From NCBI GenBank assembly GCA_950295325.1, contig OX485803.1, forward strand, positions 76,401,554 to 76,465,553: 64,000 nt of DNA. The letters run 5' to 3'. Below the pieces are notes generated by a model. It did no database searches. It saw nothing but the letters and a program-made list of their open reading frames with translations, and was not told the DNA's origin. Position 1 is the first letter of the stretch; each line of letters starts with the position of its first letter. This document shows, piece by piece, positions 1-64,000 of this stretch. The translations under genes were made by a program, and so were the position numbers. The DNA comes from Polytrichum commune (lineage: Eukaryota; Streptophyta; Polytrichopsida; Polytrichales; Polytrichaceae).

Positions 1-303
1 GCCCGAGCTTTAGGTGACTTCTCAATCATGCTATTTCTCTTGCCAAATCTGGGCCGTTTCGCGCTAGTAACATGATTCGTGGTTGTTGTCGGCTTTGGGA
101 TCACGTCTCGAGAAGTAGCAGTGAACACAATAGGTGGTTGAAACGATTTGAGATTCTCTGATGAGGGTTTTCTTTCGTGATGACCAATTGTTCTTCCTGG
201 AATACAAATCAGAGAGGATTGTCAACTCAGAAGGAGGGGCTAAGGAAGCACTGGAACAGCAATCGATATTATGGAAATCATCACATCAATATGTACATTT
301 TCA

Positions 304-572
304 TTACCATGGGCATAGAAAAGGGAGATTCAAAGAGCCAAAACTGGCACAAGTACCTGTAATAAAAGGTAGCTTAGTCATGTTCGTGTGGCCCCCAGAT
401 GGAGCTTCAAAAATAGGCGAGATCTGCTTCTTAGTGGCAGTAGTAGACGCGTAACGTGAAGCGACTGCTGAATACCGCTTTGCAGGTCGTCCCATTTTTT
501 GACCATCCATAGTGTCTTTTGAAATGAGCTCCTGACTGCAAATCGAGGAGGGCATTGCCATGCAGTCAGCAT
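304..572 (-). other. possible exon of an unknown gene
   Basis: On the minus strand a frame of about 85 codons is open and is preceded near 573 by an acceptor-like sequence ending in tgtgtag. Another tttattacag sits inside it near 370. The predicted peptide (with a basic RPAKRYS stretch and a Gly-rich segment) matches no family I recognise. The overlapping plus-strand frame at 161-454 is equally anonymous. I list it only because splice-like signals surround it; it may be chance. Confidence 0.15.
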
Positions 573-1535
573 CTACACAGTGACACGAGTCTACAATGAC
601 CGAGTCGTGATTTCAAAATTCCATAACATACACTACGAGTACATGCATACATCGCTCATCAAAACTTAATTTGGACTCAAACATCGGACTCAACTTGGTT
701 CTGGTCTCCATGGAAAATTTCAACATCGTGTTTAAGATAAGATAAAAGATTACGGATAGACATCTGAATTCGCTCCATTTGAATGTCATTTGCGAGAATA
801 CCTTTTGTTAAGAAGGTTGACGCGGCCATTGATGTCTTTCAAAGCTCGCTCCTGGCGATGGCTGAACGACGCCGCTCGCCTGAACATTGTGCCTGAAAGT
901 GAAGGTTTTCCCCTTGATCAGTACTGAAGGCAATGGTTGTATAAAACTAATCTCAAGTGACGCATTGAATCGCCACAAAATGTTGAATGCCTTCATTTTC
1001 AAATACTCACTTTCACATACTACTGATGCTACACATGTAGACCACAAAATTGGACAGCGGACACTACTGATGCAAACAATACAGGACCAAAGAAGAACAA
1101 TCAGAACACCCGTGCCCTGCAATTTCCAGATAGCACGGCAGCCAACAGTGTAGGTGTAGGTGGTAGATTGATGTGCAGCACTACTTTCTCAGTGGTATCT
1201 CATAAAATGTAGGATATAAAAAAAAAACAGTCCGTACAACTGGGGAAAACTTGTACTAACAAAGTGCACATGTGTATTGGAAAGTCCTCCAGATCTCAGC
1301 GAATTGATGAAATTATAGCTACCATGCCATCTTTGCGCTAATATCGGACACTCTGACGCTCAGCTTCATCATTCAACTCACATATATACAAGAGGTGCTT
1401 ACTTCTTAAAAATGAATTAATCTGATGAATTTCCATGTGACAATCCAAATGATCGGAGATTATAATGGTGAATGTGAATGTCTTCACGATTCAAATGAGA
1501 TAACAGTACCTACTAGTCCGCAGGAGGCCAATTGG
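573..1535. other. non-coding stretch, nothing recognised
   Basis: Short frames occur on both strands (for example 887-1153 plus and 808-1122 minus), but none shows a known motif or a convincing exon structure. Confidence 0.4.
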
Positions 1536-2690
1536 AGCAACCTTTCATTTTAGAAGACACATTCGCACTAGGACCATAGTGCCTAAACGACCCAACGCAA
1601 TAAAGAGGTACCATTTCCCTCGCTCGCTACTACTAAGATTTAGTGATCGAGGCATAGATGCGGCATCTCCCTAGCCTCTCCCTCCACCTTCTACAGATCC
1701 TACTACAATGCGTAACTAATTTTCTTCAAGACCTTTAACGAGCAGACAAGTAGACAATCACTGGCCGATAAGGCGTATACTACATTCTAAGCAGCTTCCG
1801 TACCTGGGGCCTATACGGAAGGCTCCATAGTGACAAACCGCGATATAGTCTCTTCGTCACGGTAGCTCTATATTCGCCTTCACAAAACTTCCATACTGTA
1901 AATTCCACTTTCAAATCGCACAATTTCAAGCAACCTTGCATTGTAGCATGGACACATTTGCACTAGACTACAGTGCCTATGATACAGTGCAAGAGAGGTA
2001 CCACTCCCCTCGCTCGATACTTCAATATCTTCAGCGCGATCGAGGCACAAACGAGACGTCTCCCTTGCCTCTCCCTCCACCTTCTACAGATAAACTCCTA
2101 ATCTACTAGATTTGCGCAACTAAATCCTCTATCGGACACGAAACCAGCAGACGAGTAAAGTAACACTAGCCAATATTCTAAGCAGATTTCTCGTACCTGA
2201 GGCTTGCACCGGAGGTGCCATAGTGCTAACCCGCACCTTCGTCAAAGTTCTATAGCGAATGCGAAGCTCTTAAGGATGAGAAACATTACACAGAGAGAAT
2301 TTCGAGCAACCTTGCACTGTAAAATGAACACACTCGCACTATACTACAGTGCCTACGATCCAGTGCGAGGGAGAGGTAACACTCCCCTAGCTCGCTACTA
2401 CTACGCTTTAGAGATCGACGGACAGTCGCAATGATTCCCTCGCCTCTCCCTCTACCTTCTACAGATAAACTTATGATCTACTACTTACAGTGCGCATCTT
2501 CTTCCAGAAACGTAAAGCGCAGTCGAATAGACAGACAATGGCCGATAGAGCGTACCTGAGGCTTGCACCGGAGGCTCCATAGTATCAAACCGCACCACCG
2601 CCTCTCCGTGACAGGACTAATATATTCGCCTTCACAAAACTTCAATAAAATAATACTCCTCTCGCTGAAATCGCACAATAAGAAGCAGCA
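1536..2690. repeat. three diverged tandem copies of a ~385 bp repeat
   Basis: The marker agcaacc begins copies at 1536, 1929 and 2305, giving spacings of 393 and 376 bp. Each copy then shows the same order of blocks: a ccatagtgcc/cagtgcctatg-type block, gaggtaccactcccctcgctcg-like sequence, a CT-rich tract ending cttctacagat, and ggaggctccatag near the end. Copies differ by many substitutions and small indels, so the duplication is old. No coding frame is conserved across the copies. Function unknown. Confidence 0.8.
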
Positions 2691-2699
2691 CCAGTACCA

Positions 2700-3290
2700 G
2701 CAGCAGCGGCAGAGTATCCCACCATGCACTCCTGGTGTTGCTCCGCGCAAGTATGTAGTCGTAGAGCGGAGATGAAAGAAAAGATACCTTACCTGTAAGC
2801 AACAACAGTTAAAAAGCCACCAAACCCCAGCTCCACACTATTCACTCCAACTTTCTCACCACGGCTCCATAGCTTTCGAGACAACAGCCCTTCGGAAGCC
2901 CGCGTTTACGGTGACAATGATGAGATGGTTATACTTGAGGGAAGAGTGGCAGAGGCAATCGCAAGCCTGAGAGAGAGGAGTTCGACTTGGCGATGGCGGA
3001 GCACGGAGGTGGAGCCCACGCTACGCTTCCCTTCCTCCCTCCTAAGACCATCGAGGTACCCAAATTCAAAAACCCAACGTCCCAAACGAGATCCCCTCTA
3101 ACGTCCACGTCCCGACAGGAACTGACCGTTGGGCGGGCCGAGTTCCCTTACGAGTTCCCGAAGCTCCCTATGAGGCGTGCCCATGACACGTTGCTTGGCG
3201 GCACATTTAAATTCACTTTATTTTGGGCCCCCTAAATAAGTTCAATTCTAGAGGCTTTATTCAGAGCCAGGGGCACCCGCACTAAAGTAC
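2700..3290. other. intergenic, one doubtful short frame
   Basis: A GC-richer block at about 2820-3240 holds an 82-codon plus-strand frame beginning near 2987. It is rich in Pro, Thr and Ser and has no recognisable domain. It could be a truncated first exon or a 5' leader, or chance. No other feature is seen. Confidence 0.2.
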
Positions 3291-3890
3291 TTTAGGTTTC
3301 ACCAACTTTAATAGGGACCACCCACACCACTAGTTAAGAAAGTTACCAACTTACAAGTTAGTGAAGATTACCTAACCAAAATCATTGTCGCACCACCTAG
3401 TTAACCCTTAGAGGACATATGCTTTCCCGATACCACACCCAAAATATCTTTTAAAATTCATTTTAAGCATGATTAACCAATTAATTTACATAGGCTCTAT
3501 TCTAAAGAAGTATAGATCTTGCTAAGGTGCTCAATTTGACATTCTAAAAACCCCATTTGGTGCAATGGAGTAGAAGCTTTGAACAAGATTCTCCCAAAAT
3601 AATACCAAGCCCATGGGGCAACATTGTCCTTTAAGGGTCTAGTTAGGAGAGTTAGTTAATAATATGAGTTAATGAGAATCAATTTACTCATATGCTAGCT
3701 AACCATTCACATGCTAACTAACCGATCACACACCTGCACATCATGGTTACAACTAACCAAAGGTTGACCACTTTAGGGTCCAACTGCACATCCCGGTTAA
3801 GGCTTTGGTTAGAGTAAGTAACCACTCAAATTAGTTGTATAGTGCATTCATTGTCCGGTTAAGAGAATTAGCTATGAGGTATGAGGTATG
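3290..3890 (+). repeat. dispersed repeat, left copy
   Basis: Sequence here recurs in diverged form and in the same orientation at about 14700-14990, on the other side of the gypsy element. Shared blocks include acttacaagtta, caccacctagtta, aggagagttag/aggagaattag, tcatatgctagctaacc and actaaccaaaggttga. The pair could be remnants of an older repeat or of its LTRs that the gypsy element later entered. Confidence 0.5.
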
Positions 3891-4104
3891 AGAATTAACA
3901 TATGAGGTAGCTAACCTATAGGAGAGCTAATTAGATGAGATTATGAGATTGGTTTTGAAGTCCAAGAAGTCAAAAGGCTTATGGGTCTGATAGCTATTTA
4001 TTCAAAGAGGCACAAGCCTTTCTTCATACTTAGAAGATTGTCAAGGAATCAATGGTGAGAACACCATCCTATAGATTTCTCCCTTTGGCATGGAAGGGTA
4101 TTTG

Positions 4105-4520
4105 TCACGTGAGGTGACATCGGGGGCTAAGTTACGTCAATTTAGGAGTAAATGGACTCCATTAGGAGTCCATGTGTGTTGGGATGAGTAACGGATTCCA
4201 TTGGGAGTCCTAGTTAGTTGTTCATCCACTCCATGGATGAACTCCACATAGGATTGGGGTTGTATGGAGAGGAAGGCCTCTTGACTTGCCATTGTTGTCA
4301 AGTCAAGTCTTGTGAGTGTGTTTTTGAGAGAGAGAGAGAGCTTGTTGTTGCTTTCTCATGGCTATGGTGTAGTAGATTATGAGTAAAGCCTTTGCATTCT
4401 TTCTCCACCACTTGCACTCTTGGATTCTCCCTTCGTGGAGTGAGAGATAGCTTGACTCTTGTGTGTGAATTTTAGAGTTTCTTAAGCTTTGTAAGGAGAC
4501 ATTTTAGTTTCTTAAGCTTG
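4105..4520 (+). repeat. gypsy 5' LTR (shared 416 bp core)
   Basis: Identical by eye to 13463-13878. It begins TCACGTGAGGTGACAT (preceded here by TG) and contains a short GA microsatellite (gagagagagagag) plus several short palindromic stretches such as tccatggatg. Beyond 4520 the left copy runs into the leader (gagagagaaaccc), while the right copy runs into the 108 bp repeat. Confidence 0.85.
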
Positions 4521-5784
4521 GAGAGAGAAACCCTCATACTTGACAACAATGTTGTTCAAATTTTTCATTTTTTTGGTTGTATTTATGAGCTAGAATGGCC
4601 CAGTACTGAGAGCAAATGAGTGATACAAGTGTTTGAAAGCTTAGTTCGTCATTTCTTGCAATCCTCAAGAAGATTTTGAGAGAAATCTTCCCATTTTTCT
4701 TTTGTTGTCTCTTGTATTTTCTTCAAGTGTTGATGGTTGAATCTTGAGATTCCATTTGGTCTCAAGATTCTCAAGTCACATCATTCTTGCTTGCAATTTG
4801 TAAAAGCAAAGTTTTTTTATTTTTTATTTTTTATTTTTTTACAAACAAACACAAACCAAACTTAAAATCCGAATTTTTTATAATTTTTTTTTGAGCTCCG
4901 GAGCTCCACGGACACTCTTGGAGCTCCTGGAGCTCCCATTCTGCACCGGGCGGCGGCAGATCCCGGGGCCGGGGGCGGGCGTCCGCAGGCCGGGCCCCCA
5001 GACACCGACCCCCAGGCCAGCTAGGCGGGCGGGCTCCGGCCAGGCCCAGCTGGCTTCCCCTTAAAGGGGGGTTGACAGGTAAGGGGGGTTGACATTCCTT
5101 TTTATTTTTTTATTTTTTTAGTTAATTAATTACATAATTAGGTTAAGTTAAGTTAATTTAATTAGATTAAGTTAATTAAGTTACTTAGATTAAGTTCATT
5201 AAGTTAAATTTTTTTTGTTTTTTTGTTTTATTATTATATTATTTTAATTTTTAAATAAACCGTATTTTTTATTTTTTACTTTTTTACTTTTTTACTTTCA
5301 CTTTCAAATTTGGCATTTCATTGTCACAAACTTTGAGGCTCAAATTTGGGGGCATACTAGCTCCGATTGAAGTGAAATTTGAGCCTATTTTGTGTGAAAT
5401 TTGCCAAGGAATCCAATGGTGTAATTGGATTTTTGATTGGAAGTCAAAATCATTGCTGAAATTGCTAATTTCAACGCTGATTTTTGTTTTTGGGAGCAAA
5501 TTAACTCCGATTGGAGTGAAATTTGAGCCTAATTTGTGTGAAATCTTCCTAGGAGTCCATTGGTGCACTTAGTTTGTTGATTGGAGTTCATAATCACCTT
5601 GGAAATGAGCCTTTTCAACGCTGATTTTTCATTTTAATTACCAATCTCAAACCTTTGCACAATTTTGGAATTCTGGGGGCATAAACACTTGGCATTTGGC
5701 AAGGGATTGCCATTTAGATAGCCCGCAATAGGTGCAGGTTGCCATTACCTTGTAGATAGTTGCAGGTACTCAAGTGATTATTTT
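4521..5784 (+). other. gypsy 5' leader with GC-rich block and tandem repeat
   Basis: There is no coding frame before the gag ATG at 5785. An AT-rich context encloses a very GC-rich block at about 4895-5060 that contains repeated GAGCTC palindromes and G/C runs. It is followed by a repetitive ttaagttaa tract (about 5120-5205). No clear primer-binding site was found directly after the LTR. Confidence 0.6.
5345..5630 (+). repeat. two tandem 144 bp repeats in the gypsy leader
   Basis: Copies occupy about 5345-5486 and 5489-5630. Shared blocks include ctccgattg-agtgaaatttgagcc (5361 and 5505) and ttcaacgctgattttt (5470 and 5614), each 144 bp apart. They lie just upstream of gag. Confidence 0.75.
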
Positions 5785-8205
5785 ATGGTGCAAACTAGGA
5801 GCCGATATTATCGATCTCCATCACCAGATTATTTGGAAAACGTGCATACCACAAATCTTGAGCCAGAGGTAGATACCAACGAGGCTTTTGAGCCTATTTC
5901 GGCGTTGGACACTACTAGTAGGCTTCGGATTTGGAGTGTCGGCACGTTCGACGAAATGGAGGACGATCGCCACAATTCAGTGCGTGATCGGTTCTCAGGT
6001 CGAGCTGGGGGAATTTCCTTGCCCGATTGGAAACTCCGGTTTCGTACCTGGATTAAGGAGAAACGCCAAAGGTCTTCCAATTTCAATGATTGGTATGCCT
6101 TTGAACTTCTGCCTCAGTATTTGGAGTATGAGGCACTCCAAACTTACGAACGCTGGACAAAGGGTCATCAGCGACAACTTCGGGAGGTGGAGCAGTATTG
6201 GGAGGCCCAGGTTGAACTTATTTCAGCCCTTAAAGATGGGGCGATTGCCACCTTAGCTCCACCCACCTTAAAGGAGGAGGATCCACCGGAGGAGTCTAAG
6301 GACCAAGAACTGGCATTTGGACCAATGGTGGCTGGCAGTAGCACGGCTACCATTTCACGGATGGCACGTGCTACACAGGCAGCATTGACGGCTGTTGGTC
6401 CACCACCTCCATTTAATCCCCTTGCTGAATTTGTCGCACATTTGGAGGTGGAGTATGGTGGATTTCGGCGAGACCAGATGCAGCGCATTCAGGATTTCCG
6501 CCGAGAGAAGGATGACACTCCACGGACCATGTATACGCGACTCGCACGCTTTGCTGTTGAATCGGGAGGTGTTTTTGCTGAGAGTCAGCTTGTCAAAATC
6601 TTTTTGTCTAAGATTGACAAGCGACTACTTGAGTTGGCATCACCTCGGATTATCCTTGACTACGAAGGCAGAGCTACGCTTGCACAAGCGTTTGCCGTGG
6701 TTGAGAGATGTGATCGAGCTCTCTGTCAACACGATGCCACAGACATGGTATCTTGGATGACAGAGAGTACGAAATCAAGAAGAATTATCACAGCTACTAG
6801 TAGTTTAGCTGAAACTCAAACCGTTAGGGAGCAAAAGATTTTGCATTGTTGGGGTTGTGGAGAAGCTGGTCATTCGAAGAATGATCCCAATTGTCCTAGG
6901 AAGAAGAAAACTCAGCCTTTGGGAAAATTAAAACAAAAGATGGAACCAGTAAAGGCAGGGGACAATTCTAAGAAGAGACAATTGAAATGTAACCATTGTG
7001 GTGGCACTAATCACGATGTGGATCATTGTTTCCAATTTCATCCTGAGATGCGGCCTGCCAGTTATGTCACTGGAAAGTCTCCAAGGGAGCAGAGTCTTGA
7101 GGCTAAGGTGGCAGAGCTTGAGCAAAAGCTCAAATCTTCTGCATCTTTTGCTCAAATTTCTGAGCCGCATGCGGGTGGTGGCACCTCGGGGTCGGACATG
7201 TATATGTTTGGGGCATCTGGAGAGGTGGTGGCGGCGGCTTCTACTCGCTCACAAACATTGGCAGATGCGGTGGCTTCCACGAGTGGTGGTAGCAATGAGG
7301 TGCTACATCCTCGCCATGCCGGACCAGCTGATCAAATTGGTCAAGCACGTTTACCTCTTTCATTTGGATTGGTAGACACCACTGTTGTTGGGGCTAAAAA
7401 CCCTGTACCTTTGAGAGATGGGGATTCCATCTCGAAGGATGTTACGCAGGCATTGGCATATAAAATTCTCCATATGCCAATTTTCTCGGGTTCGGAGTTT
7501 ATGGCTTCGGATTTCAAGTCTGCTGCAGTTTTTCATTTAGCTGGGAGAATGTTAGAAGGTAAGGCGGATTTGCCATCCCTTCAAGTATCCCAAGCTGTGG
7601 TTGACGTACCTGTGGCTGAGGAGGTGGAGGACTTAGCCAATTTGCGAGCGGGTCTTGCGGATGCGGCGATCATTGCTTTTGGTAAGCAAACTGATATTCC
7701 TCCAGCATCAATTTCAGCAGTGGATACGTCATTTTCGAATTATGCGTCGGGAGCGGCATATCTTGCAGACATTTCTGCAAGGCCTGCTCGCGAACGGCAT
7801 AATTTGCAACCTGGAGTTGTACGGCTGATGAACGACAAATCTTTATTTGTCGTTTCACGCACGGATATGCCCACTATCCGTGCTACACCACTGAGAGTTA
7901 TGATGGATTCCGGTGCTCAACCGGTTATGATTGGCAAAGGACTCGCTGACAGTCTTGGATTGACGCCAGCAAGCTTGGATCCTTGTCCATTCACTATTGT
8001 GACTTCAGTAGGGGGCACTGAACGTGCAACAGGTTACACCAAGGCACCTCTACGTTTGATTTTTCATGTGGGGGCAGGGCCTACTTACACTCATTTGTCA
8101 ATGAAGTGTGTTGTTACTAATGCTACCAACTATGATATACTTGTTGGTCAGCAAGCTCTTTACCCACTTGGCTTTGGTTTGGATAATTGGACGGAAGAGG
8201 CATGA
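5785..8205 (+). CDS. gypsy Gag-protease (ends at an in-frame TGA)
   Basis: This is the 806-codon N-terminal part of the polyprotein, starting at the first ATG after the leader (MVQTRS, a start seen in many plant gypsy Gags). The capsid-like retrotransposon gag region lies around residues 200-330. Two zinc knuckles follow: CX2CX4HX6C at about 353-368 and CX2CX4HX4C at about 402-415, expected to bind element RNA. A coiled, charged linker leads to the aspartic protease, with catalytic Asp in MMDSGAQ near residue 707 and an ILVGQQAL segment closer to the C-terminus. The frame stops at TGA 8203-8205, but the same frame stays open beyond it into the methyltransferase. The TGA could come from CGA by one C-to-T change at a CpG. 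Gag should form cytoplasmic particles; the protease should mature the polyprotein. Confidence 0.9.
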   Translation: MVQTRSRYYRSPSPDYLENVHTTNLEPEVDTNEAFEPISALDTTSRLRIWSVGTFDEMEDDRHNSVRDRFSGRAGGISLPDWKLRFRTWIKEKRQRSSNFNDWYAFELLPQYLEYEALQTYERWTKGHQRQLREVEQYWEAQVELISALKDGAIATLAPPTLKEEDPPEESKDQELAFGPMVAGSSTATISRMARATQAALTAVGPPPPFNPLAEFVAHLEVEYGGFRRDQMQRIQDFRREKDDTPRTMYTRLARFAVESGGVFAESQLVKIFLSKIDKRLLELASPRIILDYEGRATLAQAFAVVERCDRALCQHDATDMVSWMTESTKSRRIITATSSLAETQTVREQKILHCWGCGEAGHSKNDPNCPRKKKTQPLGKLKQKMEPVKAGDNSKKRQLKCNHCGGTNHDVDHCFQFHPEMRPASYVTGKSPREQSLEAKVAELEQKLKSSASFAQISEPHAGGGTSGSDMYMFGASGEVVAAASTRSQTLADAVASTSGGSNEVLHPRHAGPADQIGQARLPLSFGLVDTTVVGAKNPVPLRDGDSISKDVTQALAYKILHMPIFSGSEFMASDFKSAAVFHLAGRMLEGKADLPSLQVSQAVVDVPVAEEVEDLANLRAGLADAAIIAFGKQTDIPPASISAVDTSFSNYASGAAYLADISARPARERHNLQPGVVRLMNDKSLFVVSRTDMPTIRATPLRVMMDSGAQPVMIGKGLADSLGLTPASLDPCPFTIVTSVGGTERATGYTKAPLRLIFHVGAGPTYTHLSMKCVVTNATNYDILVGQQALYPLGFGLDNWTEEA

Positions 8206-8274
8206 ATTAGACCGGGATGGTCCACTGGAGATGGCAGGAAGGTATTTATTCCTGTCACATTTGCAGCCACTGCT

Positions 8275-9882
8275 ATGACTATGGTTGCGGAGGCAATGTT
8301 TGGTTGCAGCGGTTCAGTTGCAGATTTGCCTTGTGCTCCAGTTTTATTGGAGGAAACAATGGACTACACTTGTAATGCGGCAGAACAACAATTTTTACCA
8401 TCTTTTCAAATTCCTGCTCGACATTTCAAGGATCCACCTCCACCATGGCGAACTCCTAAGGAGTTATCCGACGATTGTCGACACATTGTAGCGGATTTGG
8501 AGCTTGGAGAGGCACCCCCAACTTCATCCTCATTTTCTTTTGCTCAACTCATTCGTTGGCAACCATCACCTGAAGGTATTGTCCTTGTGGAGATCTTTGG
8601 AAGCATTGGCACAGGTTTGGCGGCAGTGTTGGAAGCTGGAATTACAGTTTGGCGATATATTCATGTGGACAATGGGTATGCAGCCAACAGAGCCGTCCGA
8701 CACCACATCCAACAATTGTTGTTGAGATACCCCGCACAATTGTTAGCCTCTGCCATTCATGGATGTTGTGGTCAACTTCCTCAAGATGTCACTATGATTA
8801 GTGATGAGGATTTGAGAAGGTTGGGCCACGTGGATTTGATTATTGCAGGATGGCCTTGTCAAGGCCATTCGCGGGCAAGAACTGGCCAGGGATTGGATGA
8901 TCTTAGGTCTAGTTTGTTTGCGGATTTGATGCGATTGACGCAATGGTGGTTTACCCACCAATCAACTCCGCCAGGGTACATTTTCGAAAATGTACCATTA
9001 TTGGGTGATACCCGGCACAAAGTGGTGAAGAATGGTGAGTACATTAACCAAATTCTGGGTACTCCAACATTTCTGGATGCTGCATCTTTGGGATTCTTTG
9101 CTCATCGGCCTCGTTGGTTTTGGACCAACTTGGTATCACCTCGGGTGCTTTCATCGGCGATTGCCCGCATTCCCCGCCTTATGGATCGCAAGGTGGATGA
9201 CATTTTAGATGATCATCGTGTTTCCTTGGCAGTTACCAAGGATGACACCTTGCCATTTGCATTAATTAATAAGGTGGGCATTCCGAGAGGTGCACTACCT
9301 ACTTTTGTGACCTATCCACAGTCTTTTGCATTTCGATCTCGTGGACCTGGCATGATTTGGGATTCAAAATCCCAAACTTATGAGGAGCCTACGGCAGATG
9401 AGCGGAAACGCGCCATGGGTTTTCTTACAGGTACCACGGCTGCTCACGGGCTTCAGGAAGGTCAGAGACATTTCCTATTGGGGCAAGCTATGGATCTTAA
9501 TAACATTGTGTGGATGATTGGAATTTGTCTTGCTGCTCAACAACGTATGCATGACCAATTGTTTACTCTGAGGGCAAAGAACAATGGTCAGGGGGCAATG
9601 GAGCCGCAATCCAAGGATCACATTGAGGTCAATGACACCGAGGGATTATTTCCTTTGAAACTTCATGTTGCGGAAGAGCTTCGAGCCCAACGTGTTTTTT
9701 TGGCTTTGGCCCAAGAGTTTGGGAAGTTGGAGGCCCATAAAATGTTTCCACTTCTATTTCTTGGTGATACTTCATATGTGGGTAGCTATTTAGCTACACA
9801 AACTGATTGTAGTGGAGAGGATACGCATTTGGATTCAAGTGCAGATGATGGGGGCAAAGGTGTTGCCCTCTCCACGGACTAG
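8275..9882 (+). CDS. cytosine-C5 DNA methyltransferase domain within gypsy pol
   Basis: 535 codons from ATG 8275, in the same frame as gag-protease (open from 8206). Methyltransferase motifs appear in canonical order: motif I VEIFGSIGTG (residues about 105-114, AdoMet binding); motif IV AGWPCQG with the catalytic Cys at about 195; motif VI FENVP (about 237-241); motif VIII RPRWFWTNL (about 278-286); and a motif IX/X-like LLGQAMDLNNIV (about 401-412). A target-recognition stretch of roughly 90 residues lies between VIII and IX. The HRPRWFW-N and FENV contexts recall DNMT3-type enzymes. Motifs are not in the permuted order of plant DRM proteins, and motif IV has PCQ rather than the PCN usual in DNMT3. 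It sits between protease and reverse transcriptase, an unusual position for any gene. Catalytic residues look intact, so activity is plausible. It ends at TAG 9880-9882. Confidence 0.88.
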   Translation: MTMVAEAMFGCSGSVADLPCAPVLLEETMDYTCNAAEQQFLPSFQIPARHFKDPPPPWRTPKELSDDCRHIVADLELGEAPPTSSSFSFAQLIRWQPSPEGIVLVEIFGSIGTGLAAVLEAGITVWRYIHVDNGYAANRAVRHHIQQLLLRYPAQLLASAIHGCCGQLPQDVTMISDEDLRRLGHVDLIIAGWPCQGHSRARTGQGLDDLRSSLFADLMRLTQWWFTHQSTPPGYIFENVPLLGDTRHKVVKNGEYINQILGTPTFLDAASLGFFAHRPRWFWTNLVSPRVLSSAIARIPRLMDRKVDDILDDHRVSLAVTKDDTLPFALINKVGIPRGALPTFVTYPQSFAFRSRGPGMIWDSKSQTYEEPTADERKRAMGFLTGTTAAHGLQEGQRHFLLGQAMDLNNIVWMIGICLAAQQRMHDQLFTLRAKNNGQGAMEPQSKDHIEVNDTEGLFPLKLHVAEELRAQRVFLALAQEFGKLEAHKMFPLLFLGDTSYVGSYLATQTDCSGEDTHLDSSADDGGKGVALSTD

Positions 9883-9894
9883 CAATCACAGGCT

Positions 9895-11037
9895 GTGCTG
9901 GCACCAAGTGGCAATCATTCTATGAAGAAGGAAACCACGGAGTTTGACGATTGGCCAATTGAAGTGGGGCCAAAGCTTACTGGTGCTGAAGCACGAAAAG
10001 TACGGGCATTTATTCGCTCTTACCGTAATTGTTTTGCCTTTAGTCTTCATGATCTTGAAGGATATAAAGGTAAACCTGTTCGTATTCAACTCGAGGACGA
10101 CCACCCTATTTTCAGACGGCCGTACAGACTTAGTACCTCTGAAAGGTTGGGTGTTCAAACTCGATGTCAAGAGTTATTGGCAGCGGAATTGATTGAACTC
10201 TCCAATGGAGAGTATGCTTGTGCCACGGTTATGCCGTCAAAGAAGGATATATTTGGCAACTGGACGGAAAAACGGATGTGTGGTGATTATCGTCCAGTCA
10301 ACCGCAAGACCAAGTCGGATCGATATCCAATGCCGATTCCGGAGGAGTTGTTTGATGCACTAGGATTTTCTAGAATCTTCAGCACTCTGGATTTGAGATA
10401 TGGTTATCACCAATTACCTTTGTTGTTGGATGATCGGGTGAAGACCACATTTTGGGGAATTGATAAAGATGGCAAGGATCAACTTTATCATTGGAAATTT
10501 CTGTCATTTGGTCTCAAGAATGCACCAGCTGAATTTCAACGGGTGATGGACCAATTATTGGCTGGTTTGCCGTTTGCTAGATGTTACATTGATGATGTTA
10601 TCATTTTTAGTAATAGTCCACAGGATCATGTGAGACATTTGCAAGCGGTATTTGAACGACTTCAACGGTGGGGACTCCGTTTACATCATGGAAAATGTAA
10701 GTTTTTTCATTATCAATTGCCCTATTTAGGCCACATGATTGTTCCTGGCGGTCTTGGTGTGCAACAGGCGAAGGTGGACGCTTTGCACAAAATTCCCGCA
10801 CCTAGTGATGTACTACGGCTTCGTGCATTTCTAGGATTGGCAAATTATTATAGGAGGTTTGTCAAAAACTTTAGTTTGATCGCCAAACTTCTTACCATTC
10901 TCACGGGGAAAGACCAACCATGGATTTGGAGTCGGGAACAACAACAGGCATTTGATACATTGAAGCAGAGGCTCGGTTCAGCGCCAATGCTTCGACGTCC
11001 GGATGTGTCTAGAGCTTTTCAATTGCACACGGATTAG
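9895..11037 (+). CDS. gypsy reverse transcriptase segment
   Basis: This segment is in frame with the preceding methyltransferase and separated from it only by TAG 9880. No ATG opens it (the nearest in-frame ATG is 15 codons into the open stretch), so it was surely once part of one polyprotein. Gypsy RT blocks are clear: a primer-grip lead (YRLSTSERLG), VMPSKKD, RMCGDYRPVNRKT, STLDLRYGYHQL, FLSFGLKNAPAEFQRVMD, and the catalytic box YIDDVIIF near residues 231-238, followed by PYLGHMI and the RAFLGLANYYRRFV connection to RNase H. The segment ends at TAG 11035-11037, in the first RNase H motif directly after the catalytic Asp (LHTD, stop, S). Many plant gypsy elements have Trp there, so TGG to TAG is a likely origin. 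Confidence 0.9.
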   Translation: MLAPSGNHSMKKETTEFDDWPIEVGPKLTGAEARKVRAFIRSYRNCFAFSLHDLEGYKGKPVRIQLEDDHPIFRRPYRLSTSERLGVQTRCQELLAAELIELSNGEYACATVMPSKKDIFGNWTEKRMCGDYRPVNRKTKSDRYPMPIPEELFDALGFSRIFSTLDLRYGYHQLPLLLDDRVKTTFWGIDKDGKDQLYHWKFLSFGLKNAPAEFQRVMDQLLAGLPFARCYIDDVIIFSNSPQDHVRHLQAVFERLQRWGLRLHHGKCKFFHYQLPYLGHMIVPGGLGVQQAKVDALHKIPAPSDVLRLRAFLGLANYYRRFVKNFSLIAKLLTILTGKDQPWIWSREQQQAFDTLKQRLGSAPMLRRPDVSRAFQLHTD

Positions 11038-11043
11038 AGTGCA

Positions 11044-11559
11044 GTGGGATTGGGAGCGGTATTGACACAGAAAGATGAAGAGGGAAAGGAATATGTGGTG
11101 GCTTATGCATCTAGAAGCAATAATAGTGCTGAATCTAATTATTCTTCTTATGAAGGCGAGGCCTTGGCGGCCGTTTGGGCCATTGCACATTTTCGACCTT
11201 ATTTGTATGGGCAAAAGTTTACTTTGGTGACTGATCATCAGCCTTTAAAATGGCTTATGGAATCAGATAAGCTCACCGGGAAACTTGCTAGGTGGGCATT
11301 GTTACTTCAGGAATATGATTTTGAAGTTGTTCACCGAGCAGGAATTGCCAACTTGGATGCAGACGGATTGTCTCGCAATCCAAGTCCTTCAGATGAGGAT
11401 TTAACTGGAGCCAGGTGGCATGGAGATTGTGATCGTGAGGCAGTGCCGGGTTGGCATGCTGCCACATATCTCACAATGATGTCAGGATTGGCTGCTGAGA
11501 TCCTTGTGGAAGAACAAGATGAGGAGGTTGATAAATCTCTTGTTGTTAGTGATGTGTAG
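11044..11559 (+). CDS. gypsy RNase H segment
   Basis: It continues the RT frame across TAG 11035. It carries the rest of RNase H: GLGAVLTQ after the first Asp, a Glu in SSYEGEALAAVWAI, an Asp in TDHQPLKWL, and the last acidic residue in NLDADGLSR. These fit the D-E-D-D active site that removes the RNA strand during reverse transcription. No ATG is present at its beginning. An acidic tail follows, ending at TAG 11557-11559; the same frame is open beyond it into integrase. Confidence 0.85.
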   Translation: MGLGAVLTQKDEEGKEYVVAYASRSNNSAESNYSSYEGEALAAVWAIAHFRPYLYGQKFTLVTDHQPLKWLMESDKLTGKLARWALLLQEYDFEVVHRAGIANLDADGLSRNPSPSDEDLTGARWHGDCDREAVPGWHAATYLTMMSGLAAEILVEEQDEEVDKSLVVSDV

Positions 11560-11619
11560 GAAGACCAGACGGTCTTACACAAACTTCAACAAGGGATATT
11601 TCTTCTTGGACTATCTGCT

Positions 11620-13026
11620 ATGGAGCGAGATAGAGTTAGTCATCGAATAACAAGGTTTCGTTGGGCAAATAACTTGTTATTTCGTGTGTGGCCGAACGGA
11701 ACGAGGCGTATCGTTCCAAGGCCAGATCAAAGAGCTTCTTTAGTGCGGCAAGTGCACGAGGAGCTTGGATATTTTGGAGTGCGAAGGACACACTCTATGT
11801 TACGCAACCAATATTGGTGGACTGGTATGTATCAACAGGTTGCCACTTATGTTTCTCGGTGTGAAGTATGTGACCGGGTTAGGTCAAGTTTTAATACTTT
11901 ATCACCTCAACTTCAACCTTTACCTATTATGGGCTTGGGATATCGTTGGTCTTTGGATTTTGCCGTACCACTTACTATCACTCCACGTGGTTCCAAGTAT
12001 GTGCTTATGATGGTGGAGCATTTTAGTAAGTGGATTGAACTCGTGGCTCTTCCCCAAAATTCCTCAGAATTGGCTGCTATGGCATTTCTTGATCGAGTTT
12101 TGGCACGGTTTGGAGCACCTGCAGAGGTGTTGACGGATCAAGGGAGAGAATTTCTTGGATCTTTCGAGGCTTTGTGTACCAAGGCTTTGATTGATCATCG
12201 TACAACTTCCAGAGATCACCCTGAGGCAGATGGTTTAGCTGAACGAGTTGTTCAGACGGTTAAGCGCGGTCTGCGGAAGTATGGATTGCTTCATGGAAAC
12301 CATCGCGATTGGGACTTGATGTTACCATGGATAGCAATGGGTTACCGTTTCAGCAGGCAAGCATCTTTGGCATCCTATAGTCCATACCAACTCTTGTATG
12401 GACGGGAACCAATTTTACCTAGCTCGGTGCAAGAGAAATTGGCTCCCGTGGTAAACTTGGATGATCCAGATATTTGGGCTCAATGTCTTCATGACCGCGC
12501 AACGTTCTTCCAAAAGGCCATGCCTATGGCCATGGAGAACTTAAATATTGCTCAACATCGTGACACATTACGGTATGCCCGGATCCGCAGTGAAGCTTAT
12601 CGACCTCAGGTTCGTAGATTTTCCAAGGGGAATTATGTTTACTTGCAACGGGAGGCGCCTACGACATTGGATGTCAAGGCTGGGCGCACGATTTTGCGGG
12701 TAAAAGATGTCTTGCCAAGTGGTATATTATTGCTTGAAGGCAAGGATGGACGGGAATGTCGTGAGCATTCAAAGAATTGTGCTCCATGTCACCTTCACAT
12801 CGACGGCTCTGTGCATCCCGAGTTGGCGGTTGTACCACAGGGTCTGCCTTGTTATGTGTGTGGAGAGAAGAAAGGAGCTGCAACAATGTTATTGTGCGAC
12901 CATTGTCAACGTGGATGGCACATGGCATGTTTGACACCTCCCTTTTTGACTCTTCCTTCTGGCAATTGGGTTTGTCCTCGTTGTCGGAAAGCCTCCCACT
13001 CCATGGCCGTTAATGATCATGATTGA
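11620..13026 (+). CDS. gypsy integrase with C-terminal PHD finger
   Basis: 468 codons, again in the same frame. The N-terminal HHCC zinc-binding region (VHEELGYFG ... CEVCDRV) lies near residues 47-87. The catalytic core has Asp in SLDFAVPL (about 113), Asp in LTDQGREF (about 173) and Glu in ADGLAERVV (about 208), the DDE triad for strand transfer. After the core and an SH3-like tail, where chromoviruses carry a chromodomain, there is instead a C4HC3 PHD finger (residues about 411-455): CX2C-X11-CX2C-X4-H-X2-C-X14-CX2C, with the typical LLCDHC, RGWH and GNWVCPRC segments. PHD fingers read histone H3 tails, so this module may steer integration. The stop is at 13024-13026. Confidence 0.92.
   Translation: MERDRVSHRITRFRWANNLLFRVWPNGTRRIVPRPDQRASLVRQVHEELGYFGVRRTHSMLRNQYWWTGMYQQVATYVSRCEVCDRVRSSFNTLSPQLQPLPIMGLGYRWSLDFAVPLTITPRGSKYVLMMVEHFSKWIELVALPQNSSELAAMAFLDRVLARFGAPAEVLTDQGREFLGSFEALCTKALIDHRTTSRDHPEADGLAERVVQTVKRGLRKYGLLHGNHRDWDLMLPWIAMGYRFSRQASLASYSPYQLLYGREPILPSSVQEKLAPVVNLDDPDIWAQCLHDRATFFQKAMPMAMENLNIAQHRDTLRYARIRSEAYRPQVRRFSKGNYVYLQREAPTTLDVKAGRTILRVKDVLPSGILLLEGKDGRECREHSKNCAPCHLHIDGSVHPELAVVPQGLPCYVCGEKKGAATMLLCDHCQRGWHMACLTPPFLTLPSGNWVCPRCRKASHSMAVNDHD
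12850..12984 (+). other. PHD zinc finger (C4HC3) in integrase tail
   Basis: All eight zinc ligands are present in the order C-C-C-C-H-C-C-C with normal PHD spacing, plus the conserved Trp two residues before the seventh ligand. Family knowledge: PHD fingers bind unmodified or methylated H3K4 and other H3 tail states. Which one this finger would bind cannot be told from the sequence. Confidence 0.9.
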
Positions 13027-13350
13027 AGACTTTGTGGATGTTTGTCACATGTCTTAGTGGTGAAGTTGTTATCTAGTTGGTCGGAAATTTTATGGGATTG
13101 AAAATCACATTGGGAGAGTTTCAAAGAATTCAACATAAATTGTTGAAGGCGATTAAGGATGGGGCTCACATTGCACCCAGCCTATAGTTCTTGGGTTACT
13201 TCCTCAACCATGAATTTAATTCCCTAGATTACCATTACCCAATTGGATATGTACAGATGTAGCAACAACTTCATCATGTTCAACATCTCTACCGATGAGT
13301 GTGTTTGTTCCTAGCCGATTGGAGGGGCTCCTTATCTGCTAGAGGGGGCA
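13027..13350 (+). other. gypsy 3' untranslated tail and polypurine tract
   Basis: Non-coding. It ends in the purine-rich agaggggg (13341-13348), a good polypurine tract, directly followed by cacTTGAAGAGG. This placement suggests that the 3' LTR begins at about 13353 with TGAAGAGG, that is, with the 108 bp segment. Confidence 0.55.
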
Positions 13351-13458
13351 CTTGAAGAGGTGGTTGTTTAGCATATTAGTTTGCTATGTTTATTTTGCTA
13401 ATTGATGTTGATGACGACACTCGATCTGTTGTGTTTAACGATCTTAGTTTACACGACA
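13351..13458 (+). repeat. 108 bp direct repeat, copy 1 (before right LTR core)
   Basis: Starts CTTGAAGAGGTGG and ends TTTACACGACA. Identical by eye to 13875-13982. Absent from the 5' LTR side. Confidence 0.9.
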
Positions 13459-13462
13459 GCTA

Positions 13463-13878
13463 TCACGTGAGGTGACATCGGGGGCTAAGTTACGTCAATT
13501 TAGGAGTAAATGGACTCCATTAGGAGTCCATGTGTGTTGGGATGAGTAACGGATTCCATTGGGAGTCCTAGTTAGTTGTTCATCCACTCCATGGATGAAC
13601 TCCACATAGGATTGGGGTTGTATGGAGAGGAAGGCCTCTTGACTTGCCATTGTTGTCAAGTCAAGTCTTGTGAGTGTGTTTTTGAGAGAGAGAGAGAGCT
13701 TGTTGTTGCTTTCTCATGGCTATGGTGTAGTAGATTATGAGTAAAGCCTTTGCATTCTTTCTCCACCACTTGCACTCTTGGATTCTCCCTTCGTGGAGTG
13801 AGAGATAGCTTGACTCTTGTGTGTGAATTTTAGAGTTTCTTAAGCTTTGTAAGGAGACATTTTAGTTTCTTAAGCTTG
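13463..13878 (+). repeat. gypsy 3' LTR (shared 416 bp core)
   Basis: Identical by eye to 4105-4520. It is preceded by gcta where the left copy has tg, and flanked on both sides by the 108 bp repeat. Confidence 0.85.
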
Positions 13879-13982
13879 AAGAGGTGGTTGTTTAGCATAT
13901 TAGTTTGCTATGTTTATTTTGCTAATTGATGTTGATGACGACACTCGATCTGTTGTGTTTAACGATCTTAGTTTACACGACA
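13875..13982 (+). repeat. 108 bp direct repeat, copy 2 (after right LTR core)
   Basis: Identical to 13351-13458, overlapping the end of the LTR core by cttg. It ends in CA, as an LTR terminus should, and is followed by tattc, which resembles the gtatt before the left end. Confidence 0.85.
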
Positions 13983-16900
13983 TATTCTAACTAAATATAT
14001 GCCGATAAAATGCCTCTCCAAAGCAAGCTACTTCCCTCATCTCATCTCACGGCTAATCTATCTCATGACGGCACCACCTAGTTACAATTAAGGTTTGAAT
14101 AAAAACCATCAAACTAGAAGTTAACTAACTTTTGGGACCTTGCTTTTGTGAAAAATCTCAACCCATCCATACCCCTAATGCGAACTAACTTTTACAAATG
14201 AGTAGCCTAAGTTTTTTTCTTGAGTGTTTGCCTTTATTTTCCCAATCTCTTCTCCATTTCACTAAGACCACACTATTTCTTACATTGCCCTAAGTTAAAT
14301 TATAAGATAATATTTTAGTGATAAAATTAAAATTAAAAAACAAGCTTTATTCCATTTTTAGATTATTATTATTATTTTACACTTATAACACTTTATTATT
14401 TCAATATAATGAAACAAAAATGGTGTGGGCCACAAACTTATAATGTATCATAAGTTAGTGTCATGTTCAAAACTTGGCAAGTTGAACAAAACTTCAATCG
14501 ATCAGCCTTGACTTCTCTTTTAAATTGGTCAACCTTTAATTAGTGGTAACCAAGATGTGCGGGCGTGCAATCGGTTAGCTATATTGTTTTGTCTAATTAG
14601 TGTGGGTTGCCATTTGGAGTTATGTGTTGCTATAATTTTTACCAACATTATCAAGTTTACCAAATAAGTTAGATCATATTCTTTGGTGTGCACACTAATC
14701 ACTTATGTTAGGGTTCAACCACACCACCCAATTAAGAGAATTGGCTAACTTACAAGTTAATGAATAGTTAACCAAAATTTTGGCTAACTAAATTCATGGT
14801 TGCAACACCTAGTTAGGAGAATTAGCTAACAATAGGAGCCAGTGAGATCAACTAATTCATATGCTATCTAACCAATTGCACACCCGCACATCCTAGTTAC
14901 CACTAACCAAAGGTTGAACAATTTTAAAGAGGAATTAAGGTTGACTAACCGAAGGTTTGCTCAACATGCCCAAGTTTTGAATATGATACATTATAATTTT
15001 ATAGCCTGCACCCCTTAGAAGATCTCATGGCAACGTCGTGCCCTTATATCTTGGGAATGAAGAGTACGGGGGATATGATCTAGAGATATATCACAAAACA
15101 CCACTTCAAGTTGTCTACTGATCGTCTCCTCCCAAATAGCATAGAAGGTAGTAGGTTATTGGTTGGTAGCCTATGTGAGAAAGCCGGCATATTTCACTCC
15201 CCTATTGTACAAAATTGTAATAAGAACATCCTTTATGTTCAAGGTAGTTTAAATAATTGCATATACACATGGTAATAATGGTTGCGTTGGTTGAGGTCTC
15301 TAGCTATGTTGTGGTTTGTATTACCAATGGAGCAAAGTATTGGTTGACATACAACATTTAAATTGATATACATAATATTGGTTGATTCCACTTTATTTGT
15401 GATAGCATGTGCCCCTAAAAATGGCGAGAACTATGGACATTATTATTGGTAGGGCTTACTATGCATACAACCCTACTAGTACATGGGACTGCAAGGAGGG
15501 ATGGAGCACACACTAACATATATGTTTTACAAGGATGTAGCGTATGACACACCAGACAAAGAAAAATATATTTTAAAAGCATGTGCGCAAAGAGTGCCTA
15601 AGGTGCGATTTGCATATAATTATGATATAGTATAAGGGGTCCAAACATCACATACATATCCATATTGTTGTCGGCATGAGAGATTGTTATGTGAGGAGCG
15701 AATGGAGACAAAGAAACTCGCATCAATTGTTGTTTGCCACTTTGTGTATTTTGATCTCATTCAAGGTTTGTATGCCCACATGTGTCCAAACCTTATTGGC
15801 ATGGGACAAGGCGTTTGTTAGGGCCAATATAAATATTAATTATGAATATGGACTACATAGTTGTGCACATAATCCATGTGCATGTGGTTGGATTGGGTTG
15901 ATCATCCTTTGAATATAACCAAGTGTTGTGGATATTATTTGTATCGGTGGACCTTACTATAGGGACCATAAGATTGAGGTTCACAATGTGCAAAATATAG
16001 CCTTGGTACTTGCCATGACATGGTAAATACCATGTAATCTATGTTCACATGCATGGCACCACATGCTAGTTAGGTGTACATACAACCCAATCACATTTTT
16101 GTGGCTAGAAATGTGTGATTGAGTGGGCTTAGTTACTCAATCATTCCAATGTGCATGTTGCATGATGAAAGATAGACATCCTAGATGTGCATGTGTAATT
16201 AGTTATGGACATTGAGTTATTTAAACCTAGTGACCTCTCAATGTTGCCAACACCCCACTATTTTTTCGGCCAAGTTTCATATCAACCACGTTACCAATAC
16301 AAACGCCCGACTTTAACCCCTTCATGTATCATGATGTGTATCCTAGCGTTAACCAACACTCTATATATCAGCTACAAATCATATGGGTAGTGTTGGTGAT
16401 AGAAGAATATGTATTGTCGAATTGACATCAACTATACAATGTGACCACATGTAGGTGGTCTTCATTGATGTTGCATTGGCAAAGCAATACACAACTTGTA
16501 TACTAATTTTGAACATTGCCTTTGTCCAAATATACTTAAATATTCTCAGTTGGCAGTAAGACCATGGATTTGTCAATTTTACACTTCGATGAATGATTAC
16601 TATATATAAGGCATTGGGAGCATATAACTTGGGGTCCCACATTCTCATTGCAATCATAAGGTGCTATGCAAGATCATACTAGGCCATTCAAGCACTTTAT
16701 CCCATGCAAGAGGCCATAGGATATGAACACTAGGGATACCACAAATGCATACCCCTACCCTTGTGGGTCAACCACAATGGGTCATGAGAACTTTTTACTT
16801 AGAAATTATGTAAGCAATTGAGATATTATAATTCAAGTATCGTGAGTTGGCATGGCTTCCGAATCCACTGTGACTTGCTAAATCAATGAAATAATTGGCA

Positions 16901-17960
16901 TGTAAATTGGATCACTCTAGGTACCCCCATTTGTCAAAGTGCCCACAATAGGTGCGGTTACCAACTCGACTTCCAACTCTTTCCTACGATGAACTCTTGA
17001 AAATGGATAGTACTAATGCTCTCATTCGAAGGATCTGAAAATACAATTTAATGGTTGAGTGGGGATCAAAAACCACCGCTTAACACCATTTGCTCGAGGG
17101 ACTCATGTAACCGCTTTCGATTGCAACGAAACACTGGGCTTTAAGAAATCATACCTAACTCACATGCTATCCAAATTGAGTCATGAACTCAAGGCCAATA
17201 TGGTCACGCGGGAATTTTTGAATTTCTTGTGGAAGTCACTCAGATTGTGGAAATTACCAACCCTAAATGTGTTGCGATCGCTCGGAGAGACTGAGGGCTG
17301 ATTTGCAGTCTGTAGAGCTGCATATGATTTAAAAGTTAGTAAATTATTAAATGGCGTGGAAATCTCTAGAAGTGGCCGCCATTGGCAGCTCAAGGTTTCT
17401 GTGGACGCTTAATTTGTGACTTGAAAGTTCGGCATGAAAGTCTGTTGAGAGTAATATGTGAACAGACTCAAGAGGTTTGTAAATTGTGTCGATTTGCATC
17501 ATTGCCGTGATGCTCCAGGATAAGTCAGTGAAAAATAGAGGAGTAGTAAGAGATATAGTGGTACTGGGTTTAGCAAACTTGCAATCCACTGGGGACTAAT
17601 AATTGCAACACTGCGTGGGAAACCTCCAATCCGAAGTCTCGGTGATCGATCTGACCTGGAACTTTGATAGAAAAATGGCAGGGGGAAGGCTGGACACCTC
17701 AACACTTTCCAGCGTTCCATGTGATCACTCTTCCAACCTGGCCCTGATTTGACTCTCCTTGTATACAGACACGGAATCTAAATGGCTAGTCTGCACGGAA
17801 TTGGGGATCGAATTAACAACAATCAAACTCCACATCAACAATACTCTACCTTTATCACGAAATCTTGCAATGCGATTGAAGATCAATAATTCAAGTATGT
17901 TGCGCTTGAATCTTACACTTGCATTTCAACCGTTAATATACAAATCATCATTGGGTCTCG
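13983..17960. other. AT-rich intergenic DNA, no gene recognised
   Basis: Only short frames broken by many stops are seen (for example 15676-15912). The stretch 14700-14990 is the right copy of the dispersed repeat also found at 3290-3890. No tRNA, coding domain or terminal repeat was found elsewhere. Confidence 0.5.
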
Positions 17961-19483
17961 CTCTTACGAAAGCTGCTCAGCTTACCAACAATTTTATCAT
18001 TGTATCACGCGGAAGCTCTAGTCACAAATAATTCTCACTGCTAATTGAGTCGCCAACGCACTTCAAACCCTGACTCAACGATACTTGTGCAACATCTTAA
18101 TAAGTGGCTCGTCTCCAAACTCCAAAAATTTACTTCCAGCACTAATGCGCTTTTTGCGCGCCAAACAATTCTGATTATTATAAAGGATCGTGTATTTGTG
18201 AGACATACATCTCACTGAAATTCGTTCTTGCAGTAACTTAATGCTCAACGCAACACAAAAAATGGTAATAATTAATAACAGACCACCCTCACCTTTCAAT
18301 GGTTTTCTCTCATGAAGCACAGGCAGCTGGCCATAGGCAATATTGACCTCGATTAGTCTTTGATTACGAGTATTCTTTGGCAGTCAGGGATAATAACACT
18401 GCCATGTTCATTGGAGTGTGTAGAATCTGGCTTTATTGGCTATCTTAGTGAAATGTCATGGACTCTTGCAAAATCATCGACCAAATTGTTACCATTTTTC
18501 ATATCTCGAGCCATATGGATCAAGAATTACTCAATAGAGCGGTGAAGTTGTTCTGAAAAGGAGTAGTATGGAAAACAAACAAGAAGAGTTTTGTTATTGT
18601 GCTCAATCTTGACGTACACCTGAAATTAGCGCCCACCGTGAAATTAGCAAGAATTAGCTACAATGTGAGCAACATTGTGGTAATGTGGATTTGTGTCTAT
18701 TGTCAATGTGGTCATGGCAGCCGATGATCATAAAAAAGAAGTCAAGTGTAATCATGCCCGGATGTTGTGATCATGTCCTCCTCCAGGAATATCACAAGCT
18801 TGCTATTACATGTTGATATTTCAAACTGAAGTTTGGTCCTCCTCTGTGAAACTTTCTGTATGTCTGAATTTTAGGTGACGGCCATGGGCACGGCCGCCAG
18901 TAGACATAGGGTCATTGTCTGTGCCAGACAACATATATATCTGTGGCAAAAGTTTAGCGTAGTTTGGCGAAATTTGTAGGGGACTGCTAGTCGGTTTAAT
19001 AAATCTCCAAGGTGCCCAGAATTGGATCTCTGCACCGACCACTGGAAATAACAACACGTGATGCAAACGAAGGATTACCTGAGCCGCTTCAGTTGGAGAC
19101 CTTCTGAGAACCAGCAGTTTTGGCTACAATGGGACAGATTGCACAAGACAGACACTCGTGAAACAGAGAGTTCATTTGGTACATCACACCATCCTACGTA
19201 AGACCTTCTGCGGATGCATGACTCTTCCAGGTTACTGATACGATAGACAGTTTATTCCTAGGCTTTGTTTGACCTGTAGAAATTTTCACCTTACGGAATC
19301 CGAATGCATCACTTCAAACTGTGGCCACTTTAGGTCCTTTAACGTCGGCACAATTAGTGCCGGCGATGAAGATGTCAGTCTTCTTGTATCCTCACATGAC
19401 TGCTTCAATAAGGAGGAAATTAGACACCATTTCTGCACACTCAAGAGTTTAATTGTAGTTTCATACGTACTCCAAGACTCGCC

Positions 19484-19833
19484 TTTTGACACAATAGGTT
19501 TAGCAAACAAATGAACAGACAATAGTAAAAGAGTAATAACAGTTTATTACGAAACAAGAATATACACTTGATTTCTGTCACTGTAATTAACACTAGAAAA
19601 CTATCCTGCTTGATCTCTATCTCTCCATGTACAACTGAAACAACTAACTACTAAACAATTGGTTCACCCTTATATGTGCAGGTGATGGAAACCTCTAGAA
19701 GACACCTATAGAGCTTCCTGAGAGGCAAAGTGACGAAGCTTCTAGAAAATAGTATTTCATATAATAGTAAGTAGTAAGTTACTATTAGGACTCTACAAGT
19801 AAACAACACTTCATTATTTGCATTATACTAATA
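19484..19833 (-). repeat. copia 3' LTR
   Basis: 350 bp, identical by eye to 25510-25859. In element orientation it follows the purine-rich aagtgggag. Confidence 0.93.
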
Positions 19834-20825
19834 CTCCCACTTGCAAAATAATGAAGTGATTTCACTGTTGAAATACTCTCCCTTGTAAATCACGAAATGA
19901 AATCAAATGAAATCAAATGAAACTTTGTAGTACAAGATCAGAAAAGGGATATGTGGTAATGAGTAAAAGAAATGTGAAAGATGGAAGAAAACGGCGATGA
20001 GATAGGTAACAGCCACGTGGCTGAATGCGGTGAAGACAGCATGCTGTCCGGGAAAGGTCGACGTGTCAGTCGTGTAGGCCGGATAGGTAAAAAGTAAAAT
20101 AGGGTTAGAGTTAGGAAGGATGAATGTAAAAAGAGAAAAAGATGTGAGTCATTCTGATGCCCTCCTTTGTCTGTCTTGAGTGCGCGCATGTGTCGGTTGG
20201 TATGCGTGAGTAGGGTTTGTTGAGTTGTGGTGGCGGACTGCCGGAGAGAAAACACGTTGAGGGTGACACTGATTGTTGAAGCTGTGTGTTTGAAGTGTGT
20301 GTCGAACGTCGCGCTGAGGATGTCACGTTGAGGGTGTCGCGGTGAGGGTGTCCAGTGAGAGTGATTATGTTGTGCTGTTAAGAGATGCGGAAGAGGTGAT
20401 GCTCCCACTGCTTCATGCCAAGGAACTGCTTCAGCGTTGTTGTGTGTGAGTGTTGCGTTCGTTCTCATGTGTTGCTTGACATTTCTGCGTCAGTGTTGAT
20501 AAAAGATGATGTTGTCTATCCCAGGACTTGGAGTCAGCAAAGTTGTATTGTCCCCGGTGACTACATGTTGCTTTAGCTGGATGGCCAGAGATAAGAAGAA
20601 TAGTAGGAAAAATAAAGTCTGTCTGTATAAACAAGAAGAGATACGCCTGCTGATAATCTGGATGTGAGAGAAAACCTCTATATGTGAAGTGAAACCCTTT
20701 GTGTGAAAACTTGTATGGCTTCGACATCGTGTGTTGTCCGCATGTAATAGTGCTGCCTTGTGCTGAGAAGAATACCTTTGATGTCTGTTGAAAAACCCTT
20801 GTTGTGAGATGTAATCTTTGTGTTG
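19834..20825 (-). other. copia 3' region between pol and LTR
   Basis: About 990 bp separate the pol stop from the 3' LTR, long for a copia element. Minus-strand frames of 176 codons (19938-20468) and 98 codons (20431-20727) exist but overlap each other and resemble nothing I know. The 176-codon one is rich in His, Thr and Ser with one hydrophobic stretch. Probably untranslated. Confidence 0.5.
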
Positions 20826-23800
20826 TCAGGGCTTGCGTTCTTGTGTGTCAGGTAGTTGTGGATGAGCGGCAACTTTCGATTGGCAGGTAGGTTGTGATTC
20901 GTGTATCTCTGTCAAGGTGACCATATGTAGACTGCGGCGAAGACGTTCGAACCTGTCACGCGGTAATGCTTTCGTCATAATATCCGCAAGTTGTTGGTCT
21001 GTTGATATATACAAAATGTCGATGTCGCCGCTTTCGAACTTTTCGCGAATGAAGTGATACTGAATGTCGATGTGCTTTGTCCGCTTATGGTATTCTGGAT
21101 TCTTGACAAGCCGTATGGCACTCTGATTATCACCAAATAAAGGTGTTGGACCTGGTTGTGAGAACCCAATGCTTGTGAGTAGTCGGCGTAGCCATACTGC
21201 TTCTTTGGTGGCCATGCAAGCGGCGATGTACTCAGCTTCTGTTGTCGATTGTGCAGTGCATTGTTGCGCTTTGGAACTCCAAGCAATGAGACTGGATCCG
21301 AGTTGGAATACGTACCCTGATCTGGATCGGCGAGAGTCAACATCTCCGCCGTAATCAGCATCACAGAAGCCTTGGAGATATGCAGTTGTTGAGGTACGCG
21401 TATATAAAAGACCAAGATCTGATGTTCCTCTGAGGTAGCGTAGTATCCGTTTCACTGCTGTCCAATGTATTTGTCTGGGGTTTTCGCAAAATTTTGCGGC
21501 ATGATTTACTGCATATGTTATATCTGGGCGTGTAAGTAAAGAGATGAACATTAAACAGCCTATAGCTTCTTTATAAGGAACTGTTAACGGCGTTGTGCTT
21601 TCTGATGGGTCAGGAACAATGGAGAGCGTGACATTTGGGTCTGCTGGAGTGCTGACAGTATAAGATTCGGCCATGCCGAAGCGCTCGAGTGTATGTTGGA
21701 TGTATCGATGTTGATGTAGGAAGGTAAGTCCTGCCTGTCGATTCTGATAGACTTCAAGACCAATATAATAGCCCATGTCTCCTCGGGTGATTTTGAAAAC
21801 CCTGTCCAAATATTGCAATATATCTTCTAGCTTTGCTGCATTGGTTGAGGAAACGATACCATCATCGACAAAAATTCCCAGTATTGTTTCAACCTTGTCT
21901 GGATGTGTGGTGTCTGTACTGTAATATACACAAGGGTCAGCTATGCTGGGTAGGAGATGAAATTGTTGCGCAAATTTGTCGAATGTCTTGTTCCAACGTC
22001 GCGCACTCTGCTTCAAACCATATAGGCTCTTAAGTAGAAGACATACATAAAGAGGCCATAGATCGTCTTGATAACCTTCAGGTTGTTCCATGAATATGAT
22101 GTCGATAAGGTCAGCATTTAAATATGCTGTACAGACATCAAACTGGGCTGTAACCATTCCATGCGCATTACTGATTACAAAAACTGCTCTGACTGCATCG
22201 TACTTTATAACTGGTGCATATGTTTCGGTGAAGTCAATACCAGCAACCTGAGAGAATCCTTTAGCAACGAGACGGGCTTTGAACCGTTCAATCTCGCCAG
22301 AAGGTTTGTACTTGACCTTGTATATCCATTTGCACTTCACAGCTTTCCTGTCTGCAGGTAAGGGTTTCAGAACCCATGTTTTGTTGTTCAATAAAGAGTT
22401 AAACTCTTTATCCATTGCTTCTTTCCATTGCTGAGCATGAGAGGACTGCATGGCTTCCTTGTACGTTTTAGGTTCAATGATCTGTGTTGATGATGAAACA
22501 ATGTATGCAGTGGAACCTGAATTGCTTTTATTGTTGTCATATTTAACCCAATCTCCATAACGAATGGGAGGTTGACGGGTTCTAGGTCTCAAAACAGAAT
22601 CAGCAGGATCTGGCATGTTGTCACTCTCAATGTTGCTGCTCTCAGGAGGATCAGATGCACTGCTTGGTGTCGGGGATGATAAATCGGGAACAGGTAAAGT
22701 GACAAGAATCTCGTGATTATGGTCTGGAACAATCTCTCCCTGAGTATTGTCAATTTCCTCTCCCTGATGATGTGTAACAGTGTCTTCCCGATTATGTTGA
22801 GTAAGCTCTCCCTGAATAAGTGTATTATTGTCTCCCTGAGAATGAGCAGTAGTCACACCTTGTATATTCTGATTTGTCTCTCCCTGATGAAATGCTTCCA
22901 TATTGTTGAATAATGGATATGTAGTATCAGCGTCAGAGTGAGCAGCATCATCTTGATGATCTTGGTGGTCATGAGCATTTGGATTGTCGTGAGGATGAGA
23001 ATTTTCACTTACAAAAGGTAGACTGATACTTTGATTGTCTTGTTGATGCATATGTGGTGCAACTGGTGCTGCTGCGGTTGCTGGGATAACCTGCTGTTGT
23101 GAATAAGGTAATCCTATGATACTCAAATCTGATTCAGTAGAAGAGGATATGTAGTCCTTGGTGATAGTACCAAGTGTTTCATGAATGACTACATCTGTTC
23201 CAATATGGATGCGTTTTGTCTTAGGCTGCCATAATCTGTATGCTCTCCCTTTCTGGTCGTATCCCACAAAAATTAGTTTCCGACTTTTGGGTTCTAACTT
23301 GCTTCTCTGTTTCTTGGGTATGTGCAAGTATGCATCACTACCAAAAACTCTGAAGTAAGACACATCTGGGATCTGTCTGAACATTCGTTCATAAGGAGTA
23401 CGATCCGATCGTTGGGGACTGATGGTGCGATTCCAGATATGAACTGCTGTACTGGCTGCCTCAGCCCACAAACTGAGAGGTAAGTCCTTTGAATGCAGCA
23501 TGCTTCTTGTGGCTTCAACTATTGTTCTGTTGTTGCGTTCAATGTATCCATTCTGCTCTGATGAATATGGTGCTGAAAACTCATGAATAATCCCCTTCTC
23601 TTGTGTATAATCTTCAAATTGTTGACTCTTGAACTCTCCTCCTTGATCTGTTTTAATCTTTTGAATGTCAACATGAAGCTCTTGCTTCATCATTGAATAG
23701 AGCTGTTTGATATAGATGAGAGCTTCTGATTTTGTCTTTAGAAAGAAAATAACCATATAGCCTGTGTTATTGTCTTTGCAAAGCATAAAATAAGATGCAC

Positions 23801-25433
23801 CACCGAAAGAAGTAGTGCTCATAGGTCCACATAGGTCTATGTGGAAATACGTACCGGGTATGGAGTTTCTTTCCTTCTCTGTTAGGGCTGGATATGTAAT
23901 TCTGTGTTGTTTTCCTAGTATACAGCCTTCGCAAAAAAACTTGGTAGTCTTGTTATCTTTGATGGACATACCTTGAACTGCATGTTCTGTTTGGCGTAGA
24001 GCTTGTGTGTTAATGTGACAGAATCTGTGATGCCACATCTCGATAGAATCCTTGTGTATATCTCCCGGCTGGCTGGTTTCCCCTATATGTGGTTCAGGCG
24101 CTTCAGTGGAGACATGGTAAGCATGTGATGTTGCATTGTCTTGAATAATTGCTTTCATTTGAAGTTTGTACAAGCTGCTCCCTGTTCTTATACCTGTAAG
24201 TATAATCTCTCCTTCGCCGTTATCTGCAATCATTTGACAGACATTCTTTCTGTATATGGTAATGATACCACGGTCTGCAGCCCTGCCAATAGAAAATAGA
24301 TTTGTTCGCAGTTCTGGAATGTATAAGACATTATGTAAAATACCATCCAGCCATTGATTGTGAGCTCTTCGTTTTATTCTGATATTGCCTTTGCCTTGCA
24401 CCCACAGGCTCTGCTCATTAGCAATGGCTACTGGCCATGTCCCCTTAGGGATTTCTTGAAAATCAATGAAGGCAGCACGATTGTCGGACATGTGTTCGGT
24501 GGCGCCTGCATCAGCATACCACACCTCATGAGTGTTGTCTTGTGCTAACACTGCTTCTGATATTGAGGTAAACAACATTGACTGTGTAACCAGTGCTATT
24601 GTATCTCTTGTTTCTGTAATCCTTGCTGCACTCTTGCTTGACTCCGGTCTTCGTTGTCCATATTGCCTGTTGTCTTTTCTTGAACACACATTGTCTTGCC
24701 ACCAGTGTCCCAACTCTCCGTAGTTGTGACATCTGGATTTCCTTTTCAATTCCTTAATGCGCTCATTGTTATACTTGCTGTCTGCATCAGTTCGTCTGTG
24801 CTCTTCTCTCCTGTTGCGTATTAACAATGCACTGTCATGCTCTTCATTCTCTCTGTTGTTCAGCATTTTGTTCATTGCTTCTTCTTCGAACACTCGCATA
24901 ATTAAAGTCTTCCTTGTCTTCTGCTCCGCCGGCATGCTCTTCCATGCGGTAAGTACATGACGATACTCACTTGGTAGGCTAGTTATCAATTTACTGATGA
25001 TCTGCTCTTCAGACATCTTCTGGCCAATGTCTTCTAAATTCCGTGCCATCATTTCTATCTTAGCAACATGTGTAGCGATAGAATCTCCTTTGTTGTACTT
25101 ATAATCAACAAATTGCTGAATCAGCATAAACATACTCTCTGCAGAAACCTGTTCATGAATGGACACTAACCGTTCCCACATCTCTGCAGATGTTTTACAG
25201 TTAATTATCGTGCCGAGATGCTCCATATCGACAGCTGTGGTAATGATCCACTTAGCAAGGTTGTCCTTCTTCCTCCAGGCATCCTTGTCTTCAGCATCTT
25301 CACATTTCTCTGTTCCATTAACGATGGTGAAGATATCACGTCCATCGAGCGCGATACGAAGCTGATGCTTCCACAGGTTGAACTGCTTCCCTGTAAACTT
25401 GAAAACAGCTCCTATTCCTCCCTCTTTTTCCAT
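20826..25433 (-). CDS. Ty1/copia Gag-Pol polyprotein, intact
   Basis: 1535 codons in one frame. A UBN2-type gag occupies the N-terminus. A zinc knuckle near residue 233 has Tyr in place of the second Cys (CHNYGELGHWWQDNVC), so it is probably weakened. Protease: DAGAT near residue 307. Integrase: the pre-integrase HHCC (WHHRFCHIN ... CEGCILGKQHR), then Asp in YFHIDLCGP (about 529), Asp in KTDQGGEFK (about 594) and Glu in NGYIERNNR (about 630). RT: KCKWIYKVKYKPSG, GFSQVAGIDFTETYAPV, SLYGLKQSARRW and the catalytic FVDD near residue 1188. RNase H: DADYGGD (about 1363), SSKAQQCTAQSTTEAEYIA and LADIMTKALPRDRF at the end. Order PR-IN-RT-RH defines copia. The polyprotein makes virus-like particles and the integration machinery. 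I see no stop or frameshift. Confidence 0.95.
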   Translation of the reverse strand: MEKEGGIGAVFKFTGKQFNLWKHQLRIALDGRDIFTIVNGTEKCEDAEDKDAWRKKDNLAKWIITTAVDMEHLGTIINCKTSAEMWERLVSIHEQVSAESMFMLIQQFVDYKYNKGDSIATHVAKIEMMARNLEDIGQKMSEEQIISKLITSLPSEYRHVLTAWKSMPAEQKTRKTLIMRVFEEEAMNKMLNNRENEEHDSALLIRNRREEHRRTDADSKYNNERIKELKRKSRCHNYGELGHWWQDNVCSRKDNRQYGQRRPESSKSAARITETRDTIALVTQSMLFTSISEAVLAQDNTHEVWYADAGATEHMSDNRAAFIDFQEIPKGTWPVAIANEQSLWVQGKGNIRIKRRAHNQWLDGILHNVLYIPELRTNLFSIGRAADRGIITIYRKNVCQMIADNGEGEIILTGIRTGSSLYKLQMKAIIQDNATSHAYHVSTEAPEPHIGETSQPGDIHKDSIEMWHHRFCHINTQALRQTEHAVQGMSIKDNKTTKFFCEGCILGKQHRITYPALTEKERNSIPGTYFHIDLCGPMSTTSFGGASYFMLCKDNNTGYMVIFFLKTKSEALIYIKQLYSMMKQELHVDIQKIKTDQGGEFKSQQFEDYTQEKGIIHEFSAPYSSEQNGYIERNNRTIVEATRSMLHSKDLPLSLWAEAASTAVHIWNRTISPQRSDRTPYERMFRQIPDVSYFRVFGSDAYLHIPKKQRSKLEPKSRKLIFVGYDQKGRAYRLWQPKTKRIHIGTDVVIHETLGTITKDYISSSTESDLSIIGLPYSQQQVIPATAAAPVAPHMHQQDNQSISLPFVSENSHPHDNPNAHDHQDHQDDAAHSDADTTYPLFNNMEAFHQGETNQNIQGVTTAHSQGDNNTLIQGELTQHNREDTVTHHQGEEIDNTQGEIVPDHNHEILVTLPVPDLSSPTPSSASDPPESSNIESDNMPDPADSVLRPRTRQPPIRYGDWVKYDNNKSNSGSTAYIVSSSTQIIEPKTYKEAMQSSHAQQWKEAMDKEFNSLLNNKTWVLKPLPADRKAVKCKWIYKVKYKPSGEIERFKARLVAKGFSQVAGIDFTETYAPVIKYDAVRAVFVISNAHGMVTAQFDVCTAYLNADLIDIIFMEQPEGYQDDLWPLYVCLLLKSLYGLKQSARRWNKTFDKFAQQFHLLPSIADPCVYYSTDTTHPDKVETILGIFVDDGIVSSTNAAKLEDILQYLDRVFKITRGDMGYYIGLEVYQNRQAGLTFLHQHRYIQHTLERFGMAESYTVSTPADPNVTLSIVPDPSESTTPLTVPYKEAIGCLMFISLLTRPDITYAVNHAAKFCENPRQIHWTAVKRILRYLRGTSDLGLLYTRTSTTAYLQGFCDADYGGDVDSRRSRSGYVFQLGSSLIAWSSKAQQCTAQSTTEAEYIAACMATKEAVWLRRLLTSIGFSQPGPTPLFGDNQSAIRLVKNPEYHKRTKHIDIQYHFIREKFESGDIDILYISTDQQLADIMTKALPRDRFERLRRSLHMVTLTEIHESQPTCQSKVAAHPQLPDTQERKP

Positions 25434-25509
25434 TATTGCATCTCTCTTTTTGTTGTTTCAAATAAACCTTTGAGTCTTTGCTAATCAATAGCGGTGTGGG
25501 CCCATAACC

Positions 25510-25859
25510 TTTTGACACAATAGGTTTAGCAAACAAATGAACAGACAATAGTAAAAGAGTAATAACAGTTTATTACGAAACAAGAATATACACTTGATTT
25601 CTGTCACTGTAATTAACACTAGAAAACTATCCTGCTTGATCTCTATCTCTCCATGTACAACTGAAACAACTAACTACTAAACAATTGGTTCACCCTTATA
25701 TGTGCAGGTGATGGAAACCTCTAGAAGACACCTATAGAGCTTCCTGAGAGGCAAAGTGACGAAGCTTCTAGAAAATAGTATTTCATATAATAGTAAGTAG
25801 TAAGTTACTATTAGGACTCTACAAGTAAACAACACTTCATTATTTGCATTATACTAATA
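25510..25859 (-). repeat. copia 5' LTR
   Basis: 350 bp, identical by eye to 19484-19833. It should hold the promoter for minus-strand transcription of the element. In element orientation it is followed by GGTTATGGGCCCACACC, the likely primer-binding area, although no standard initiator-tRNA complement is evident. Confidence 0.93.
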
Positions 25860-26909
25860 TCGCCAATGCCACTATCTCAAGCGCCTGGAAATTTCGTGCA
25901 GTGCAACAAGTAACTTAGTGGCGTCCTCTGCTTCTAAGTTTTTTGAAGTCCGCCAGAAATACAAGGTGAGCCAACCAACAATACATCCACAAAAGGATTG
26001 AATGAATACTGGTATGCAAAATCCTCGCTAGAGATTAATTATATCAACATCGATAATCCTCACCAATTTAACTCTCCAAGGACTTAGTTGCCGGCTGAAA
26101 TTGAAGTAGTTGTCGGCCTCCACGCGTGTTTGAGGACATTACGAGCGCCTTATCATCCTTCCTGGTCAACTGGAGGATTATGTTTTGATAGCCAAATTTC
26201 AAAGCGACAATAAACCTTCTGGCATTACTGGCTGCTCACAAGAACTCGTGTTACTTAATCGAAATAAACGACAAACATTATTTGGGGAATCTCAGAGTAG
26301 TACTGGATAGACTGGAAATACTGTGAATAACTTCAATATCCACTCAATAAACCGTTAATCATGGATTTTTCTTCCGAAGGCATGAAGACCAAGCAGTGCC
26401 GGTCGATCGTGTCAGAACACTTTCTAATGTCAAATTCTAGTAATTACGAGATTCCCATCCACGTTTTTTTCGATCTCCTTAAGTGCCGTGTGGCACCTCA
26501 TGCGGGGCGGAATGCATCTAAGGAATTGCAGAAGAGCGGCCTATATAGTTTATCAAGAGTAATATGCATTGCCTTCAATACAATCTGATCTTTGCAGGCT
26601 CACAGACCTTAGCTTATTGTTTCCAGGGCGTAGTAAATAAGCTTGAAGAACATTCCTATATCTAACAAGTTTCCTCAAATAAACATCCGGCCTCTCTCGA
26701 TTATCTTCAAGACAGAGATTCAGTGGATCCTCTGCAGCTTTACTTGAAAGTGAATCCTTGAATGGTCACTTCGATCAGATTCTTCCCGCAGCCTCCAATC
26801 CTTCTGCACTTGATTAATTCTTCCCTACCGTTGTTTCTGCTTTAAAATTTAGCTCTTCTCTTCATTTCCAAGGACGCAGACATTTAATTAAGTGCCACAC
26901 AAGACCACC

Positions 26910-27011
26910 ATGGCTTCACTACAGTTGCTCAAATTACTGTTCCAGTCGCTCGAAGGCCAGAGCTCATCTAAATGGGAGATATTGGAGTACAGCTCCATGA
27001 AGCATCAGTAG
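26910..27011 (+). pseudogene. unit A remnant of the array's small gene
   Basis: accaccATG opens a 33-codon frame (MASLQLLKLL...) that is homologous only in its first ~15 codons to the 119-codon frame of unit B (MPSVQMLKL...). It then joins sequence that lies downstream of the unit B stop (gccagagctcatctaa versus gccagagctgatctaa). A deletion of about 440 bp relative to B explains this. Confidence 0.5.
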
Positions 27012-28052
27012 TTCTTTAGTTAAGCCTTCGTATATATATCTCTGATAAAGTTTTAGGAGGGAGTCAGCGTATATGCTTATTCGCTGGACATCTGAATCAG
27101 TTAGCAAATAAGTAACAAATGTTTCTAAATATGTTACAAACGAGTTTACGTATTATGAGACTCTGAGTTGGACACCTCTGGAGCTCGATCAATGATCGGA
27201 GCTCTGCATGCAGGTTGCTGCTTAATATTGCCTCCGCTTGATATGAAATTCATAATTTTGTGTGACCTGGTTTCTCATGTGTCGATCACTCACAGTTTGT
27301 TGGATTGACACACTGCACGTAAATTTATCTCCACCCATGACATGTAAGCATTTGATAAGTGCTGCCTGTTCATTAAATTTTCAAGTACTGTAAGCATCAC
27401 AATCTTTGGATAACGGAACAGTGTTCAACAGCAGCAATCCTCAATTCTTTGAACTTCCAAACAAGTCCAAATTCCACAATTAGGATCATCTGGTAATCAC
27501 GAATAATATGATTGAGCCCTTAAGAAATATTTTCATATTTGAATTGAGCACGGTACATTATGTTGATGAAGAGAATCGTTCATCAACGGATCTGCAAAGA
27601 GTCTTTGTTTTACCCCTGTCTGGGCTTGCAACCAATGAGTGAACTACGTTTGTTGCGCGCACAAGATTCTTGTGCCATAAACTAAAAGGACCGAACAGCT
27701 TCCATAAACGAATTAACATGTCTTGAAAATTTGGAAGTCTTTCTTGTGACACTACGATTTTAAAAATTGATAACCGTTCTAGTTCAGCCACAACATGATA
27801 ACAGTCGATTCCTATTTATTGTTTAGGGTTTGTCCAGGTCATCACTTTGCTGACTAGAACTTGCCAATTAGGATGTCCATGTAATGAGTTCGCCATCTCA
27901 TTCTTACTTTTCCCACTTGAAAAATGTGTTGAAGTCCTTTTATGTGAGTAATGTGCATCTTGTTGTAGAAGTCTTTCAATAGGTTATGGGCCCTTCTACC
28001 TCCCTTTAGGCTGCGAATTTTTTTATCCATTGTCCACGTCTACTCCATCACT

Positions 28053-29031
28053 ATGGCCGATACCAATCGCGATCTTGGCAGCATCACTTGAATGAAGGGG
28101 TCAAATTTCCACCTATGAAAATTTCAAATGTGTGCCATCTTTCTTGGAAAAGTTTTGATGGGCATTGCTAATGGGTCTGAACCCAAACCCCCTGACAGTG
28201 TTGATGTTGCAGTTAAAGTTGACTAGCGAAGGCGTGACAATCAAGCCATTAGCTTGTTGTGTCATACCATTGACGAAAGCATGCTCAAACATGTTGTGAG
28301 TTGTGTAACGTCTAAACAAATATGGGACAAGCTAAAGCTCATCCACGAGCAAAACGCTTCTGAGACAATCGCTAATTTCTTGGGAAAAATCGAAGTCATC
28401 ATTTCTCAGCTAGCTGCCCGTGGAGACACTACTTTCAACGATGATGCAGTCATCTCCAAAATTTTGTGTTCACTTCCTGACAGCTTTGATAGCCTTCTTC
28501 CTGCGTGGAGAATGCAACCCAGTGCTTCCAAAACTCTTGGGAACCTTACCATCGAGCTTCTTCACACTGAATCTTTACACAAGGTTCGTGCTCATTCCAC
28601 CTCATCAGCTTATCTTGCCTCTGCTAAAGGCAAGAAACCCAACAACTCTTCTGAGTACACTTCGGAGCAACGATCTGCACGCAGGAAGGAGATTAATGAT
28701 CGAAAGAAGCGAACTGTGTGTTGGAGATGCGGTCGCCTTGGACACTGGGGGCCTTGGACACTGGGGACGGGAGTGTGACGCCTCAGAAGAAGATCAACGC
28801 AAGCATCATGAGTCTCAACAACATCCAGACAGAGACTCGTCCCGCCCACCTCGCCCTGGAGGACTCCGGGCATTCATGGCATATGATCCACACGGAGTTT
28901 CGGACACAACATACTGGTACATTGACAGTGGGTGTACTGATCACATGACTGATAATCGGTCATTCTTTTCTACCTACAAAGATATCTCTCACGAACGTCG
29001 CTTTGTGGAAGGCATTGGAGCTAACTGCTAA
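28053..29031 (+). pseudogene. truncated copia gag-protease fragment
   Basis: From ATG 28053 a copia Gag can be followed with several early stops. From 28254 it is open, with the UBN2-like region (KQIWDKLKLIHEQN, SLPDSFDSLLPAW). The zinc knuckle CWRCGRLGHWG is broken by a short direct duplication (ccttggacactgggg twice at about 28737-28770), which shifts the frame. The second frame then gives the end of the knuckle (GHWGREC) and the protease active site WYIDSGCTDHMTDN. Homology ends abruptly at about 29027, where sequence also present at 36975 begins. No LTRs were found. It is inactive, and different from the intact copia element. Confidence 0.8.
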
Positions 29032-30696
29032 CAGATCCTAATGAACGTCTTTCCGGGTTTCTGTGAATCTTTTGTGGTCTTTATGTGACGAAATTACAAG
29101 AGTGATGAATCTAACAAATTACGTAATGATGAATCATTCTGTGAATAAGTGATGATAACTCATAAAATGAAGCAGATCTCTGGTGATCTGATGGAAGGCG
29201 AGCGCGATATGGAAATTGATATACGAAATTGCAGAAAGGATAATGTACAATTGGGCGCTCCCAGAAATTGAAATACAAACGTTAAAAGACCAGGAAGGTG
29301 CCAGTTGAGTTCACATTATTCGTCAACACATGCGTAATTACTAAGCCGGTTTGAATCTTCACTTCTGAGGTCTAGGTCCCAAGGATCCGCTCGATCATCA
29401 GGAACATGGCCCCGACATGGCTCCACCCTGAAATTAGCAAGTTCAGAAATGATTAGCTAAAAACTTAGCCACATTGGAGTTTTTTGGATTTGTGTAGACT
29501 ATCAATACCGTGGTCATGGCAGCTGGTGATCTATAAGAAGTCAAGTCTAATCATGACTGGACATTGTGACCATGCACTCCTCCAGGAACATCGATCACAA
29601 GCTTGTTTATTCCCTGCTGGTGATCCAAACTGGACATTGGCCCTCAATTTCTGTAAATTTCAGTTGCCGGCACGGAGATGGCGGCCAGTGGACACGGGGT
29701 CATTGTCTGTGACAGACATTGCTGGTGAGAAAGTTGAGGGTTGCTTGGACGAAACTTCGTGCGGGGTAGGACGTGTATTATTGGCATAATGAATTCTGAG
29801 AAATCTAGAATTGGATCACGTGATCTATTGAAGGTTTGCCTGAGCCGCACTTCAGTTGGAAACCTCCTTTGAGACAAACAGTCGTGAACAGACAGTTTAT
29901 TTGGTACATCACACCATCCTCCGTAAGAACTTCTTTGGACACATGATTGTTCCCGGGTTACTAATGAAACAGTCAGTGTATTCCTCGGCTGTGTTTGCCC
30001 AGTAGATTTTCTGACCTTAACGAATCCGCATGCAACACTTCAAACTGATGACAGTCTAGCGTCGGCGATGAAGATGTCAGTCTTCTTGTTGTCCTCGTAT
30101 GACTGCATGAATTAGTAGGGAAGTTGACAAACTTTCTGAACGGACAAGAGTTTGTAAATTCCGAAAAAAACCCAAGCGACCGATGTCACTATCAGCTCCA
30201 GCACCTGGAAATTTCCTGCAGTGCAACAAGCTGTTAGTCATGTACTCTGCTTCAAAATTCTCTGTATTCCGCCAGAAGCAGAAGGTGAGCTAAATGTCCA
30301 TAACTAGACGAAAATATCGATTAAATACAGTTGTGCAAACAACTCAAACAGACTAACAGTTATTAAATTCTACCAATGTGACCCTGCAAGGACTTGATTG
30401 CTGGAATTTGAATTAGTGAAGATCGGCCACCGCCCGTTTCCTATGATATTGCGAGCGCCTTATCATCCCTCCTGGTTAACAGTAGGATTGAGTTTCTGAC
30501 AATTTCGGCCGAACTTCAAAGCGATAGTAAACCTTCTGGCTGACTGGCTTCTCAAGAGAAATCGTGTGATTTAGTCGAAATAAAAGTGAAACATGATTTG
30601 GGGAATGTCGGAATACTAGACAAGCCGGAATTGCACGCTTACAGACTTTCAAAATTTCTCCGTATATCATTCAATTATTTTTTGTCCATCTCGAAG

Positions 30697-30704
30697 TATA
30701 TAAG
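30697..30704 (+). promoter_or_regulatory. TATA box of unit B small gene
   Basis: TATATAAG in gtatataagcttgcaca, about 280 bp before the ATG. The equivalent place has TATAAAAG in unit E (40144) but is eroded in A (gtaaataagcttg) and D (catagaagcttg), so the element is homologous across units. Confidence 0.5.
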
Positions 30705-30976
30705 CTTGCACATCATCCTATATCTCACAAACTCAGCTACCGATCATCTATCAAAATTCAAATTACAGCCGATCAGTCTCCCCACACAGCTCCACGACAG
30801 AGATTCAGTGTATGCTCATCAGCTTTACTTGAATTGCATTATAGTCACTTTCATCAGACTCTTCCAACTGCGAACAATCCATCACCACTTGATACTTCTC
30901 TACCGTTGTTTCTGCTTCTAAATTTAGCTCTTCACTTCATTTGCAAGGAAAGAGATAAGTACCACACCAGACCACC

Positions 30977-31336
30977 ATGCCTTCAGTACAGATGCTTAAA
31001 TTGTCGTCTCCAGTCGCTCAACGTGGAGATGGAACCCGCGGCCCTCATCCCTGCATCGCCTCATCCACCACCACCTACCCCAAAAGATCAGATTCAGTGT
31101 CAACTACCAAAAGTGTGATCCAGCAATGGATCACATTCACTGATCAAGTGGCGTATAACTTGGATGAAGCCCCTCCTGGAAACTCTGTGGCCAAGATCGG
31201 CGGAGTTACACAAGAGGCATCTTGCTTTCCGCCACAGTTCTCTTACGGTGACCCAGTGCATAAATGTGACAACCTTTATTGCCCAATCTGTGGACATGGA
31301 AGATCACGAACTCAGCCTGCGCAGCGTCCCGCTTAA
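30977..31336 (+). CDS. 119-aa protein of unknown function, array unit B
   Basis: The start accaccATGC has a good plant context and lies about 280 bp after a TATA box. I do not recognise the protein. Its N-terminal half is Ser/Thr/Pro-rich. Residues 44-75 include a WITFTDQVAYNLDEAPPGN stretch. The C-terminal part has a cysteine group (CFPPQ, then HKCDNLYCPICGHG) that could bind a metal, followed by an Arg-rich end. It has no signal peptide or membrane segment. The start is conserved in unit A, but that copy has lost most of the frame. An intron or continuation downstream cannot be excluded. It could be a lineage-specific small gene or a chance frame in a repeat; the TATA box, ATG context and conserved start argue mildly for a gene. 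Confidence 0.4.
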   Translation: MPSVQMLKLSSPVAQRGDGTRGPHPCIASSTTTYPKRSDSVSTTKSVIQQWITFTDQVAYNLDEAPPGNSVAKIGGVTQEASCFPPQFSYGDPVHKCDNLYCPICGHGRSRTQPAQRPA

Positions 31337-32406
31337 TGTGTTACGTCGAACGTCAAGCCTGTCGAGTACGGATTGGTATTAATTGGTGTGGCTATATTAT
31401 TTTTTTGTGCAGTTCCATGGTAGTATTAATCTGTAGAGAATAGGCGGTTATGCAAGGCCAGAGCTGATCTAAGCGGCGGACATCGAAGTGCAGCTCCATT
31501 CAGCTGATGAGCCTCCGTAAAGATGTGTGCAGAACTCTGGTGAATTTTTAGGAGGGATCGATGTATATGCTTCATGCACATTGAAGCAGATTCAATGTCT
31601 GATGTGATCACTCACAAGTAGTTAAATATGAAATACTGCACGAAATATTATTTCTTGCTATAATATGTATGCAGTTTTGTTAAATACGGCCTGTTCATTA
31701 AATCCTCAAGTAGGATTATCACATTCTTTGTGTAATGGGACAGCAGTCAACAGCTGCAATGCCCGATTCTTACAAGTTTCAAAAGATTTCCAATTCCACA
31801 ATAACCACCATCTGGTGACCACATTTATGATTTTCTTAAGAACACCGTGCATATGTAAACTGATCAGCACGGGTCATTATCTTGATGAATAGAATCGTTC
31901 GTCAACTCTATCAATTCTCTGATCAACCCTGCCTGTTGCCTTGCAACCATTACTGTATACTTTGTTAGTTGCGCGTAATATATATGTGTCTCGTGTTGAC
32001 AACCTGATGGTTTTGACAACAATATGATTCTTGTGCCAAACTTCAGATTCCACAAACGAATCAACAAGTCTCAAAACTTTGGAAGTCTTTCTCTGGATCT
32101 GTTTGAACACAGGTTGCACGGTGGTGCTATGACTCGATTTTGAATGAATATGGAGTGAAGAATATGTCACACTCATGGTAAAGCCATGTTTTCCTGGCTG
32201 GTCCTCATGAGCCATTTACTCGAGAATCATGCCAGGTATGCTGTCACAGGACCTGATTGATCCCTGAAGCTGGTAAAATATTTCTTAGAACCAAGCACTA
32301 CTTTGGCGTTGCTTCCTCGTTGAAAGCATTTTTAAGAATTTAAAGTCCAGCAAATTTTTGGAAGTGTCTTGGAGGTCTGGATGGTCACCTCTGCTTTAGA
32401 AACATG

Positions 32407-32832
32407 AATTGCTCCACGGGGGGATCACACCCCCTTACATTTCATAACCACGTGCGATAAAAGTTTGCTACCCTATATTACATGCCATAGATAATTTTTA
32501 AAATTATGATATTTTTTCTACATACACATAACCATTGATAATATCTTTTGTATATTTTTTTAAAATTTTTAGTCATCTTCATTTTTTGTAGTAATTTGTT
32601 TAGTTCAATGTTGCGTCATTCTAGTTAGAAACGGTATGTTTTATAAAAAAAACAAATCATCAAATTTGGTTACCAATTTTTACTATGTAATAGATACTAT
32701 GTATATCTACTCATGAAAAAAAAATCATAAACTTTTGAACCATTTTGGTGATGCTTTATGTAAAAAGTAGATTTTGTTTTATCGCACGTGGTGTTCAACT
32801 TGACAATGAAGTGCACCCCCCGTGAATTGCTC
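32407..32832. mobile_element. hAT-type MITE with 8 bp target duplication
   Basis: A 410 bp AT-rich element (32415-32824) with terminal inverted repeats CACGGGGGG...CCCCCCGTG and inverted subterminal blocks containing CACGTGCGATAAAA (left ccacgtgcgataaaa, right ttttatcgcacgtgg). It is flanked by AATTGCTC at 32407-32414 and 32825-32832. There is no coding capacity. An 8 bp duplication is typical of hAT elements. Confidence 0.88.
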
Positions 32833-33084
32833 CTAATAAGATACTAGGAATTGCAAACCGTTTTCTAGTTCAGCAACAACATCGTATCAGTGAGTTCCTA
32901 TATTTTCATTCTTTACAAGCATGTTGCTCCTCTTGTGAAATCAGGTTTCACCAATTTATGAGAAACATTAGATTTAATTTTCAAACAGCTGTTCTAAAGG
33001 GTTTCGCAGGATAATTCATGTGCTACGAATTCTTGTACGTTGCTGTGCTTAATCTTGTTACCGTGATGTGGAAGCTCTGCTCAG

Positions 33085-36000
33085 AGTTCATCTCACTAAT
33101 TGAGTCGCCAACGCATTTCCAATCCTAAGTCCTCAATACAGAATGTAAGTGGCTCGTCTCCAACTCCTAAATTTCGGTACTAGTTCTAGTGTGCTTCTGC
33201 GCGCCAAGCACTTCTGACTAAAGGATCAAGCATTGCAACTCATTCTAATCCATTTCTGCAGTTTCTTAATGCTCAATCCAACAATTTTTTTGATAAGAAT
33301 TAATAAGAGACCACCCGTAAACTTTGAAAGTTTCTCTCTCATGGACCACAGGCAGCTGGCCGGCCATGGGTTTCGACTTCAATTAGCTGGCCATTACGGG
33401 TACATACTTTCATCGTAAACCGAGCTCTATGCTTCAATTCTCGGCTCGAGGGACAATGAAAAAGCTAACCCAAGGATGCGCTCGACAATCAAGGATATGG
33501 CCCACCCTGTAATTAGCAATCTTAGAAATTAACTAGAAAGTGAGCCACACCGTGTATCCTGTATACTGTCAATGTTGTCATGGATCAATGAAAAGTCGAG
33601 TCTAGTGCCCGATTGTAATTGTGACCACGTGCTCCAGAAGTCACCGTGCATTGATCGATGCATCACAAGCATGCTAGTGCCATCCTGAAAATCTAATCAA
33701 CTGGAGGCTGGTCCTAGCTCCCCCAAGAACACTCAAGAAATCTATTAATTTCCATGTTTTGAGGGTATGGGATCATTCCTATGGATGGCCAGTGGACAAC
33801 ACTCTGAAGAGTCATTGTCTGTCAGTTTGATGTCTGTAGAGTCATTGTCTCTGACAGACATTCCTGGAGGGCGGTTTATTTAGCCAGAAATTTGTGCGGG
33901 CTATTAGTTGGTATAGGGTCGGTATGATCTTTCAAGAGGCTCAGAATTAGGTCTGATCACCGACACCTGAAAATGACAACACATGCTAATGAAGATTCGC
34001 CTGAGTCGGGCTTGTTCAGTTGAAGATTAAAATTCTTGCAACCATTTTGGCTACTCATGTCATGAGACGGCTTGCACAAGACATACATTCGTGAAACAGA
34101 CAAATTATTTGGTGCTTTACACCATCCTAAGTAAGACCTTCTCTGGATACTTAGTCCTTCCGGGTTACGTACTGACGGAATAGTCAGTGCATTCCTCGGT
34201 TGTTTTTTACCTGTAGGATATCTCACCTTACCAACTCCAAACTGTTGAGACTTTAGTGTCGGAGACGAAGACTTCTTCTTGTTATCCTCGTGTGACTGCA
34301 TATTGAAGTAGGAGGACAGTCCACGTGACAATTGCTGCACAGACAAGAGTAAATCATCGGCTCCGAAGGCGTGGCTCAAATGACCAATGTTACTATCAGC
34401 TCCAGCACCTGGAAATTTCCTGTAGTGCAGCTTAGTCATGTACTCTGCTTCAAAGTTTTCTGGATTCGCCAGAAGCATAACGTGAGCTAGGTTAAGAGAA
34501 AAATTACCAAACGATTGATCGAGTCTGTTGTGCAAACTATTCATGACAACGGGATAACCATCAATACTCCTGCAATTTCGCCAATTTCACCCTGCGAGGA
34601 CTTATTTGCGAGATGTATTTTAAGCAAAGCTCGCCCTCTGCGCCTTATCATCTATCGTCGTCAATTGTAGGATTGAGTCAATTACGGTAGGGAGGTTTTG
34701 TAATTTTTCATTCACAGACATCAAAAGACTAGCTATGCTATTACTTGGAATGCATGTCTCTAGGCTAGGTGGTACAATATATTGCCTAAATTTTTGGTAT
34801 TTTGGCATGTGTCTAAAAGCGAATGGACTTGAACCCAAAATCCTGAGGATAATGAACAACATTTCACGCCACTTTAGTAACGTGGTTAGGGTTTTGTCGA
34901 TGTATGGTTTATAATCGTGAGAGATTCCATCATACACCACATGTGCAACAACAAACAACAAATTCTACATATCAATCAAAATGATGTCCAAAGTGCGGGA
35001 AGGCGTTGTATATACATTGTTTGTAGGTGACATTAATTAACACACATAACAAAATTGCCCTACATTCAACATCTCCAGCACTAAGGTCCAAAACTAAGCT
35101 CCCCAACATTGTACTCCAACACTCATTCAAGAAGAATTGCTGTAAAATCCCAATTCATACATTTTTTACTCATGGTTGGGGTTGGGCTCCAGTTTCTCCC
35201 CCAAAACCTGAACACCAAAAACAACATTGTACGTTGTATAGTGCTAGTTATCTCAAATTGCCTAAAATCGAGGAAACCGATTTGGGTGGTTTATGGTTGT
35301 CTCGTTCCAATTGGTTTCACAAGGTGGAGTTCATTCAACTGGGTAGTAACCTCATCGAAAGTTCGTTCTAGTATCACCTTCAAAATACGCTTCGAGAAGA
35401 GATCATCTAGACATGGAGGCAAGATAGACCCCATACCTGTATCAATACAATCGTCTTGGATACTGCCAACAACTACTGAAAGAGGCACAATCCACTAGAA
35501 ATGGACATGGCCAAAGGGAAGCACAACCCTCCACTTTGAAAGATACTGAGACAATATCCCATAGGTTGTGACGCCTTTGGTCAAAAGACAAAGGTCTTCG
35601 ACATCATAAAATATTATGTTTGACTACTTCAATAAGCCACCTAGAAGCATTAAACAAAACCAGGGCAATGCAGGGCCCACACATGTATGCAAGGATACAT
35701 GTCTACAAAGGCAAGCCCTTTCGTATCATCCAGTGAGATCAAGACTTCTCAAAGATAAATGCACAGTGATTGAATATGCCCACATTCTTCCAAACCCATT
35801 TGGCATGTACAAAACCGAAAACAATTTTATGAGCCCTATTTTTCAAGCACAAGAACATGCCCCAACAATCTACAAAAATTTATTTGAACTACTTCAAAGA
35901 TTGTGAACTTGTCGTGCATGGAATACACGATACTGGTGCTTAATGATAATGTAGTTGTTAGCATGAACACAAGTAATTGTTCAAATTTTGTTTTTGTATG

Positions 36001-36960
36001 GTGATGTAGTTGATGTTGTCACAGAATGCATCGTTGAAAAGGAAGGGACATGATTTACAGTCAACAGGATTATTAACTCATACATTACTACATGTTCATT
36101 ATCCCACAATTTGTTGGTGAGGGGACACCACACAAGCAACGTGATTTGGACAGTTTACCCCATGGGGAAGCTTTTGTTGCCTGCAGAAGATTCTTGTGCC
36201 ATAAATTGGAAGCCTCATCAACATCAATATCCAAGAAAAAATCAACAACTCTTGAATACTTGGATTCAGATTGACACAGGTTGCACAGTGTGCTATGATC
36301 CTCTTTTCAATTATGAAGCCAAGAAAATGTCATTTACATGTTACAAGGCCTAACATGCCTTTGAGAAGATCCTCAGATATGTAACCACTATGGTCATCAC
36401 GCACTGTGACTGATTTATCCCATTCTCTTAATATTCATACCATTGATGCTTTCAGCGATCTGGGTCAAGGACTCCCAGCAACCACAACTTCCACACACAG
36501 TTTCCACAAATTGTAAACGAAAAATTACATGGGATGAATATCTGGCCTCAGTATTTTGATCTCTTTGTTAGGGATACATTTCCCGATGCATATCGATCAT
36601 TTGATTTTGTGGTGTTGTTAGTGTACACCAACCAGAAGCTGGTGAGGGGTGGTAATGAGGGCGGTGCATAGGAGATCAGACATTGTTCAACCCTCACGAG
36701 CAGTCGGTGAATTAGGGTGGAAATGCTTTGATTGGTATTTGTTTTGGAATATGCTGGACTTATGGATTGCCAGTTGGGGCAAAGGGCCCACTGTAGATGC
36801 TACTGTAGTCATTGGATAAGAGATCCTCCCAGGTGGGTGCGTGGGTAGTAAATCTTAAGTTTGTAGAATTGTCCAATTTCTTGGAAGTCCAACATCATGT
36901 GGAGAAAATGCTGAATTTCATGTTACAGTATATGCAATTGCAGAACCTCTGCGGAAAAGT
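33085..36960 (+). repeat. array unit C (with inserted or diverged middle)
   Basis: Starts tactaattgagtcgccaacg-like at about 33098 and is collinear with B through ctgcgccttatcatc (34640). From about 34676 to 36180 the sequence is not shared with other units and contains only anonymous frames. Similarity returns at agattcttgtgccataaa (36186, compare 31 kb unit near 32026). The small-gene region is missing from this unit. Confidence 0.6.
34676..36180. other. unit-C-specific insert, unidentified
   Basis: About 1.5 kb without counterpart in units A, B or D. Frames of 60-130 codons exist on both strands (34620-34961 minus, 35027-35371 plus, 35616-35906 plus). None shows a motif I can name. Possibly a decayed transposon; I saw no terminal repeats. 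Confidence 0.35.
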
Positions 36961-36974
36961 GCAGGGGGGTCCCA

Positions 36975-39480
36975 GCAGCTAACTGCCAACTGATCCCAAT
37001 GAACATCTTTTTGGGTTTGTGTTAATCTTTTGGTGGATGCTAAGTCTTCACGGCAGGCATGATTATACCTATGGCACCAGGGCTTCAACTTAGCTCCATC
37101 TGAAGATTGACATCACCTGCACAGAAGCCTCCTGGAAATTAGAAAGCCACTGCCTAGGAATGGGCTACGAATTTTTGTACATTGCTGCGTTTAATTTTAT
37201 GGCCATCAAGTGGAAGCTCTGGTCAGAGTTGATCTCTCTAATTGAGTAGCCAACGAGCTTCAAATCCTAAGTCCTCAATACTTATGCAGAGTATAAGTGG
37301 CTCTTCTCCAAACCCTAAGCAATCGCTTCTAGTTCTTTGCGCAAGAAGCACTTCTGACAATTTAACAATCAAGCATTACACCTCACTGTAATCCAATTCT
37401 GCAGTTTCTTAATGCTCAATCCAACACAAAAGTGATATTAATTAGTAAGAGACCACCCCTGATTTTTGAATGATTTTCTCTCATGGAACACAGGCAGCTG
37501 GCTACGTCAATGAGCTGGCCATGACCAGTATGCTTCGGCATTCATCAGGATGAAAAAGCACTGCCCTGATCATGGAATTTGTGTAGAAACAGGCTTAATT
37601 TGTTAATGTAGTGAAATGTCCTGTCTGGCAAAATTATCAACCACACTGTTGCCATTTTTCATGTGTCGAGCTACCTAAATCAAGAATTACTCACGGATAT
37701 GGTGGTGAGATTCTGCTGAAAGGAACTAGGTCTGAGGAAATCGAGAATATTGGCAATAATCTGCTCAATTCTGACTGATAAATCTTAGGTGCTGGAAATC
37801 CTGAAATGAGTGATTTAAAAACCCATCTGACGTACACTGGCCTAGTAAAGCCATCTTGTCACTAAGTCACATCCAATCTTGTCACTAAGTCACATCCAAT
37901 CTTGTAGTCACCATTCCAGACTCTTCTCCTAAACTGGTCTATATCCTCGACTTCTCAGCTCCAGGTCCAACGAAAAAGCTAGCCCAGACAGTCAGGGACA
38001 TGGCCCACCCTGACATTAGCAAGCCTAGAATCAATTAGAAACTAAGCCACATTGTGAAACTTTTGAATATCACTACTGTCAATGCCATGGTTATGGCTGC
38101 CAAAGATTGATCAATCAGAAGTCAAATCTAGTGCTGAATGTTGTGATCATGTACTCTTCCAGGAGCATCAAAGCATCAAAAGCATGCTAATTCCATCCTT
38201 AGCCCGGTTTAGCATTAAAACCTCATTCTCGTCCAGGAGCCAGCGTGCATTGATGCATCACAACCTTGCTAATTCCATGCTGAGAAATCCAAACTGGAGG
38301 CTGGTCCTTGCTTACCCATGAAAATTTCAGTATCTGTAAATTTCATGTGCTGACGGCATGCGATCATGCCCATGGCTAGTGGATGACATGGGCTCATTAT
38401 CTGTGACAGTTATTCCTGAAGGGCAGTCTATTTGGCCAGAATTTTATGGAGGCTATTAGTCTCTGATAGGCCCGGAATTGGATCTGACACCAACAACCGA
38501 AATGAGATAGCTTGCACAAGACATACATTCGTGAAACAGACAGTTTATTTGGTATGTCACAACACCCTACGTCAGACCTTCTGTAGACACATTGTTCTGG
38601 GGTACTATGGAGTATTCAGTATATTCCTCGGTCATGTTTGACCTGTAGGAATTCCTACAGTAACAAATCCGCATCACCTGACTCCAAACTGTTGACATTT
38701 TAGTGTTGGCGATGAAGATGTCAGTCTTCATGCTATCCTCGTATGACTGCATGAAGTAGGAAGAAAGAAGACATAATTGCTGCACAGACAAGAGTTTAGA
38801 GCTTAGCACTCCAAGTGACCGATCAATGTGTCCTCGATGTCACTATCTGCTCCAGCACATGGAAATTCCATGCAGTGCAACTTAGTAATTCTCTGCAAAG
38901 TTATTTGGATCCAGATCTGGATTCGGCCAGAAGTACAAGGTGGGTAAAATCAGTAACTAACTTACAAAAGATCGATCGACTATAACTGTGCAAAACACTC
39001 ACCAACAGTATCTCCGTTACTATTCATTTAATTTCACCAATTTGACCCAGCGAGGACTTAGTTGGCAAATGAATTTCAAGTAAAGGTCAAACGCCGCGTC
39101 TTATCGTCTATCCTGATGAACTGTCGGATGGAGTTTCCACATAATTTCAGCCGAATTTCAAATCGACAGTAAACCTCATGGCATTACTGGCTGCTCGATT
39201 ACAGCATTTTGTCTAGGGGACTGTCGGAATAGTGGATAAGAAAAAAATGGAGAATTGCACGATTACAGACCTTCGATACATTTTTTCCATCTTGAGCATA
39301 GAAGCTTGCATAACTATCCCTATATCACAAGCACTTCCAATCATTTATCTCAAATCTAAACACAGCCTCTGATCCTACTCAGCTCCACGATAACTCTCCC
39401 CACTGCCACCAATCCATCCGCACTTGATCAATGCTTCCATCGTTTTTCCAAATTTAGCTCTTACCTTAATTTGCAAGGAG
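36975..39480 (+). repeat. array unit D (truncated)
   Basis: Starts with ctaactgccaactgatcccaatgaac, shared with 29030. It proceeds through attgagtagccaacg (37240), gatgaagatgtcag (38711) and a decayed TATA region (about 39297). It ends at ttgcaaggagac, exactly before the position where unit B has its accaccATG, and then jumps to unit E. Confidence 0.7.
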
Positions 39481-40262
39481 ACATTCTCACCTTAACGAAT
39501 CCGAATACATCACTCCAAACCGTTGACACTTTGATGTTGGCGATGAAGATGTCAGACTTCTTGTTATCCCCTCATATGACATAATTAGGAAGAAGTTGAC
39601 ACAATTTCTGCACAAACAAGATTTGTAGCTTCCGAAATACCCCAAGCGACCGAAGCCATTATCTGGAAAGTTCCTGCATTGCAACAAGTTGGTCACGTGC
39701 CCTGCTTCAAAGTTTTCTAAATTTCGCAAGAAGCAAAAGGTGAGCTTTAAAAACAATAACTCCACAAAAAAATTTAGTGCACACAGCTGTGCAAACAACT
39801 TGCAACAGACTAACCATTACACGTTGTTCCTTTACACCAATTTGATCCTGAAAGGACTTAGTTGCAGGAATTTCAAGTAAAGGTCGGCCTCCGCCCGTTT
39901 TCGAAGACATTACGATCACCTTAATATGATGCTTCTTGGTCAACTATAGGATTGAGTTTCAGACAATTCCGGCCGATTTTCAAAGCGATAATGAACCATC
40001 TGGCATTACTGGATCCTCACAAGAACTCGTGTGATTTAGTCGCAATGAGTCAAACATCATTTGGGGAATGTCGGAATAGTGGATAAGTTGGAGAATACTG
40101 AGAGTTGCACGCTTACAGACCAATATAATTTCCCAGCTTGCACTATAAAAGCTTGTATAACAATTCCATATTTCACAATCTCTTTCGATCATCTATCTTA
40201 AATCTAAATACAGCCTATCCCACTCATCGTTACGACAAATATTCAATGCGTTCTTAGCAGCC
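39481..40262 (+). repeat. array unit E (partial), abutting mL53
   Basis: Begins attctcaccttaacgaatcc, the middle of a unit (compare 19287 and 30008), and runs through gatgaagatgtcag (39542) and a TATA box (40144). It stops near 40260 within the block that in unit B reads cgacagagattcagtgtatgctcatcagc. Beyond this point lies mL53. Confidence 0.7.
40144..40151 (+). promoter_or_regulatory. TATA box of unit E, facing mL53 antisense
   Basis: TATAAAAG in cactataaaagcttg, at the position homologous to the TATA box of unit B. If used, transcription would run on the plus strand straight through the 3' end of the minus-strand mL53 gene, about 90 bp away. Confidence 0.45.
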
Positions 40263-40629
40263 CTTTCTTCTCCATGTCCTCCTTCCGAGAAGCCTCGACC
40301 TCTTCAAGAGGAATAATGACCGGCCACTCATATCCAGCCTCCTTAAACATCTTCTCAGTCTCCATCAACTCCGCCTGCTCGAGGATCTTCTTCCGAATCT
40401 GCTGCGCGGCCATAATGGTCCCATCCATAACCTCCTCCCTCCCATTCGTGAACGTCACAGCCACAACCGGGGGTGCCTCATCCGTCCTTCGCTTCACCAC
40501 CACCTCGCAGTTAGGGTTGGAGCTTCGCGCCTTGCGAGAATTGCATTGCGCAAGAAACTCCAGCGCCGACGCGGCTCGCACGTCTAGTGCGTTGAACTCT
40601 ATCTTCACTTTGGACAGATGCTTCAACAT
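40243..40629 (-). CDS. mitochondrial large-subunit ribosomal protein mL53
   Basis: 128 codons in a single exon. From MLKHLSKVKIEFNALDVR through ALEFLAQCNSRKARSSNP, VKRRTDEAPP, VTFTNGREEVMDGT, and EMFKEAGYEWPVIIP-like sequence near the end, it matches what I know of plant mL53 (MRPL53), a thioredoxin-fold protein of the mitochondrial ribosome large subunit. Length is normal for the family, and the conserved N-terminus supports this start. It is nuclear-encoded and imported. The last five residues and the stop come from DNA that resembles array unit E, so the natural C-terminus may have been replaced. Upstream lie telo-box and site II motifs typical of ribosomal protein genes. Confidence 0.88.
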   Translation of the reverse strand: MLKHLSKVKIEFNALDVRAASALEFLAQCNSRKARSSNPNCEVVVKRRTDEAPPVVAVTFTNGREEVMDGTIMAAQQIRKKILEQAELMETEKMFKEAGYEWPVIIPLEEVEASRKEDMEKKGLLRTH

Positions 40630-40689
40630 CGCTCCTCAATCCTCACAACAAAACTTCAATTCAACCCGCTGCAGATAATCGTAAACCTT

Positions 40690-40902
40690 AAACCCTACGA
40701 AACCAACTTGCTCTGCGAAGACCGCGCAGTACCGAACCTCATCAACATCAACACCTGCTTCCAATCCAGCCGTTCTCCTATGTCGGCAAATCAGGAGATC
40801 GGAAGCGCAAAATGGTGGAAAATGGATTGTCGAAGAATGCAAAAACATCGATCGTCTCTCACATGGGCCCGGGACAAAACTTTGATGCCCCTTAAACCCT
40901 AA
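40690..40902 (-). promoter_or_regulatory. telo-boxes and site II motif upstream of mL53
   Basis: AAACCCTA at 40690-40697, TGGGCC within atgggcccggg at 40864-40869, and a full AAACCCTAA at 40894-40902, all within 280 bp of the mL53 start. Telo-boxes combined with TGGGCY site II elements are the usual promoter signature of plant ribosomal protein genes, including mitochondrial ones. Confidence 0.6.
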
Positions 40903-40919
40903 GTGATGGCTCACTACTA

Positions 40920-42830
40920 TGGGTAAGTCCTAATTGTGATCGCTGAACTTACCAATCCTAATGTTAAATTCACCCAACTCTAAATTTACCTAAATGTCAT
41001 TGCATACACACCTATACGGTAACTTTACCAAAGACGCGAGGGAGGGTTTTTACACCATTTATGATATTTAGTGTCACTTCTTATTCGGAGTTATGCAATG
41101 CTTTAACTTTACAGTCCACCCTCGATATATGTTAACACCTCGGAGGAAGGAAAATTGTAACACTTATGTGGTGTTAACGCTCTATTACTTATCAGAGGCA
41201 ACATAGACAATGGGTAACAATTACATGAATTATAATTATATGATTTTGGAATTTTTAAAAGTACCATTTATATAAATAAAGGATGAAAATACACAAGATG
41301 TGAATTTCATCATACATCTTAGTGCAATGAAAGACTAAATCTACAGTAGTTTGATTGCTTTGGATGAGAGGGTGTAGTATTAGTAGCTATTTGTTTCCAA
41401 AATTGTTTCAAGGTCACTAATGCACTTTCAACATCCTTGGTGCCAACTCTATTGTATCTACCACCACATCACCAATTCGTACATTGTCGAATTCTTCAAT
41501 GGATTCATTATCAACTACATCGTTTCTTTCATCAAGCATACCTATGATTTCCTCCTCAATAGTTATGTAGGGATTGTTTGGATCAAATTCTATTTCATAA
41601 AGAAGGAACTCATGTGCATTCATAGTGGTTCATTTTCACTTTCTGCAGCAGTCAAATACATGATGGACCTAATTCAATTCCGCCTAAGTTACAAAATGTT
41701 ATAACCTCACTTTCATCCAAATTAACACTTCTTGAGATGAATTCATCGGAGAAGGGAGCATAATTTTTATAAACTCTGTTAATATTCAACAATTAACACT
41801 TACTAGTGTATGTATGCGTCTCTACATTCATATTATGTATAAATCTAAATCATGTCTTCATATATATTCCGCTAAAGATAAGTTCCTATACCACAAATAA
41901 TAATTGTTGAAGTCCAAGATGTAGAGTTGAGCCATGAATAGGACAACGACAAAAGTTGTGGAATAAAACCAAAGTAAGTTCATTGTCCTATGTATTTTGA
42001 TTGACTGAATCTTCAATCACACCAATCTTGTGAAAGCCATTATCTTTTATTCTTTCTTGATATCATCTTCAGTTTCAATTCTATATTTGTCTATTATTTC
42101 ATATTTTTTCTATCATTCTAGCATTTCCCGGTTCCCAAGTTGAATTAGACCTTTTTCAAATTCAAGGCCTCAGCACTCCACAGTAATAGGTCCTAAATTA
42201 CTATTTTGAGAAAAATAAATATTCTGAGTATATTCGAGTCTTGTGTCAAAAAATATTGGATTCCTAAAAATAAGTTACTATGTTTACTATGTGTCCGCTC
42301 TCTGCTTTCCAAATCTCCGCTCTCTGCTCACTGCTCACATAGAAGTGTCGTTCGAGTCCCGGTATTAGTTGTACCAACCCCAACAGTAGTACAACTTGTG
42401 CCGGTACTATACCGACTCCCCAACCCCAACTAGTCACAACCCCCAACATTATAAGACGAGCCAAGTTACTTGTAACTTCGTCTAGACTACCAAATTTTCC
42501 ACTTATAATGTGTTGAACCTAGGTAATGTGAGAAAGAAATTCATGTCTAGACGAACCGAGTGATGGGTCTTCCCAACCTTAGGATAATATAAAATCACTA
42601 TGAGACAATTGTTGGCCATATCTCCCCATTATAGGAGTAGGCTAAGTTCATATATGTTTAGAAAGGAATCTAAGACTGTGGATATTCATGATATCACCTT
42701 AAGCAAAGATCTAGGAGCCCCCGCGGTATAGATGTTATTATTGATGGGGTGTTAATACCTAGTTTATAGGTCAATATGGGATCAAGTGTTAACCTAATGA
42801 GGGTGGAAACATAAAACGAATTAGGTATTA
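40920..42830. other. intergenic, no gene recognised
   Basis: AT-rich. An acidic 68-codon minus-strand frame (41417-41623) is anonymous. At 42340-42450 a pyrimidine/AC-rich tract has repeated caaccccaac. Confidence 0.4.
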
Positions 42831-42839
42831 CTATTATAA

Positions 42840-44009
42840 TCCTTACCCCAATTATTTTTGAGATGACAGATCATACATGCATGAAGCCATTAGGGGAATT
42901 ATCCCAAGTGTCAATAATAATTGCAGGGACAAAATATAAAATTGACTTCATCATTTTATGAACTTCGAATGTAGTTCAACCCATACTTGGCATCCTAGGG
43001 AGTCCATGGTTAATCCTTGTCCAAGCTAAAGAAGATTCGGGAGAAAAGAACCTTACCCTTAGGAAGAGGATCATAAAAAACAATATTATCAATGTTTCCT
43101 ACCCATTATCAAGGGGAAACCCAAGATGATGGTACAGAATTCTCCTCAAACGGTCCAGAGTCCAATACTGACAATACCCCTAGTGAGCCCATAAACAATA
43201 TAAAAAACCATCAAGATCACCCCATCTCACTAGAAATAGGAGAATACTACTTTCTTTTGGATCAAGGAGATTTGGATGATGCAATTCTCTAGTGGCAAAA
43301 ATTTGTGTGTAATATTTCTACTACGGTTGCCCCCTAGATGGAACATCAACCTCAATCCCTTGGTCATGAACAATCCTCCACTGATAAAAATGTTGAAGTA
43401 GCACCAACTCTTGCGGAGGATTGGGAAGATGCTATGTTTTCATCTAGCACTCCAATCAATAGCTATGTAGCTAAGGATGTGTGTAAGGAAATGAACTTAG
43501 GCATAGAGGAAACATCTAAGATCATTAAAATTTATGGGAATTTTTTTAATACCAAGTGGAAATATTGTTATAACTTGTTTAAAATATATATACAAGTATT
43601 TGGGTGCACTTATAAATATTTGAGAGGTGTATTGCCCAAGGATTGTGAGCTCAAGATTGTGTTAGAAGAAGATGTTACACCCATGAGGCAAAGACAATAT
43701 AGAATGAATTCCAAATACTTCTTGCTAGTCAAGAAGGAAATTGACAAGTTGCTAGGAGTCGGATTCATTTATAAGGTCCCTTTTAGTGAGTGGGTCTCAC
43801 CAATTGTGGTGGTCCCGAAGAAAAATGGCAAACTAAGAATTTGCCAAGATTTTTGTAAATTAAATAATATCACGAGAAATGATTATTTTCCACTTCCTTT
43901 TGCTGACACTATGTTGGATGTTATAGCGGATCATAAGAGATATTCCTTTATGGATGGATTCTCTAGATATAATCAAATCCAAATTTATAAGTGTACCTCC
44001 AAGTGTAAG
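42840..44009 (+). pseudogene. decayed gypsy protease-RT fragment
   Basis: From about 42860 the end of a retroviral-type protease can be read with stops (KPLGEL, then a QPILGILGSPWL-like block at about 42975). From 43338 a 233-codon open frame gives the linker and the N-terminal third of a gypsy RT: YRMNSKYFLLVKKEIDKLL, SEWVSPIVVVPKKNGKLRIC, YFPLPFADTMLD, SFMDGFSRYNQI. The catalytic YxDD part is missing: sequence ends at about 44009 in TNL-derived DNA. It differs from the element at 4103-13982. Confidence 0.85.
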
Positions 44010-44901
44010 CAAATGTATCATACTCCATTTGTTGCCTAAATGCATATCCCTTCAATCAATACAATAAATCACATATAACTCAATGAATATTTATCATATT
44101 AAATACATAGAAACTACTATAGATAACAAATGGATTCTAATGTCAAAATGTTATGATTTGTGGTGCAAAACAATGAACAATGTTGTAACTAGATAAGCAT
44201 GTCACATAACCAAATTTGTAGATTATATCAAAGTCAAAGGCATATAGTATACTCTCCTAACAATCATGACCTAAGATGAGTAGGGTTCAAAGTGTTGTAA
44301 TACTTGCTCTCCCAATTTAGTTGGCCACAATCGAGTCGGATATTGGTTTGAATTTAAATCAAGCACTCCAAGATTGGACAAGTGCATTTTGGATGGTAGC
44401 TCCAATAGCTTGGAGATCTGAGACCATTTCAATCATCTAAGACTTTTTGGCCATGCAAAAAAATCACCCTCCACGTCACATTCTTGTAATATAAGAAACT
44501 GCAATCCACACATTGTTGCAAATTTGTTTGTTGCCACTGTTTTATGAAGTTGGCCTCTTGTTAAATACAACCGTTTAACTCAGTTTGATCCATGTATTAG
44601 TCACAAAACACAATATAAGATTGTTATGTTCTTTACAATAACTTTAATGAGTACACACACGCGCACGCACACACACACTATGGGTTTTGATTAATTACTA
44701 TTTTACAAAACAATATGGGCATTTGCCTATATTGGTTTAAGAGCATTTACCTCAGAGTAATATGACCTCCTAACTCTCAACAACTAATACATTGGGTATA
44801 CTTTGAAATTTTCATTCCTATTTGATTCACAACAATGAAGTATTCAACCCACACTAGAGGTGTCCAAAGTACTTTTAGAAAACCTACATCCATGTCAAGA
44901 A
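44010..44901 (-). pseudogene. partial duplicate of TNL gene (exon 4 and flanking introns), left part
   Basis: It matches 55757-56660 at about nine bases in ten and in the same orientation, including the exon at 56053-56340 (here about 44292-44590) and the following intron sequence. The exon's splice donor is changed (acctgctctc in the gene, acttgctctc here), which breaks the donor GT. No other TNL exon is present, so this is a non-functional fragment. Confidence 0.85.
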
Positions 44902-45333
44902 GGCCGGGGATTCGTGGCACTCAAGTAAAATCAACCGGTAACGAAAATCGGATGAGTCCATCAAGAAGCTCGGATGTAGCTTACTTTAGTGAAACACCTC
45001 CAAGTTGGCATGTAAGACCTATTTTCTCCCTCATAGTTATTTTGTAAATATCAATTAGTTGGCAAGGGGCAATGATGTGGCCTTGGATGCTCTAAGCCTA
45101 TTTTCTAACCTCCCATGAGTTATTTCCAAGGCCATGATGTGGCTTTGAATTCCGCATGGTTATTTTGATAAATATCGCAAGATATCGACGTGTGCAATAT
45201 ATAATAATGATGTGTTTTCATAAACATATTTTTGTTCATAATTCATTTATTTTGCACAGGTGTGATTGCTCAAACATTTGTAATATGTCAAAATAATATA
45301 TATCACCTTATGACAAATTGGTGAACTAAAAAA

Positions 45334-45335
<2 letters not shown>

Positions 45336-45363
<28 letters not shown>
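45336..45363. repeat. ATT microsatellite
   Basis: About nine uninterrupted att/tta units inside the Mutator-like element. Confidence 0.85.
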
Positions 45364-45364
<1 letters not shown>

Positions 45365-46261
45365 TAAAAATAAATAATATACACCATGTGATTTTAAAGA
45401 TAATACAATATGTGACGAGGATAAATTATTACAATAATTCAGATAGGCTATAGTCAAAAACTTATGATTTTCTGAGTATACCCCATCCATAACGTTGTCC
45501 CACAAGTCTAATTCCAAATAACATATCATTTATTTATACCTTATATTATATTATCTAAAAATACAAATAATATTCATTTTTTTGGTTATATGTTTTATAT
45601 TCTATTTTCATTGTTTTATTTTGGTCATCTTATGAACACTTGCACTAATCTATCATTAGAATGACAAATATAATTTTAAATGGTAAGTCACAAAATTATA
45701 ACCTCAATGTTAATGAGGAGTTTGTAATGTTTTTGACCTCCAAGTTAATTATGTGCTTCATTGATGGTTTCACTTCCGGAATGAAATCCCAATCAATTGT
45801 TGATTTACTAATTGAAGTGCACATATATATTGGATTCTAGACCTTGAAGGTGAAGTGCACTTGTGAGGCCAAACCCCCCACCCTTAAGCGTCCGTAGTCC
45901 GAGTAATGGGTTTGGGCTCACATTCCTCCGCGGTATTGGATTTGGACTTGGATGAGTCCATAGTGCAAGGTTCACCCTTCAAGTGGTCTTGGATTTAACT
46001 TTGGTCTTTGCTTCCTTTGTCTTGCCATCGCGAGAGTGCTCCACATTCTCCATTAAGTTGTGCACGTGGTTTATTTTTAAAGAGAGGATGCAAGTGTTAA
46101 AAAAAACACTATTCTCTATAGTCAATCTCAAATACATTTACTTGTGAAAGCCACACATAACACTAACTAGCATAATGTAACTAACTACTTGTCTATGAGC
46201 TACTTAGGTAGGCTATCTACTAAGCTCCTTCATGAACCCATCTCTTTACTTTCTAATTACA

Positions 46262-46540
46262 TAAACCTAGCTCCTTCATAAACCCAGCTCCTTCATAAAC
46301 CCAGCTTCTTAGCTTCTAACTAAACAAACCCAGCTCCTTCATAAACCCAGCTCCTTCATGAACCCAGCTCCTTAGCTTCTAACTAAACAAACCCAGCTCC
46401 TTCATAAACCCAGCTCCTTCATAAACCCAGCTCCTTAGCTTCTAACTAAACAAACCCAGGTCCTTCATAAACCCAGCTCTTTACTTTCTAACTAAACAAA
46501 CCCAGCTCCTTCATAAACCCAGCTCCTTCATGAACCCACA
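46262..46540. repeat. 63 bp tandem repeat with 18 bp subrepeats, inside the Mutator-like element
   Basis: agcttctaactaaacaaaccc recurs at 46311, 46374 and 46437, giving a 63 bp period, with a shortened fourth unit. Within each unit aacccagctccttcataa is repeated at about 18 bp steps. Confidence 0.85.
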
Positions 46541-48230
46541 ACTTTGTAGTTGTAATCCCCAACTACCTCACTAATTATTCAAGCCCTTAACTAATCTTCC
46601 TACCTAATTTCCCTAATTCTACTAACAACCCCTTTCTAATCACACAATTCTTCTCTAATCCTAAAATCCTAAAATCCTAGAGAGGAGAGGGGGAGAGAGA
46701 ATTTCCTAACTTCACTAAGACTAATTAATCCACACAAGTATATTTTTGCACTCATCACAACATCAAGTGCTCAACTCTTAAACATGGAACTTGCAACCAC
46801 GTGTATTCAAAACATGAACTTAAAGTACCACAAATTGGAATCATGAATTAACTTTAAAATCCTTCACGTCAACACTAATTCTACCAAGAGGTCAAGCCCT
46901 CTTCAAGGCTAACAAGCCTTGGCTCTCAAACTAAAAACTAAGCACACACATGTGCTCCAATATGGCTTCCCACACCCACACTTATAACTCGTGGGGTGCC
47001 TTGGAGCACAAAGGAAAGAGAGGATGAGTGAGGGAAGAATGAGGGATTATATAGTAAGCTTGAGGGGTTGAGCACCCTCAAGGCTCACGATAAGCCCTTG
47101 AGATTTCCTCCTACTTAGTAGGCGCCAATCCTATCTTCTAAGTCTTCCTCCCTCAAATGATCAACAAGGATCCTAATTCGAACATTTAACTAGCCTTGGC
47201 TTTCTACCTACCACACTTTACCAAACTTGGGATGCTTCAACCCAAACTTAGCCTCCTTCGCTTTCCGCCGCCATAACTTTCTCCCCTTACTTTCCCAAAT
47301 CGTCGCTCACCACTTAATTCAAACCACGATGCTTAACTCGTGATTTGATTGGTGCTTTGAGAATTTGCTTATCCTCCACCTTGCATTCTTCCTTGGGCCT
47401 TCCCCATTAAGTGGCCATGATGAGGTGGTCCACTTGTGCGCTCCATGTGATCCTCCATTCATCCCAATTCGAATGCACTTGCCTCTTGAGTCACTTTGGT
47501 TGTCTCCATCCATTTGTACTAGCCTACTCACTAACTACTCAATCCAAGTTCTCCTTACCTATCCTCATTCACTCAAATCCTTCCGAAGGTAAAAACACAA
47601 TAACAACTCACATCCTAGCCTCTTACAACATGGTACTTCTAAGACTAACATTTCACTCTTTTTATATTTTTGTGAAGTAACATGCTACTTCAAAGTGCAT
47701 CAACTAACGTTTCAAGGGTCTAAGACTAAATGTGGGCACCCTTTTGGGCTCACAGCACTCAATGTGGGATTTGTAGTCAAGCGGCCTTCAAGAATGCAAG
47801 GGCAATGTTTTTTTCGAAGTTGGGCAAGGCGGACAACAGTTTTGGGTCAGGTTTAGAAAATTTCTCTAGAAGGTTGCCCCAACCCGGATTTGATACCTCC
47901 GAAAGTTCCTGAGGGGGTATTTAACGTCCGCCCATGTTAATTTTTCTTTAAAATAACCGGATTAGTAGTGATAGGTTGGCAACACAAGATGCCCCCACTT
48001 GCTTCTATATGAGGCATTTTTTTATTTTTTTTATGTCTATACCCCTTTATATTAGTGCCTTAAGTATTAGATTAGAATAGGATTTTTAAAACTACTAAAA
48101 CTTGGTATTTTTGAAACCCTTGAGACAAGGAACCGACGACGTATGGAAGTATCTAAAGTAGTTCATCTCATCCGCAAAGATGAATGAACTCTCACTAATG
48201 AGAATACATGAGTGCCACGAATCCCCGGCC

Positions 48231-48340
48231 TGTCAAGAAGTGCTTCTACATGATCCTTTAAACTAAGCATCTTTTGAACAATGCTTTTGTTTCTACCAAG
48301 ATGATATACCATCCAAAGTATCATTCATTCCATGGGAAGT
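48231..48340 (-). pseudogene. partial duplicate of TNL intron, right part
   Basis: Matches about 56655-56760 (tgtcaag, ttttgt-cctaccaagatgatataccatccaaagtatca) and directly continues the copy that was interrupted at 44901. Confidence 0.8.
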
Positions 48341-51300
48341 TGACCAAGCAAGCTCACATAGAGCAATTTCACTTCTTAACTTTCTCCGTATGTGGGAAAC
48401 ATACAACGCCCTTTTGGTGATGTGATGGTGGATCACGTCACGTCTATGGCCAAGTTAGGACGTGGTGATGGGACAACCCTTCATGTAACAATCGTTATTG
48501 TTCGTCCCACTAAATTTGTATATTATTCTATGATATTATGAAAATTACACTCAATATACCAATTAGTGAGTGTGAGAAACTATTGAAGGTGATAATAAAT
48601 TCGTTTATGTCATGAATTAGTGCCACCAAAAAGATCTAGGAAGGATTGTTCATCTTGGCACTATTCATTATTCAGTTCAAGTACCAACACTTGGCATGAA
48701 AGTTCGATATTTGGCATTATTCACTAAAGTATCATCACTTGGCAATGTTTACTAACAAGCATGTGACACGCACTAATCACAACCACACATTAACTTTCTT
48801 GAAACTTATAGTACATGAGCATAGAAATCATAATATTCATGAATTTAGTGTCACTTAGTAGTAACTTCAAGTCTCAGTTTCTTTGAGATTTGGCTAGATT
48901 GTGCATGTGACTTAAATTAATACCACCCTCACTAATTGGAAACTTGCTCAAAAGTAAACTCGAAAAACTTTCAAGTTAGAAATTATTACATTTTTCAATC
49001 TAGTTCACATAGGTTTGTAACTATTTCAAAGGAATTGTCCCCCAATTGTCTATCACCAAACGGTTCTCCCTTCACCATGAATTCCTCATTAATGAACTCC
49101 CTCAAGTAGAGGTGCCTTCTCCGATCCTTGTCTAAGGTTGAGGCGTCCATAGTCGACCAAGATCATTTAACTGCTCACCAAGGTACATGTAATGTTGACA
49201 TGGATGACATCTATCATTTTTAAGGCGATTGGAGTGAAGGTTTATGCACGGGTTTATGTGGTGGCGGCTTGTGATTGATTGCCCTCACAATTGTTTTGAT
49301 TGCTGTCTGTAGTAAGTTTTTGCTATGTCTTAAAACAACAAACCCAGGGGACTAAGTCTCCAGGAAGACTGAGATAATGTCTATAAGGGTTAATGTCACA
49401 TTGGATTAAGGATCACAATAACAACTTAGGTTCATTCTTGCTTCATTCCTTCTTCATTCCACTTAATCTTCACTCTTATGGTTCCTTTGTGCCCTTTCAG
49501 TCGTGGGTGATTTTGTCCTATCTTTAGGGAATTCTCTATCGCTCTAAGGCTTTGACCTAATTCAGTCGTGAAGCTCAAAAGCTTGGCGATAGTCATTTTT
49601 TCCTTTCGGGTGCAATATTCTTGTAACTGCCATTTCTCAAATGCAATCCATCATTAAGATTTTATGTGTGGGTTAATTTATTAATTCATCCTTATTTTGT
49701 GTATTGCTTCTCAACAATAGACATGCTATAATTGATTTAACTCACGGTTTAGCCAAAACGGTTTCTGAGACTATAGCCACCATTTCGCACAAGGACATAG
49801 CCTGACGCCGTAAGCCTGTAATCACCACTTATATATGTAGTTTTGTTTATGCAATCACATAATCTCTGATAATAGCATAGGAAATAAACAAATTCATATA
49901 GCCAAGGGACAGGGTCGAATATTGCTCTTACCTTACTCGGCAATTAATCTCTCTCCTTTACTTTTATACTGTCCAAGTTCACATACTGCTTTTAGAGAAC
50001 TATCCTCCCATTCCCTCGTAATAATAATATGATATCTCGCTCACTTGGCGATAAACTACTCTCATTTTCAGGACTGATCTCACTAACTCCTACTGAGAAT
50101 ATAGCCTGCCTCTCTTAGCCTTCTTCTTACGTCCTTTACTCGTCCTCTCTCTCGACAGTAACCCTTCGAGATTAACTCCCATATGGTTTAGACTTATCAG
50201 ATTAATACGACATCTCTAATTTCTGGGATTAAAACAACTTGTTGAAATTTCATTTAGCCCAGGCTATAGCTACGATTGTGCACAATAATTTATTGCAATT
50301 CCTCACACACTTAGGCTATACGCTCATGGCATCCACAACTTCTCAATCTCTACAAATCACTCATATGCTTGGTGCAACAGATTCACCCACCAACACTTTG
50401 TGGGTATTCCTCATGATTATCGCCTAACAGATCATTTTATCAATTAGGTACACTCATATTTCTTATTGAGATAAAACTTCACACGTCCTCTCTTTCACTC
50501 AAGTCCATCACATTCCTTTCACAAAAACTCACAATCAGTTTACTTATTACACAATGTTTTCAACAGAGCTACCAGGCTATATCCTGGTCAGCCAACTATC
50601 TTCCTAAAAGGTATTGCCTATAGCCTATGCTCCTCTCTCAGGATTCCATGGCTATGCTCTACCTGAAGCTCTCTCGCTCAGCCTATAGCATGCGCTGCTA
50701 ACTCTAGCTCTCCCAGCTATAATCAGATATGGATTTCGAAATGATCTGTCTCTCTCGTCAGAGAGAGTCTGCTTATAGCCCGGCTCCCTGAGTAACTGCT
50801 GACAGGGTGTAAACCGCCGGTAACTGCCTATAGCCTGCTATTCACACTGTTTTAAGCTTAATATTGTCTTTTTGAACAAGTTTACTACTAGTTAGCCTCC
50901 TGCCTCTAGTCAGATTAAGCTATAGCCAAAAAATTCGCACTACACTGTCATAGCCAAGTATTAGCATTTAGGTGAGCATTTATGGGTTAACATATAGATT
51001 GAATGTGTGTTCAACTAAACTTTACCGCTTCAAAATCTTTAACAATTTCCAAATTCATGAAGAAAATTAAATGAATAAATTGCATTCTCCTCTTAATTTG
51101 CTTCTCTTCACAAGAAAAAAAATCCCCACTATTACTCCTTTTAAACATATGCAAAATCTCTTATTTTCTTGGTTATACATGTCTATCAACCTCAAATTTG
51201 TGCCCTGGTATAACCACCCAATCCCATACTCTTGCCTTGCCCAAATCCGTTCCTTACAAATTCCTTTGACATTGGGGTAGGCAAAGGATGTGTGGAGGGC

Positions 51301-52171
51301 CCACACTATAGATGGAACCTCACATACCATTGGCTACTAGAGTCGTAGTAGCAGTCTACAAGGATGGATATACATATTTCAAGGGTAGATATTGGAAAGA
51401 CACATAGATTTAGTGGGCATGAATTATGTGATTATCAAATAATGTAGATAGGGTTCTGGGCCCATGGGTCGGGTTTGAGCCAATGAAAGGCTCACGAGTA
51501 CCAAAACATGGCTCTTTTGAATGCTTGTTTTGACACAAAAAGAGCCAAAAAAAGGTCCCTTTGACATTATGAAGTGCACATCAAACCACAACCAAATCAA
51601 CTTCACATGAAGAAAACATGTAATGTTTTACTTGTACATGTCCTTAAGTAGTAATGATTGTCATTCAAACTAATCTATCTTCCTATATCGTTCACAAATA
51701 TCCATAACCAACTCTCATGCTTTGATATATTGCAAATCTACACAACACCGGAGCACTAAAAAGTTTCAACCTAAAAGTATGCAATCTTTGAGTTGAGATC
51801 TAAAAAATATTAAGTTCAAATTGAAATGTGGGTGCATGAAGTTTACCAAATTAATTGAGAACAAAAGTTGTATGATTTTGATCTTTAGAACGTTATTAAC
51901 AACTTACTTCACAAAGTCCCTATTTTTTACCCTTTCAACCTTCATAGCACTTGAATAATGTGTTTTACTATGTGGAAAAGACCTAAACCTTTAGGAGTTG
52001 ATCTAAAAGTTTGCTAAATTAAATAAAACAAACTGCACATTTTTCAAGGAGCAATAAATTGGTAAATACTTCTAATTTATTTGGTTTTCATCTTGGACAA
52101 AGAGCACACAAACAAGTGGGATCTACATACTGGAAGTAATAAGAAAGCCCAAAGTTATGGTTATGTTCGCA
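48341..52171. other. gene-free stretch with TATAGC motif cluster
   Basis: No coding frame with a known domain. From about 49770 to 50930 the hexamer TATAGC or its complement GCTATA occurs about a dozen times. The rest is AT-rich without visible terminal repeats. Confidence 0.5.
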
Positions 52172-52387
52172 TTAGGCATCATGCCCAATATAGAGTTGCA
52201 TGGGGTGGTCAGGCTTGTGAGATTTTGGGAGTCGGTCCACATTTGCTCCATCATGGCAAGGTTCACACAGATCGAAGTTTGCACACTCTTGACAATGCCA
52301 CCGTTGATTTTGAATGCACATGGAACACCCTTCGCAGTGGTGTAGACTTGGTTCCCACATTAATTTGCTCTTGTTGGCACTATCCTC
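52172..52387 (-). CDS. ZZ zinc-finger exon (BIG/UBR4-like), possible last exon of the TNL gene
   Basis: The 71-codon exon begins after an acceptor ending ttgttgtgcag (52388) and ends at TAA 52172. It encodes a ZZ finger: CX2C (CEGC), CX2C (CQEC), CX2C (CEPC), then His in KSH and DHPM. Blocks RWHC, NFDLCE, DRLP and DHPM resemble the ZZ domain of the plant BIG/UBR4 protein, which recognises N-terminal residues or acts in protein quality control. There is no ATG at its head; the frame opens after a stop, so it must be spliced to something upstream. The nearest upstream exon (ending 53672 with a strong donor) belongs to the TNL gene and matches in phase (0/0). It could also be a stray fragment of a BIG gene. 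Confidence 0.6.
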   Translation of the reverse strand, partial: EDSANKSKLMWEPSLHHCEGCSMCIQNQRWHCQECANFDLCEPCHDGANVDRLPKSHKPDHPMQLYIGHDA

Positions 52388-55300
52388 CTGCACAACAACA
52401 CTTTCCACTTAATTTGTTTGTCGTATCTACAAATTTGCCCATTGCTATGGCAACATGCAAAAGCCGTAGTTTGTTATCAACTTATAAATGTCATGGTTGT
52501 TTCATAGTTTTCTACCTTTATTAAAAACAACATGGAGAATAGAATCTCAAGAACAAAACAAAAAAGGAATTTATGATGACTATTCTTATTCTTATTCCTA
52601 TTCTTATTATAATTATTGATGCATAGTTCACATCCATAATGTCCAATTTAACAATCAAATCCATGCAATAAATGCATACATTTCTTAGCCTGTAACTATT
52701 TGTCCTTGTCATAAAAGTGGGAGAATTCATGATGTAGGTTGTGCAACTAAATCGGTGAAGAAATATGGTGATTGTTTATCTAGGTTAGGAATGGAGAGTT
52801 TGTGAATTGATTGTTGTAGAAACAACCCTATTGGTGTGCAAGAAATAAAAAACATGCCTCGAGTTCAAAAACATGTGATGGTCACCTCATCAATTACAAG
52901 CCAAGAGCAATCGTTGTGAATATTTTCTTCGTGTGATATACTCAACCCTCTGCTTCCATATGAGGTTGACGTAATAAATGTATATTTTTCTTAGCTTACA
53001 AATTTGCAAAGACAACATTGTTGAGACCTTGGCAAACATACATATAGGTCAATAGAGACTTCAACTTCCCGCGTCAAGTGTGAATGAAGAGCCTCTTTGC
53101 CCAAGGGCTATACTCTAGTTGACACAAGTTATATTTCACCAAGGGGGGAGGAGGCACATCCTCTAAGTTTTGTGTACATGTGCCTCAACCATATATTATT
53201 TTTTTGGGCGCTAATATGTTAGATTCTAGGAGTTTTTGAGACCTTTGAATTTTAAACAATGGCACTCTCATACATTTTTATGTACCGACTACTTTTAAAT
53301 CTCGGGACCCTTGTATTTGCAACATGATACTTGAGACCCATAACAACTCATATTGAAGTTATGTTTTGTCACTCAAAGTAATTAGAAAAATGAAGAACCA
53401 ATTTTGACATTTTGGAAATATTTGGGTCACATTTAGCATGTACCAAATAATTACCACATCAAATATGACCTCTTTATTCTCCATCTCTTATTTTATAGTA
53501 ACAATTTTCTTGTTTCAAAGTTGTGACATGTGTTGAGCTCAATATTTATAATTATCGTTAGTTAGTTAGTAATTTGTAACCCAAATGAGGCATACCAACT
53601 TGTGTGTATCATTAGCTTTCATAAATCAACAAATTAAAACATAATGCATTTTCTACTTTGTTGGAACTTACCTCCACCATAATACAAGAGTTTTTCATGG
53701 GGTCTTCAATGCTTTGGATGATCACATTGTTTTGCTTTTCCAAATTGTCACCCAATATCAACTTAGAAAACATCTTCATCATCTCTTGTAACATGTTGTT
53801 GCTCGTACTTCCAACATGCCCACCTCCTTTCATTGTTATTTGCACCTCTCCTACCTCCCATTTGGAAGTATGCATGACACACACTGCAACTTCCTTCACA
53901 GTAACTGTCCAACCAAGATATTTGGATGTTGCATACAAACATATCTTATCCCCACACTTTGAATTACACACCAATGAGTTGCCTCTCCGCAATGTGCATA
54001 TATACACTTGATCTTCACTATCAGCATGTCGTAGCTTGAAAAATTCATGGTTCTCAATTTCCACATTGTCTCGAATAAGCCGTGCCTCTATGGAACAACG
54101 GGAATCATAACACCCGTGACTGTAAATGTACTTGGACCAACATTGGTCATGTGCTACGATGAAAAAAATGATAGCCAAACACTCCTCTTCGTTGGTGATG
54201 ATGACATCTGTGCAACGTTTTGTGTCACACTCCACATGTATCGGTCTTTGTGTCAAACCCATGCTCGCAATTGGAAAAGAATTATCGTAGTAGCTAATGA
54301 TTTGACGACTTGGTTCCATCTACAATTTCATCAAAGACAAAGAATCAACTCCTTAAGCTTCAACGTTGCACGTTCCCATCTAACTTTTGAAACTTTGAAA
54401 GCACACATCAAACATGCATTGGGACACATTGAATCATCATTGTCTAGAACCTTTGTTAAAATATTTGATTAAATCCATTTAAAATATTGGTACCAATGGA
54501 CCACAACAATCAATGCGTTTCCAATAAGATCCACTGTCAATTTAATGCTTGATCAAAATATGCAATCAAGGGTTCAAGTTTAAATCAATCACAATACTTG
54601 ATAAAAATGTGAAACTAATACTTACCTTTCTCCAATCATTGTTGTACAAAATGGATACACCACTTCCACTTAGGTAACACGTTTTCATGACTGCATTTGA
54701 AGACAATACGGAAGAACATTGTAATGTCCTACAACCTGAAAGATTGAGCTCTTTTAAAGCTTCCAAAGACTCTAAGTCAGACAAGTGTTTCAATGCTTCA
54801 CAATTGCAAAGTGATAAAATTTTTAGCTTCTTCAATATAGCAATTGATGGAATGAATGCGAGCTTACGACATGTCCCAAGGTCAAGGACCTCCAAGGTCT
54901 TCGGAAGGCCTTCAATGGTGGTCAAGTTCCTACAATGTGACATGTTCAAATACTGTAAAGAAACCAAGTCCTCCAATACTTTAGGGGATATCACGATTCG
55001 ATTGTATTGCAAATTGAGGTGTGTAAGGGATGTCAATAGACCAAACTGTAAATCACTTCTTGCAATATCCTTGAGCGAACAACCTTGAAGATCAAGTTGA
55101 GTTAGAGCTTCTAGTTCTCCAAAGCCTTTTGGGAGCTCAATAAGGTCACGACTATAAACCAAGTGCAATGTTTTTAATCGCTTGAGGTAATGACATACAG
55201 TACCTTGTGCATTGAACGTTTTCAATTTGGCAAAATGTTTCATAGTAGTGGGTAGTTCATGTAATGCCCTACAGTCCTTAAGGTTTATATCTTTTAGATT

Positions 55301-56400
55301 GGTTAGACATGAAAATGTCTTCAGTAACTTTGACAATCCAGAATAACCAGCATCAAATGTCACCAATCTTTGAAGGTTTCCAAACAACTCAGGCAGCTCT
55401 CTCAACATTACACATCCGAGGAGTTTAATCACTCTAAGATTGTGTAGTTGGGCAATGGATTCGGGCAATTCTTCCAAACATTTGCACCCATATAATGACA
55501 AATGCTCAAGCTCTTTTAGGTTGCCAATGGAATCAGGCAAGGTCTTCATAGAATCGCATAATGCCAAATCCAACGTTTGTAGCCTAGATAGACTTCCAAT
55601 ATTTGGAGGGAGTTCTTTCAACATATCACAGTTGTTGAGTAACAATATGCGTAATTGTGGAAAAGGTACCTGATGTGCAACATTGAAACCAATTATGTGA
55701 TATGATCAAAGAGAAAGTTTGCAAAACTTTGTTAGAGCATGTTCCATATCCAAATAAAACAAATGCATCATACTCCATTTGCTACCTAAATGCATATCCC
55801 TTCAATCAATACAATAAGTCATATATACCTCAATGATTATTTATAATGTGAAATATATAGAAACTAATATAGATAACATAAGGTTCTAATGTCAAAATAT
55901 TATGGTTTGTGGTGCAAAACAATGAACAATTTTGTAACTAGATAAGCATGTCACATAACCAAATTTGAATATTATACAAAAGTGCAAGGCAAATATTATT
56001 CTCTTATAAAAATCATGACCCAAGATGATTAGGGTTGGAAGTGTTGTATTACCTGCTCTCCCAATTTAGTTGGCCACAACCGAGTCAGGTATCGGTTTGA
56101 ATTTAGATCAAGCACTACAAGATTGGACAAGTGCAATGTTGGTGGTAGCTCTAATAGCTTGGAGTTCTTAGACCATTTCAACCATCTAAGACTTTTCGGC
56201 CATGCTGAAAAATCACCCTCCACGTCACATTTTTGTAATATAAGAAACTGCAATCCACACATTGTTGCAAATTTATTTGTTGCCACTGTTTTATGAGGTT
56301 GGCCTCCTGTTAAATACAACCCTTTAACTCGGTTTGATCCCTGTATTAGTCACAAAAAACAATATAAGATTGTTATGTTCTTACAAAAACTTGAAAGTAT

Positions 56401-56431
<31 letters not shown>

Positions 56432-59400
56432 GACACATTTTGGATTTTGATAAATCAATATTATACAAAACAATATAGGCGTTGGCCTATATTAGTCTAA
56501 GAACATTTACGTCAGAGTAATATGACCTTCATGACCCTTAACAACTAATAGATTGGATATACTTTTAAATTTTCATTCCTATTTGATTCACAACAATGAA
56601 GTACTCAACGTACACTAGAAGTGCCCAAAGTACTTCCAAAAAACCTACATCAATGTCAAGATGTGCTTATGCATTATTCTTTGAACCAGACATCTTGTGA
56701 ACAATGGTTTTGTCCCTACCTAGATGATATACCATCCAAAGTATCAATCATTTCAAAGCGATTTGTCATACATTGAAATGTGGATTTTTGATAGTTTGAC
56801 AAAGCATTCTTTATTATTTTCTCATTATGTTGAATCAACATCCAAAATCTTTAAAATGTTGCAATAAACAGGAAATAGTGTTTGAATCTATTATAATTAG
56901 TAATAAAAAAATTCAAAGACATGAAACATTTGTTTTTCCTAATGATGCCGTGATTAAAAAAATTGGTTAAGTGAAATCTAGTAAGCATCAAAAAATATAA
57001 TTTACTTGATTTCCCTCCACCACAGTCCTTGAGGTCCCGGGATTCCACAAGTGGCTTCGCTCCCCAGCAACATGTGATTGCCTCATCACCACTTCCTTTC
57101 CCATATCACATAAAATGTCATGCATTGATATTTTGTGCTCACAACCGTCTATTTTTATCAAAGACTTGTCCCTCAATGTACGCAATGACAATTGTGGAGA
57201 CCTGTACGAATCACAAGATTCCCATATCTTCATAGCAAAGTTTTCTTCTTTGCCAGCTAAAAAACAACTTATGTCAAGAAACATTTCTTGTTGTTGGCTA
57301 TTAAGAGAGTCATAGCTTATTTTGAGCTTGTTTGAAATGTCAACATTCATCCCCAAATCCTTGCTTGCTTGATGCCAACATATAACATCATCTGGGGTTT
57401 TCTTGTCATACAAGAAAGCTCCCATGACCTCTAGTGCCAATGGAAGGCCACCACAAGCTTGAACAACCTCCTTTGCAAGATCATGAAAACCGTCACTTGG
57501 TTCCTCGCTACAAAATGCATGCCAATTGAATAGCCTGGAGGATTCAATAAAGGTCAACTCTTTGACTTCATATAATGCATTTTCACCTTGTCCTTGAGTG
57601 ATGTTGTTCAACAAATTTCGATCTCGGGATGTTACAAGAACACGACTACCCAAACCCAAGGTCTTGATTTCAGGTGTGAGAGACTCAAATTGCTTTATAT
57701 GGTTTATGTCATCAATGATAATGAATACTCTCCGACTACCTAGGCGGTCAAACCAATAAGAAGCATATTCTTTGTTGTTCTTGAGATCTTCTTGGAACAC
57801 ATCATGTACCAATTGGTTTTGCATATCCAAAATAGAATTTTCCTTCACATCTCTCAAGAAGCATTGGCATTGAAATTCTTTGCGTTGCTTCACAAAGTGG
57901 TTGTACACTTCAATGGCAAGGGTGGTTTTCCCAATGCCACCCATACCGACAATGCCCATAATCTTAACAACGTTGTCTTGAATCACGTCCATTCTTTCAA
58001 CCACGTCTTTCGTAGAGTTTTCTAATGCCACTCGACGACGAGGACTTTGTACATATCGGTATGGAGACAAAACATCTAGAACCGCTTTCACAATTCTTTT
58101 CTTGAGTTTGGCTTCATCTCTACAAATGGGAATGATGCCACTTGGTTAAAATATCCTTCGAAACATAAAATCAATGACTATGAATTTGTTGAATTATGTT
58201 GGAAAATTTACTTGAGATCAAAACAACAACTACATGGGAAGCACACATGCGCTAAAGTTTTGATATTGAAAACTCACCCATTGACCTCTGTAAGGAGAAA
58301 TCCTGTGATATTGGCAACCTCCAAGAGAGCAACCTTCCACCGTATGATGTCTTCTTCCCGCCCGCGTGTTTTATGCTTGATAAATGCGTTTGCAAATGGT
58401 CCATCATGGGGTTGGCGTAGATGCATTGGATCAATATCAAAATATACCGGTATGATTGGTTTTCCGCTCTTGAGGATATCACAATTCATTAAGACAATAT
58501 TTGGATTCCGCGTAACGCTTTGAGAATATGGCAACATGAACACCGACTCCAGTTAGTGCCTCATTGATCGAATGAAAGGCATGGTGCCCTTTTTCTAGGG
58601 ATTTTGCATCGAGAAAGGGATTGAGTCCATCAGAGATGAGAGCTTCATTGAGGTGGCTAACAAACGATGATTTTACATCAGGTCCTCGATGGTTCAAGAA
58701 AACATCATAGTTTTTGAAAGATTGTGAGTTTTTAAGAGAGTAATCATTGAACAAAAGTCTTTGTTGGTTGTCCAACACGCTTGTTGATGGCCCTGCATCA
58801 AAACCCCTTTCGTGCTTCAAATTGGTATCCTGATCATGAAGATGTTCTAGAGCATGTCCTTCACTTGGCAAGCCTTGCAAAGTCTCTTGCACCATATGCT
58901 TTTGCAAACTATTTGCAATTGGCAAGTCTTGTGAAGAATCTTTGACTTGCAAATTTTGTTGCAAAGAACTTGTTGTGTCATTCAATGAAAGGGATGTGTG
59001 ACCATGGTCTTGAATACCGCAATGTCTCCCACAAATCCATTGTAATATGTTTGCTACAAACGACCAACACTGCTCCATGGTTTTCAAATTGTATGCTTGG
59101 ACGAGTTCCTCCCCCAATCCCCACCCCCAACCGCTACTCAAAATGATTTGATAAAGAATGTAGATCTCCAACTTTGGACCTGCAACCCTTTCAAAGGTGC
59201 TTAGGACATGGTCCATCTTAAATGCATGGGCATCGCCAAATTGCTATACAATAATTAAATGAATATTTTAAATACTTAGAACTTTTGATGTGATCAACAT
59301 GGTATGAACAAATAAAAATATATCAATTAGCTTCAAGAGCATGATTTCAACAAAATCTGGTTGCAAATCACTAGAAGCAACGACATGTTGTGTCCTAAAT

Positions 59401-59951
59401 TGCAGTCATCGAGAAATGTATGCCCAACTTGAGATTTATGAGGAATAAGCAAAGCCCATAAACTATACGTGGCTTTCATAGTCTTATCATGGTTTTAGCA
59501 GTCAAGCAATTAATTAAGAAGAAATTAGTCAAAATGCAAGAATTGGCTTCTCCAATCCTTATTGATGGTGGAGGATATTCACGTTTCATCAAAATATATC
59601 AATATGTTGTATAATCTCTATAATATATTGGATTAATGCACAAAATACAAACAAAATCATTAATCAAGTGGATGTCATGTGGATAAACTCTTGACAAATT
59701 AAAATGTAACCAAAAAATTTTAAATCTTACATAGGAACAGTGAATGTTTAAAGGCAATGGTAACAAACTTGTGTTAGATATAAAGTACACGAGATTAAAA
59801 GGTATATGTTCATATGTTATCTCGAATCCTGATGGATCGTCACAAAATTACATATTTGTCTAGTGATATCAAGACACACATACCATTAAGAGAACTTGCA
59901 AATTCCAAGTTGAGTAGTATTACTTACCTGGGCATCATGAAACTCTATCAT
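52172..59951 (-). CDS. TIR-NBS-LRR disease-resistance gene (spliced, frameshifted in TIR)
   Basis: Six exons, with a possible seventh, are supported by GT/AG signals and matching phases: 59951-59928, 59243-58278, 58119-57006, 56340-56053, 55669-54626, 54319-53672, and possibly 52387-52172. The order is a roughly 160-residue N-terminal extension, TIR, NB-ARC, LRR (about 13 repeats), post-LRR domain, possible ZZ finger. TNLs are intracellular receptors; the TIR domain signals through NAD+ cleavage after NB-ARC-driven oligomerisation. A 2 bp loss at about 58481 breaks the TIR frame, so this copy is either a pseudogene or a sequence error. Exon 4 and its flanks are duplicated at 44010-44901. An alternative end is the TGA/TAA after 53612 if exon 6 is read through. 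Confidence 0.8.
52410..53611. other. candidate long intron or intergenic DNA
   Basis: No coding signal. If the ZZ exon belongs to the TNL gene, this is intron (1284 bp between 53671 and 52388). Confidence 0.4.
53672..54319 (-). CDS. TNL exon 6: post-LRR C-terminal domain
   Basis: Acceptor gaaattgtag (54320). It encodes 216 residues with ISYYDNSFPIASMGLTQRPI and a series of short beta-like segments, resembling the post-LRR (C-JID) domain that helps TNLs bind ligands. A strong donor GTGGAG/GTAAGT follows at 53671; without splicing, the frame would end about 20 codons later at 53612. Confidence 0.75.
54626..55669 (-). CDS. TNL exon 5: leucine-rich repeats
   Basis: Acceptor gcacatcag (55670), then VPFPQLRILLLNNCDML. 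About thirteen plant-type repeats (LxxLP, LxxLxxLxLxxC) such as LQTLDLALCDSMKTLPDSIG and LEHLSLYGCKCLEELPESI provide the recognition surface. Donor GAGAAAG/GTAAGT at 54625. One long uninterrupted frame. Confidence 0.92.
56053..56340 (-). CDS. TNL exon 4: start of LRR region
   Basis: Acceptor actaatacag (56341), then GSNRVKGLYL, the usual NB-ARC-to-LRR linker exon of TNLs. It includes LQFLILQKCDVEGDFSAWP and LRWLKW, LSNLVVLDLNSN. Donor GAGCAG/GTAATA at 56052. A degenerate copy is at about 44292-44590. Confidence 0.88.
56401..56424. repeat. TA microsatellite in TNL intron
   Basis: A run of TA dinucleotides followed by cacaca. The duplicate copy near 44650 has an acacac/gcgc run in the corresponding place. 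Confidence 0.8.
57006..58119 (-). CDS. TNL exon 3: NB-ARC domain
   Basis: It begins after an acceptor ending tttgtag (58120) with EAKLKKRIVKAVLD. NB-ARC motifs are complete: P-loop GMGGIGKTTLA, RNBS-A CFLRDVKEN, kinase-2 RVFIIIDDIN (second Asp as in TIR-type receptors), RNBS-B GSRVLVTSRDR, GLPL as CGGLPLALEVMG, MFLDISCFLAGKE, and MHD in KISMHDILCDMGKEV. This is the ATP/ADP switch of the receptor. The exon ends GNQ/GTAAAT (57005) and joins in phase to exon 4. Confidence 0.93.
58278..59243 (-). CDS. TNL exon 2: N-terminal extension and TIR domain
   Basis: The extension (about 160 residues, with FERVAGPKLEIYILYQIILS near the start and a Ser/Gln/His-rich middle) is unknown to me. TIR motifs follow: YDVFLNHRGPDVK (TIR-1), HVAIFSKRYAESKYCLNEL (TIR-2), then, in another frame, SGKPIIPVYFDIDP (TIR-3). 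The shift lies at about 58481 in gaattgtgatatc, where a tg appears to be missing from a tgtg; as read, the frame hits TGA at 58481-58479. The exon ends at donor AATGG/GTGAGT. Confidence 0.8.
59928..59951 (-). CDS. TNL exon 1 (24 nt coding)
   Basis: caccATG starts an eight-codon exon (MIEFHDAQ) that ends at the perfect donor CAG/GTAAGT (59927). It joins in phase to exon 2, which starts QFGDAHAFK after an acceptor ending tgtatag (59244). The start is inferred; upstream leader sequence is pyrimidine-rich. Confidence 0.55.
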
Positions 59952-60111
59952 GGTGACTGCATGCACAAAAGAAGCGTCAAGAGAAGCAGTGATACAAGCA
60001 ACCTGCACCAAAACCTTACGTCAAAGACTTGCCCTCTGCTGAAGAGAGAGAAAGACGAGTATGGGCTGGTTGCAAAACTCAAGTTAGTTAAGTAGAGAGG
60101 AACGAACTCTA

Positions 60112-60222
60112 TTATGAGCAAGGATGAATTGCATATTCCTCTAGCAGTATCAACACAAACAAACTCAAGAGAAGCAGCAATTTGTAAGAGTGTAGCTTGC
60201 CTCCAGGAGACACGGCCGCCAT
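60112..60222 (-). other. 36-codon upstream frame in TNL leader
   Basis: gccATGG in a strong start context opens a short frame (MAAVSPGGKLHSYK, then a Leu-rich hydrophobic run) that ends at TAA 60112, about 160 nt before the TNL ATG. It could be an upstream frame that limits translation, or a tiny secreted or membrane peptide. A GA/CT-rich tract at 60318-60420 just upstream looks like a plant 5' leader or core promoter. Confidence 0.3.
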
Positions 60223-60317
60223 GGCGAGTGCTGAAACAAAAGAAGTGTGAAGAGCGGCGGATCTGCAAGCAGCCTGCACAGCAACGATACGATGGGAGTG
60301 GCCTCGGCAGAAGAGAC

Positions 60318-60420
60318 ACAGACAGAGACAGCGAGAGAGATGGCGAGAGAGAGAAACAGAGAGAGCGAGTCCTGGTGCCACAACTTCCAAAGTTAGCTTT
60401 AAGAGAGAGAGAGAGAGGAC
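60318..60420 (-). promoter_or_regulatory. GA/CT-rich leader or promoter tract of the TNL gene
   Basis: On the minus strand this is CT-rich (ctctctcgc repeats, ctctctctgtttctctctctc), as is common around plant transcription starts. No clear TATA box was found. Confidence 0.35.
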
Positions 60421-61223
60421 AGGACTCGTTCTTTCCTTCTTTCGTTCATTGTGTGCTTGCCAGGAAGAACCTAGAGTGCTACTGTGGCAGCGTTTCCGAC
60501 TAATTGAACCGACTCTGTGAGTCAATGCGTACAGACCAAGCAACTATTATACTGTTACTTATGAACAGGGAACGGGAAGAACTGGCTGCTAGTTACAGAG
60601 GAACCGGTTGAGTTTGAGAAATAGCAAGTTGAAGTTCAAGACTTCAGGGAAATAACCGACCATTTTCGAGGGAACTATGTTATGGAATATACCCTGGTTT
60701 TATAAAGCAAACCTGAAGATTTCAACATGTACCGTGTTGGACTTGAAAACCATAGGATATTGACCGAAAAATCTCCCGGGACACTGGGGGCCAGGTCTTA
60801 AATGGTTACTGTTTCCAAGTAAGCCCACTTCTCTTGGGATACAAAGCACGCGATTGGTACGAAACGGTTAGCAAATCCAGATGGAGGCTATAGCCACCTT
60901 CCTGATAAATTTCAGAGCTCCTGTGAATGTTTTTTTGCATCATCAAAATGAAGATTCTTGTGTTCATTAAATGGCTACACCCTCTGAATTATGTTCATTG
61001 TTGAACCTAGAATGGTCAGCATATTTTGAGCACGTAGTCCAGTCTCTCTCAAACATATGTATTCTGGGTTTTGTTTGTGCAACTAAACCTAACCTCAAAC
61101 CACACAAAAATAGGTAAATCCGACTAAGATAAGTTACCGAATAAGGCACGCCTACCTTATAACATAGCCCTCCGGTAACCCAACAGATTACTGGAGCATC
61201 ACATAAAGCCTCAAATTTGGGGG

Positions 61224-61276
61224 TGTAGAAAGTCGTGCTCGACATGAAATTGGAATGTTGAGCACGACTTTCTACA
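61224..61276. repeat. short near-perfect hairpin
   Basis: tgtagaaagtcgtgctc (61224-61240) pairs with gagcacgactttctaca (61260-61276). The stem extends to about 22 bp with one mismatch around a ~9 nt loop. Confidence 0.8.
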
Positions 61277-62589
61277 TTGAGAAACATGGCATGAGTGCGT
61301 TCAATAGTGTTAGGTGTATGCCTATGTTACACAATGGTCTACAATTTGACTACAATGTACAAAAATGACACTTGGCGTTAGAATGCTCAAGAATATCTTC
61401 CTCTTGCTTACTAAAACGTAAACATTTGACACTTGCCATTGGTATGCTCAATGATATTTCCCCTTGCATATTAAATCGCAAAACTAACATCTCAAGTATT
61501 CCAATGTGCTAATCTAAATATCATAATGTAAATAATTTCCACTTAGAAAAGCTACTTATCTTGACGAATAGCATCCTGTTGGCAATTAGCAGACATGACG
61601 CTTTGAGAATTCTAGATCTCTAGTTTAGGCCCTTTGCAAATAGTGTACAAGACAAACCATAAACGGTGTATGGTGCAAGCATGGTAAAGTGGACCAAAAA
61701 GTGCTCTAGTATGCTAAAATCGTTATCTTCTTGGTCAAACGCCTATAAGAAATAACAAGATGTTTTTTATATTGGTTTTTATTTCATGATGCCTCCTATT
61801 TTTGTGTCAATTACTCAAATATAGAATATGAAGATGAGATCTTCAACACTTATCATTAAAAGCATTACTGTCAAGAGAAATGTTAAAATCTTATAAACTA
61901 TTATGTTCGCTCATCTGCTTCATCGCCTGGATATTCACATGGCCCATCTATTATGCCAGAGGGCAAGTTGATGATTGTGAGTGGTTATGATTGTGAGAGA
62001 GGTAGAAGGTGAGCGTTTTGTGTGTAGCGGAGAAGGCAATAGAGATTGGAACGACAAGTTGAATAGAGAATATATGAAGTGTACCAATTCAAACTCCTTC
62101 CATCACTTTCGGTTCCTTGCTGAGATTGCGATACAATGCATATTCGTTACCGAGGGTTTGGAATGACACTTTGGCTTAAGAGGCAAAACTCATTGAGAAA
62201 AGATTTTTTTCGCGAATATGGAATGAATAGAAACCTTTGCATGAATCCTCCCTTCTGCACTCCATCAATGATACGAGTGATTTGTATACCACCAATTCTT
62301 TTAACCCGAAGGTCACAATCGTATGTTATTGCATCTTACAAGGTTGCTAATGGAATTGGTTTGAAGGTTGAGTGAGAATCAATCCCTATGCACCGTCATG
62401 TGCTCCATAGCACTTAGAGTAAGCAAATCAAGCTTGCTTGTCAAGACTGACACTCAATGCATGAGAACGTTTACTTATAGCAATGAAAACATAGGAATCA
62501 CGATCAGAGTTTATCAAAAATCACTTGAACTGGAGATAGTGTGGTCTTTTGTTGTAGCAAAACATGCATCACTTTGTTTTTCCCTCGTG

Positions 62590-62735
62590 TCTTTTGAATG
62601 ACGCTTAGATCCATGTTTCTTGGCATTAGAGAACTTTGCTTTGTCATGTTCGGGATATGGACACTCAACGGTTCAGTGGTCAATTTCTCCACAACTGTAA
62701 TAACTTGTGCAACTCTTTAATTCTTTGATGTTGTC
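62590..62735 (-). pseudogene. trace of a copia-type gag zinc knuckle
   Basis: On the minus strand one frame gives SCGEIDH, an in-frame stop, then VECPYPEHDKAKFSNAKKHG, a pattern I associate with copia Gag after the CCHC knuckle. The stop and a missing Cys show decay. No LTR or pol sequence was found nearby. Confidence 0.45.
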
Positions 62736-64000
62736 TTTGTCCTTTTCCGGGGGGACTAGCAGTATTTTAGAAACAATGTGCCATAAAACATAGGGTATTT
62801 AATATTCATTCAAGCTAAAATTTTGAAGAAATTTATATAAAATATTGGGCGGATTAATGTTGGAAACCAATAAAAAAAAAACCATCCAATATAAAATGTT
62901 TAAGGGACCACATTTTGCTTCATCAAAGAAGATCGAGGGCTCAAATTTATTCCATGGAGGTTTCTCTTCATTAAGGATACTTTGAACTCCATTATGTTTG
63001 AACATTGACATGAAAGGGTATGTTTGAGACAATATTTGATGTTTTAAATTCTTTTGCAAATGTTGTACAAACTCTTGTTGTCCTACAAATGTTGGACAAT
63101 TGTGTTTCTTAACTAACTAAATTTTAAGGTTGCACTCTACTTGCATTTCCATTATAATATTTTTGTGTAATTAATTTCTATTGTGTTTTTTTCTTGCCAT
63201 ACCACAACAATGCAATCCAATTATTAAAATGCCAATTCACAATGCAACCCCCCCCCCCTTGGCTCATAATCAAAGGCTATAAAAAATTTGTAAGAAAAAT
63301 AGGGATTTTAATAATGATTGCATTCTAGATTTTTAATTACCAACAGGGCATTAAGATTTTAGGCTCAGTAGATTTTTTTTCCTACTTTAAGAACTCATAT
63401 TTTGATTCTTAAAGATAATACCTCCTTTGAAAATAAGTGGTTGTCGCATGTGTCTCCAAAAAGTTACTATGAGTGCCCCCCCCCCCCCGGTCCTTCTCAC
63501 ACTTGTTTTTCGGAGGTGTCTTGCTAATGTAAGTGAAGATTACATAGTCACCTTTGTTTTTCCATTCCTATAGGTTCATGAGGTTTTCCATCTAAAGAAG
63601 CCTTACGTTCAAGTTAGCAACAGTTTGCTTGAGAGCTCAAGCAACAAAAATATCACTACAACTTGGAGGTAGACTACATTCAATCTTGATAATGAGTCTC
63701 ATAAAGTGGTTGGCTTAAACCTTGTCAATGTACACGTGCATTAATGGAGTCTCATGCGCTCATCTCATATCCAAAGAACTAATCTAGACCATGTACATGT
63801 TTTCTTTGACCTTTTGTTGATAGGAAGCGCAAAGGGTCACCCCCATTCAAGCTACGATGAAGCAATTGCCAAGGTCTCAAGAACATGCACCGAAACAAAT
63901 GAACTTATCATGTGCAACACTAGAATGTTTGCCTTTTGCTAAGCAACATTCATTGCGTGTGTCGCGCTATTTGGTGGTTTGGGTACTATGCCATCAATAA

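Follow-up and report, generated by a model that had tools for sequence, protein, structure and literature searches.

Several retrotransposons that carry a DNMT3-type methyltransferase have been described. The closest is KnitGypsy-Dnmt3 of Klebsormidium nitens, a gypsy element with a Dnmt3 domain (Ka/Ks below 0.2) and DIRS-like repeats in the layout A-coding-B-A-B; no methylation by it was seen in a yeast test, from which its authors draw no conclusion (PMC5890265). The legend of Fig. 4 in that paper likens the repeats to those of DIRS, and the legend of Fig. 1 gives the layout in full. SymbioDIRS-Dnmt3 of Symbiodinium methylates CG in yeast, and the order of domains in Pol differs between families of that type (PMC5890265). 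Streptophyte and dinoflagellate retrotransposons with DNMT3 are also mentioned in PMC12344493, and the initial annotation of our locus had pointed to captured C5 methyltransferases in algal and dinoflagellate retrotransposons, in agreement with PMC5890265. As to the expression of in-frame ORFs, the sequence CARYYA behind a stop stimulates its readthrough, tobacco mosaic virus being one example among others (PMC4132726), and leaky gag-pol stops are on record for Candida Tca2 (PMC2194720) and Verticillium VdLTRE5 (PMC3441728). Published work already covers the principle of a gypsy element that has both a DNMT3 and an A-coding-B-A-B layout. Marchantia, Sphagnum and Physcomitrella are absent from the main text of PMC5890265, and our search of open-access titles and abstract beginnings found, besides that paper, no DNMT-bearing gypsy element, split-repeat integrase element, PHD-bearing Ty3 element or bryophyte methyltransferase element.

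We analysed a 64,000-nucleotide stretch of Polytrichum commune contig OX485803.1 (the window), in which positions 4103-13982 form a Ty3/gypsy-type retrotransposon with gag, protease, methyltransferase, RT, RNase H, integrase and a PHD finger all in one frame (Table 1). The cytosine-C5 methyltransferase (MTase) is encoded by 8206-9882, between protease and RT. A full C5 methyltransferase at this place of a gypsy element was what the initial annotation had proposed, and the motifs sit where it put them; the shared frame with protease and RT was likewise confirmed by the reading frames of the window and by Pfam. Its further proposal of one polyprotein held only as far as the frame goes, because a conserved UAG-CARYYA stop splits gag-protease-MTase (ORF1) from RT-RNaseH-integrase-PHD (ORF2). 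Pfam was run on five coding pieces (E ≤ 0.01), and the protease matches were weak, both under the curated cut-offs (Asp_protease_2 2.5e-4, gag-asp_proteas 1.1e-3). The order protease, RT, RNase H and H2C2/DDE integrase is that of Ty3/gypsy elements, both in the window copy and in L008, a relative whose contig is labelled as part of a cyanobacterial MAG. No tyrosine recombinase was found in the five pieces at E up to 0.01, and rve and H2C2 were found instead.

Like KnitGypsy-Dnmt3 as described in PMC5890265, this element is of the gypsy type; its Dnmt3-type domain is unpermuted, free of introns and part of the coding frame, its repeats are laid out as A-coding-B-A-B, and the domain shows signs of purifying selection. 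The likeness rests on that published description, not on sequence kinship, and no Klebsormidium nitens protein was named among the matches of our three protein searches (best ~8000 candidates scored). However, the DNMT of KnitGypsy-Dnmt3 is described within the Pol polyprotein ORF, whereas here it ends the gag-protease-MTase ORF before UAG-CARYYA. The PHD finger, the TGTC/GACA ends, the 4-bp duplications and the A-coding-B copies found here go unmentioned for KnitGypsy-Dnmt3 in the sections of PMC5890265 consulted. With SymbioDIRS-Dnmt3 our element shares both the Dnmt3-type domain and the A-coding-B-A-B arrangement of repeats, but that element is described as DIRS type with a tyrosine recombinase, whereas here a DDE integrase with H2C2, a gypsy-type RT-RNaseH and a PHD finger are present.

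Table 1 Features of the retrotransposon copy in the window
Feature	Position in window	Strand	Basis or remark
Left terminal block A1	4103..4537	+	begins TGTCACGTGAGG, ends ACCCTCAT
gag and aspartic protease, N-terminal part of ORF1	5785..8202	+	Pfam and motifs
Two CCHC-like knuckles of gag	6847-6894 and 6988-7029	+	motif reading
DSGAQ of aspartic protease	7906-7920	+	motif reading
TGA inside ORF1	8203..8205	+	sense codon in 28/30 loci; one of the other two is the window copy, and L026 is not alignable upstream
MTase core, DNMT3-type cytosine-C5 (predicted)	8551..9558	+	motifs I, IV, VI, VIII, X in linear order; profile and fold match
C-terminal tail of ORF1, predicted helices	9559..9879	+	model helices 452-482, 484-495
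Conserved stop UAG CAA UCA (UAG-CARYYA)	9880..9888	+	between MTase and RT, in-frame ORF downstream
RT and RNase H, start of ORF2	9883..11559	+	RVT_1 6.7e-29, RT_RNaseH 1e-35 (Pfam)
DDE integrase	11560..12849	+	Integrase_H2C2 3.1e-16, rve 2.6e-13 (Pfam)
Integrase subdomains: H2C2 zinc domain; core	11722-11886; 11941-12222	+	
PHD finger, C terminus of ORF2	12850..12984	+	PF00628 6.5e-10
Polypurine-tract-like AGAGGGGGCA	13341..13350	+	directly before B1
Block B1	13351..13458	+	ends ACACGACA; 100% identical to B2
Internal end-to-end junction	13455..13464	+	GACAGCTATC in window copy, palindrome GACAGCTGTC in other copies
Block A2	13461..13874	+	match to A1
Block B2, right terminus	13875..13982	+	ends ACACGACA, then target duplication TATT; identity to B1

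The MTase motifs follow in the order I-IV-VI-VIII-X with the catalytic PC, ENV and RxR, as in the DNMT3 family, and among C5 methyltransferases of solved structure DNMT3 gave the top match by profile as well as by fold; a DNMT3-type fold is predicted. The initial annotation had argued from the motif order for a DNMT3-like source and against a plant DRM, and the order that we found agrees with this: DRM is permuted (VI-X before I-V), the MTase is unpermuted and is therefore not a DRM, and a DRM origin was rejected. DRM and DNMT1 rows were absent among the best 50 fold-search rows listed, which excludes neither. Host DNMT3 and DRM of plants belong to the same catalytic fold family, but plant DNMT3 has DUF3444 and DRM has rearranged motifs (PMC6453930), and the MTase shows neither; DUF3444 was not seen with it in the Pfam scan of the coding pieces. 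We thus read the domain as a predicted unpermuted DNMT3-type cytosine-C5 methyltransferase, intronless and in frame with a gypsy pol. Motif I reads FGSIG in the window copy and FGG at the same place in 29 other loci.

The genome (408 Mb in 64 contigs) was searched for further copies. The MTase gave at least 81 scored matches, window copy included (637 first-look candidates), and 79 of the 81 spanned the whole segment. An RT partner among the matches listed was found for 62 MTase places (the other 19 had none among them), and in 60 of these 62 pairs RT begins exactly 3 nt, which means one stop codon, past the MTase; the two remaining pairs are spaced by 6 nt and 20 nt. From the RT side, 45 of at least 107 listed places had no MTase among the matches listed, and 14 of the 15 of those that were sampled still hold MTase sequence upstream. 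Most of these 14 remnants are frameshifted or about 71-88% identical, with only the C-terminal MTase part present within the 1.7-kb stretch in L041 and L046; in L044, the 15th place, the DNA is unrelated up to just before the stop. A PF00145 search (123 of 353 candidates scored, six loci read) revealed a second MTase element family in the same genome, made up of L071, L073, L074, L075 and the RT side of L076. The same search also hit a host DRM-like exon elsewhere in this genome (L072). A host DNMT3 was not recognised in the six loci read, although one may exist among the 353 candidates, of which 123 were scored. In all these analyses the copies read were the best-matching ones and not a random sample.

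The MTase is a standing part of a multicopy element. The initial annotation had considered that other copies might lack the domain and that the segment might be a chimeric assembly, and we likewise weighed an MTase captured as a passenger in this genome only. Beyond the decay of the window copy we found no support for either, and both were rejected: other copies do carry the MTase, the MTase-stop-RT spacing is identical in 60 places, the layout recurs in L008, and gag-protease-MTase proteins are present in liverwort and metagenome sets. We regard this possibility as refuted.

The stop codon between MTase and RT is conserved. In family 1, to which the window copy belongs, it is TAG in 30/30 loci; the hexamer behind it is CAATCA in 29 of them and CAACCA in the remaining one. 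A further 10 RT-side places without a listed MTase read TAG CAATCA in 10/10, and of five more such places four match the exact stop string searched, while L051 does not. Because TAG stands in all of these 30 loci and 10 further places, decay was rejected as the cause of the TAG at 9880. The boundary of L008 also reads TAG CAATCA. In the second family we found TAG CAATTA in L071, L073 and L074 and TAG CAGTTA in L076, while L075 is out of frame shortly before the boundary. When the second-family boundary was searched across the genome with stop and hexamer left open, 81 places were found (reversed control 0), of which 80 have TAG and 75 have TAG followed by CARYYA (58 CAATTA, 16 CAGTTA, 1 CAATCA); the six exceptions are five TAG with another hexamer (3 TAATTA, 1 TAGTTA, 1 CGATTA) and one lost stop. 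The second codon past the stop encodes Ser (TCA) in family 1 and Leu (TTA) in the second family. Since the encoded residue differs while the hexamer stays within CARYYA, this points to an RNA signal as the selected feature.

UAG CAA UUA of the second family is, we take it, the tobacco mosaic virus readthrough sequence, and the UAG-CARYYA boundary is probably a leaky, tobamovirus-type readthrough context. Folding of the 100 nt downstream of the stop gave z values of 0.44 (window), -3.36 (L008) and -0.79 (L074), and we claim no conserved RNA structure there. The stop and hexamer are of the same class as the UAG-CARYYA stops described in plant viruses (PMC4132726), with the difference that the product upstream of the stop is here the MTase-bearing gag-protease ORF of a retrotransposon. 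Tca2 and VdLTRE5 likewise have a stop codon between two in-frame retrotransposon ORFs, but as described they are copia-type with UGA and no CARYYA (PMC2194720, PMC3441728), whereas here UAG-CARYYA follows protease-MTase in a gypsy-type element.

On balance we think it somewhat more probable than not that the window holds a broken, recently inserted copy of a multicopy Ty3/gypsy-type element, in which ORF1 encodes gag-protease-MTase, ORF2 encodes RT-RNaseH-integrase-PHD behind a leaky UAG, and the MTase is packaged and methylates new element DNA. What can be read directly from the sequences is the domain order, the stop context, the presence in many copies of an MTase with its catalytic motifs, the PHD finger, the split-repeat layout of the ends and the 4-bp duplications. 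The steps that would follow from them are these: most ribosomes would halt at UAG, so that gag-protease-MTase would be the main product and the MTase would be packaged at near-gag amounts, and a minority would read through and so provide the RT, the RNase H and the integrase. Within the particle or the pre-integration complex the MTase would methylate the new double-stranded DNA of the element before insertion, possibly at CG by analogy with the dinoflagellate retrotransposon enzymes, and the integrase would insert the methylated DNA, perhaps guided by the PHD finger. Activity on DNA has a precedent in SymbioDIRS-Dnmt3, tested in yeast (PMC5890265). Counted against this explanation are the weak constraint on the MTase, a stop inside the MTase segment in 7/30 loci, the 6/81 second-family exceptions, the yeast result of KnitGypsy-Dnmt3, and the motif I change and three nonsense codons of the window copy.

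Constraint on the MTase was estimated from pairwise pN/pS and variant counts in 30 of at least 81 copies (25 for RT and 27 for gag-protease; copies with more than two stops were dropped). The MTase core had pN/pS 0.55 (30 loci; 95% bootstrap over codons 0.36-0.86), and in the 23 copies usable for all three parts the MTase core stood at 0.62 (0.40-1.00), compared with 0.30 in RT and 0.44 in gag-protease. Quartiles of copies ranked by dS were set aside because the ranking itself biases them. Codon changes seen in a single copy of the MTase core were 53 nonsynonymous to 20 synonymous, which fits the neutral expectation of 2.05-2.71, and variants in three or more copies were 12 to 9, a lower ratio but not significantly so (Fisher p 0.19); RT showed a clear drop from 73:39 in singletons to 3:12 in shared variants (three or more copies, p 0.001). 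Together these values make a modest case for selection on the MTase inside this genome that is purifying but weak. Against L008, the MTase core is 68% identical (synonymous sites saturated), RT 84%, integrase-PHD 88% and gag-protease 57%, while the parts flanking the core within the segment are 41-43% identical and the C-terminal tail of ORF1 has 43% amino acid identity. The MTase thus appears to have been kept over long times under a constraint lower than that on RT. The initial annotation had named loss of the catalytic Cys together with absent selection as evidence that would speak against it; the Cys was retained in 30/30 loci read, and selection, weak inside the genome, looks strong in the comparison with L008.

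The low constraint relative to RT, and the absence of methylation by KnitGypsy-Dnmt3 in yeast (no conclusion drawn by the authors; PMC5890265), would suit a domain that is kept because it extends gag, for structure or for the binding of nucleic acids, or one used for RNA methylation. We consider this quite unlikely, since the catalytic Cys is in every locus read, conservation among 38 aligned relatives reaches 90% or more at W-P-C-Q and at the Glu of ENV, the Glu and Asn of ENV are invariant in 20 aligned relatives, and the core is far more similar to L008 than the flanking parts of its segment.

The PHD finger, whose top PDB sequence match was CHD4 (1e-15), lies within the aligned range of the integrase in 88/88 matches listed and also occurs in the distant MTase-bearing relatives P0109, P0114, P0117 and P0118. 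This would be expected if integrase complexes bearing the PHD finger brought the MTase to histone-marked sites, where methylation of the flanks would hide the insertion or make it tolerated. But the MTase lies upstream of the stop, so that if readthrough is rare most of it would not be joined to the PHD part, and the domain annotation of P0102 and P0116 lists no PHD finger. We judge such a role at host chromatin unlikely, and methylation of new element DNA remains our preferred reading.

The ends of the element were read in 11 right ends, nine of family 1 (window included) and two of family 2. The start of A1 was fixed by the 4-bp target duplication TATT and its end by the A2-B2 junction of other copies. 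An ordinary LTR reading of the repeat at 4105/13463 was dropped after the B blocks had been placed: the left terminus is A and the right terminus is B, so the element does not end in identical long terminal repeats. Termini of the form TGTC...GACA with an exact 4-bp target duplication were found in 10/10 testable copies (eight family 1, two family 2; not a random sample, and the left end of L055/L056 lies beyond the fetched stretch), and target-site duplications with TG...CA ends are those of Ty3/gypsy elements. At the same time the repeats are split and direct as in DIRS/PAT elements, which have a tyrosine recombinase where this element has a DDE integrase. The layout A-coding-B-A-B was indicated by right ends of B-A-B in 9/11, while 2/11 stop at the first B (L070, L077). 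The B1-A2 palindrome GACA-GC-TGTC was present in 7/7 other family-1 right ends with B-A-B and in L078 and L008, with one change in the window copy, and 138 exact matches to the 20-mer TTTACACGACAGCTGTCACG were counted across the genome, against none for the reversed control. The A2-B2 junction, ACCCTCAT joined to CTTGAAGAGG, was found in 7/7 other family-1 copies and is absent from the window copy, where A2 is shorter. A G-run ending in GGGGGCA stands in eight other family-1 right ends at the place of the polypurine-tract-like sequence. A few primer-binding-site strings were looked for in 4001-6000, and none was found.

These split ends are consistent with permuted circles inserted at the internal GACAGCTGTC palindrome. 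In the circle model, B-GC-A would be the repeat made by reverse transcription, and opening a circle at the palindrome would yield A-coding-B-A-B if the circle has two repeats and A-coding-B if it has one. Linear ends are the normal substrate of DDE integrases, and this favours a second account of the ends only, in which A-coding-B-A-B is made directly as linear cDNA by an unusual strand transfer with no opening of a circle. We hold this to be a serious possibility that nevertheless falls short of probable. The polypurine tract adjoins B1, which means that ordinary reverse transcription would begin the left end with B and not A; the A2-B2 junction of the other family-1 copies joins the A end to the polypurine-adjacent start of B as in a two-LTR circle; and A-coding-B copies exist. 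The full combination, a DDE-integrase lineage that gains DIRS-like ends by circle integration at GACA-GC-TGTC and, through a leaky stop of the tobamovirus type, fills its particles with a DNMT3 fused to gag, by which the DNA is methylated before insertion, we put forward tentatively and as a rather doubtful whole.

The window copy itself is damaged. The TGA at 8203 was seen in the window copy only, among the loci read, and in-frame TAGs at 11035-11037 and 11557-11559 interrupt its ORF2; the stops at 8203, 11035 and 11557 look like decay. The initial annotation had called for a genome-wide search for copies without stops, and such copies were found: besides the sense codon at 8203 in most loci, a 1047-aa RT frame without a stop in the match occurs in 19 of at least 107 RT places listed, against 384 aa in the window copy, and ORF2 of L008 also has 1047 aa. 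A1 and A2 differ at one position over 419-421 nt, sited at the A2-B2 edge, and B1 and B2 at none in 108; the insertion therefore looks young. For a copy that is young yet defective, either the template was already broken or decay was fast.

Outside this genome, three overlapping protein searches gave at least 31, 76 and 49 matches, with the best ~8000 candidates scored by shared words. The initial annotation knew of no well-described land-plant case; land-plant relatives of the MTase were found here in Marchantia polymorpha, Sphagnum troendelagicum and the liverwort Calypogeia fissa, and one further protein carries the label of a bacterial MAG. In L008, ORF1 (gag-protease-MTase) is followed by a stop and by an ORF2 with a PHD finger near its end. 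A tree of MTase relatives was built from those 56 of the 120 proteins in which a single domain hit covers the core; split gene models such as P0031 and P0042 were dropped. It contained a group of 40 (100/98) that holds family 1, the named liverwort rows and the rows with an upstream Pfam protease (P0013, P0014, P0090, P0091); within it the two lie on different sides, family 1 among the 26 members of one sub-group and the liverwort rows among the 14 of another. An MTase-like domain stands before RT in P0028, P0102 and P0118 (the last outside the tree), after RNase H in P0108 and before the integrase in P0106, P0109, P0114, P0116 and P0117, and P0119 has a similar domain within a Ty1/copia-type polyprotein. 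Since its position varies among relatives, the domain would have moved within the polyprotein or been taken up more than once. A scan of viral contigs gave seven loci with 27-50% identity over short stretches.

As far as our searches show, four things are new: land-plant families of such elements in many copies, a UAG-CARYYA boundary that is conserved, the presence of a PHD finger, and the ends with 4-bp duplications and their circle model. The repeat layout and its junctions offer a concrete, checkable model for how an element with a DDE integrase could come to have DIRS-like ends. The expression ratio of the MTase element is probably set by the leaky stop. With a land-plant element that keeps a DNMT3-type enzyme in many copies, the question of why a retrotransposon carries a silencing enzyme can be put to the test in bryophytes, a group with some genetically tractable species.

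The conserved stop that separates the methyltransferase from reverse transcriptase is preceded, at a distance of about 10-30 nt, by a GC-rich and hairpin-like sequence (GGGGGCA...TGCCC), and the same sequence was found to be common to both families of methyltransferase-carrying elements (L071, L073, L074 and L076 in the second family) and to L008, the relative on a contig filed under a cyanobacterial MAG. Folding of the 100 nt upstream of the stop gave z values of -3.06 for the window, -2.06 for L008 and -4.51 for L074.

The placement of the methyltransferase domain was also recorded in other polyproteins. The relatives P0106, P0109, P0114 and P0117 showed the order RNase H - methyltransferase - integrase, with a PHD finger close to the end, and P0119, a Ty1/copia-type polyprotein of 1943 aa from a 54-kb contig, showed the order gag - DNMT-like - integrase. 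The host locus L072 (G000:C2:4702500-4705200) contains a DRM-like exon, assigned to that family by its motifs, and its motif order is permuted, the motif X-like ALGNSF preceding LSLFSGIGG and SPCNNLSGSN. DRM is reported as streptophyte-restricted (PMC12344493), which makes the host a probable streptophyte.

Other repeats and elements were also found in the window. The element is flanked at each end by one unit of a direct repeat, and it may have landed among older dispersed repeats.

Sequence features located in the window
Feature	Position	Strand	Description
GC-rich hairpin-like stretch	9849-9868		
Ty1/copia polyprotein	20826-25457	minus	open frame of 1543 aa
Degenerate repeats	1587-2647		2-3 units, each 46-112 nt long, 70-87% alike
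Direct repeat flanking the element on both sides	3705-3774 and 14855-14924		84%

In another genomic copy of the element (L063/L064), block A carries an internal 118-nt duplication. Because this duplication is present in A1 and A2 alike, the sequence suggests that both A blocks were copied from a single template.
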